DNA of 36,361 nt from Flavobacteriales bacterium (GTDB lineage Bacteria > Bacteroidota > Bacteroidia > Flavobacteriales_D > Crocinitomicaceae), in contig CANCQX010000013.1 in NCBI GenBank assembly GCA_947380375.1, positions 1-36,361 of the forward strand. Direction: 5' to 3'. Positions 1 through 36,361 of the stretch are shown here, piece after piece; the stretch's first letter is position 1, and the number at the start of each line of letters is the position of its first letter. The notes under the pieces were generated by a model. The model searched no databases and was not told where the DNA came from. It worked only from the letters and a program-made list of their open reading frames with translations. The position numbers and the translations under genes are program-made.

Positions 1-603
1 ATGGAAAATGTAGCCAGTATGAGTCGAAAGGATAGAGATATAATTACTAGTGAATTGGCTGTAATATTTCCAGACATCAAGCTATATAAAATCAATTCGT
101 CAGATGTTGCTGGTGCTAATCGTAGAAGATATTATTGGTCAAATATTCCGAATATAGGAAAAGTAGTTCCAACCAACGTTAAGTATCAAGACCTAGTAGT
201 AAATGGATTTGTAGATAAAGAAAAAGCCAATGTATTATTGGGTTCCAACTGTACTCTAACGAATGGCATCAACAGATATTATAATATGAATATTGGTAAC
301 ATTATCTTTAAAGATAAAGCATTCGCCGAACTATCTCCAAAACAGAAGTTACTTCAATATCCAGCTATTTTAATGCAATCTGGATATGTCAGTGGTAGAA
401 ATGTAAAGATAGATGAATATGATTTCCCCAATGGCTGCTATAGGCTTCCTAGCATTTTAGAATCAGAACGATTGATGACAATTCTAGACGGATATGTAAG
501 TGATGTTCCACATGTTGCAAAAACTAATAAAATTAAAGCAATAGGATTATCCATGACAGTTGATGTTATTCCTCATTTATTGAGTCGATTGGAATTAATA
601 TAA
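1..603 (+). CDS. DNA (cytosine-5) methyltransferase, 3' part (cut by window edge)
   Basis: C-terminal part of a C5 cytosine DNA methyltransferase, which transfers a methyl group from S-adenosylmethionine to cytosine in a specific DNA site. The visible 200 residues begin at the catalytic-domain motif VI (MENV, residues 1-4). They continue through the 'MSRKDRDIIT' segment, the motif VIII-like arginine cluster NRRRYYW (about residues 40-46), a variable target-recognition region (about 55-150) and a motif IX/X-like end (LPSILESERL and GLSMTVDVIPHLL). Motifs I and IV (SAM binding and the PCQ cysteine) are missing, so the real start lies upstream of the window; the ATG at base 1 is the internal methionine before ENV. 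The arrangement resembles phage-type and Dnmt3-like orphan methyltransferases. A strong hairpin follows the stop. No cognate restriction enzyme is visible downstream; the nuclease-like gene at 9471-10235 is too far away to assign as partner. Confidence 0.85.
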   Translation: MENVASMSRKDRDIITSELAVIFPDIKLYKINSSDVAGANRRRYYWSNIPNIGKVVPTNVKYQDLVVNGFVDKEKANVLLGSNCTLTNGINRYYNMNIGNIIFKDKAFAELSPKQKLLQYPAILMQSGYVSGRNVKIDEYDFPNGCYRLPSILESERLMTILDGYVSDVPHVAKTNKIKAIGLSMTVDVIPHLLSRLELI

Positions 604-630
604 TGTTTTATAGTAGATTAAAGTTTTATA

Positions 631-666
631 AATAACAAAGGGTACTTGATTGTACCCTTTGTTATT
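631..666 (+). terminator. Hairpin terminator after the methyltransferase gene
   Basis: A perfect 15-bp inverted repeat (AATAACAAAGGGTAC at 631-645, its complement at 652-666) with a 6-nt loop lies 28 bp after the methyltransferase stop. The A-rich left and T-rich right arms can serve as a rho-independent terminator, possibly in both directions. Confidence 0.85.
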
Positions 667-689
667 TTAATATAGTTTACTTTTTGAAA

Positions 690-748
690 TTGCCAATTTT
701 CTTTTCTTTATTAATAATATATACACTTTTGGCAAGTTCATTTTTGAT
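690..748 (+). repeat. Intergenic repeat copy 1 (TTGCCAA...TTGGCAA element)
   Basis: This ~59-bp AT-rich element starts with TTGCCAA (690-696), has its inverted copy TTGGCAA at 729-735, and ends with TTCATTTTTGAT. It aligns with 9291-9350: the first 46 bases align without gaps at roughly 37 of 46 positions, the two 7-mers start 39 bp apart in both copies, and the 3' end is nearly identical. Its nature is unknown. It could be a small mobile or intergenic element, a recombination site or a structured RNA end. Confidence 0.6.
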
Positions 749-891
749 TATATAAATATTGATTTTATTGGGCTTTATAAGTTAAATTTTGGTTCGCTAC
801 TTTTATCTAAAAAACGCAATGATACAATATAAAAGAGTTTGAATACCAATTTCAATCACTTAATTGATTTTTTTTGAAAGATGTTTATACT

Positions 892-1080
892 CTAATATAT
901 AACTAAGTAAGTTGGCACTCCTCCATCTGTGCCTAAAACCATATCTTTAAATTCATTTATTTATAAGATAGATACAGAATTACCTTCTTTGATTAAAAGA
1001 TTGTTTTCATTGTCAATCTTCATTGCAATAACTTCAATTATTGAATTGTCAGCGAAGTTTTGAATTATAAATTTTGCCAT
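892..1080 (-). pseudogene. Small protein with an in-frame stop (61 residues if read through)
   Basis: Reading the minus strand from the ATG at 1080, the frame encodes 39 residues beginning MAKFIIQNFADNSIIEVIAM and hits TAA at 963-961. The same frame then continues for 22 further sensible residues (INEFKDMV...GGVPTYLVIY) to TAG at 894-892. The continuation looks like coding sequence, so I read this as a gene broken by a nonsense mutation; a functional 39-residue peptide is the alternative. No family is recognised. It sits 4 bp downstream of another broken frame (1085-1355), so the two look like remnants of a two-gene operon. Confidence 0.45.
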
Positions 1081-1084
1081 ATTT

Positions 1085-1355
1085 TTATTTGTTTTTATTT
1101 TTTGCTTTTGAAATTGTGTCATTAATCAAACCCCTAATCTTTTCATTTGCAAATGATAAATCATCTTTTATGTCATTGTATTGCAGCTCATTTATTAGAA
1201 ACTTATTCAAGGATTCTTTTATACCTCTCAGTCTTGCACAATCTTCATTTTTCAAATCTTTTGCAAGTATTTATTCAATTTAAAAAAGCAAGTCTAACTT
1301 CTTTTGGCTTGTTCTTTATTATTTCATTATATAATTCGTCTGAGTTTTTTGGCAT
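1085..1355 (-). pseudogene. Frameshifted small protein remnant (about 88 residues)
   Basis: From the ATG at 1355 the minus strand encodes 26 residues starting MPKNSDELYNEIIKNK and stops at TGA 1277-1275. In a frame shifted by one base, 61 residues follow without a start codon (1270-1085; begins ILAKDLKNEDCARLRG, ends SKAKNKNK). The second part is charged, helical and protein-like, and directly follows the first, so a single ancestral ORF with a frameshift and an in-frame stop at the junction is the simplest reading. Its family is unknown. An alternative is two unrelated spurious frames. Confidence 0.45.
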
Positions 1356-1374
1356 TTTTACAGTTTATTATTTA

Positions 1375-1408
1375 AATGATAATTCAAAAAATACTCTGAA
1401 TTATCATT
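1375..1408 (-). terminator. Hairpin downstream of the SPFH/zinc-ribbon operon
   Basis: A perfect 12-bp inverted repeat (AATGATAATTCA at 1375-1386, its complement at 1397-1408) with a 10-nt loop lies 21 bp after the stop of the last operon gene (1429-2334, minus). This is the expected place for a terminator of the 4832-to-1429 transcript. It lacks a long U-tract, so termination strength is uncertain. Confidence 0.55.
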
Positions 1409-1428
1409 AAAGCTAAAAGTTGCATCTG

Positions 1429-2334
1429 TTACTTGAAGATATTATATAAGATAAAATATAAAATAAGTATTACAAAACCTATTCCTACAAGTATGTGAAT
1501 GAATTCTTGAACTTTAGATTCAAGTGATTGAGGTTTTTTAAATGCTTTTCTCATATTTGGGTCGTTTAGAAAACTATCTTTCACTCTATCAAAAGCCCCA
1601 TCAAAACACTTTTTACATTGTTTATCATACTTATTATAAGTGATTTTTTGAATTTCACAACCACATATAGAGCATTTAACTTTTTCAGGTTTAGCAATTA
1701 ATAATCCATTATCAATTATTATTTCAGCTCCACCTAAAAACTTATAGTTTTGAAAATTTTGGTCACTTGGAATTGGATTTTCCTTTAAATCTATACTTAC
1801 TAATTTTTTAAGATTTAAAGAACCTGGAAATTTATTTATTATGTTTTTACTTAAGTTAACTTTCTCAACATTCATAAATAGTTGAAGATCATCAAAGTTG
1901 TTGATTTTATTATTCGATAAATCAAGTATTCTGACTTCTTTTAATTCACTATCTGAGAACCATTGAATCACTTCAGATATACTTTTAATCCCCCTGCTAC
2001 TTAAAAGTAATTCGCCCCCTTTGTCTATAATGTTTTCCTCATCTTTAACAAATGTCCAGTTATTACCTGTCCAATATTCAAATCCGCCATCAACCCTTCT
2101 GTTTTCAGCAGTTAAAGATGTTACACCAGACCAAAATCTTGTATCAGGTTTACCTGGTCTTAACTCGATTTTTTGTTCACTTATTTTCGGCTTAGACTTA
2201 ATTACAGATTCTCCTGTAGAAGATTCTTTTTGTTGTTGTATAGAAACACCACAAAAAGCACAAAACATAGAGTTTTTTCCTTCAGGTAATTGATTTGAAG
2301 CTCCACATGAACTACAGTTTATATTATTAGTCAT
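1429..2334 (-). CDS. Zinc-ribbon / leucine-rich / C-terminal membrane-anchor protein
   Basis: This 301-aa protein has an N-terminal zinc ribbon (C7-x2-C10...C25-x2-C28), a linker and a central region with about three leucine-rich-like repeats (about residues 115-200; ILDLSNNKI, VNLSKNII, SIDLKENPI). A second CxxC...CxxC metal-binding motif follows (KCSICGCEI...QCKKCFDG, about 218-240). A hydrophobic C-terminal helix (about 278-298) would anchor the protein with its body in the cytoplasm. No catalytic motif is seen, so it is probably an adaptor or scaffold. It is the last gene of a tight minus-strand operon and starts 1 bp after the stop of the coiled-coil peptide gene. The SPFH neighbour suggests a role at a membrane microdomain. 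The combination of zinc ribbon, LRR, zinc ribbon and TM is unusual, and I do not recognise a named family. Confidence 0.8.
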   Translation of the reverse strand: MTNNINCSSCGASNQLPEGKNSMFCAFCGVSIQQQKESSTGESVIKSKPKISEQKIELRPGKPDTRFWSGVTSLTAENRRVDGGFEYWTGNNWTFVKDEENIIDKGGELLLSSRGIKSISEVIQWFSDSELKEVRILDLSNNKINNFDDLQLFMNVEKVNLSKNIINKFPGSLNLKKLVSIDLKENPIPSDQNFQNYKFLGGAEIIIDNGLLIAKPEKVKCSICGCEIQKITYNKYDKQCKKCFDGAFDRVKDSFLNDPNMRKAFKKPQSLESKVQEFIHILVGIGFVILILYFILYNIFK

Positions 2335-2335
2335 T

Positions 2336-2518
2336 TTATTGTTTTTTTAATTCAATAATTAAATTATTATTATATGTTATTTCTTCAAAATTTCCATCAA
2401 TTCTTTTTTGATCTTCTATAGTTTTATTTCTTGTTTCTAAAGTATTAATTTCTATTACTAATAAATTGTTTTTAGTTTCTAATTTTTCTATTTCTTTTTT
2501 GATTTTATCATTTTTCAT
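2336..2518 (-). CDS. Small coiled-coil peptide
   Basis: This 60-aa, highly charged protein is almost entirely helical, with heptad-like spacing over residues 1-45 (KIKKEIEKLETKNNLL, then INTLETRNKTIEDQ). No signal peptide or membrane segment is present. It is likely a coiled-coil partner of a neighbouring product. It lies 2 bp downstream of the four-TM gene and 1 bp upstream of the zinc-ribbon gene, so it is almost certainly co-translated. Its position in a tightly packed operon is the main evidence that it is a real gene; no homologous family is recognised. Confidence 0.65.
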   Translation of the reverse strand: MKNDKIKKEIEKLETKNNLLVIEINTLETRNKTIEDQKRIDGNFEEITYNNNLIIELKKQ

Positions 2519-2520
2519 AA

Positions 2521-2871
2521 CTATTTTTTTGAGTTGATATGTCTGAGATTTGTTGCCAACAAATAAAGTGATATTTCAATAAAAAGCATTAAAATAAAGC
2601 CAATTGTATAATAATTATCTTTTAATTTTTCTGGACTAAGTAATGATAAAATTATTGAAAGTAAGCATAATATTGGGTAAATGAATGAAAGACTAATTTT
2701 ATAACCATTACTAATGTTGTCAATAGATAATCGGTATATAAGTATCGTATTAATGATTAGCACCACATCTACAGACAAATAATTAAATGTTGAATAATTC
2801 GATATGAGTAAACCTATAATTGTATTTACAGCAACAAATAGCGCACCTAGATAAATAATGATTTTAGACAT
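2521..2871 (-). CDS. Four-TM integral membrane protein
   Basis: This 116-aa protein is made almost entirely of four hydrophobic helices (about residues 4-23, 34-49, 58-78 and 88-107) with short polar loops and a lysine-rich C-terminal end (NLRHINSKK). No catalytic or transport motif is visible. The gene starts 4 bp after the SPFH-protein stop and ends 2 bp before the coiled-coil peptide, so the products are probably made together. By context it may be the integral-membrane component that the SPFH protein organises or that anchors the zinc-ribbon protein. Function is unknown. Confidence 0.75.
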   Translation of the reverse strand: MSKIIIYLGALFVAVNTIIGLLISNYSTFNYLSVDVVLIINTILIYRLSIDNISNGYKISLSFIYPILCLLSIILSLLSPEKLKDNYYTIGFILMLFIEISLYLLATNLRHINSKK

Positions 2872-2875
2872 AATT

Positions 2876-3979
2876 TTATATTGATATTGCCGGAGGAGGT
2901 GGCGGTGTTTGATTAAATAAAATTGAAGTTTCAGGAAGTTCAGTTATTAAAACCCAATGTTCTAAGCCAGTTTTCCAAATCATAGTTTGTTTATTTATTC
3001 GAACATCAATAATCAGTTGTTGTAATTGAACAAAACTTAAAGGACCATTTTGCTGATTATTGATTAAAACATAGTACATTATTGTAAGTGGAGTCGGTGT
3101 ATTTGTTGTGTTTAAATTACCAGATACATTACTCATTTGATTTCCCACTCCTGCACCTATACCAAGTCCTAAACCCGCACCTATCAAATTACCTGCGATT
3201 CCTCCTTCATTTTTAGCTGCATTATCTAAAACATCAAAACTTCTATCCATTTGATACAGTTCTTTACCTGTTATTTTTACTTTAGCCGCTAAGTCTTTTG
3301 CTTCTTTAAGTTTAACAACACTTGGGTCATCAAGAGGTACGCTGATAGACATAAAGTAAAAATTTACAATCTCTAGTCCAAATTTTTTAAATTCGTCAGA
3401 AATATTTTCTTGACAAAATTGAGATAATTCATCAAGGAAAATATTGATTTCAAGTATTGATACATTTTCTTTAATAAGCTTTCTGGATATTAAACTTGTT
3501 AAAGATGATATTATTTTACCTTTAAAATATTCTTGGATTTTATCTGCAGAAAATGAAGCTAAGTTACCAGTTAAAGTTTGTAGAAATGTTCTTGGATTGG
3601 AAATTTTAAATCCATATTGTCCAAATGCTCTCACGGGGATAATTACACCATATTTAGGATCTTCCAATAAGATTGGATTTGTTGTTCCCCATTTGTTGTC
3701 AAGTTTTGAAAGTAAATTTACATACCAAACTTCTGCTTGAAAGGGTGAATTACCGCCGAATGGAAGATTTATGATTTTATTTAATAAAGGAATATTTTCC
3801 GTTTTTATAGTGTATGTCCCACTTGTAAATTCATCTAGAATCTCACCACCCTTTATGAAAAAAGCATGTTGTGCTGGGTTAACAATGACTTGTGTACCGA
3901 TTCTCAGATCACTTGAAGAAAATTTCCAAACAAATTCATTTTCTTCCGCTTGATATTTAATTATATCAATTAATGCCAT
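2876..3979 (-). CDS. SPFH-domain protein with C-terminal GYF_2 domain (virion-core-protein-like family)
   Basis: This 367-aa cytoplasmic, membrane-associated scaffold belongs to the SPFH (stomatin/prohibitin/flotillin) superfamily, in the subfamily often annotated 'virion core protein' (YdjI-like). The N-terminus (MALIDIIKYQ...EFVWKF...LRIGTQVIVNPAQHAFF) is characteristic. The SPFH body spans about residues 20-235 and is followed by a short helix, a glycine-rich segment (about 258-282) and a C-terminal GYF_2 domain (about 300-350; YYVLINNQQNGPLSFVQLQQ...TMIWKTGLEHW) ending in a proline run. GYF_2 modules bind proline-rich or zinc-ribbon-type partners in many bacterial membrane-stress systems. 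It lies 25 bp after the lipoprotein gene and 4 bp before the four-TM gene. Family assignment is secure from motifs; its job in this operon is inferred. Confidence 0.88.
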   Translation of the reverse strand: MALIDIIKYQAEENEFVWKFSSSDLRIGTQVIVNPAQHAFFIKGGEILDEFTSGTYTIKTENIPLLNKIINLPFGGNSPFQAEVWYVNLLSKLDNKWGTTNPILLEDPKYGVIIPVRAFGQYGFKISNPRTFLQTLTGNLASFSADKIQEYFKGKIISSLTSLISRKLIKENVSILEINIFLDELSQFCQENISDEFKKFGLEIVNFYFMSISVPLDDPSVVKLKEAKDLAAKVKITGKELYQMDRSFDVLDNAAKNEGGIAGNLIGAGLGLGIGAGVGNQMSNVSGNLNTTNTPTPLTIMYYVLINNQQNGPLSFVQLQQLIIDVRINKQTMIWKTGLEHWVLITELPETSILFNQTPPPPPAISI

Positions 3980-4004
3980 TTTATTTTTAGATTATTGTTC
4001 AATG

Positions 4005-4832
4005 TTATTTACAACTTGATTTACCATATTCTACCCTGTCAAAATGATTTACAACCTTGATTTCAACAATTTTTTTGTTGCAATTGGATGTATTCACTTT
4101 AGCTGTTTTAGCACTTATAGCCCACGGAATTGCTCCTAACATAGTTGCATAAATCCATCTTCGAGTTGAAAACATTTTGATTTTTGCTATATCGGTATAG
4201 TAAATTTTAGTGTTGTTGTTTTTCAAAGTCATGTACGTAGGTGTGATTTCAATAATATGACTAGCTACTTTCAAGCCACCTTTAGTTGTAACTGTTATTG
4301 CCGCTTTATATTTTAAAATATATTCTTTTGAATTTGTTCTTATTCTAACTGCTGGGCTAATAATTTTTTCATTTTCAATTACTGAACTTAATGATTTGGT
4401 TGAGGTGGTATTTTTGATTGATTTATCATCTATAATTGTATTATTTAAAGAATCTAATTCTAATTTATAATCAATTTTATCTGTCTTTATATCATTTATG
4501 GCTCCCGTTTTATAATCAACTACGGTTCCAATTTCCATTGTTATGATATTCCCAACTACAGAAATCCCCGACCATAGGTAGTTTAATTTAGTATCAATTG
4601 ATGTATTAATATCTTTATAACCTTCTTTTTCAATTCTAACAGTGTGCTCTTTTCTTTTTTTGACTTCATAATTAAGTGGTGATTTACCAACTAGTTTATT
4701 ATTTACATAGATATTAGCATCTTCAGGTGTTCCAGAAATTTTAACAATTTCATTTGTTTTACTTCCTCTTAAGATTGTTGCACAAGAACCTAATAGAAAT
4801 AATGCTGTACTCAATAATATTAATTTTTTCAT
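4005..4832 (-). CDS. PEGA-domain lipoprotein
   Basis: This 275-aa protein has a lipoprotein signal peptide (MKKLILLSTALFLLGSC; lipobox LGSC, acylated C17). A PEGA-type domain follows (about residues 30-85; VKISGTPEDANIYVNNKLVG...HTVRIEKEGYKD), a fold usually found on the outer side of the membrane. A hydrophobic/glycine segment (about 88-105) precedes a linker rich in Thr/Ser, and a C-terminal part (about 165-275) holds a second hydrophobic stretch (WIYATMLGAIPWAIS). It is the first gene of the minus-strand operon. A -7-like TAGTTTTG at 4861-4868 lies 28 bp upstream. Its presence puts a periplasm-facing component in an otherwise cytoplasmic/inner-membrane set. The specific ligand is unknown. 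Confidence 0.82.
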   Translation of the reverse strand: MKKLILLSTALFLLGSCATILRGSKTNEIVKISGTPEDANIYVNNKLVGKSPLNYEVKKRKEHTVRIEKEGYKDINTSIDTKLNYLWSGISVVGNIITMEIGTVVDYKTGAINDIKTDKIDYKLELDSLNNTIIDDKSIKNTTSTKSLSSVIENEKIISPAVRIRTNSKEYILKYKAAITVTTKGGLKVASHIIEITPTYMTLKNNNTKIYYTDIAKIKMFSTRRWIYATMLGAIPWAISAKTAKVNTSNCNKKIVEIKVVNHFDRVEYGKSSCK

Positions 4833-4860
4833 TTTTAATTTATTTTGATTTATATCAGTT

Positions 4861-4868
4861 CAAAACTA
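4861..4868 (-). promoter_or_regulatory. -7 promoter element of the lipoprotein/SPFH operon
   Basis: TAGTTTTG on the minus strand matches the Bacteroidota -7 consensus TAnnTTTG and ends 28 bp before the ATG at 4832. The nearest TTG upstream is 25 bp away, longer than the usual 17-23, so only the -7 part is convincing. The identical octamer occurs upstream of the response-regulator gene. Confidence 0.45.
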
Positions 4869-4966
4869 AATCTTTCATATATACTATTTTTCACAATTTA
4901 TTCTACGTAGTTATTTTCAGTTTAATCGTATCATTTTATCAAGTTTTCGTTTCAAAATTATGTAAT

Positions 4967-4986
4967 TTATAGCACAAATGCTATAA
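4967..4986. promoter_or_regulatory. Palindromic operator candidate upstream of the XRE regulator
   Basis: A perfect 8-bp inverted repeat (TTATAGCA, 4-nt spacer CAAA, TGCTATAA) lies 32 bp upstream of the GTG start of the XRE gene, between it and the divergent lipoprotein operon. Autoregulated XRE proteins typically bind such a palindrome. It could control both directions. Confidence 0.5.
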
Positions 4987-5018
4987 CATTATTGTTTTAA
5001 TTATCCTCATTTTGATAT

Positions 5019-5303
5019 GTGAAAACAAATGCCGAAAATAAAAGAAAGTTAATCTTTGATGAAGAGGGTTTAAAGCTGTTAGCTCAACGCTTGAAACAGT
5101 TACGTTCAGAGAAGAAAATCACGCAAGAAGAATTGGCTTATCGTTCTGAATTAACACTTTCCCAAATAGCAAGAATTGAAACAGTTAAGATTAATCCTAC
5201 TGTATCAACTATGTTTAGAATAGCTAAAGCACTAGATGTTAAGATTACTGAATTGTTTGATTTTGAATCAATAGGAACTACTCCAACATCAAAAGAAAGG
5301 TAA
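5019..5303 (+). CDS. XRE-family HTH transcriptional regulator
   Basis: This 94-aa DNA-binding protein has a Cro/C1-type helix-turn-helix at about residues 22-82 (LAQRLKQLRSEKKITQEELA, then LTLSQIARIE and INPTVSTMFRIAKALDVKI). No sensory domain is attached. The start is GTG at 5019: an in-frame stop precedes it and the next in-frame ATG lies inside the HTH, so GTG is the only start that keeps the domain. The gene diverges from the lipoprotein/SPFH operon and is preceded by a perfect palindrome (4967-4986), which suggests autoregulation and perhaps control of that operon. Its last 26 bp overlap the 3' end of the histidine-kinase gene on the other strand. Similar stand-alone XRE proteins occur as controllers in mobile elements and restriction-modification loci. 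Confidence 0.85.
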   Translation: MKTNAENKRKLIFDEEGLKLLAQRLKQLRSEKKITQEELAYRSELTLSQIARIETVKINPTVSTMFRIAKALDVKITELFDFESIGTTPTSKER

Positions 5304-8300
5304 TTCGTATTTCTGTTCCAGATAAATTGGAATCTACGGTTTTTAAGTTTGTTATTTCGTAATTAAAATCATTTGTTTGGAATTCCCTATTTAGTAAATC
5401 CAATCTGTCTTTCGTCAATTTTTGCCCAAATGATTTATGTAATGTATTTGAATCACCTTCTTTGAATCCAGTTCCATTATCACGGATTGTACAGATTAAT
5501 TTCTCATTTTCTAAATAAAAATGAATATCAATAATTTGTTGCTTATCCGAATCATTTTCAAACGCATGCTCAAAGGAATTTTCAATGAATGGTTGTAAAA
5601 TCAGCGGTGGTATAAGTGTTCTGTATTTATCAACTGAATTTTCTAATTTAATACGAGTAATCACTCTATCAAATCGCATTTTTTGAACATTCATATAACT
5701 TTCAAGAAAACGTATTTCTGTTTCCAATGGCATTAATTTTTCCGAAGCATTTTCAAGTGTTTGACGAATAAGTTTTGAAAATTCTCCTAGGTAATGCAAA
5801 GCGTTGGTGGTATCATTGTCAATGATATAGTTCTGTATAGAATTCATTGCATTGAACGTGAAATGAGGATTCATTTGAGCTCGTAGCGCCTCTAATTTGG
5901 TTTCTGTAAGCTTATTTGTCACTTCCGCTTTTTCACGTTCTCTATGTTCAATTAATTTAATTCGATAACGAATAAAAAGGTAAATGGTAGTAATTAATAA
6001 AACCAAAACCAATGAAATAAACCAAGGTGTTTTCCAAAAAGGTGGGGTAATAATTAATGTTATAAGTTTGGTTTCAAACTTTAAACCAGTTCCGATGTTT
6101 TTACCTTCAATATGAATCAAATATTTTCCATTCGGAACACCTAATAATTGTATATTTCCAATTGGTAGAAATTTACTCCAAACATTTGATAGTTCATCAA
6201 TTTTGTATCGGTATAGATTCTTTTTAGCATTGTAAGTATTGATAGCAGAAAATAGAAATTGTACATCATTTTGCTTGTAGGTTAATTCTATTTTATCGTT
6301 TGAAATTGTTCCCCAGAAGTAATCTAGGTGTTTATTGTAATGCTTCCCATTAACGAGAAGTTCTGTTATATGAATTGGATTTTTCTTTTCTTTGATTTTT
6401 TCTAAAATCGAGTTTGTGTTTAATTTAATGAGCCCATTGTTTGTTCCAATCCAAAGGTTTGCATCTTTATCTTGTACGCAATCATTGAACTGAATATCTG
6501 CTATACCTTCAGATTTGTCTAATAATTTAACAAAGCGATTGTGTTGGATTATGTTTATTCCTTTGTTCGTACCAATAAAATAAGTTCCTTTTACATATTC
6601 AACAAATGAAATTGATGAACCAATAATTTCTTTATAAGGTCTGAATTTTTTAACAATTCGTAATTTATTACCTTCCCATTTGGTAACAAATACACTTCCG
6701 TTATTTGTTCCGATAATTAATTCATTGTTGCTATTAATAATCAGTTCTTTAATATTGCTTTCTTTGAACTTGTTTTGATGTAATAATGAAATAAAATTTC
6801 CGTTTTTTAAAAGAAATAAACCTTTAGAATTTGTACCAAACCAAATGAACTTTCCTTGTTTAACAATCTTATTTATATCGCTTGGAATATTTGGACCACT
6901 TGTGAAATAAGTAGCATTATTGATTCTATTGTATTTGTTCTGAAGGAGATTAATTCTGCCATACATATGACCATAGTATAATCTTTCTTTATCGTCCAAC
7001 ACAGAATGACCACCATCAGAACCATAAAAATGTTTGATTTCTAATTTTGAATCAAAACAGAAAAGTCCCCATGTTGTATTTACCCAAACATTACTTTCGT
7101 TATCTGTATGAATATTAAAAGCAGTAAAACCAATCTGCTTATTTAATTTGAAGTAATCTAAATCTACTTGTAATAATTTTGAGTGAGTTTGAATATATCT
7201 TTTTACTTTTTCTTGAAGTACACTTTTTGTTATAACTATTAGCTTTTTAGCTTTATTCAGAATTAGGATATTGTCTTTTGCTCCAATCCAAATAGAACCA
7301 TTTTTATCTGTAAAGAGCTCTTGTATTTGAAGTTCTTTCAATCCAAAATAGCTAGCGTTATATTGCTCAATTCGACGGCTTAAATCAACCCGAAAGACTC
7401 CCTTGTCAATAGAACCAACCCATAGTTGTTTTGATTCGTTGTCGTAATAATTACACCACAAACCATTGGAAGTAATATTGGCTTTTTGCGTGATGTTTGT
7501 AATTGAATTATTTTTAAACTCAAACAAACCTCCATTCGGGTCAGTAACATTCCACGCAGAACAATAAATAGAACTTTTCGCTTTGGAATAGTTCCAAATG
7601 ATAGGATTTTTAATTGAATCTATTGTGCCGTTTTTAATGTTTTTAATATATAGAATTTGGTCGGGTCCACAACAATAGTAGTTATCCGAGTTGTGGAAAC
7701 TAGAATAAACAATGTTTAGATAAAACAAGCTATCCAATTTGATTTTAGTTAAATCTTTATTTACTTCAAGAGCATATACACCATTATAACTAGAAGTAAT
7801 CAGTATTTTATCTTTAAACTCATCTATTCCAACAATTTGAAAGCCATTGATTCCATTTTTCTTTTGAAATGATTTAAATTTATTACCATCGAAAATACTA
7901 ACTCCATTCTCTGTGGCAAGTATCAAACAATCATTCTTTTTTGAATAGTGAACTTTACGGATATTGTTGTTTATTAATCCGTTTTTTTTATTGAAATAAG
8001 TAAACTTTTTACCGTCAAATTTTGCTAAACCATTTCCATAAACTGAAAACCACAAATTGTGTTTTTTGTCTTCAATGATTGACCAAACTTGTGTGTATTT
8101 TAAACCATTTGATTCGTTATACACTTTGTAATTTTTACCATCGTAGCGACAAAGTCCAGCATCCGTTCCAATCCATAGATAACCTCTTGAATCCTTGAAG
8201 AAACATTTAATGCTATTGCTAGGTAAACCATCATTTATAGTAATGTTCTTACTAGGAATCGATTGTGCGTTCAGTTTACCAACGATTATAATACTTAAAA

Positions 8301-8322
8301 GAAAAAAAAGTATTAACCTCAT
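5278..8322 (-). CDS. Two-component sensor histidine kinase (propeller, Y_Y_Y, LytS-type kinase)
   Basis: This 1014-aa membrane sensor has a signal peptide (residues 1-19), then about 14 'two-component regulator propeller' repeats (about 25-660; recurring GYLWIGTDAGLCRYDG-type units) forming periplasmic beta-propellers. A Y_Y_Y domain follows (about 690-755), then one TM helix (about 762-785), a short coiled coil, a His_kinase domain (PF06580 type) and a HATPase_c domain. The phosphoacceptor is H820 in NPHFTFN, where the family usually has NPHFLFN. The N-box is around N915 (QPFIENSFEHAF) and the G-box reads DNGTGF. It autophosphorylates and signals to the response regulator encoded immediately upstream, whose TAG stop abuts this ATG (translational coupling). 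The propellers suggest it senses an extracellular polymer or envelope state; the ligand is unknown. The 3' end overlaps the XRE gene by 26 bp. Confidence 0.92.
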   Translation of the reverse strand: MRLILFFLLSIIIVGKLNAQSIPSKNITINDGLPSNSIKCFFKDSRGYLWIGTDAGLCRYDGKNYKVYNESNGLKYTQVWSIIEDKKHNLWFSVYGNGLAKFDGKKFTYFNKKNGLINNNIRKVHYSKKNDCLILATENGVSIFDGNKFKSFQKKNGINGFQIVGIDEFKDKILITSSYNGVYALEVNKDLTKIKLDSLFYLNIVYSSFHNSDNYYCCGPDQILYIKNIKNGTIDSIKNPIIWNYSKAKSSIYCSAWNVTDPNGGLFEFKNNSITNITQKANITSNGLWCNYYDNESKQLWVGSIDKGVFRVDLSRRIEQYNASYFGLKELQIQELFTDKNGSIWIGAKDNILILNKAKKLIVITKSVLQEKVKRYIQTHSKLLQVDLDYFKLNKQIGFTAFNIHTDNESNVWVNTTWGLFCFDSKLEIKHFYGSDGGHSVLDDKERLYYGHMYGRINLLQNKYNRINNATYFTSGPNIPSDINKIVKQGKFIWFGTNSKGLFLLKNGNFISLLHQNKFKESNIKELIINSNNELIIGTNNGSVFVTKWEGNKLRIVKKFRPYKEIIGSSISFVEYVKGTYFIGTNKGINIIQHNRFVKLLDKSEGIADIQFNDCVQDKDANLWIGTNNGLIKLNTNSILEKIKEKKNPIHITELLVNGKHYNKHLDYFWGTISNDKIELTYKQNDVQFLFSAINTYNAKKNLYRYKIDELSNVWSKFLPIGNIQLLGVPNGKYLIHIEGKNIGTGLKFETKLITLIITPPFWKTPWFISLVLVLLITTIYLFIRYRIKLIEHREREKAEVTNKLTETKLEALRAQMNPHFTFNAMNSIQNYIIDNDTTNALHYLGEFSKLIRQTLENASEKLMPLETEIRFLESYMNVQKMRFDRVITRIKLENSVDKYRTLIPPLILQPFIENSFEHAFENDSDKQQIIDIHFYLENEKLICTIRDNGTGFKEGDSNTLHKSFGQKLTKDRLDLLNREFQTNDFNYEITNLKTVDSNLSGTEIRITFLLMLE

Positions 8323-9084
8323 CTAAACAGTTCTGTTTTTATAAATAAAGCTAACCAATTGTTCGCTTTTACGAACCGAAACATCTAGTTTTTTTCCAGT
8401 CGTCATTGTAACAGAATAGCCTTCAACTCGACTATAATTTGAAATGTAATTCAAATTAACCAATGTTGATTTATGTATTCTAAAGAAAACGGTACTTGGT
8501 AAAGTTTCCTCTAAATACTTCAACGTTTTAGTTACCGTAATTTCACGACCTTGAAGCGTAATGATTTTAGAATAGTTATCCATTCCTTCACAATACACAA
8601 TATTTGAAATCTTTTCTAATTCATATCCAGTTGAAGTAGGTAAGGCTATCTTATTGAATTGGTTGGAATCTGTATTTAAGTTCTCTAGCAATGCTGAAAT
8701 ACGTTGTTGGTTGGTAGAAGCTGTTTGTTTACGTTCAAGGCGTTTAATAGCATCGTTAAGGTCAACAAAATTGATTGGTTTCAAAAGGTAATCAATCGCT
8801 GAATGTTTGATAGCATCGATTGCATAGTTCTTATGAGCAGTTGTAAAGATGATATCAAAAAACACATTATCGAAGTACTTGAATAACTGAAAACCATCTT
8901 CGCCTTTCATTTCGATATCCAAAAATATAAGTTCTGGGTGAAGTTTATTAATCAATTCCACACCTTGACTTACAGATTCCACAGCTCCTAAAACAATTAG
9001 TTTCGTCCCGAAGTATTGATTGATTAGCTTTTCAAGAAATTCTCTTGCTGGCTTTTCGTCATCGATAATAATGCATGTAATCAT
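8323..9084 (-). CDS. LytTR-family response regulator
   Basis: This 253-aa protein has an N-terminal receiver domain (about 1-118) with acidic pocket D8/D9, phosphoacceptor D56 in FLDIEM, T81/T82 and K102 in LLKP. The C-terminal LytTR DNA-binding domain spans about residues 145-250 (EKISNIVYCEGMDNYSKI, VFFRIHKSTLVNLNYI). It is phosphorylated by the sensor kinase encoded directly downstream, and the stop and start codons of the two genes are adjacent. LytTR regulators generally bind paired direct repeats upstream of target genes. A -7-like TAGTTTTG lies at 9125-9132, identical to the octamer before the lipoprotein operon. Confidence 0.93.
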   Translation of the reverse strand: MITCIIIDDEKPAREFLEKLINQYFGTKLIVLGAVESVSQGVELINKLHPELIFLDIEMKGEDGFQLFKYFDNVFFDIIFTTAHKNYAIDAIKHSAIDYLLKPINFVDLNDAIKRLERKQTASTNQQRISALLENLNTDSNQFNKIALPTSTGYELEKISNIVYCEGMDNYSKIITLQGREITVTKTLKYLEETLPSTVFFRIHKSTLVNLNYISNYSRVEGYSVTMTTGKKLDVSVRKSEQLVSFIYKNRTV

Positions 9085-9124
9085 TTGTGATAGTGTAATT
9101 TGGTAAATTCTTGAATACTTACAA

Positions 9125-9132
9125 CAAAACTA
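9125..9132 (-). promoter_or_regulatory. -7 promoter element of the response regulator/kinase operon
   Basis: TAGTTTTG (minus strand) fits TAnnTTTG and lies 40 bp upstream of the ATG at 9084. No matching -33 TTG is visible at the usual distance, so this is a partial match. Confidence 0.4.
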
Positions 9133-9290
9133 AAGTAATTAATTAGAAGTTAATCCTTCTTTTATTTTTCGTTGGAATATTTTAGTGAAAGTGATAATTC
9201 AATTGGTTTAGATTGAATTGAATTGATAATTGGAGTTGATTTGGTTAAAAAGATGAGGTAAAATATGTTGTGATTGAATGGTTTCTTACC

Positions 9291-9350
9291 TTGCCAATTA
9301 TCCTTTTCTTTTTAATATTATATCAATTTTTGGCAAGTATCATTTTTGAT
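9291..9350 (+). repeat. Intergenic repeat copy 2 (TTGCCAA...TTGGCAA element)
   Basis: This is the second copy of the element at 690-748, in the same orientation. TTGCCAA is at 9291-9297, TTGGCAA at 9330-9336 (same 39-bp start-to-start spacing), and the copy ends in TCATTTTTGAT. It lies downstream of the nuclease-like gene (9471-10235, minus), much as copy 1 lies downstream of the methyltransferase. Confidence 0.6.
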
Positions 9351-9399
9351 GATTTTATCTTGTTAAATAAGGAGTTTAGACATTTTTAATATTGTTTTA

Positions 9400-9420
9400 G
9401 TGAGCCATTTTTTTGCTCAC
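9400..9420 (-). terminator. Hairpin downstream of the nuclease-like gene
   Basis: GTGAGC (9400-9405) and its complement GCTCAC (9415-9420) flank a 9-nt T-rich loop, 50 bp beyond the stop of the minus-strand gene at 9471. The stem is short and there is no clean U-tract, so it is a modest terminator candidate. Confidence 0.4.
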
Positions 9421-9470
9421 ATTTTAATTTAATACTAATTATTATTTTGATTTCATCAACTTGCATAAAT

Positions 9471-10235
9471 TTATTTTTCTGTTCTCAAATCTAGTACGCC
9501 AATATTTCTAAATCTATTTAAATTATTGTCATTAATAATACTATCAATATTTTGAATTTCATTATTAGCTATTTGTATTACATATTCTGGAGTATTATTA
9601 TTTTCGTTTGGATAAAAATTGTCTGCAATATCACCAAAATATACATTTAAAAATTTTTCAACATTTAATTCCATCAAAGGACAACAAAACAAACAGTGAA
9701 AAGGAAGTGTATCAGATAAAATTCTATTTTTAGATAATCTACGATTTCTGAAATTTTGAGTAAAGTTATTTATTGTAATTGCATCTGTTATGAAAATAGC
9801 TTTATCTTGAAAATCATTATTACATTTTGTTCTTGTATCATTGTTTGGTTGAGAGTACAGTATATAAAATGGAAGTTTGCGATTAGCAGTTGCATAATCT
9901 ATGAGTACATCGATTTGTCTTAGATTACCATTTTGATAATTAAATTTACCAGTATAACCATCATATTCTTTGAATATTTTTTTTGCTTGAAATACAAAAG
10001 ATAGGGTTTGATTATCATACAAAAACCATAGTTCTAATTCAAAATCTGCACCACTTACAAAATTTTCAAAATGTCTGTTATGTTTTTCAACATTTAGGTA
10101 GTTAAATTTTTTATTTAACTTTCTCCATTGCCAAACTAAATAATCAGTAAGTGATTCTTCTCCTACATCACCTACATTATCAATAAAATCCCATACTTCA
10201 CTTGATATTCTTTTATTTTCTTCACATACAATCAT
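9471..10235 (-). CDS. PD-(D/E)xK-like protein, DUF6615-like
   Basis: This 254-aa protein has no signal peptide. Its N-terminal half resembles the DUF6615 type of restriction-endonuclease-like proteins: an acidic helix (GEESLTDYLVWQW, E26/E27/D31), then ENFVSGADFELELWF with D64 and E66, and a strand FVFQAKK with Q83-x-K85. The spacing fits a D...(E/Q)xK nuclease core. The C-terminal half contains a CCPLMELNVEKFL segment and two CxxC-like cysteines (HCLFCCP) that might bind metal or only be structural. It is a single gene next to tRNA-Asn, with its own terminator and no partner in the same operon. Related proteins are often found singly in accessory regions. Nuclease activity is an inference; a non-catalytic role is possible. 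Confidence 0.6.
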   Translation of the reverse strand: MIVCEENKRISSEVWDFIDNVGDVGEESLTDYLVWQWRKLNKKFNYLNVEKHNRHFENFVSGADFELELWFLYDNQTLSFVFQAKKIFKEYDGYTGKFNYQNGNLRQIDVLIDYATANRKLPFYILYSQPNNDTRTKCNNDFQDKAIFITDAITINNFTQNFRNRRLSKNRILSDTLPFHCLFCCPLMELNVEKFLNVYFGDIADNFYPNENNNTPEYVIQIANNEIQNIDSIINDNNLNRFRNIGVLDLRTEK

Positions 10236-10291
10236 TTGTAAACATTTAAAAAATAAAACTACACTCTAATCCACCACTCCCAGAAACCAAA

Positions 10292-10317
10292 AAAGACCTA
10301 CATTTCTGTAAGTCTTT
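10292..10317 (-). terminator. Terminator of tRNA-Asn
   Basis: On the minus strand an 11-bp stem (AAAGACTTACA/TGTAGGTCTTT with one G-U pair) and 4-nt loop, followed by further T residues, lies 12 bp downstream of the tRNA 3' end. This is a typical rho-independent terminator. Confidence 0.8.
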
Positions 10318-10328
10318 GATTTTTAGTG

Positions 10329-10402
10329 CTCCCTCTCCTGGGCTCGAACCAGGGACCCTCTGATTAACAGTCAGATGCTCTAACCAACTGAGCTAAGAAG
10401 GA
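10329..10402 (-). tRNA. tRNA-Asn (anticodon GTT)
   Basis: This 74-nt cloverleaf reads on the minus strand. The acceptor TCCTTCT pairs with AGAGGGA (one T-G), the D-arm contains AGCTCAGTTGGTTAGAGC, the anticodon stem TCTGA/TCAGA encloses CTGTTAA (anticodon GTT), and the T-arm is CCTGG-TTCGAGC-CCAGG. The discriminator is G, and a full CCA is not encoded. A good promoter (10433-10462) precedes it and a terminator (10292-10317) follows. The accessory-looking segment lies on its 3' side. Confidence 0.97.
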
Positions 10403-10432
10403 ATTTTGCGTACATTTCTGTATTAGCGTCAG

Positions 10433-10462
10433 CAAAGATAATAAAAGAATTTATTTTTCAAA
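10433..10462 (-). promoter_or_regulatory. Promoter of tRNA-Asn
   Basis: On the minus strand, TTTG (10462-10459), an 18-bp spacer and TATCTTTG (10440-10433) match the Bacteroidota -33/-7 pattern. The -7 element ends 30 bp before the tRNA, leaving room for a short 5' leader. Confidence 0.7.
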
Positions 10463-10538
10463 CAGATTTATCGAAAAACTTCAAAAATAATTGAATATGT
10501 TTTTTATGACAATTATTAAATTATTGATTTTAAATAAG

Positions 10539-11513
10539 TTAATCTAACTGAATAATAATTGCATCTTTGAAACCATTTGTTTGGATTTTTTTTAAAATGG
10601 TTGCTCCAGCTTCTCTCGATTCAAATGATCCAACTAAATAGCGAAATTTGAACTCACTTGTAGTAGTTACTTTTTGACGAATTACTTTCTCATCTATTTT
10701 TTTAAATGCTAGAGCATCTGTTTCAATAGGTTCTTTAGATGACATAATTTGAATAGCAAATGTAGCATCTACAGTTTTTGAACTAGAAGTTGAAGGTGTC
10801 GTTGTATTTTTTGGTGGGGTTGTGTTATTTTTCGCGATCGTTTTTGCTGCTGGTGTAGCTTTTATAAAATTTATAGTCGGATTTTCTTTTTGGATAAATG
10901 TTCTAAGTCCTCTAAAAATAGCTGAAGCAATAACTTCTTGTCCTTCAGTTGTGTTAAGGTATCTAGCTTCTTTTAGATTGGTCATAAAACCACATTCTAG
11001 TAACAAACTTGTCATGTTTGTATATTTTAATACTTGTAACGAATGTTGTCTATCATCACTATCTTTTACACCTCTTGAATGACGACCAGCTTTTGAAGAA
11101 AATTCTTTTTCCATAATTTGAGCAAGTTCAACAGATTTCTTTGAGTCCATAGAATGAACATGTGATTCTGTACCATGAACCATATGAAGATCATTCGCAT
11201 TGCAATGAATACTTATAAAATAATCTGCATTAATTGAATTCGCTTTAAAAACACGGTCGTCTAAACTTTGATAATCATCTTCTGTTCGCGTATAAATAAT
11301 TTCAATATTTGTAAGGTATTGTTGAATATATCCACCCACTTTATTAGCTATTAATAGATTCAATGCTTTTTCTGGAAGCAATGTTTCGTCATCTGAGATA
11401 AATCCGTGATCATTCCCTCCATGTCCTGCATCTATTACAACGGTTATCTTCTTTCCTTGAGAGATTGAAGTTAACGAGATAGCTATAAACCAGATAAGTA
11501 TACTTATTTTCAT
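10539..11513 (-). CDS. N-acetylmuramoyl-L-alanine amidase (Amidase_3) with SPOR domain
   Basis: This exported zinc hydrolase cleaves the lactyl-amide bond between peptidoglycan glycan and stem peptide. I use the ATG at 11513 (324 aa), which begins with a clean signal peptide (MKISILIWFIAISLTSISQ). The upstream in-frame ATG at 11543 would put ten residues in front of it and lies upstream of the likely -7 element. The Amidase_3 domain covers about residues 22-220, with zinc ligands H31 (DAGHGG), E48 and H103 (SIHCNAND) and catalytic E173 (LLECGFMTN). A Thr/Pro/Ser-rich linker (about 225-250) leads to a C-terminal SPOR domain (about 250-324), which binds denuded septal glycan and suggests a cell-division role (AmiC-like). 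TACTTTTG at 11518-11525 lies only 4 bp before the ATG. Confidence 0.93.
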   Translation of the reverse strand: MKISILIWFIAISLTSISQGKKITVVIDAGHGGNDHGFISDDETLLPEKALNLLIANKVGGYIQQYLTNIEIIYTRTEDDYQSLDDRVFKANSINADYFISIHCNANDLHMVHGTESHVHSMDSKKSVELAQIMEKEFSSKAGRHSRGVKDSDDRQHSLQVLKYTNMTSLLLECGFMTNLKEARYLNTTEGQEVIASAIFRGLRTFIQKENPTINFIKATPAAKTIAKNNTTPPKNTTTPSTSSSKTVDATFAIQIMSSKEPIETDALAFKKIDEKVIRQKVTTTSEFKFRYLVGSFESREAGATILKKIQTNGFKDAIIIQLD

Positions 11514-11517
11514 TTTG

Positions 11518-11525
11518 CAAAAGTA
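11518..11525 (-). promoter_or_regulatory. -7 element directly before the amidase start
   Basis: TACTTTTG (minus strand) matches TAnnTTTG and is separated from the ATG at 11513 by only four bases (CAAA). Transcription would begin at or very near the start codon, implying a leaderless mRNA. No clear -33 is visible. The match supports choosing 11513 over 11543 as the start. Confidence 0.45.
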
Positions 11526-11610
11526 GACGATTTGATTCCACATTTTTAATTTATTTGAAAACTTTACTAAAAATGAATTGTTGAAATTTGATTCTCTTAC
11601 TTGTTTAAAT

Positions 11611-11646
11611 AAAAAAACCGTGAGAAATGAATCCCACGGTTTTTTT
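11611..11646 (-). terminator. Bidirectional hairpin terminator
   Basis: AAAAAAACCGTG (11611-11622) and its perfect complement CACGGTTTTTTT (11635-11646) enclose a 12-nt loop. On the minus strand it ends in a run of seven T and terminates the 987-aa surface-protein transcript (stop at 11691); it would also work on the plus strand. Confidence 0.88.
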
Positions 11647-11690
11647 AATTTTTAACTTATCATCCTATTCAATGACAAGTATACATCAAC

Positions 11691-14654
11691 TTATTTTTTC
11701 ACAATATTAAATTGAGAAGAAGTTCCATTTTCAAGTATTACATTAAAAATATACATACCTGATTGTATAGAATTAATATCTACTCTAGTTTTACCATTAG
11801 TAAGGTTAATTGAATTATTCATTACAACTTTACCCATTATATCAGTAACTACTAATTTCGCAACACCTTCAGCATTTAATGAAATAGTAACAGCATCATT
11901 TGAAGGATTAGGATAAATCATTCCTTCTATTTTATTAACTTCTGAAATTCCTAGAGTGTTTTTATCAGCTGTTCTTATTCCGAATGCAGGGACAATATGT
12001 GATGTAAATCCTGAATACCAAGTTTCTACATCAGTTGTAGATCTTAAAGGATTAGTTAGTTCTTCAAAAACAAAATTATTTAAAGTATAATCAATTGCTG
12101 AATTATATCCTAAATTTATTCTGTTATTAGTAGTTGGTGTAATACAAAATAAGTATTTAGTATCATTTTCTAAAACAACTGATTCCTTAAATGGAACATA
12201 CAATACTGTGTCTTGCAAATCCCCATCCATATAATATATAGTGCTACTTACTTCATTTAACTGAAGGAAATTATCAGAAATTTTATAAACGTTAGGATTA
12301 AATACATCATCCCATCTAAATACTTGCATATTAAATTCTTCTTTATCTATTGATAATGTATCTACTGTAGCTGAAAAATAAATCCCTTCTGCACCAATTC
12401 TATTTGCATTTGCATTTTCATACTTAATACATTGCATAAATGATGTAAGATTAGTACCTGCAGATTTTGCGTATGTTGTTACTATTGGAATACCATTATC
12501 ATTCAATGGAGCCAATGAATATATATTATCTGTAATTTCAAAATTTAGAGTTAATGTGTTATCAGTTAAGTATAAATCCTGAATACCATTAAGATTAGCA
12601 GTGTAAGTAACAGAATATTTTCCGATTGAATACTCAGATAATGAATAATCAGGGAAATCAATATCTGCAAGCGTATCTTTCAATATTGTTACAGGTGTAC
12701 TTGTTGCTGAAAATAACACTTCAGTTCCTTTTTTAACTTCAACCGTTAGGGTAGCAGAATTTGCTGTTCTTGAACCTCTATTAAATAAAGATGCTCCTAA
12801 TGAAAGATTCATTTCTGTAGGATCTTTAACTGTTAAAGATGGTGTAGCATATGCTCTTGGAATTTTAGCATAATTTTTATACAAACTTATGTTATCTTGA
12901 TAATAACCGCTTAAATTACCTATAATAGCTACTACGGGACCTTTTTCCATTTCTTTTCTAAACATAGCTCCATCTCCTTGAGAAATTTGAATAGCAGGAA
13001 TAGTAATTAAAGCATTTTCAGTTGCTGTTCCTCCTCGCATTCCTGCTGGTGAGCCACTCACATTATTGATTATTACTGCAGCTCTTGCTCCATTATCTTG
13101 AGCATATTTAATTTTCTTGTAGAAATAACAATCACCTCTATAAATAACAGCAATTTTTCCTGTTAAATCGTTTCCAGAATCACCACAACCTAATGAATCA
13201 GTTGGTGTTGTACCAGCTGTAACTGTAAATGCATTTGGTAATGTTATTGTACCATCTATTGAATTTGAAACCGTCATATCATAAACTCCAGGATAAATGT
13301 TAAAAGGAACTTTAATTCTAGCAGTCATTTTTGTCTCAGTTGAATTACTTAACGTACTTACAACTTTTACACCATAAGGGTCATTAAAATTAAAACTCAA
13401 AGTTGCACTTCCAGATTTAAAATGTGTTTTGTCTCCTGTGATTGAAACTACTAATGTTGCCCCTCTAATTCCAGTTGCAGGACTGATAGATAATTTATTC
13501 ACCCCACCAATTACTTTAAATCCATTATTCAATGTAACTAATCCGTCAACAGGATTTACAATACTTATATTGTAATCTCCATTATAAGCAGTTGCAGGTA
13601 TTTTAACATTAGCTACTAATTGTGTTGCACTATTTACAGTTATTGAATTTACAGTAAAGGCGTTTACAGTATTACTTCCTTGATTAAAAATAAAATTTGC
13701 CGTAGGACTTCCTTGTGTGAAATGGGTATTTAAACCAGTTATTGTTACATCAAGTGTTTTTTCAATACTAGTTGGTTTCCCACTAACAATCGGTCCTGTT
13801 AAATCTACTGATATTGGACTAACAGTTGAAATTTCTGGACGAGCAGTTCCAGTTACTTTGAAACCTTTGATTAAACTTATTTTTCCATCTAAAGGGTTAT
13901 TTGTAACGATATCGTAATCACCAGCATAGGTGTTATCAGCTATCGTAACATTAGCAACTAATTGCGTTGCACTATTAACCGTAACTGAATTTAGTGTACT
14001 ACTTCCTTGGTTAAAACCAAAATTTACAGTTGTACTTCCCTGAACAAAATGAGTGTTTGAACCTGTGATAGTTACATCTAATGTAGTTCCAGAAACAACT
14101 GTTATTGGAGAAACAGTTGAGATAGAAGGTGCTGAAGAAGGCAATCCATTTTTAACTTCAAAAGCATTTTTTAAATATAGTTTCCCATCTAAATATTCAC
14201 TAACACCGACATTATATTTACCATTTTCAACAGTTGCAGGGATAGTAATATTTGCTGTTACAGAAGTTTTGCTATTTACAGTTAACGAATTAATAACCGT
14301 TCCACTACCTTGTGAAAAACCAAAAAACGCTGAGGTTGCACTTCCTTGAATAAAACGAGTGTTCAAACCTGTTATTGTAACATCTAACGTTTGTCCAGCA
14401 TTTGCTGAAATAGGAGAGACAGAAACTAAAGATGGAGCTACAAGCGCATCAGAAACAAGCATTAATGTGTCCTCTACATAGTATCCAGTAGTTTTCAAAC
14501 TATGACCCCATGGATCAGCATAAATTGGGTCTGATGTATATGTAAATTCATATGATCCTACAACAGATTGCGGAGAAACTCCTTTGAAAGAAATCTGAGA
14601 TTGTGACCAAAATGCACACATAACAATAAATAATGATAATACGAATTTTTTCAT
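11691..14654 (-). CDS. T9SS-secreted protein with TIG/IPT-like repeats and a PA domain
   Basis: This 987-aa exported protein has a signal peptide (about residues 1-20) and at least four tandem beta-sandwich repeats of ~95-105 residues (about 55-480). Each repeat carries an 'ISTVSPI...GTTLDVTITG.NTHF.QGS..VNFGF' opening and a 'NPLDGK..L..GFKV' end, like IPT/TIG domains. A protease-associated (PA) domain follows (about 485-590; LTGKIAVIYRGDCYFYKKI, ARAAVIINN), then a CARDB/Ig-like section (about 610-700), a further sandwich region, and a C-terminal T9SS type A sorting domain (about 915-987; MIYPNPSNDAVTISL, SIQSGMYIFNVI). The product is moved across the outer membrane by the type IX machinery and attached or released. 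A PA domain usually accompanies a protease, but no catalytic domain is seen here. A good promoter lies at 14684-14717. Confidence 0.9.
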   Translation of the reverse strand: MKKFVLSLFIVMCAFWSQSQISFKGVSPQSVVGSYEFTYTSDPIYADPWGHSLKTTGYYVEDTLMLVSDALVAPSLVSVSPISANAGQTLDVTITGLNTRFIQGSATSAFFGFSQGSGTVINSLTVNSKTSVTANITIPATVENGKYNVGVSEYLDGKLYLKNAFEVKNGLPSSAPSISTVSPITVVSGTTLDVTITGSNTHFVQGSTTVNFGFNQGSSTLNSVTVNSATQLVANVTIADNTYAGDYDIVTNNPLDGKISLIKGFKVTGTARPEISTVSPISVDLTGPIVSGKPTSIEKTLDVTITGLNTHFTQGSPTANFIFNQGSNTVNAFTVNSITVNSATQLVANVKIPATAYNGDYNISIVNPVDGLVTLNNGFKVIGGVNKLSISPATGIRGATLVVSITGDKTHFKSGSATLSFNFNDPYGVKVVSTLSNSTETKMTARIKVPFNIYPGVYDMTVSNSIDGTITLPNAFTVTAGTTPTDSLGCGDSGNDLTGKIAVIYRGDCYFYKKIKYAQDNGARAAVIINNVSGSPAGMRGGTATENALITIPAIQISQGDGAMFRKEMEKGPVVAIIGNLSGYYQDNISLYKNYAKIPRAYATPSLTVKDPTEMNLSLGASLFNRGSRTANSATLTVEVKKGTEVLFSATSTPVTILKDTLADIDFPDYSLSEYSIGKYSVTYTANLNGIQDLYLTDNTLTLNFEITDNIYSLAPLNDNGIPIVTTYAKSAGTNLTSFMQCIKYENANANRIGAEGIYFSATVDTLSIDKEEFNMQVFRWDDVFNPNVYKISDNFLQLNEVSSTIYYMDGDLQDTVLYVPFKESVVLENDTKYLFCITPTTNNRINLGYNSAIDYTLNNFVFEELTNPLRSTTDVETWYSGFTSHIVPAFGIRTADKNTLGISEVNKIEGMIYPNPSNDAVTISLNAEGVAKLVVTDIMGKVVMNNSINLTNGKTRVDINSIQSGMYIFNVILENGTSSQFNIVKK

Positions 14655-14683
14655 TTTTGTTAATGTTTTAAAATTAATGTAAA

Positions 14684-14717
14684 CAAATTTAATGTAAATT
14701 AATTAATATAAGACAAA
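14684..14717 (-). promoter_or_regulatory. Promoter of the TIG/PA surface protein
   Basis: On the minus strand, TTTG (14717-14714), a 22-bp spacer and TAAATTTG (14691-14684) match the Bacteroidota -33/-7 consensus. The -7 ends 29 bp before the ATG at 14654. Confidence 0.65.
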
Positions 14718-14884
14718 ATTTATTGCTAATATTAATTAGTTAGTTTTTAAATAATTTTCAAAAAAATTAGGTAAATTTTTAGTAATGAATATTTTAGATA
14801 AGTTTTAAATATTAAATATTTTATATCAATCAAACAAGTCATTGTTATTTATAGTTAACTTTTAGTAATAATTTATTCATGGTA

Positions 14885-14916
14885 TTGTTTTTGACACTTC
14901 CTTTTGCATAATTTTG
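14885..14916 (+). promoter_or_regulatory. Promoter of the 14921-18909 gene set, close to the start codon
   Basis: TTG (14885-14887), a 21-bp spacer and TAATTTTG (14909-14916) match the Bacteroidota consensus. The -7 element lies 4 bp before the ATG at 14921, the same spacing as at the amidase gene, so the transcript should begin at or next to the start codon. Confidence 0.6.
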
Positions 14917-14920
14917 TAGT

Positions 14921-15601
14921 ATGAAATTGAAATTTATATTCTTGTTTTTTGGATTGCTTTGTTCATTGAGTTCATGTATTGAAATTTTTGATGATTTAAC
15001 TATTCATAATGATGGAACAGGAACTTTTAAGTATAATATTAATCTGAGTTCAAGTAAATTAAAAATTAATTCGATTTTGGCTTTGGATAGTTTAAACGGT
15101 GTTAAAGTCCCTTCTATTGAAGTTGTAAAATCGGAGATAGCTCGAATTAAATCTAAATTTGAATTAAAAACAGGTATTTCAAATGTATCTATTGAAAGTA
15201 ATTTTACTGATTTTATTTTTAAAATGAAATGTGACTTTACGAATGTTTCTAGTTTACAATCGGCGATTAAAGAAATTGTTACAGAGGAAAATTTATTGAA
15301 AGATATAGATGATTTATCTCATAATTGGGTTTCTTGGGAGGGGCAGAAATTAACTAGAAATATTCCCGATATCTCTTTCAAAAAAACGAAAGAGTTAACT
15401 GCTAATGAAATTGAATTATTAACTCAGGGTAAGTATACTTCAATAACTCGATTTGATAGACCTATAGAAAAATTCGATAATCAAACAGGTAAACTTTCGG
15501 CTAGTAAAATGGCAATTATGTTACAAACGAATACCTATTCTTTACTTCAAAATGCTAAATTATTGGAAAATACAATCTACCTTAGTCCTTTGAAAAATTA
15601 A
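14921..15601 (+). CDS. Lipoprotein of unknown function
   Basis: This 226-aa protein has a lipoprotein signal peptide (MKLKFIFLFFGLLCSLSSC; lipobox LSSC, acylated C19). The mature part starts IEIFDDLTIHNDGTGTFKYN and contains mixed alpha/beta sequence without catalytic motifs. It ends in a helix-rich section. The 'NDGTGTF' start is reminiscent of Bacteroidota lipoproteins that begin with an Ig-like or DUF-type beta sheet, but I cannot name a family. It is the first of three genes on the plus strand that all encode exported proteins and is followed by 78 bp containing a tandem repeat. It probably works in the envelope together with the two DUF4836-like proteins downstream. Confidence 0.75.
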   Translation: MKLKFIFLFFGLLCSLSSCIEIFDDLTIHNDGTGTFKYNINLSSSKLKINSILALDSLNGVKVPSIEVVKSEIARIKSKFELKTGISNVSIESNFTDFIFKMKCDFTNVSSLQSAIKEIVTEENLLKDIDDLSHNWVSWEGQKLTRNIPDISFKKTKELTANEIELLTQGKYTSITRFDRPIEKFDNQTGKLSASKMAIMLQTNTYSLLQNAKLLENTIYLSPLKN

Positions 15602-15608
15602 AAAATAA

Positions 15609-15645
15609 ATTACAAATTGCAGATTACAAATTGCAGATTACAAAG
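15609..15645 (+). repeat. Short tandem repeat ATTACAAATTGCAG
   Basis: Two perfect 14-bp copies (15609-15622 and 15623-15636) and a partial third (ATTACAAA) lie between the lipoprotein and DUF4836-like genes. Related ATTACAAATT and AATCTGCAATT words recur in the era-der gap (30634-30738), partly inverted. Confidence 0.7.
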
Positions 15646-15679
15646 AAGCTATTTGAATATGCAGATTATATAAGTGAAT

Positions 15680-17563
15680 ATGAGAATAATAATCGCGTTA
15701 ACTTGTTTGTTTTTAAGCTTAGGTATACTAGCTCAAAATTCAGAAGATTTCATTCCAAGAGATGCTGTAACTGTATTTAGCATAAATAATATTTCGTTAC
15801 TTCAGAAAATTTCAATGGACGATTTGGTTCAATATGAATTTATGGAGGAAGTTCAGACTGAACTATTCGATGGTTCTACATCTGGAAAAACATTAAAAGA
15901 TTCAGGAATCGATTTTGATCAAAAGTTAAATGTTTTTTATGGAAAAGGAATTGATCATGAAGTTTCTGGTTTCACTTTTGGAATAAAAAATAAAGAGCAA
16001 CTTTTTACTGTTTTTGATGATTTTGATAAGGTTGAAAGTTCAATTAAAGGTTTAGAATTTTACACTTCTTTATCTAATCACCTTATAATAAAGGGTAATG
16101 TAGGTGTTTTAATGCGCGTTGAACCTTTATCAGAAAAAGTTACGGAATATGCTGATTCTATTTGGTATGCAAGAGGTTATAAAATTCCATCAGATTCTTA
16201 TGATGAAGAAGATGGGGAGGTTTTAGACAATTCAGACGTCATAATGGAAGAAGAGGAATACGATGCTGAAAAAATTGATTCGTTAACTCAAAATAATCCA
16301 GTTGCTTTAGAAAGTGCATTTCCAGTTCCAACGGAAGATCCAAACGAAAAAAACTATAATGAATTGAAAGATAGTGTTTTGCTTATTTTTCAAAAAATGT
16401 ATTTAGCTGAAATCTGTAGAGATTTGTTTATAAAAGGAAATAATCTTAAAAAATCGGATTTACAGTTTGCAAATCAACTTACCCATAAAACGGAAGGTGT
16501 TTTTTACATGGATAATTCAAGAAATTTGAAAAAAGCACAGGGTGCTTGGTATTTTCAAACCATGTTTCCTAGTTTGTATTCAGAGGTAAATGAATTGTAT
16601 TCTGGAAATATAATTTTGGGTGATTTGGTGTTAAATTCAAATTCTATTCAACTAAAACTAGAATCGAATTATGGGGACGTTTTAGGTTCTATTTATGAGA
16701 AATTAAACGATGCAAAATTTGATAAATCTGTGTTAAAATATATTCATCAAAATAGTCCTGCTCATTTTACTTATAATGTGAATTTACGTGAAGCATACGA
16801 GCAAGCTTATAAGATAGTAGTGCCAATTTTAGAAAAACAAAAAGATGCTCGTATTTCTTCTTCTCTTTTAACACTTGAATTATTTAATGAATTTATTAAT
16901 AAAGATGCTCTTTTTGGAACCTACAAGGGAAGTATGTTCGGTACCTTCAACGGTATAAAAAAGGTTAAAACAAGAAAAATTGAATATATCTACGATGAAA
17001 AAACATTTGAATTTTCTGAAAAAGAAGTAGAAGGGGAAGAAGATATGCCTTTATTTGCATTTGGCCTTTCGACTGATAGAAAAGATATACCAGACAAAAT
17101 ACTGAGTCACATTTCTCGTTTGACTTCACAATGTAAGAATTATGGAAAATACTGGAAATTCGATAATGCAATTTTAGAATCTATTCCTTTATATATGATT
17201 AATAGAAATGGTTTGTTCATTTTTACAAACGATGAAGATTTAGCGATTAATCATGCAGATGGATTTGGAAGTGAAGCTATTTCAGGTAAGGCTGCTCGAC
17301 ATATTAAAAACAATGGTTTTATGTTTGCTCATGTTGATTGGAGTAAAACTATTGAACGCTTACCTCGAGAAATGTTCACGACAGAACAAAATGATCTGTT
17401 AGATGCAATGAGAGAAAAAACAGGAATCATGGAATTAGTATCTTCCAAAACAACAAAACAAAAAACATCATTTGATATTGTATATGATTTCAGTGAACAA
17501 TATGGAAATTCTGGGAAATACATTTTAGACCTAGTGAACAGTATTTACGTTCTTTCAAAATAA
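15680..17563 (+). CDS. DUF4836-like exported protein
   Basis: This 627-aa protein has a signal peptide (MRIIIALTCLFLSLGILAQ). I use ATG 15680; the GTG two codons earlier is possible but adds nothing. The mature protein starts 'SEDFIPRDAVTVFSINNISLLQK', the pattern of the DUF4836 family of Bacteroidota, in which a repeated ferredoxin-like fold begins with IP.DA..V..I....L. A very acidic insertion occurs at about residues 170-235 (DEEDGEVLDN, MEEEEYDAEK). No catalytic residues are evident. It is probably periplasmic or surface-exposed. It is followed after 17 bp by a shorter gene with a similar domain plan, so the two products may form a complex. The family call is by pattern only. Confidence 0.7.
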   Translation: MRIIIALTCLFLSLGILAQNSEDFIPRDAVTVFSINNISLLQKISMDDLVQYEFMEEVQTELFDGSTSGKTLKDSGIDFDQKLNVFYGKGIDHEVSGFTFGIKNKEQLFTVFDDFDKVESSIKGLEFYTSLSNHLIIKGNVGVLMRVEPLSEKVTEYADSIWYARGYKIPSDSYDEEDGEVLDNSDVIMEEEEYDAEKIDSLTQNNPVALESAFPVPTEDPNEKNYNELKDSVLLIFQKMYLAEICRDLFIKGNNLKKSDLQFANQLTHKTEGVFYMDNSRNLKKAQGAWYFQTMFPSLYSEVNELYSGNIILGDLVLNSNSIQLKLESNYGDVLGSIYEKLNDAKFDKSVLKYIHQNSPAHFTYNVNLREAYEQAYKIVVPILEKQKDARISSSLLTLELFNEFINKDALFGTYKGSMFGTFNGIKKVKTRKIEYIYDEKTFEFSEKEVEGEEDMPLFAFGLSTDRKDIPDKILSHISRLTSQCKNYGKYWKFDNAILESIPLYMINRNGLFIFTNDEDLAINHADGFGSEAISGKAARHIKNNGFMFAHVDWSKTIERLPREMFTTEQNDLLDAMREKTGIMELVSSKTTKQKTSFDIVYDFSEQYGNSGKYILDLVNSIYVLSK

Positions 17564-17580
17564 AAGAAAACATTTTAGAA

Positions 17581-18909
17581 ATGTTCAGAAAAATTCTTTT
17601 CATATTACTATTAGCCACTTCTGTTGGTGGTTTTTTATACTTGAAACCTTATTTAAATGGTCGTGCTGAACAACCAACTTTTGAAGACCGATTACCAAAA
17701 GCAGATTTTTTAGGTCGTTGTTATTTATTAGATTTAGCAAGAGAAACAAGTGGAATGTTGTTCTATAATAAGATTCCTTTCCGAGATTTTTTCGCGCAGG
17801 AATTTTTATTAAGTCAAGGTAAAAATTATGGTTTAAACTTACAAAAACCTTTATACTTTTTTGCTAATGAAAATGGAAATTGGGGTTTAATGGTTGAAGT
17901 AACTGATAGCAGTAAAATTTCTTCAGGTATTCAGCGATTAAGTAAATTATTAAGTTTAACAGACACCTTAATTTATGAACAAAAAACATACAAACTAGAA
18001 AAAGAAGAGGGTTATTTAACGTATGATAAAAACTGGCTTTTTTTGTACAAAGGTTCACAATATACAAACGAATTAAAACAAATACTTTTTGCTAAGAAAG
18101 GGGGTGTCGCGCCATGTTGGAAAGATTTTTTAAAAGAAAAACAATTTAAAGATGAAAAATTAGTCATCTATTCGAATTGGAGAAAATTAAAAAAACACGG
18201 CGTTGAAACGGCCCTTTTTGCACATAATAGCGATTCTTCAAGTTTTAGTTTGTTAACCTATATTAGAAATAAGAAGAAACTCAATATTAAAATGAAGGAT
18301 ACCGGTATTGGTTGGCATTCTACCGAATCTACTAAAAAGCAATTAGGTATCCATTTAGATATTTCTGAATTAAGAAAAGATACTAAAGATCCTATTTATC
18401 AATATTTAATTCAAATAGGGAAAAAAATAAGTTTTCCAACGGCTGATTTTTTAAATGCTTGGAACGGTGATTTATCTTTTAGGCAGGGAGGATCTGCTAT
18501 TGTTAAAGAATCATTTGTGAAATCTGAAATGGATGATGAATTTAATGTTGTAGAGGTAAAATCTACGAAAGACGTATTAGTACCTGGTTTTTCATTAATG
18601 TTTTCAGTAAATGAAAATGGGCCGTATTTCATTAATCGATTATTTCAAAAAGGAATATTAAGGAAAGACCAAAATAAATACCGTTTTATTACTTCTCCCC
18701 AACTTTCAATGACAAAAAAAGACGGTTATTATTATTTCTATTCGGGTGCTTTTCCTTCAAAAACAGAAAATAATCATTCCAATCACGGTGTTTGGACAGA
18801 GCGAGGTACAAAAGTTGGTTTTAGCCTAGATTCTTTGAGTTCTAATGAAGTGTTTGGAACTATACATATTCCAGTGGATAGAATTATTCGTCGAGGGAAG
18901 TTTTTTTAG
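17581..18909 (+). CDS. Membrane-anchored protein, shorter relative of the DUF4836-like gene
   Basis: This 442-aa protein has an N-terminal hydrophobic helix (about residues 4-23) acting as signal anchor or signal peptide. The start of the mature part (LPKADFLGRCYLLDLARETS...IPFRDFFAQEFL...GLNLQKPLYFFANE) follows the same plan as the N-terminus of the preceding protein, in which a P-x-x-A beta strand leads to a helix pair and then a 'FGxD'-type strand. This suggests divergent tandem duplication. No enzymatic motif is visible. It is co-transcribed with the gene 17 bp upstream. Function is unknown; an envelope role is inferred from export and context. Confidence 0.68.
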   Translation: MFRKILFILLLATSVGGFLYLKPYLNGRAEQPTFEDRLPKADFLGRCYLLDLARETSGMLFYNKIPFRDFFAQEFLLSQGKNYGLNLQKPLYFFANENGNWGLMVEVTDSSKISSGIQRLSKLLSLTDTLIYEQKTYKLEKEEGYLTYDKNWLFLYKGSQYTNELKQILFAKKGGVAPCWKDFLKEKQFKDEKLVIYSNWRKLKKHGVETALFAHNSDSSSFSLLTYIRNKKKLNIKMKDTGIGWHSTESTKKQLGIHLDISELRKDTKDPIYQYLIQIGKKISFPTADFLNAWNGDLSFRQGGSAIVKESFVKSEMDDEFNVVEVKSTKDVLVPGFSLMFSVNENGPYFINRLFQKGILRKDQNKYRFITSPQLSMTKKDGYYYFYSGAFPSKTENNHSNHGVWTERGTKVGFSLDSLSSNEVFGTIHIPVDRIIRRGKFF

Positions 18910-19093
18910 AATTTTATTCAAATCAACCTTTAATTTTATTTTTTCTTTTCAACTAAATTAATTTTTCTATAAAACCTTTTATTTAAGTGAATAAGGAATG
19001 GATTAACAATTTTTTTAGTTTTTTAGTTTTCTTTTAAAAATTTGTTTTTCAATAATTTAATCATTATTTCACTTTAAAAAAGTTATCATATAA

Positions 19094-19126
19094 TTTGCTT
19101 TGTATTATCAATATTTAATATATTTG
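19094..19126 (+). promoter_or_regulatory. Promoter of the 1645-aa T9SS protein
   Basis: TTTG (19094-19097), a 21-bp spacer and TATATTTG (19119-19126) match the Bacteroidota promoter consensus, 29 bp upstream of the ATG at 19156. Confidence 0.68.
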
Positions 19127-19155
19127 CGGTCAAATAATTTAAAATTAATTAAAAT

Positions 19156-22100
19156 ATGAAAAAAAGATTACTTTATAACTGGGCTTTGATCCTGTTATTA
19201 TTAGTTAATTCGACTGTTCTTATGGCTCAGTGGACCCCTCAAAATACGGGTTTTACTACAGCTAATAGAGCAATTAGTCAAATTAGCATTGTGGATGCTA
19301 ATACTGTCTGGGCAACAGCAGTAAATGGAAATGATGGAACGGGTGTTTCAGATTTTACAAGAACTACAGATGGTGGAACTACTTGGACACCAGGTACATT
19401 TGATTTTGCTAGTTCTGCAGATTATTACCTTACTAATTTGCATGCAATGAGTGCTACAACAGCTTTTGCTGCGATGCCTCCAAAAGGTGCAAATGGTGGT
19501 GTAATTGCTAAAACAATAAATGGTGGAGTAAATTGGTCGATAGCAAACTCGCCAGATTTTTCTGCTTCATGGTTAAACTGGGTGCATTTCTTCGATGCAA
19601 ACAACGGTGTATGTATGGGGGATCCTGATCCTGCTTCAGGAGAATTTGTAATTTATACTACTAGTAATGGTGGTACTTCTTGGACAAAAATAGATGGTGC
19701 TAAAATTCCAAATGCAATTGCTGCAGAAAATGGACAAGCTAGTAAATACGACTTTGTAGGAAATTCAATTTGGTTTACAACTGGTAAAGCTAGAGTATAT
19801 GCATCTTCAGATAAAGGTTTAACTTGGACTGTTTCTTCTCCAGGAATTACTTTAACGAGAGTTAAGTTTAGAACTCAATTGGATGGTATTGCATATGGTG
19901 CGGGAAATCCTGTTGGTGCAGGATATGGTGGTGCTAGTTATTCTGCAGATTTAAGAAAAACATCTGATGGAGGTAAAACATGGGAGAGATTATCTCCTAC
20001 TGGTTTTTATTTAAAAACAGCAGCTAAAAAATTATTCGTTGGTGAATTAGCAAATGTACCTGGTACAACTACATGGTTTAATACAGCGGGTAGTACAGTT
20101 TATAATGGTTCTTCTTATAGTTTTGACGATGGTGTTTCGTATTTGAATATTGATACAACTGGTACAAATAGATACACGTGTGCAAAATTTTTAGATGCAC
20201 AAACAGGTTGGGCTGGAAGTTTCAATACAAGCTCTACTGTAGGTGGTATTTATAAATGGTGTTCTGTAGCAACTCCTACGATTGGATCTATTACACAACC
20301 TCTTACACCTACAGGAACTGGAAGTGTCGTTTTCAATAATTTACCTGCTACAGGTACTTGGAATATTGAAAAAGTCACAACTTCTGCTACAACAACTCTT
20401 GTTACAGCTGGTTCTGGAACTACAACAACCGTTTCTAATCTTGCTCCTGGAAGATACAGATTTAGAGTTAATTATGGAGGATGTTTATCAATGGTAACAG
20501 ATGAAATCGTTATATCTGCGATGACACAAGCTACGAATATTACTTTCACAAACCTTTCTGATAATTCAATGACGGTTAACTGGACAAGAGGTACAGGTGA
20601 TAAAGTTATTGTTGTGGCTAGAAGAGGAAGTGCTGTAAATACAAATCCTGGCAATCTTGTTAATGCATCTACTACACAATATAGTGAATATTATGATGAT
20701 CCAGCTTTTGGATTGGGTCAATCAGTTGGAACTTTAAATTGGACTGTTTATAATGGTACAGGTACTTCCGTAGATGTAATAGGTTTACTTGCTGGTGTTG
20801 ATTATCATTTTGCTGTATATGAATATACTTCTTCAACTGTTGGTACTACAATTAATACAAATTATTTAATACCCGCTCTAGTTGGTAATGAATCAACTAC
20901 TACAATTTTATCTAATGGACCGTGTAGTAATTTTAATTATCTTGCAGCTAATGCACAAAATGTTAGTGGTAACTATAATGAGGTACCACCAGGAAACGAA
21001 ATTGTAACAGCTTCTTTTGAAGATGAAAATTCTATTCCTCAGGATATAGGTTTTGACTTTGAATACAATTGTCAAACTTTCAATCAATTTGTATTGAATA
21101 CGAATGGATCTATTAAATTAGGAACAGTAGGAACTTTCCCATATCTTCGCCCAAATACTTTAGATTATTTCGGTGGAACTTTAAATGGTTCAAGTGCAGC
21201 AATTACAAATATTATTCATGCTTTCAACCATGCTTTATCAGGTGAGAATGGTGTTACTGAATATAGTATGATTACAACAGGAACTTCACCGAATCAAATT
21301 TGTACAATTCAGTTCAAAGATGTGAAGGAAAGAGTTGGTTCAATTGCAGCTCAAAATGATGCTCCAGTACAATTCAGTAAAATGAATTTTCAAATCAAAT
21401 TGTATGAAACAACAAATGTAATTGAAGTTGTTTACGGTGATTTTACTTCTTCAGCTACTGCAATTATTTCACCTTCTACTAAATTTAAAAGTGTTACATG
21501 TGGTTTAAGAGGTTCTAGTTTTGACAATTTTCAATCATTGATTGTTAATAAATTTGATCCTACATTAACTTGGGATAAAGCAACTTTTTCTAACACAATT
21601 GGTCAAGGTTCAGGTATAATATTTGGTAATACAACTACTAATTCAGCTTATTCTAAACCAGATGCAGGTAGAACATTTAGATTTGTTCCAACACCTAGTA
21701 AAGATTTATCTGTAGTTCAAATTTATTCTATGGGTGAAGCTTCTTCAAAGTTATCAAATGCTCAAAAAATAGCAGTTAAAATTTCAAACATAGGTTTGGA
21801 TGATTTGGTAAATATTGATGTAACTTTAAATGTATCAGGTGTTTCAAATGTAACAGAAATTAAAAAAGTTACATTAAATGCAGGTGAAAGTACGGTGGTT
21901 TCTTTCTCGGATTTTTCTGCAACTTCAAATGGAACGAATACAATAACAGTTTCTCTTCCTTCGGATGGGAATCTTTTAAATAATACGAAGACATTGACTC
22001 AAAATGTATCTGATTATGTTTGTAACAATTCTACAACTACTGATGGCCCAAAATCAGCTTATGGAGGTACAGCAGGTGGTGCATATTTTGTGAAATATAC

Positions 22101-24093
22101 TTCAAGTTCTTCTCATTCTAAAGTTGAGAAAGTAAAAGTATTTATTTACGATTATGCAAATAATACTGGAAAATCTATTCAAGCAGTAGTTTTAAATGAT
22201 GCTAATGCTAAAATAGGAGAGTCAACTCCTTATACTATTCTAGCTACTGATTTAGGTACTTGGAAAGAGTTTACTTTAGTTTCGCCTGTTGTTATTACAA
22301 ACGGTGCTTTTTATGCTGGTATTACTTTTGCCGCTGTCGCTACTGGATCTCAAGGATACTTTCCTATAGGTGTTCAATCAGAATCAACTATTAGAAAAGA
22401 TGCATATTTTTCTTCAGCTGAAAATTTATCTCTTTTCAGTGAAGATATTGCTTCTTCTTCTGTAAGATATATGATTGGTGCTACATTATCTGAAATTCTA
22501 GCTCCAGTAGCAGGAACAGTAGGTGCTGCAAGTTCAGTTTGTACTGGAAATACTGTTGATTTAACATTATCAGGTTCTACAGGAACAATACAATGGCAAA
22601 AATCGGTAGATAACGGTACTAATTGGTCAGATATTTCAGGTGCTACTTCAGCTACTTTAACATCTGCAGCTTTAACTGTTGCAACTTCATTCCGTGCAGT
22701 TGTATCTCAAGTTACTTATCCTTCTGTAAATGCTACTAAAGTTGATATAGTGGTTAATTCATTACCAACAGCAACAATTACTGGAAATACATCTTTCTGT
22801 GAAGGAACTTCAGTTCAATTGACATCTTCTCAAGGTTCAAGTTATGAATGGAAAAATGGAGCAAATGTTTTAAGTGGACAAACTGCTATATATACTGCAA
22901 CAGCCGCTGGAAGTTATACAGTAAAAGTAACTGATGGAAATGGTTGTTTTAAAGTTTCAGATGCTAAAGTTGTTTCAGTTACAACAAACGTAGCTCCACA
23001 TTTCGATCCAGTTGCAGTGTGTTCAGGTGGTACTCCATCAATATCAAAAACTTCAACAAATGGTATTACAGGAGAATGGACACCACCATTTGGAGCAATT
23101 ACAGTTAGTACACCGTATTTATTTACAGTTGATGCAAATCAGTGTGTAACTTCACCTACTGTTAACTTCACTGTAACCATTGCTTCTCCGGTAACACCAA
23201 TATTCGCTACACCAACAGCAATTTGTTCAGGAGCTACAGCTTCGTTACCAACATTTTCAACAACTAATAGTACGAAGATAGATGGTAATTGGACACCTCC
23301 ATACGCTCCAATAACAGCAGAAACAGAGTATACTTTTACAGCAACAACTGTAGGATGTTTTACAACTGCTAAAGTTAAGGTACCAGTTAATCAATATGTG
23401 ACACCAATATTTAATGCTCCAACAGCAATTTGTTCAGGATCATCAGCTTTGTTGCCAACAAGTTCAATAACTAATAGTACGACGATTGATGGTAATTGGA
23501 CACCTCCATATGCTCCAATAACAACTGCAACTGATTATACTTTCACAGCAACTACTGCTGGATGTTTCAATACTGCAAAAGTTACGGTACCAGTTAATGC
23601 TTTACCAACAGCAACAATTACAGCTATTGGTAATACATCTTTCTGTCCAGGTGGTTCAGTTCAATTGACATCTTCTACAGGTGTAAGTTATGAGTGGAAA
23701 AAAGACGCTACAGTTTTAAGTACAACTACTCAAACTTATTCTCCAACAGCTACTGGAAATTATTCAGTAAAAGTAACTGATGGTAATGGTTGTTCTAATG
23801 TATCAGCTGCTAAAGTTGTAACGGTACTTAATTGCGCTGGAATAGAAGAGTTAACATTAGAAAGTATAAACGCTTATCCAAACCCAACTGTAGGTAAATT
23901 AAATTTATTTACTCCAATTGAGTTAACAAATGCAAATGTTCAATTAGTTGATATTGCAGGAAAAGTTGTTTTCTCTTCTAAAATGAACTTTACAAAAGAT
24001 TCATCAACTGAATTTGATTTCAATGAACTTTCAAATGGTAATTATATCTTGAAAGTAAATGAATACCAAACTAAAGTTGTAATCAACAAATAA
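19156..24093 (+). CDS. Large T9SS-secreted multidomain surface protein (BNR/YCF48, FN3, Ig-like repeats)
   Basis: This 1645-aa protein has a signal peptide (about 1-25, ending LMAQ). The N-terminal part (about 28-370) has repeated TTDGGTTWTPG / TSNGGTSWTKIDG / TSDGGKTWERLSP units typical of BNR/YCF48-like beta-propellers. An FN3-like domain follows (about 455-575; TNITFTNLSDNSMTVNWTRG). Middle sandwiches (about 590-830, and CARDB-like at about 850-945) come next, then a jelly-roll-like section (about 960-1110). A series of Ig-like repeats (about 1120-1555) contains a 69-residue unit present twice (VTPIFATPTAICSG...WTPPYAPIT) flanked by a repeated 'LPTATIT...NTSFC' domain. The end is a T9SS type A sorting domain (about 1565-1645; AYPNPTVGKLNLFT). 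It is likely an adhesin or surface fibre. A strong terminator follows. Confidence 0.9.
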   Translation: MKKRLLYNWALILLLLVNSTVLMAQWTPQNTGFTTANRAISQISIVDANTVWATAVNGNDGTGVSDFTRTTDGGTTWTPGTFDFASSADYYLTNLHAMSATTAFAAMPPKGANGGVIAKTINGGVNWSIANSPDFSASWLNWVHFFDANNGVCMGDPDPASGEFVIYTTSNGGTSWTKIDGAKIPNAIAAENGQASKYDFVGNSIWFTTGKARVYASSDKGLTWTVSSPGITLTRVKFRTQLDGIAYGAGNPVGAGYGGASYSADLRKTSDGGKTWERLSPTGFYLKTAAKKLFVGELANVPGTTTWFNTAGSTVYNGSSYSFDDGVSYLNIDTTGTNRYTCAKFLDAQTGWAGSFNTSSTVGGIYKWCSVATPTIGSITQPLTPTGTGSVVFNNLPATGTWNIEKVTTSATTTLVTAGSGTTTTVSNLAPGRYRFRVNYGGCLSMVTDEIVISAMTQATNITFTNLSDNSMTVNWTRGTGDKVIVVARRGSAVNTNPGNLVNASTTQYSEYYDDPAFGLGQSVGTLNWTVYNGTGTSVDVIGLLAGVDYHFAVYEYTSSTVGTTINTNYLIPALVGNESTTTILSNGPCSNFNYLAANAQNVSGNYNEVPPGNEIVTASFEDENSIPQDIGFDFEYNCQTFNQFVLNTNGSIKLGTVGTFPYLRPNTLDYFGGTLNGSSAAITNIIHAFNHALSGENGVTEYSMITTGTSPNQICTIQFKDVKERVGSIAAQNDAPVQFSKMNFQIKLYETTNVIEVVYGDFTSSATAIISPSTKFKSVTCGLRGSSFDNFQSLIVNKFDPTLTWDKATFSNTIGQGSGIIFGNTTTNSAYSKPDAGRTFRFVPTPSKDLSVVQIYSMGEASSKLSNAQKIAVKISNIGLDDLVNIDVTLNVSGVSNVTEIKKVTLNAGESTVVSFSDFSATSNGTNTITVSLPSDGNLLNNTKTLTQNVSDYVCNNSTTTDGPKSAYGGTAGGAYFVKYTSSSSHSKVEKVKVFIYDYANNTGKSIQAVVLNDANAKIGESTPYTILATDLGTWKEFTLVSPVVITNGAFYAGITFAAVATGSQGYFPIGVQSESTIRKDAYFSSAENLSLFSEDIASSSVRYMIGATLSEILAPVAGTVGAASSVCTGNTVDLTLSGSTGTIQWQKSVDNGTNWSDISGATSATLTSAALTVATSFRAVVSQVTYPSVNATKVDIVVNSLPTATITGNTSFCEGTSVQLTSSQGSSYEWKNGANVLSGQTAIYTATAAGSYTVKVTDGNGCFKVSDAKVVSVTTNVAPHFDPVAVCSGGTPSISKTSTNGITGEWTPPFGAITVSTPYLFTVDANQCVTSPTVNFTVTIASPVTPIFATPTAICSGATASLPTFSTTNSTKIDGNWTPPYAPITAETEYTFTATTVGCFTTAKVKVPVNQYVTPIFNAPTAICSGSSALLPTSSITNSTTIDGNWTPPYAPITTATDYTFTATTAGCFNTAKVTVPVNALPTATITAIGNTSFCPGGSVQLTSSTGVSYEWKKDATVLSTTTQTYSPTATGNYSVKVTDGNGCSNVSAAKVVTVLNCAGIEELTLESINAYPNPTVGKLNLFTPIELTNANVQLVDIAGKVVFSSKMNFTKDSSTEFDFNELSNGNYILKVNEYQTKVVINK
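22759..23845 (+). repeat. Nested internal repeats in the 1645-aa protein gene
   Basis: A 207-bp (69-codon) unit starts at 23194 and again at 23401 (both open with ACACCAATAT). The pair is bracketed by two related domains starting near 22759 and 23603, sharing TTACCAACAGCAACAATTAC and TTCAATTGACATCTTCT. The A-B-B-A layout indicates recent in-frame duplication. Confidence 0.8.
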
Positions 24094-24121
24094 AAGTTTT
24101 TAGAATAATTAACTTTATTTA

Positions 24122-24153
24122 CCCTCTCCCTAATTTAGGGGGAGGGTTTTTTT
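24122..24153 (+). terminator. Rho-independent terminator after the 1645-aa protein gene
   Basis: CCCTCTCCCT (24122-24131) pairs with AGGGGGAGGG (24137-24146), with one G-U and a 5-nt loop, and is followed by seven T. It is a strong terminator 29 bp after the stop codon and insulates the CHAT gene. Confidence 0.92.
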
Positions 24154-24200
24154 ATGTCTAAACGATTCCACTCTTTTTCTAAACAAAAGAAATTTTAAAT

Positions 24201-26678
24201 ATGTACCTATCAGCTATAATTTTAAAATCAGCTTTTTTAGTATTCATTATCATTCTTCCATTTTTTGGTCAAGCAGGTAAATCTTCAAACTCAAATGAAG
24301 ATAGACTAAAAATGGCTGAAGAATTAATAGAAGATGGTTCTATTAATATAGCTCATTTACTACTAGAAGACTATTTAAAATCACCAAATTTATCGAAAGA
24401 TAAAAAATACATAGCTTATAAAGACCTCGCCAAAATTCATTTGTACGAACAAGATTTAGTGAATTATGAAATACTAAACCGAAAAGCGTATGAATTAAAG
24501 AAAGACGAGGGAGAAATATACAAAGGAATGTATTATGCTGAAAAAGCATATTTTTGGCATTTTCTAACATGGGGAGATAGTGCAGCGTATTACTCCAATC
24601 GATCGATGGAAATTATTCAACGCAACCGAAAGGATTTTTCTAAAGTGAACATTGCATTTGTATATCAAATGTATAGCATTGGCTTTCTATACAGAAAAAT
24701 TGATCCTAATATCAAAGTAAAAGTACATCATGATTTACCAGTTGCAAGAATAGTAATGAATCAATATTTTGATTCGGCTAAAGTCTATGAAAATAAATAT
24801 CCTTTTCAGTTTAGTTCTGATAGAGTAATGTTATACAGAGGAGTTGGAACAAGATATTTAGACCTCGTATCAGGCTATAATTATAGATATAAAGACTTTC
24901 AAAAATTAATGAATCATCAACAATGGTTTGCCTATAATAAAGCTCTAGAAGCTTATATTTATACAGATAAGTATATAATTAATCCCAAAAATTGGAATGA
25001 CATCATTTATACTAAATCGCTCTTAGGATTGAATTACATGTGTATAGGTGAAAAGTTGAAAGCAAAGATGCTTTTCAATACTATTTTAAGAAATTATTTG
25101 AAAGTATATAAATCATTTGAAAAAAGTCCAAATGCCCAAGCTTTGTTAAACCTTTATTCTTATAAAATTATAAATGATGAATCTTTGCCTTATAATGACA
25201 AACAGACAAAAAATGATATTATTATATTAAAGCAATTGCGTAATAGTTGGTGGTCAACTTTTATTCAATCAAAAGAATATAATTATGATACGTATAGCTC
25301 ATCTCCAAGTTATTATCTATTTAAATTATACCTAAGAAGATACTTTATTAAAAAAAACAAAAGTGATTTAAAATTCGCAACCTCTCATTTATTTTCCCAA
25401 ATTTTAAATTTTCATTTTATAAATAAATACAATAGAACTAATAATCACCGATTAAACAATGCATTTTTGGAATACTCTAGGTTAAGTAGTAAAAATTTAA
25501 AAATAAAAATCGGTCACATATTAAAATTAAATTCATCAGAATTACCAGAAGCTCCTAAAATTTCTATTTCACTTATTCAGAATCGCCTCAATGAGAACGA
25601 ATGCTTTTTAATACCTTGTTTTAGGAAATCTTTTGATGATTCATATAAAATTGTGATTACCAAAAACAATGTATCAATTGTCAAATCTAAGTGCGAGTTG
25701 AATTTTACATCGATTGATTTTGATACAATGTCCTTCATTAATTATAAAAAATATGCTTTTAAGGAATACAATGATAAAATTAACTCCGTTCTCAAGGCCA
25801 ACAAATCCATATCAAAAGTTTATGTTATGTATTATGATTATTCGAATTATTCAAATATGATTAGAGATACATTGGGTAAAAATTACGATCAATTAAATTA
25901 TCTTGGGAAAAAGATTCAAATTGTAACGTTATATAATCCTTACGAATATTTTACTAGAACTAAAATTTTAACTAAAAATAAACTTCAATTTATTAAACTG
26001 AATAATAAAAAATTAAGTAAACTTCCTTTTATTGATCATTTATCTTCAAAAACATTTAATCCATTAGTATCTTCAAAATTAATATTTAAAGGCAATCTTC
26101 AAGAGTTATTCGTTTCCAGCGGTATTTTACATTTATTTGGACACGGAAGCTTGATCTCAAATAAGGATTCGGGTTCTAAAAATATAGAATTACCCTATCA
26201 ATCAAATTCTACAGATAGTAGTATTTCAAAAATAAATAGTAATCAACTTGTAAATAGCTATTTAGTTGTCTTAAATAATTGTTACTCGGGTTACAATTCA
26301 AATGTAAGTTCTAGAGAATTCGATCGAGGTATTTATTTAAATTTACTAAATAATGGAGCTTTAAATGCAATCGTTAGTCCAATAAAAATAGATGACGAAA
26401 GTTCTTCTAAAATCTTCCACTTTTTTTATAAAAACATTGCAAAAGGCGAAACAACAACTGATGCTCTTTACCACGCTCAACTATCTTATCTAAATACAAA
26501 TAAAGGAATTATGGCTCATCCTAAATTTTGGTCACCTTATCGTTTAATTACAAATTATCCGTATTCGATCTTATCCGTCGAAAAAAATCAAAATGATGTA
26601 TTTTTTTATTGTTTGCTATGCTGTTTTATTTTAGTTTCGGTTGGATTTCATTTACATGTTCAAATGAAGCATTTTTAA
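24201..26678 (+). CDS. TPR-CHAT caspase-like peptidase, predicted exported and C-terminally anchored
   Basis: This 825-aa protein has an N-terminal hydrophobic segment (about residues 4-24, signal-peptide-like, ending FFGQAG), a long helical TPR-type region (about 30-430) and a C-terminal CHAT domain (about 455-785). CHAT is the caspase-HetF-associated fold, a cysteine peptidase of clan CD. The dyad is visible: H648 in HLFGHGS and C694 in LNNCYSG, 46 residues apart, as in the family. The 'GALNAIVSPIKIDDESSSKIFHFFY' and 'TDALYHAQLSYL' segments match the later conserved blocks. A hydrophobic C-terminal helix (about 799-818) suggests anchoring, so the peptidase would face the periplasm. It runs into a sigma-factor/TPR membrane-protein operon on the other strand, with a 53-bp 3' overlap. 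The likely substrate is the periplasmic domain of that TPR protein (inference). Confidence 0.85.
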   Translation: MYLSAIILKSAFLVFIIILPFFGQAGKSSNSNEDRLKMAEELIEDGSINIAHLLLEDYLKSPNLSKDKKYIAYKDLAKIHLYEQDLVNYEILNRKAYELKKDEGEIYKGMYYAEKAYFWHFLTWGDSAAYYSNRSMEIIQRNRKDFSKVNIAFVYQMYSIGFLYRKIDPNIKVKVHHDLPVARIVMNQYFDSAKVYENKYPFQFSSDRVMLYRGVGTRYLDLVSGYNYRYKDFQKLMNHQQWFAYNKALEAYIYTDKYIINPKNWNDIIYTKSLLGLNYMCIGEKLKAKMLFNTILRNYLKVYKSFEKSPNAQALLNLYSYKIINDESLPYNDKQTKNDIIILKQLRNSWWSTFIQSKEYNYDTYSSSPSYYLFKLYLRRYFIKKNKSDLKFATSHLFSQILNFHFINKYNRTNNHRLNNAFLEYSRLSSKNLKIKIGHILKLNSSELPEAPKISISLIQNRLNENECFLIPCFRKSFDDSYKIVITKNNVSIVKSKCELNFTSIDFDTMSFINYKKYAFKEYNDKINSVLKANKSISKVYVMYYDYSNYSNMIRDTLGKNYDQLNYLGKKIQIVTLYNPYEYFTRTKILTKNKLQFIKLNNKKLSKLPFIDHLSSKTFNPLVSSKLIFKGNLQELFVSSGILHLFGHGSLISNKDSGSKNIELPYQSNSTDSSISKINSNQLVNSYLVVLNNCYSGYNSNVSSREFDRGIYLNLLNNGALNAIVSPIKIDDESSSKIFHFFYKNIAKGETTTDALYHAQLSYLNTNKGIMAHPKFWSPYRLITNYPYSILSVEKNQNDVFFYCLLCCFILVSVGFHLHVQMKHF

Positions 26679-27351
26679 TATCTAAATCTATTGAATTAAC
26701 CAATGATTTAAAAAGTGTATTTGAGGTCTTAAAATCCCTCCTTTTATATCCAATAAGCCCTAAATAGTAGATAGATTTATCTTTATAATTAGAAGTTATT
26801 AAATTTTGTATTTTTTGAAATTGGGTTTTGGCTGCTTTTAAATTGTTTAGTTTAAATTTTACAACTCCCGAAAAATAGATTAAAGTATCATTTTTCGGAT
26901 TTTCAATTAAGGCTTTTTCAATTTGTTGATCTGCTTTAAAATAATTTTTTGTTTTAAAATCAAACATAATATCTTCCCAATTGGAAGTAGTTGTAGTTGA
27001 CATATAATTGATTAAACCAGGTTCTTCAAATTGATGTGACAATGTTATTACATTCTCTTGTCTATTATATAAGAAGGTTCCTGTAGCAAGTATAAGCGCA
27101 AAGACTGCGGCATATTTAAGGTAAGTTGAAAATCGATTTTTGTTTTTTAATGGTTTGACTGTTTTTGTTTTACTCTCTTTTAAATAATTTTTTATTTTTT
27201 CAATATCTCCATTAAATGAGTCATATATTATAATAATTCCTTCTGTTTCTTCCGACAGATTAGTTGATGACTTCAGAAACTCTATTTTTTGTTTTAAAGC
27301 AATAGGGTTGTCTAAAAGTTCAATTAATTGGTTCAATTCAGAATTTTCCAT
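26626..27351 (-). CDS. Single-pass TPR membrane protein, anti-sigma-factor-like
   Basis: This protein has 241 residues from the ATG at 27351. The longer frame starts with TTG at 27378 and adds nine residues without support. An N-terminal cytoplasmic segment (about 1-72; acidic helices, MENSELNQLIELLDNPIAL) precedes one TM helix (about 76-95, YLKYAAVFALILATGTFLY). A periplasmic part with two to three TPR units follows (about 120-232; YFKADQQIEKALIENPKNDT, LKAAKTQFQKIQ). The start codon lies inside the 3' end of the sigma gene (19-bp overlap), which indicates translational coupling. The topology of a short cytosolic region, one TM and a sensory outer domain is that of an anti-sigma factor, although no ZAS (H-x3-C-x2-C) motif is present. 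Its 3' end overlaps the CHAT gene by 53 bp. Confidence 0.78.
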   Translation of the reverse strand: MENSELNQLIELLDNPIALKQKIEFLKSSTNLSEETEGIIIIYDSFNGDIEKIKNYLKESKTKTVKPLKNKNRFSTYLKYAAVFALILATGTFLYNRQENVITLSHQFEEPGLINYMSTTTTSNWEDIMFDFKTKNYFKADQQIEKALIENPKNDTLIYFSGVVKFKLNNLKAAKTQFQKIQNLITSNYKDKSIYYLGLIGYKRRDFKTSNTLFKSLVNSIDLDIKNASFEHVNEIQPKLK

Positions 27352-27884
27352 ACAATTAAAATTATTAAATTTTTCCAAATATAAACTAGTTTTTTGCGAG
27401 ACAAACTCAGTTTATTCCGTACCGTTTTTTCAGAATAATTGAATTTTTCACCAATCTCTTTATTTTTATAACCCTCTAAATGAAGAAGGATTAACTCCTT
27501 TTCATCGTCATTCAAAAGAGAAATACATCGATCAGTATATTCTTCATTAATGAATTTGATTTCAGTTTTTGTTGCTTGGTTTTTTATCCAATCATTTCCT
27601 AATTTATCTCGATTGGTTTTTGTTCTAACCGCATCAATAGATTTGTTTTTGATTATAATAGTTAAAAATGCTTTCAACTCTCTAACTTCTTGCCATTTTG
27701 TTGCTCTATCGCTTATAGAAGTTTCTAAAAGTGTAGTAAATAATTCCGAAATGAGATCTCTAGAAATTTCTAAATCACGGGTATATTTTATAGAAATAAA
27801 TAATAAAGGTTGAAATAACGTTTCATACAAGCTAGCTAATGCTAGATTATTTCCTTCAATAAATTCGTTCCATTTTTCCTTCAT
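27333..27884 (-). CDS. ECF-like sigma-70 factor
   Basis: This 183-aa RNA polymerase sigma factor has region 2 at about residues 12-88 (helices LALASLYETLFQPLLF, ISRDLISELFTTLLE, VRELKAFLTIIIKNKSIDAV) and region 4 at about 115-168 (LLNDDEKELILLHLEGYKNK, IGEKFNYSEKTVRNKLSLS helix-turn-helix). No region 1 or 3 is present, which fits the ECF/group IV class. The C-terminal tail (about 169-183) is unusually hydrophobic and is encoded where the gene overlaps the TPR membrane-protein gene. The product would direct polymerase to its own promoter class and be held by the co-encoded membrane protein. A 7-bp inverted repeat (27888-27903) sits directly upstream. It diverges from two small HTH regulator genes. 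Confidence 0.86.
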   Translation of the reverse strand: MKEKWNEFIEGNNLALASLYETLFQPLLFISIKYTRDLEISRDLISELFTTLLETSISDRATKWQEVRELKAFLTIIIKNKSIDAVRTKTNRDKLGNDWIKNQATKTEIKFINEEYTDRCISLLNDDEKELILLHLEGYKNKEIGEKFNYSEKTVRNKLSLSRKKLVYIWKNLIILIVWKILN

Positions 27885-27887
27885 TCG

Positions 27888-27903
27888 AATGTAAAGTTAC
27901 ATT
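27888..27903. promoter_or_regulatory. Inverted repeat upstream of the sigma gene
   Basis: AATGTAA (27888-27894), a 2-bp spacer and TTACATT (27897-27903) form a perfect 7-bp inverted repeat ending 3 bp before the sigma-gene ATG. On the minus strand it overlaps TAACTTTA, one base away from the -7 consensus. It could be an operator for one of the neighbouring regulators. Confidence 0.4.
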
Positions 27904-27988
27904 TATTCTACCACTATTTTTTTACTATATTAAAAAGCAATCAAAAATTTATACTGAACTGATATTTCATAAAAAACAACTTTCTTTG

Positions 27989-28031
27989 TCAAATTGATTT
28001 TTCTAGATTAATATCAATATTCAAATTGATT
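27989..28031 (+). promoter_or_regulatory. Direct repeats TCAAATTGATT in the divergent regulator region
   Basis: The 11-mer TCAAATTGATT occurs at 27989-27999 and 28021-28031, 32 bp apart (about three helical turns), between the sigma gene and the first HTH gene. Equal-face spacing suggests a binding site for a dimeric regulator, possibly one of the two HTH proteins. Confidence 0.45.
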
Positions 28032-28076
28032 AGGGACATTTTAATAAGTTGTTCGACATCATTTTAAATGACAAAT

Positions 28077-28310
28077 ATGAATATCACAAAGATTAAACAT
28101 TTTATTCACCTAGTTGAAAAAGAGAGGACAGGATCAGCAAAAGCTGCCGCCCAAAGACTAGGTGTTTCAGAGCGAATGGTTTTTAATTATGTTCATATTT
28201 TAAAAAATAAATTAAATGCCCCCATAAATTACAACCGAAACAAACAAACTTTTGTATTTAGTGAGAATGGTCGATTAATTTGGCAGTGGATTCCTAAAAA
28301 TGAATGTTAA
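28077..28310 (+). CDS. Small HTH regulator, first of a tandem paralogous pair
   Basis: This 77-aa DNA-binding protein has a winged-helix/HTH_11-like fold (TGSAKAAAQRLGVSERMVFN recognition region, about residues 19-38) followed by 'LNAPINYNRNKQTFVFSENG', a wing-like beta hairpin common in short Bacteroidota regulators. I use the ATG at 28077 rather than 28068 because MNITKIKHFI then aligns with MNIEKLQKMI at the start of the next gene. The pair shares about a third of positions. No ligand domain is present. It diverges from the sigma gene; the intervening 180 bp holds direct repeats and an inverted repeat. In other Bacteroidota such small regulators commonly sit next to genes for small secreted peptides; none was seen here. 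Confidence 0.72.
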   Translation: MNITKIKHFIHLVEKERTGSAKAAAQRLGVSERMVFNYVHILKNKLNAPINYNRNKQTFVFSENGRLIWQWIPKNEC

Positions 28311-28345
28311 AACTTTACCAATCAACATTTACCCCCTATTAAAAA

Positions 28346-28573
28346 ATGAATATCGAAAAATTACAAAAAATGATTGATTCTATTTCTCAAGAGAATACAG
28401 GAACGCCTTCAGAGTTTGCGACTAAATTAAATGTATCTGAAAGGGCGATTTATAAAAACATTTCCATATTGAGGTTAGAATTTAGTGCACCTATTAAGTA
28501 TTGCCGAAAACGAAAATCGTATTGTTTTACAGAAAGCGGAAGCCTTGATTTGACATGGCAGGAAGAAAACTGA
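28346..28573 (+). CDS. Small HTH regulator, second of a tandem paralogous pair
   Basis: This 75-aa paralogue of the preceding product has the same plan: TGTPSEFATKLNVSERAIYK HTH (about residues 18-37) and the wing 'FSAPIKYCRKRKSYCFTESG'. The hairpin carries two cysteines (Y-C-R and Y-C-F) absent from the first copy, which could bind metal or respond to redox; this is speculative. It starts 35 bp after the first gene and is probably co-transcribed. Together they might form a heterodimer or bind the TCAAATTGATT direct repeats upstream. Confidence 0.7.
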   Translation: MNIEKLQKMIDSISQENTGTPSEFATKLNVSERAIYKNISILRLEFSAPIKYCRKRKSYCFTESGSLDLTWQEEN

Positions 28574-28806
28574 TTAATTAATATTTAGACTGAATTTATA
28601 GTTCTATCGTTTTTTTTGTAATTATAATGAAGCGGTTTCCGAAAAACTGATCTTTTGTCGCTTAATATGAAAGAAAGTGGTTGTTCAATTTTAGTGATTA
28701 TCTCGTAAAGTATACAAAAAATACCAACAAACATAAGTTCACTGGTATTTATATAGTATACGTTAATAGATGTTAATGACTATGTTATCTAATTCAGAAA
28801 AATAAA
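28574..28806. other. 233-bp intergenic region with a long-loop inverted repeat
   Basis: This region lies between the second HTH gene and the stop of the acidic-protein gene (both genes point in). The only structure I see is AAATACCA (28719-28726) paired with TGGTATTT (28743-28750), with a further GTATAC on each side, which may serve as a shared terminator for the converging transcripts. No coding frame is present. Confidence 0.4.
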
Positions 28807-29175
28807 TTATTCTTCATCAGAATCTTCGTTGTCATCATCTTCTTCGTCATCATAACTAGACTTTTTAGATTTATTTTTAGGGAGGTCATCTTCTTCATCC
28901 TCCTCTTCATCTAAATCGTCTGGCTTAATGATGTCATCTTCAAGATCATCTTCGTCATCATCGTCATCATCCAATGCTTGAGTCATTGTTTTTGTAATTT
29001 TCACTAAATAAATTATCTCTTCAGTTTCCCAAATTAAGGCTTCTAAAGATTCACCAGCTGGAGTTTTTATTTGTGTAATAAAACTTCCATATCCATCAGG
29101 AAAACTTTTTGTTAATTCTTTTCTTTGTACAGCTGTTAATTTATCATAACTAACAATCGCTCGCTTTTTGGCCAT
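28807..29175 (-). CDS. Conserved Flavobacteria-type small protein with acidic tail
   Basis: This 122-aa protein has an N-terminal globular half (residues 1-68; KKRAIVSYDKLTAVQRKELT, GYGSFITQIKTPAGESLEALIWETEEIIYLVKI) and a C-terminal half made almost wholly of Asp/Glu (about 69-122) with one basic KNKSKKS patch. The N-terminal part matches a family found throughout Bacteroidota that automated annotation often labels 'DNA primase'; nothing in it resembles primase catalytic motifs, so I do not adopt that name. The acidic tail could mimic DNA or bind a basic protein. It is encoded 10 bp downstream of the 95-aa protein gene in what is likely one transcript. Confidence 0.75.
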   Translation of the reverse strand: MAKKRAIVSYDKLTAVQRKELTKSFPDGYGSFITQIKTPAGESLEALIWETEEIIYLVKITKTMTQALDDDDDDEDDLEDDIIKPDDLDEEEDEEDDLPKNKSKKSSYDDEEDDDNEDSDEE

Positions 29176-29185
29176 GATTTTATGT

Positions 29186-29473
29186 TTAAATTTCTAATTT
29201 TATTATTCTTCTAATTGGAATCACTACATTTTTTTTCAACAATATAGCGTGATCAGTAATCGCCCAAATTGTAGTGTCTACAACTTTTTCTCCATTATCA
29301 TCAGCAAAGAAAATCTTTACTTTAGAATGTTCAATATTACCTAATGAAATGGCGCGATCAAGTTCGCTTTTAAGAAATTTTCGATCACTTTCATTTTTTA
29401 AAATTTCCCCTTCAGGAAATTGAAATGAAGATACGAGCTCTTTCTCTACTAATTTGAACTTACTAATTTCCAT
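29186..29473 (-). CDS. Conserved Bacteroidota small protein
   Basis: This 95-aa protein with mixed alpha/beta sequence (ESDRKFLKSELDRAISLGN, KVKIFFADDNGEKVVDTTIW, AILLKKNVVIPIRRI) has no signal or TM segment. I use the ATG at 29473. A longer frame would begin at TTG 29491, but that TTG belongs to a -7 element, so it cannot be the translated start. The C-terminal part reads like a short beta-sheet domain of a conserved hypothetical family. It is co-transcribed with the acidic-tail protein. Function is unknown. The pair stands divergent from era, with an inverted low-complexity block between them. Confidence 0.72.
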   Translation of the reverse strand: MEISKFKLVEKELVSSFQFPEGEILKNESDRKFLKSELDRAISLGNIEHSKVKIFFADDNGEKVVDTTIWAITDHAILLKKNVVIPIRRIIKLEI

Positions 29474-29488
29474 ATTTTGAATTTTCGG

Positions 29489-29496
29489 CAAAAATA
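29489..29496 (-). promoter_or_regulatory. -7 element of the 29473-28807 operon
   Basis: TATTTTTG (minus strand) matches TAnnTTTG and lies 15 bp before the ATG at 29473. No -33 TTG is visible in the usual window. The element overlaps the alternative TTG start, which supports the ATG. Confidence 0.45.
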
Positions 29497-29534
29497 AATT
29501 AAATGATTTAGAATCCTACTATTTTTTTAAAAAA

Positions 29535-29716
29535 GGTTTAGGTTGAGATTAAGGGTGAGATTAAGGGTGAGATTGAACTTAAGATTTAGATTTAGGTTGA
29601 GACGAAGGGTTAGTAAAAAGTAATTAAAGAAATAGGTTTAAGTTCTCAACCTCAGTCTTAATACTTATCTTAGCCTCAGTCTCAACATCAGTCTCAACCT
29701 CAACCTTAATCTTAAA
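29535..29716. repeat. Degenerate purine/pyrimidine inverted-repeat block upstream of era
   Basis: The left arm (about 29535-29612) is purine-rich, made of degenerate units such as GAGATTAAGGGT (perfect tandem copies at 29545-29556 and 29557-29568) and TTTAGGTTGAGA. The right arm (about 29645-29716) is the pyrimidine-rich complement (CTCAACCTCAGTCTTAAT, CAGTCTCAACCTCAACCTTA). About 30 bp separate the arms. The transcript could fold into a long imperfect hairpin. Its position between two divergent promoters is notable. Confidence 0.7.
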
Positions 29717-29727
29717 AAAATAATCAT

Positions 29728-29735
29728 TACATTTG
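29728..29735 (+). promoter_or_regulatory. -7 element upstream of era
   Basis: TACATTTG matches TAnnTTTG 20 bp before the era ATG at 29756. A -33 TTG is not evident, because the upstream sequence is the inverted-repeat arm. Confidence 0.45.
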
Positions 29736-29755
29736 TGTTTAAAATTTGAAATAAA

Positions 29756-30631
29756 ATGTCCCATAAAGCAGGGTTCGTAAATATTGTCGGTAGTCCAAAC
29801 GTTGGTAAATCAACGTTGATGAATCGACTAATGGGCCAAAAATTATCTATTGTCACCCCAAAAGCACAAACTACTAGACATAGAATCTTAGGAATTGTGA
29901 ACGAAGATGATTACCAAATTGTATTCTCAGATACACCTGGTGTTGTAAATGCAGCTTATAAAATGCATGATGCCATGATGGGCTATGTGAATTCTGCTAT
30001 ACAAGATGCTGATATTCTAATTTTCATTACTGATATTTTCGAAGACGAAATGAATCATTTGGAGACGTTAGAAAGAATAAAAAAATTAGAAATTCCTGTT
30101 ATTACTTTAATTAATAAAATTGATTTAGGTACACAAGAAAAAATAATGGAGCGTATTTCATATTGGCAAGAACGTTTACCAAAGTCGTATGTATATTTAA
30201 TGTCTGCACTTCATGGTTTCAATATTGATCTTCTTTGGGAAAGAATTTTAAAAATGACTCCTGAAAGTCCTGCCTATTATGATAAAGAAGATGTTTCTGA
30301 TCGACCGATGCGTTTCTTTGTTTCTGAAATAATAAGAGAGAAAATTTTTATACATTGTCAAAAAGAGATACCCTATTCTTGCCACATTGATATTGAAGAA
30401 TATGTTGAAGAACCTGGCTTAATTCGTATTCGTGCCTTAATTATTGTTGAACGCGATTCTCAAAAAGGAATTGTAATTGGAAAAGGCGGTGAAATGTTGA
30501 AACGAATCGGTAGAGAAGCACGTCAAGAAATAGAGCCATTTGTTGGTCAAAAAGTATTCTTAGAAACTTTTGTAAAGGTTGATAAAGACTGGAGAGCGAC
30601 TGATAGTAAATTAAAAAAATACGGATATTAA
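29756..30631 (+). CDS. era: GTPase Era
   Basis: Essential GTPase for 30S ribosomal subunit maturation that binds the 3' end of 16S rRNA. It has 291 aa, the normal length. The G domain has G1 GSPNVGKST (residues 12-20), switch I with TTRHR (39-43), G3 DTPG (59-62) and G4 NKID (120-123). A C-terminal type 2 KH RNA-binding domain (about 200-285) carries the GKGG loop at 242-245. It is followed after 113 bp by der, and the two GTPase genes are likely co-transcribed. The upstream inverted-repeat block and -7 element make up its regulatory region. Confidence 0.97.
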   Translation: MSHKAGFVNIVGSPNVGKSTLMNRLMGQKLSIVTPKAQTTRHRILGIVNEDDYQIVFSDTPGVVNAAYKMHDAMMGYVNSAIQDADILIFITDIFEDEMNHLETLERIKKLEIPVITLINKIDLGTQEKIMERISYWQERLPKSYVYLMSALHGFNIDLLWERILKMTPESPAYYDKEDVSDRPMRFFVSEIIREKIFIHCQKEIPYSCHIDIEEYVEEPGLIRIRALIIVERDSQKGIVIGKGGEMLKRIGREARQEIEPFVGQKVFLETFVKVDKDWRATDSKLKKYGY

Positions 30632-30633
30632 AT

Positions 30634-30738
30634 TGATTGCAAATTGGCAAATTACAAATTACAAATTGAAAAATTACATATGAATTGTAATCTTAAATTA
30701 TCTAATCTGGAATCTGCAATTTTTAATCTGTAATTAAT
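30634..30738. repeat. ATTACAAATT-family repeats between era and der
   Basis: The gap contains tandem ATTACAAATT words on the plus strand (around 30650-30670) and inverted versions (TGAATTGTAATC, AATCTGCAATTTTTAATCTG) to its right, so it can fold back on itself. The words match the tandem repeat at 15609-15645. This suggests a dispersed intergenic repeat family. Confidence 0.55.
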
Positions 30739-30744
30739 TAAAAA

Positions 30745-32055
30745 ATGAGTAACATTATAGCAATTGTTGGTAGACCAAATGTAGGAAAATCTACTTTATT
30801 TAACCGTTTAACTGAATCCACTAATGCGATTGTAAAAGAAATTAGCGGTGTAACTAGAGACCGTTTGTACGGGCGAGGTGAGTGGAATGGATTCCAATTT
30901 TCAGTTATTGATACCGGAGGATATGTTCACGGATCAGAAGATATTTTTGAAGCTGAAATTCGTAAACAAGTAATTATTGCAATTGAAGAAGCAAATGTTA
31001 TTGTTTTTATGGTAGATGTTACAACTGGAATTGTCGATTTGGATGAAACAGTTGCTCAAATGCTGAGAAAATCAAAGAAAAAAGTTTTTATCGTTGCAAA
31101 TAAAGTTGATAATACAGGAAGAATAGGTCTTTCAGCTGAATTTTATCAATTTGGTTTAGGAGATGTTTACGATATGTCTGCTACAAATGGTTCTGGGACA
31201 GGTGAATTGTTAGACGATGTTGTGAAATGTTTTGACATCGAAGACGATTCAGTTCGTGAAACAGATGATTTACCTAAAATTGCAATCGTAGGAAAACCTA
31301 ATGTTGGTAAATCTTCTTTAGTAAATGCTTTAACAGGTGAAGAAAGAAATATAGTAACTGATATATCTGGAACAACTCGTGATTCAATAAACACTCGCTA
31401 CAAAGCATTCGGTTTTGATTTTATGATGGTAGATACTGCTGGAATTCGTAAAAAAGCAAAAGTTACTGAAGATTTAGAATATTATTCTGTGTTGCGTTCT
31501 GTTAGAACTATTGAAAGTGCAGATGTCTGTATTTTTATGATCGATGCAACTGAAGGGATACAAAAACAAGATTTACATATTTTTTACGTAATTGAAAAAA
31601 ATTCAAAAGGTGTTGTTGTAGTTGTAAATAAATGGGATCTAGTTGAAAAAGAGACCAATACAATGATGGAATACGAAGAGAAAATTCGTGAACAATTGGC
31701 TCCTTTTAATGATGTTCCAATTATCTTTACTTCAACAATTACAAAACAAAGACTTCATAAAACAGTTGAAGCTGCTATGACTGTTTATGAAAATAGGACG
31801 AAAAAAATCGCAACTTCTGTAATTAATGATGTGATGTTGGATGTGATTGCTGCAACACCTCCTCCATCTATTAAAGGGAAATATGTTCGTATAAAATATG
31901 TTCAACAATTACCAACATACGGACCTTCTTTTGCATTTTTCTGTAACTTACCTCAGTACATTCCAGATAGTTATAAACGTTTCTTAGAGAATAGATTACG
32001 TGAAAAATTTGATTTCTGTGGTGTTCCTGTAAGAATTTATTTTAGAAAAAAATAA
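30745..32055 (+). CDS. der: GTPase Der (EngA)
   Basis: Essential double-GTPase for 50S ribosomal subunit assembly, 436 aa as expected. GTPase domain 1 has GRPNVGKST (residues 9-17), DTGG and NKVD. Domain 2 has GKPNVGKSS (183-191), DTAGI and NKWD. A C-terminal KH-like domain (about 350-436) ends with basic residues. It lies 113 bp after era and 9 bp before the Ppx/GppA-family gene, so era, der and the phosphatase may form one transcription unit. Confidence 0.98.
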
Positions 32056-32064
32056 TTAGTAATA

Positions 32065-32940
32065 GTGAAGTACGGTGCTATCGATATAGGAACAAATGCT
32101 GCTCGTTTATTAGTAGGAGAAGTTACAACTGAAAATGGGCATTCTTTTGTGAAGAAGATTTCCTACACAAGAATTCCTTTGCGTTTAGGTGAGGAAGTTT
32201 TTGAAGATGGAAAAATCTCGAATAAAAAAGCAATTGATTTCGTTAAAACGATTAAAGCATTTCGATTAATTTCAGAAATTTTTGAAGTTTCAGAACTTCG
32301 TGCTTGTGCAACTTCTGCAATGAGAGAAGCTTCTAATGGTTTAGAAATAAAAGAATTAATCAAAAAAGAAACAAATGTTGATATTGAAATTATCAGCGGA
32401 AATGAAGAAGCAGATCTTATTTTTGGAACCTTCTTTTTATTAGATTTCGACAAAAATATTTCTTTCGTCGTTATCGATGTTGGAGGCGGAAGTACTGAAG
32501 TTAGCGTTTTTGAAAAAGGAGAACGTGTAGCCTCAAAATCATTTGAAATCGGAACTATTCGATTATTGAAAGGTAAAGTGAACGAAGATATTTGGAAAGA
32601 TATTCATTCATGGATTGCAAATCACGTTGATTTAGAAACCGTTCATCAAATTTTTGCAACTGGTGGAAATATCAACAAAGTACATAAAATGTTGGGAGCT
32701 CAACATATGGAAACGATTTCTGTTCGTAAAATGAAGGAATTGAGAGAAGAAATTAATGAACTAACTGTAGATCAACGCGTTGAAAGGTTTCAATTAAAGC
32801 CTGATCGTGCTGACGTAATTGTACCCGCAATGGATATTTATTTATACATTATGAAAGAATTGAAATGCAAAAATATTATTGTTCCTAAAATTGGTTTATC
32901 TGATGGTATGATTTACGATATGCATTTAAAAAGAAATTAA
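32065..32940 (+). CDS. Ppx/GppA-family phosphatase
   Basis: This 291-aa enzyme of the ASKHA fold hydrolyses polyphosphate and/or pppGpp. The phosphate-1 loop is at the N-terminus (AIDIGTNAARLLVGEV, residues 4-19). The second conserved glycine loop is IDVGGGSTEVSVF around D138, and 'ATSAMREASNG' (about 90-100) and an adenosine-like motif (FATGGNINKV) complete the fold. The start is GTG at 32065, 9 bp after the der stop. It has only the catalytic two-lobe core and lacks the C-terminal HD domain of E. coli Ppx/GppA, as is usual in Bacteroidota. It cannot be assigned to Ppx or GppA from sequence alone. Confidence 0.9.
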   Translation: MKYGAIDIGTNAARLLVGEVTTENGHSFVKKISYTRIPLRLGEEVFEDGKISNKKAIDFVKTIKAFRLISEIFEVSELRACATSAMREASNGLEIKELIKKETNVDIEIISGNEEADLIFGTFFLLDFDKNISFVVIDVGGGSTEVSVFEKGERVASKSFEIGTIRLLKGKVNEDIWKDIHSWIANHVDLETVHQIFATGGNINKVHKMLGAQHMETISVRKMKELREEINELTVDQRVERFQLKPDRADVIVPAMDIYLYIMKELKCKNIIVPKIGLSDGMIYDMHLKRN

Positions 32941-33044
32941 TATATTTGATTAATTTTAATTAAAATAATTTTAAATTTAAGTGATTTAATATAATAATTA
33001 CTAATTCGTCTAAATAGTTTTTTAAAAAATAAATTAATTACATT

Positions 33045-36000
33045 ATGAAAAAATACATATTTAAAAGTTTATTTGTTGGAATTTTATGTTTTTTAGGTTC
33101 AAACATTTTTTCTCAAACTTTAACACTTGTTTCTGATAATGCTACATTGAATCAATCAGTTTGTGTAAATACTCCTATTATCGAAATTAAGTACGATGTA
33201 AGTACTGATATAACGTCTGTATCAGTTGAAGGTTTACCAAATGGTGTGACTCATGACTTCAATATTACTTCTCATATATTAACAATAAACGGAACACCAA
33301 CTGATATAGTAAATACTACATTTACTATTACCACTACTGGTGGAGTAAATAGTATATCAGCTTATGGTACAATTAATGTTGAGCAATTAAATTTACCATC
33401 TACAATTGATGGTTTTAAATGTTCAAATGAAAATATAACATTTGAATATCAGAGTAATCCTGCTTATATATGGTCTCATAATGGAAATGGTAACTTTGTA
33501 TATAATTACAGTGGATCAAACCCTCAATACATTCCCTCAAAAAACGATGAGGGAACTAACGTAAAAATTACAGTAAAATTAACTAATAGTTGTGGTACAG
33601 ATTCAAAAGATTTCAATTATTCAATATTAAAAACTCCAAGTTTTACAGGTAATTTAACTACAAATCCTAGTGCTACAGTTCAATTAATTGGTTCTGAAAC
33701 AACTGGATTTAATTGGACGAGTTCGATAGTAGATACTGCAACAATAAGTAGTACTGGTTTAGTTACTGGAGTTGGTATAGGAAAGACAACCATTACTTAT
33801 GAATTAACACATTTAGATAATGCTGGTGCTACCATTACAACTTGTCAATATTCACAAATACTATCCGTAGTTCAATTAATTACACCTACAATTTCTGGAA
33901 ATAATATTATTTGTAAAGGTACAACCACTCAATTAACTGGTTCTGAAAATGCTGCAATAAACAATCCTTGGTTAAGTTCAAATACTAATGTAGCAACAGT
34001 TTCATCAACGGGTGAGGTAAGCGCAATTGGTTCAGGAACTACTACTATAACCTATACAAATTCAACGAATGGTAATACAACTTTTGCATTAACAGTTAAC
34101 GGACCTAATGTTAATGCTGGGCCAGATCAATCTATTTGTCTTGGTAATAGTGTTGTTTTGAATGCCACAGGTGCAAATTCATATTCTTGGAATAATTCAG
34201 TTGTAAATGGAATTAGCTTTATACCAACTTTAGGAACTAAAACGTATACTGTAACAGCTACCGAGAATAATTGTACAGCTACCGCTGATGTGGAAGTAAT
34301 TGTAAACCTTAAGCCAGAATTAGTAATCACGAATCCTACTGCTGTATGCTCACCTTCAACAGTTGATATTACAGATATAGCAGTAACAAGTGGAAGTACA
34401 AGTGGAGGAATCTTATCATATTGGACAGAATCGCAATGTATTAATATTTTAAATAATCCGAATGCAATTATTAATTCTGGACCAATATTCATCAAAACTA
34501 CTTTAGGAAATTGTTTTGATGTGAAGCCTGTAATGGTTGATATAAAACCTTCACCAAACATAACGAATCCAGGGAATCAAATCATATGTGATTTATATTC
34601 ATTACCGATAATATCAGGAACAAATTTGTCTGGAAATGTAAAATATTATGATAACTCAAAAGCTAACAATGGAATTCAATTATTAGGTCCAATTTCAAAA
34701 AATCAAATTCTATGGATTTATGATGATAACAACGGATGTAATTACGAGACAAGTTTTGAAGTAACAATAAATAAAACTCCTTCAATTACAAATCCAGGAA
34801 ATCAAACTATTTGTGATTCATTAGAATTACCTAATATATCAGGTGTAAATTTATCGGGAAATCAAAAATATTTTGATAACTCAAAAGCTAACAATGGAGT
34901 TCAAATAACAAAACCTATAAATTCTAATAAAACTGTTTGGATTTATGATGAATCAGGTTCTTGTTCTGACGAAAAAAGTTTTGAAATTAAAATTATTAAA
35001 ACACCAAAACTTACAAGTCCAGGAAATCAAATAGTATGTGATTCTTATAATTTACCAACTATATCAGGAATCAATTTGACAGGAAATGAGAAATATTATG
35101 ATAAATCACAAGCAGAACATGGTATTCAAATAACAGGTCCTATTAAAAGCTCACAGAATGTTTGGATGTATGACTCTATTAAAGCTTGTGCAAATGAGAT
35201 TGGTTTTGAAGTTACAATAAATACCACTCCAGTTTTAAAAATAACTAATCCAGATAAGGTTGATTATCCGACTAAGATTAATATTACATTAGCAGGTGTT
35301 ACAGAAGGTAGTACAGGGAATGGAACATTATCTTATTGGATCAATACAGAATCTTCTATTGAGTTAATAAATCCATCAGAAATTTCAATGTCGGGTACTT
35401 ATTTTATCAAATCAACAGTAGGGAATTGTTCTGATACCAATTTTGTTACGGTTACAATTAACAAAAAAGATATTCCTACTAAGCTTTTAAGCGCTTATGT
35501 AGTTCCAACAGGAGTGTCAAATAATGGGCTATGTGATGGTAAAGCAGAAGTGGTTATAACAGCTGGTGCTGCGCCCTATACTTATTTATTCTCAGATAAT
35601 TTAACGACTTCTTCAGCTTTAAATCTATGTTCTGGATTAAAATCGGTAAGAGTTGCAGACGCAAATAAAGATACTTTAAATTTAGAATTTATAATACCTT
35701 CACCCGAGAATGTTAAAAGTACAGATAATTTAAAAGATTCAACAGTAGTAGATAAATTGTTTAATAAAGTCGTTTCAAATTGTATAATTGATTATACTAA
35801 AATTGATTACGCTAAAATTAATAAATACAAGATTTTATCTAAGGATAGTGTTGAAATCGAATGGCAAATCTATTCTGGATTAACTGTAATTTCTATTACA
35901 AATAAATATTCTATTCATGTAATCTCAACTTCTGGAGTTTACCAATTTACTTTGCAAATTTATTGTCCAAATAAAATGATGGGTAACTTTTTAACAGCAT

Positions 36001-36299
36001 ATGATCAATTGTATATCAACGTAGATGAAATTAATAATACATCAGGATTAGGAATTCAAGAAAAATCGACAAATGAATATTTAATTTATCCAAATCCTTT
36101 TAATGATTATCTAACAATTACACTTGGTAATCAGAAATCTTCAGAAATCAGCATCACTGATAATACAGGAAAAATAATGAAGTCATATACAACTAATGAA
36201 TCTGAAGTCACAATAAAAACAGATAATTTATTACCTGGATTTTATATTTTAAAAATTAAAAATGGTAGTTCTATTAAATCAATAAAGCTTTTAAAATAA
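33045..36299 (+). CDS. T9SS-secreted Ig-like repeat surface protein
   Basis: This 1084-aa protein has a signal peptide (about 1-24, ending NIFSQ). Putative Ig/BIG2-like domains follow (about 205-290 and 290-352; TATISSTGLVTGVGIGKTTI and VATVSSTGEVSAIGSGTTTI), then PKD/SprB-like segments (about 355-505). Three consecutive 75-residue repeats (about 505-730) each start 'NPGNQ..CD...LP.ISG.NLSGN.KYYD'. A T9SS type A sorting domain ends the protein (about 1010-1084; LIYPNPFNDYLTITL, NLLPGFYILKI). It is predicted to be exported by the T9SS and surface-attached, with an adhesive or matrix role. I see no promoter with a clear consensus (TAGTTTTT near 33016 is one base off). Confidence 0.88.
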   Translation: MKKYIFKSLFVGILCFLGSNIFSQTLTLVSDNATLNQSVCVNTPIIEIKYDVSTDITSVSVEGLPNGVTHDFNITSHILTINGTPTDIVNTTFTITTTGGVNSISAYGTINVEQLNLPSTIDGFKCSNENITFEYQSNPAYIWSHNGNGNFVYNYSGSNPQYIPSKNDEGTNVKITVKLTNSCGTDSKDFNYSILKTPSFTGNLTTNPSATVQLIGSETTGFNWTSSIVDTATISSTGLVTGVGIGKTTITYELTHLDNAGATITTCQYSQILSVVQLITPTISGNNIICKGTTTQLTGSENAAINNPWLSSNTNVATVSSTGEVSAIGSGTTTITYTNSTNGNTTFALTVNGPNVNAGPDQSICLGNSVVLNATGANSYSWNNSVVNGISFIPTLGTKTYTVTATENNCTATADVEVIVNLKPELVITNPTAVCSPSTVDITDIAVTSGSTSGGILSYWTESQCINILNNPNAIINSGPIFIKTTLGNCFDVKPVMVDIKPSPNITNPGNQIICDLYSLPIISGTNLSGNVKYYDNSKANNGIQLLGPISKNQILWIYDDNNGCNYETSFEVTINKTPSITNPGNQTICDSLELPNISGVNLSGNQKYFDNSKANNGVQITKPINSNKTVWIYDESGSCSDEKSFEIKIIKTPKLTSPGNQIVCDSYNLPTISGINLTGNEKYYDKSQAEHGIQITGPIKSSQNVWMYDSIKACANEIGFEVTINTTPVLKITNPDKVDYPTKINITLAGVTEGSTGNGTLSYWINTESSIELINPSEISMSGTYFIKSTVGNCSDTNFVTVTINKKDIPTKLLSAYVVPTGVSNNGLCDGKAEVVITAGAAPYTYLFSDNLTTSSALNLCSGLKSVRVADANKDTLNLEFIIPSPENVKSTDNLKDSTVVDKLFNKVVSNCIIDYTKIDYAKINKYKILSKDSVEIEWQIYSGLTVISITNKYSIHVISTSGVYQFTLQIYCPNKMMGNFLTAYDQLYINVDEINNTSGLGIQEKSTNEYLIYPNPFNDYLTITLGNQKSSEISITDNTGKIMKSYTTNESEVTIKTDNLLPGFYILKIKNGSSIKSIKLLK
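34563..35237 (+). repeat. Three in-frame 225-bp repeats in the 1084-aa protein gene
   Basis: Equivalent words (AATCCAGG..ATCAAA) begin at 34566, 34791 and 35016 (AGTCC in the third), exactly 225 bp (75 codons) apart. All three units share ATATCAGG, AAATATT..GATAA.TCA and TGGAT.TATGA. The constant length shows in-frame tandem duplication. Confidence 0.85.
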
Positions 36300-36361
36300 A
36301 ACTCATTATTTAGATTAGTTCTATATTGATTTTTATTAAATAATAAATTTATGGCTATTTT

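What the first reader, a model, noticed from the sequence alone, without database searches (positions are those of the whole stretch)
24201..28573. Possible proteolysis-controlled sigma-factor module: CHAT peptidase, TPR membrane protein, ECF-like sigma and two HTH regulators
Seen: a signal-bearing TPR-CHAT protein with an intact H648/C694 dyad lies tail-to-tail with a coupled sigma/TPR-membrane gene pair, and two paralogous HTH genes diverge from the sigma gene. Known: CHAT domains are clan CD peptidases, and ECF sigma factors are commonly held by single-pass membrane anti-sigma factors freed by regulated proteolysis. Inferred: the CHAT peptidase and the TPR domain of the membrane protein are on the same (periplasmic) side, so the CHAT protein could cut the anti-sigma-like protein and release the sigma factor. 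I know of no characterised system with this exact make-up, but cannot exclude a published one.
Basis: partly seen in the sequence, partly recalled or inferred. Interest (0 to 1): 0.75.

Follow-up and report, generated by a model that had tools for sequence, protein, structure and literature searches.

The report
Protease-linked gene switch in bacterial envelope
Side by side in many related bacteria lie genes for a transcription switch, a membrane protein that probably holds it off, and a caspase-like protease that probably cuts the holder outside the inner membrane: an envelope counterpart of a logic so far reported for a CRISPR system.

Summary
The genes are as described: a TPR-CHAT protein with a signal-like N-terminus (H648/C694), a single-pass TPR protein, an ECF sigma factor and two paralogous small HTH proteins. 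The sigma/TPR-TM/CHAT association is real. In 299 genomes of the order, a sigma gene plus TM partner lies within 3 kb of 35 of 49 CHAT genes with a C-terminal TM and 0 of 38 without. All 39 genomes with a C-TM CHAT also have the TPR-TM protein. The dyad is intact in 45 of 45 linked C-TM CHATs. The TPR-TM proteins share a juxtamembrane motif ending mostly in M-S/G or R-G/S (window M117-S118), a candidate cleavage site. The two CHAT columns that best separate M from R types are Cys-2 and residue 614, but M arose only about 3 times. A conserved ECF-type promoter precedes the HTH pair; its strict form occurs once in the genome. Nearest characterised relatives: Csx29/Csx30/CASP-sigma and the CHAT-bearing anti-sigma factor DdvA. 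Cleavage and sigma binding are inferred, and the window's N-terminal domain matched no known anti-sigma domain. New variant of a known kind.

The parts
24201..26678 (+). TPR-CHAT protein, 825 aa: hydrophobic N-terminus (signal-like), helical TPR-like region, CHAT match 638-783, C-terminal TM helix 797-824
26142..26144 (+). catalytic His648 codon
26280..26282 (+). catalytic Cys694 codon
26028..26042 (+). residues 610-614 (F to L): 614 is Glu in R-type and generic CHATs, not acidic in most M-type ones
26274..26276 (+). residue 692 (Cys minus 2): Asn here, Ser in 22 of 23 R-type CHATs; best-separating of 337 columns
26626..27351 (-). TPR-TM protein, 241 aa, proposed anti-sigma factor: N-terminal 4-helix domain 1-65, TM 73-96, linker 97-124, TPR 125-240
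27064..27135 (-). transmembrane helix of the TPR-TM protein (residues 73-96 of the model)
26998..27021 (-). conserved juxtamembrane motif PGLINYMS (residues 111-118); proposed cut between M117 and S118
27333..27884 (-). ECF-type sigma factor, 183 aa
28033..28058 (+). ECF-type promoter GGGACA-N15-CGACA before HTHa; only strict match in the own genome
27953..27971 (.). conserved element ACTGAACTGATATTTCATA between the sigma gene and HTHa, candidate operator
28068..28310 (+). HTHa, 80 aa small HTH protein (most relatives start at the residue matching the ATG at 28077)
28346..28573 (+). HTHb, 75 aa, paralogue of HTHa

Best explanation
A three-part envelope-to-nucleoid switch. The sigma factor is held at the inner membrane by the TPR-TM protein (anti-sigma factor: cytoplasmic N-terminal domain, one TM, periplasmic TPR). 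The TPR-CHAT protein, anchored in the same membrane with its protease domain in the periplasm, senses an unknown periplasmic signal and makes the first cut in the anti-sigma factor's juxtamembrane linker, between M117 and S118 (M-S/G in this group, mostly R-G/S in others). Further proteolysis frees the sigma factor, which here switches on the HTH pair through the GGGACA-N15-CGAC promoter and, in some related genera, operons of mostly exported proteins. Shown by computation: gene content, co-occurrence, dyad, predicted topology, linker motif, promoter. Inferred: sigma binding, cleavage, cut site, signal, later proteolysis, and that this sigma reads this promoter.
For: Co-localisation within 3 kb: 35 of 49 C-TM CHATs versus 0 of 38 others, or by genome 34 of 39 versus 0 of 22. 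39 of 39 C-TM CHAT genomes have a TPR-TM match, including 12 of 12 not used to build the profile, though some of these are close kin of ones that were. Convergent and co-directional layouts. Dyad in 45 of 45 linked within 7 kb. Positive-inside: 40 of 43 TPR-TM proteins have more K/R before the TM, 30 of 42 CHATs more K/R in the C-tail. Linker motif: 32 M-type, 23 R/K-type. Columns 692 (M: N24 T4 A3 S1; R: S22 G1) and 614 (R: E22, gap 1) rank first and second of 337; 692 differs in all three M groups, Glu614 is lost in two of three. Best PDB fold matches of the CHAT model: Csx29/TPR-CHAT, DdvA, separase. Promoter before HTHa in 14 of 15 HTH loci.
Against: No binding or cleavage data. M-type linkers arose only about 3 times, so the covariation cannot reach significance. 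Six other columns (494, 573, 601, 603, 683, 716) also differ in all three M groups, one M row (L152) keeps Ser692, and the L123/L130/L139 group keeps Glu614 with an M-type linker. Three genomes (G494, G408, G075) have the TPR-TM protein and no CHAT found; two of them keep an M-type motif, so it may serve something else. The window's N-terminal domain did not align with that of distant members (hhalign probability 0.3%), and distant members match zf-HC2 only weakly. In the phylum sample the C-TM does not discriminate (8 of 23 versus 10 of 26). Counts are not corrected for kinship.
Confidence: 0.5

Rival explanations
1. The CHAT protein is a non-cleaving periplasmic partner: it binds the TPR domain of the anti-sigma factor and changes its grip, as a split form of the CHAT-bearing anti-sigma factor DdvA.
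For: PDB entries 8rot/8rw5 are titled transmembrane anti-sigma factor DdvA and are named CHAT domain-containing proteins; they match the model and the profile. There sensor and anti-sigma factor are one chain.
Against: The H/C dyad is kept in 45 of 45, and the two columns that vary most with the linker residue include Cys minus 2. In the alignment DdvA also keeps His and Cys, so it does not argue for loss of catalysis.
Confidence: 0.22
2. The CHAT protein is an output of the sigma factor: an envelope protease made on demand that cuts other periplasmic proteins.
For: Co-directional loci could co-transcribe CHAT with sigma. ECF factors often activate neighbouring genes (general knowledge).
Against: Among the GGGAC-N15..17-CGAC matches in the fetched loci none lies before a CHAT gene of the window's genus, and no shared dyad was found upstream of sigma and CHAT there. 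It does not explain the linker motif.
Confidence: 0.15
3. The genes are neighbours only by shared descent or chance and have separate functions.
For: Three TPR-TM genomes without CHAT; sigma/TPR-TM pairs away from any CHAT on their contig.
Against: 0 of 38 control CHATs have the pair within 3 kb, and the layout differs between loci while the set stays together.
Confidence: 0.04

Closest known systems
Type III-E CRISPR Craspase: Csx29 (TPR-CHAT) / Csx30 / CASP-sigma (RpoE)
   Same: A TPR-CHAT protease cuts the inhibitor of a sigma factor (PMC10028731, passages seen). The window CHAT model's best PDB matches are Csx29/TPR-CHAT structures.
   Different: Csx29 works in an RNA-guided complex. Here the protein has a signal-like N-terminus and a TM anchor, and no Cas gene or CRISPR-like array was seen in the stretch checked. 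The proposed anti-sigma factor is a membrane TPR protein.
DdvS / DdvA (Myxococcus xanthus ECF sigma and anti-sigma)
   Same: CHAT domain in a transmembrane anti-sigma system: 8rot/8rw5 match by fold and by profile with His and Cys aligned. PMC4374960 (passages): DdvS acts when DdvA is inactivated, signal unknown.
   Different: CHAT and anti-sigma factor are one chain in DdvA, two genes here. The structure rows give no organism; that they are the Myxococcus DdvA or its orthologue is assumed from the name. Papers on DdvA itself were not held or not read.
ECF54 sigma factors with CHAT, subtilase or carboxypeptidase neighbours
   Same: Control by proteolysis was proposed from gene context (PMC8999054, passage).
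   Different: Described as without an anti-sigma factor; in the loci counted here sigma is followed by a TM partner.
RseA/DegS and similar regulated proteolysis of anti-sigma factors
   Same: Cut of a membrane anti-sigma factor as the first step towards release of sigma (named in PMC10028731 passages).
   Different: DegS is a serine protease (recalled); here a caspase-like cysteine protease is proposed.

Membership tests
CHAT domain (PF12770) | profile score over the curated cut-off | tested here: met
   50.4 bits, cut-off 24
CHAT domain (PF12770) | His/Cys dyad | tested here: met
   H648 and C694
CHAT domain (PF12770) | caspase/separase-like fold | tested here: met
   Foldseek: Csx29 E 6e-10, separase E 5e-7, both probability 1.00, but with low TM-scores and large rmsd over the full length
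CHAT domain (PF12770) | peptidase activity | not testable with these tools
   needs an assay
ECF sigma factor | region 4 and ECF models over cut-off | tested here: met
   Sigma70_r4_2 43 bits (25.7), Sigma70_ECF 36.7 (21.1), TIGR02937 56.6 (42.9)
ECF sigma factor | region 2 | tested here: inconclusive
   Sigma70_r2 20.6 bits, cut-off 24
transmembrane anti-sigma factor | gene coupled to sigma, N-in single TM | tested here: met
   19 bp overlap; more K/R before the TM in 40 of 43 family members; the window's own TM is weak by hydropathy
transmembrane anti-sigma factor | recognisable anti-sigma domain | tested here: inconclusive
   Window: no such family at E up to 1. Distant members: 7 of 14 weak zf-HC2, best E 0.016. 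Window group versus distant group: no match
transmembrane anti-sigma factor | binds and inhibits its sigma factor | not testable with these tools
   needs an experiment
Craspase (type III-E CRISPR) | Cas7-11/gRAMP and CRISPR array beside the CHAT gene | tested here: not met
   10 window proteins (8 of the 24 ORFs plus the HTH pair) against PADLOC: only weak HTH matches; 18 window proteins against Pfam show no Cas family; no CRISPR-like array in 19000-36361. The rest of the genome was not searched for Cas genes.
DdvA-type anti-sigma factor | anti-sigma, TM and CHAT in one chain | tested here: not met
   two separate ORFs on opposite strands

The most novel reading that the evidence does not exclude
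A phylum-wide envelope signalling pathway in which a membrane-anchored CHAT peptidase is the dedicated first-cut protease of an ECF anti-sigma factor, with enzyme pocket and cut site (M|S-G or R|G-S) evolving together; a CRISPR-free counterpart of the Csx29/Csx30/sigma logic and a split counterpart of DdvA.
Probability: 0.38. Interest if true: 0.82.

Novelty: new variant of a known kind. Interest (0 to 1): 0.67.

Why it matters
One paper reports that only 6% of Bacteroidetes ECF sigma factors have a class I anti-sigma domain nearby, and suggests broken synteny or other modes of control (PMC7406223, passages). If the window's phylum is Bacteroidota, as its content suggests, this module is a candidate for such a mode, with a named protease, substrate, cut site and promoter, so it can be tested directly. 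It would give bacterial CHAT proteases a common role outside CRISPR and cell death, and would suggest that the Craspase logic was drawn from older housekeeping signalling.

Tried and rejected
Single-sequence search of the window CHAT in the PDB: no match at E up to 1; the 24-row profile gave DdvA. Shared promoter dyad upstream of sigma and CHAT: none, so control of CHAT by sigma was not claimed. N-terminal domain as a known anti-sigma domain: the PDB profile search gave nothing convincing (3hug, which I recall as an anti-sigma complex, at E 0.4). pdb_via with the TPR-TM model: the listed rows cover the TPR part, so the N-terminal domain is barely tested. C-terminal TM as a general mark of sigma-linked CHATs: not borne out in the phylum sample. 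Named cultured species: the one genome-contig scan gave 3 metagenome assemblies. CRISPR link and defence-system reading: no support in the stretch checked. PMC9729208 (passages) names separase D2151 for P1 Arg and K670 in its place in TPR-CHAT; I could not settle which window residue matches. Residue 610 separates less cleanly: F also occurs in R-type rows.

Rows dropped or hand-set: L098 (false partner) left out of the linker classes; L124 set to R-type by hand because its M lies later in the stretch; CHAT rows under 350-400 aa left out of the covariation alignments; L160 (96 aa) left out of the dyad alignment; truncated L088 left out of the Fisher tables (it has the trio) but counted among the 35 'generic' rows; L165 (no ORF) left out of the phylum sample. 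Six of the 49 C-TM CHATs are fragments or short ORFs under 600 aa. In one search one linker of G592 appears twice because two CHATs share it. Pairs L127, L129 and L144 were matched by genome across contigs. In one search three M rows (L078, L079, L153) are probably misaligned at 610-614.
Full report
WHAT IS THERE. The window holds the five genes named, at the coordinates given. The CHAT protein has an N-terminal hydrophobic segment and a C-terminal TM helix; its model has mean pLDDT 84.7. The TPR-TM model has mean pLDDT 91.1: four helices in 1-65, a TM helix at 73-96, a looser linker, and TPR helices from 125. By hydropathy this TM is weak (peak 1.5). The sigma and TPR-TM genes overlap by 19 bp; TPR-TM and CHAT overlap tail to tail by 53 bp.

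IS IT CONSERVED. Of 79 genomes (own included) 12 match the window CHAT; the close matches are five of the same genus and G025. Sigma and TPR-TM orthologues lie beside them. Some more distant relatives carry sigma, TPR-TM and a longer CHAT on one strand (L082, L083, L084, L086, L088). I then took every PF12770 match in 299 genomes of the order (58 genomes, 88 listed matches), fetched the surroundings and scored them by script (recounted). Of 87 with a complete C-terminus 49 have a C-terminal TM. A sigma gene followed by a single-TM partner lies within 300 bp in 25 of 49 versus 0 of 38, within 1 kb in 28 versus 0, within 3 kb in 35 versus 0, within 7 kb in 37 versus 1 (Fisher p 2e-8 to 3e-13, not corrected for kinship). 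By genome, within 3 kb: 34 of 39 versus 0 of 22.

GENOME CO-OCCURRENCE. From the listed rows, 42 genomes have a TPR-TM match covering at least 190 of 244 positions; all 39 genomes with a C-TM CHAT are among them. The profile (A1) was built from 27 of these 39; the other 12 are positive too, though some are close kin of the 27. The remaining three (G494, G408, G075) have no detectable CHAT. One search scored only 9 candidates per genome and cut its list, so weaker members may be missed. In G024, G545, G563 and G387 an unpaired CHAT and an unpaired sigma/TPR-TM pair sit on different contigs of one genome; G559 has CHAT and TPR-TM pieces on two contigs.

WIDER PHYLUM. Of 296 genomes drawn across the phylum 147 have PF12770 (its match list was cut). 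I fetched 50 of the listed matches: 10 from the top of the list and 40 chosen by hand at intervals down it. Of 49 with an ORF a pair lies within 3 kb in 8 of 23 C-TM and 10 of 26 other CHATs; two of those partners (L222, L225) are doubtful. So the association reaches beyond the order, but the C-TM rule does not.

TOPOLOGY AND CATALYSIS. K and R are more frequent before than after the TM in 40 of 43 TPR-TM proteins (1 the other way), and in the C-tail of 30 of 42 CHATs (5 the other way). So the TPR and CHAT domains should both be periplasmic. His and Cys are kept in 45 of 45 linked C-TM CHATs (pair within 7 kb), 10 of 10 unlinked C-TM ones, and 37 of 39 without C-TM.

THE LINKER. Between TM and TPR, 42 TPR-TM proteins share a motif. 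At its key column stand M in 29, R in 10, and L, S and V once each; those three have a basic residue followed by S or G nearby (L114 LKG, L138 SRSG, L142 ETRS). With pairs from the phylum and by genome there are 32 M-type and 23 R/K-type linkers; the next residue is S or G in most, D in L127. Of 337 CHAT columns scored the two that best separate the types are residue 692, two before the catalytic Cys, and 614. Of 35 CHATs without C-TM 33 have Glu at 614; one of the other two is the truncated trio CHAT L088. On a CHAT tree built without columns 610, 614 and 692, M-type needs 3 changes. 692 differs from the R state in all three M groups (one row, L152, excepted); Glu614 is lost in two and kept in L123/L130/L139. 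Six other columns also differ in all three M groups, and with 2-3 independent pairs no sign test can reach significance. Proteases of this fold read the P1 residue with pocket residues near these places (caspase-1 numbering recalled, aligned by hand). I take this as suggestive that the linker is the substrate, no more.

THE HTH PAIR AND PROMOTER. The pair is in 15 fetched sigma loci of the window's family (14 with both genes, L073 with one), and in G002 with no sigma beside it. GGGAC-N15..17-CGAC has 28 matches in the fetched loci, 14 of them just upstream of HTHa, in 14 of the 15 loci; L073 has a GGAC variant. In the window 0.03 matches are expected. The strict pattern occurs once in the own genome and at HTHa in 14 of 15 module genomes; in 15 comparison genomes it has 6 matches, 5 inside ORFs and one at G002's HTH pair. 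Other copies outside long ORFs in G012, G034, G577 and G025 mostly precede genes for proteins with a hydrophobic N-terminus; one of the two in G012 does not. Several further copies in module genomes lie inside ORFs. A second element, ACTGAAYTNATATTTCA, lies between sigma and HTHa; with up to one mismatch it is in 12 of 15 module genomes and 4 of 15 comparison genomes. It may be where the HTH proteins bind, which is speculation.

HOW IT MOST LIKELY WORKS. See Best explanation. From sequence: gene set, predicted topology, dyad, motif, promoter. Inferred: sequestration of sigma, sensing by the CHAT protein, the cut at M117-S118, release of sigma, feedback by the HTH proteins.

WHAT IT IS LIKE. 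Csx29 cuts Csx30, which inhibits CASP-sigma (PMC10028731, passages). TPR-CHAT resembles separase (PMC9729208, passages). DdvA is titled a transmembrane anti-sigma factor and is a CHAT protein (8rot/8rw5; PMC4374960, passages). A review reports CHAT genes near ECF54 and mentions proteolysis without an anti-sigma factor (PMC8999054, passage). In the searches of the open library (listings, with passages of six papers) I saw no description of this trio; subscription papers are mostly missing, and two papers I asked for by DOI, recalled as the ECF reclassification and a DdvS/DdvA study, were not held. I file it neither as Craspase nor as DdvA; it may work like both.

VERDICT. The mechanism is plausible and testable, not shown.

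Noticed in passing
window 27953-27971 (and, with 4 mismatches, 28589-28607): Element ACTGAAYTNATATTTCA, an imperfect inverted repeat, recurs in module genomes (8 matches without mismatch in G012); candidate operator of the HTH pair. The second window copy is weak: shuffles give about 10 such matches in 444,668 bases.
   Followed up: partly
L179:7191-8072 (G408): A 293-aa protein joins a sigma-like N-terminus to a TM and TPR domain with the PGLPVKM motif, in a genome where no CHAT was found.
   Followed up: no
L137 (G000 contig C177): The own genome has a second CHAT protein, 948 aa, hydrophobic N-terminus, no C-terminal TM, no sigma gene on its 3975-base contig.
   Followed up: partly
window 19156-24093: 1645-aa protein with a type IX secretion sorting tail lies just before CHAT; in G007 and G001 (L073, L074) the homologue of the 442-aa gene is followed directly by CHAT.
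   Followed up: no
L258:8043-8584 (G002): HTH pair with its ECF-type promoter but no sigma, TPR-TM or CHAT beside it.
   Followed up: partly
L259:12023-16465 and L260:1933-7602 (G012, G034): Promoter-linked runs of about 5-6 genes, most with a hydrophobic N-terminus, function unknown; possible sigma targets.
   Followed up: partly
L172, L219, L229, L233, L238, L239, L249: In phylum family f34 a sigma/TM pair lies about 2.5-2.8 kb from CHATs without a C-terminal TM; the linkers hold an R followed by S, N or A.
   Followed up: no
L185, L186, L187: Public record titles (Chryseobacterium gleum, Actinomyces viscosus) sit badly with contigs whose CHAT is 60-78% identical to the window's; they look mislabelled.
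   Followed up: no
window 29534-29613: Short direct repeats with a 12-base step upstream of a GTPase gene.
   Followed up: no
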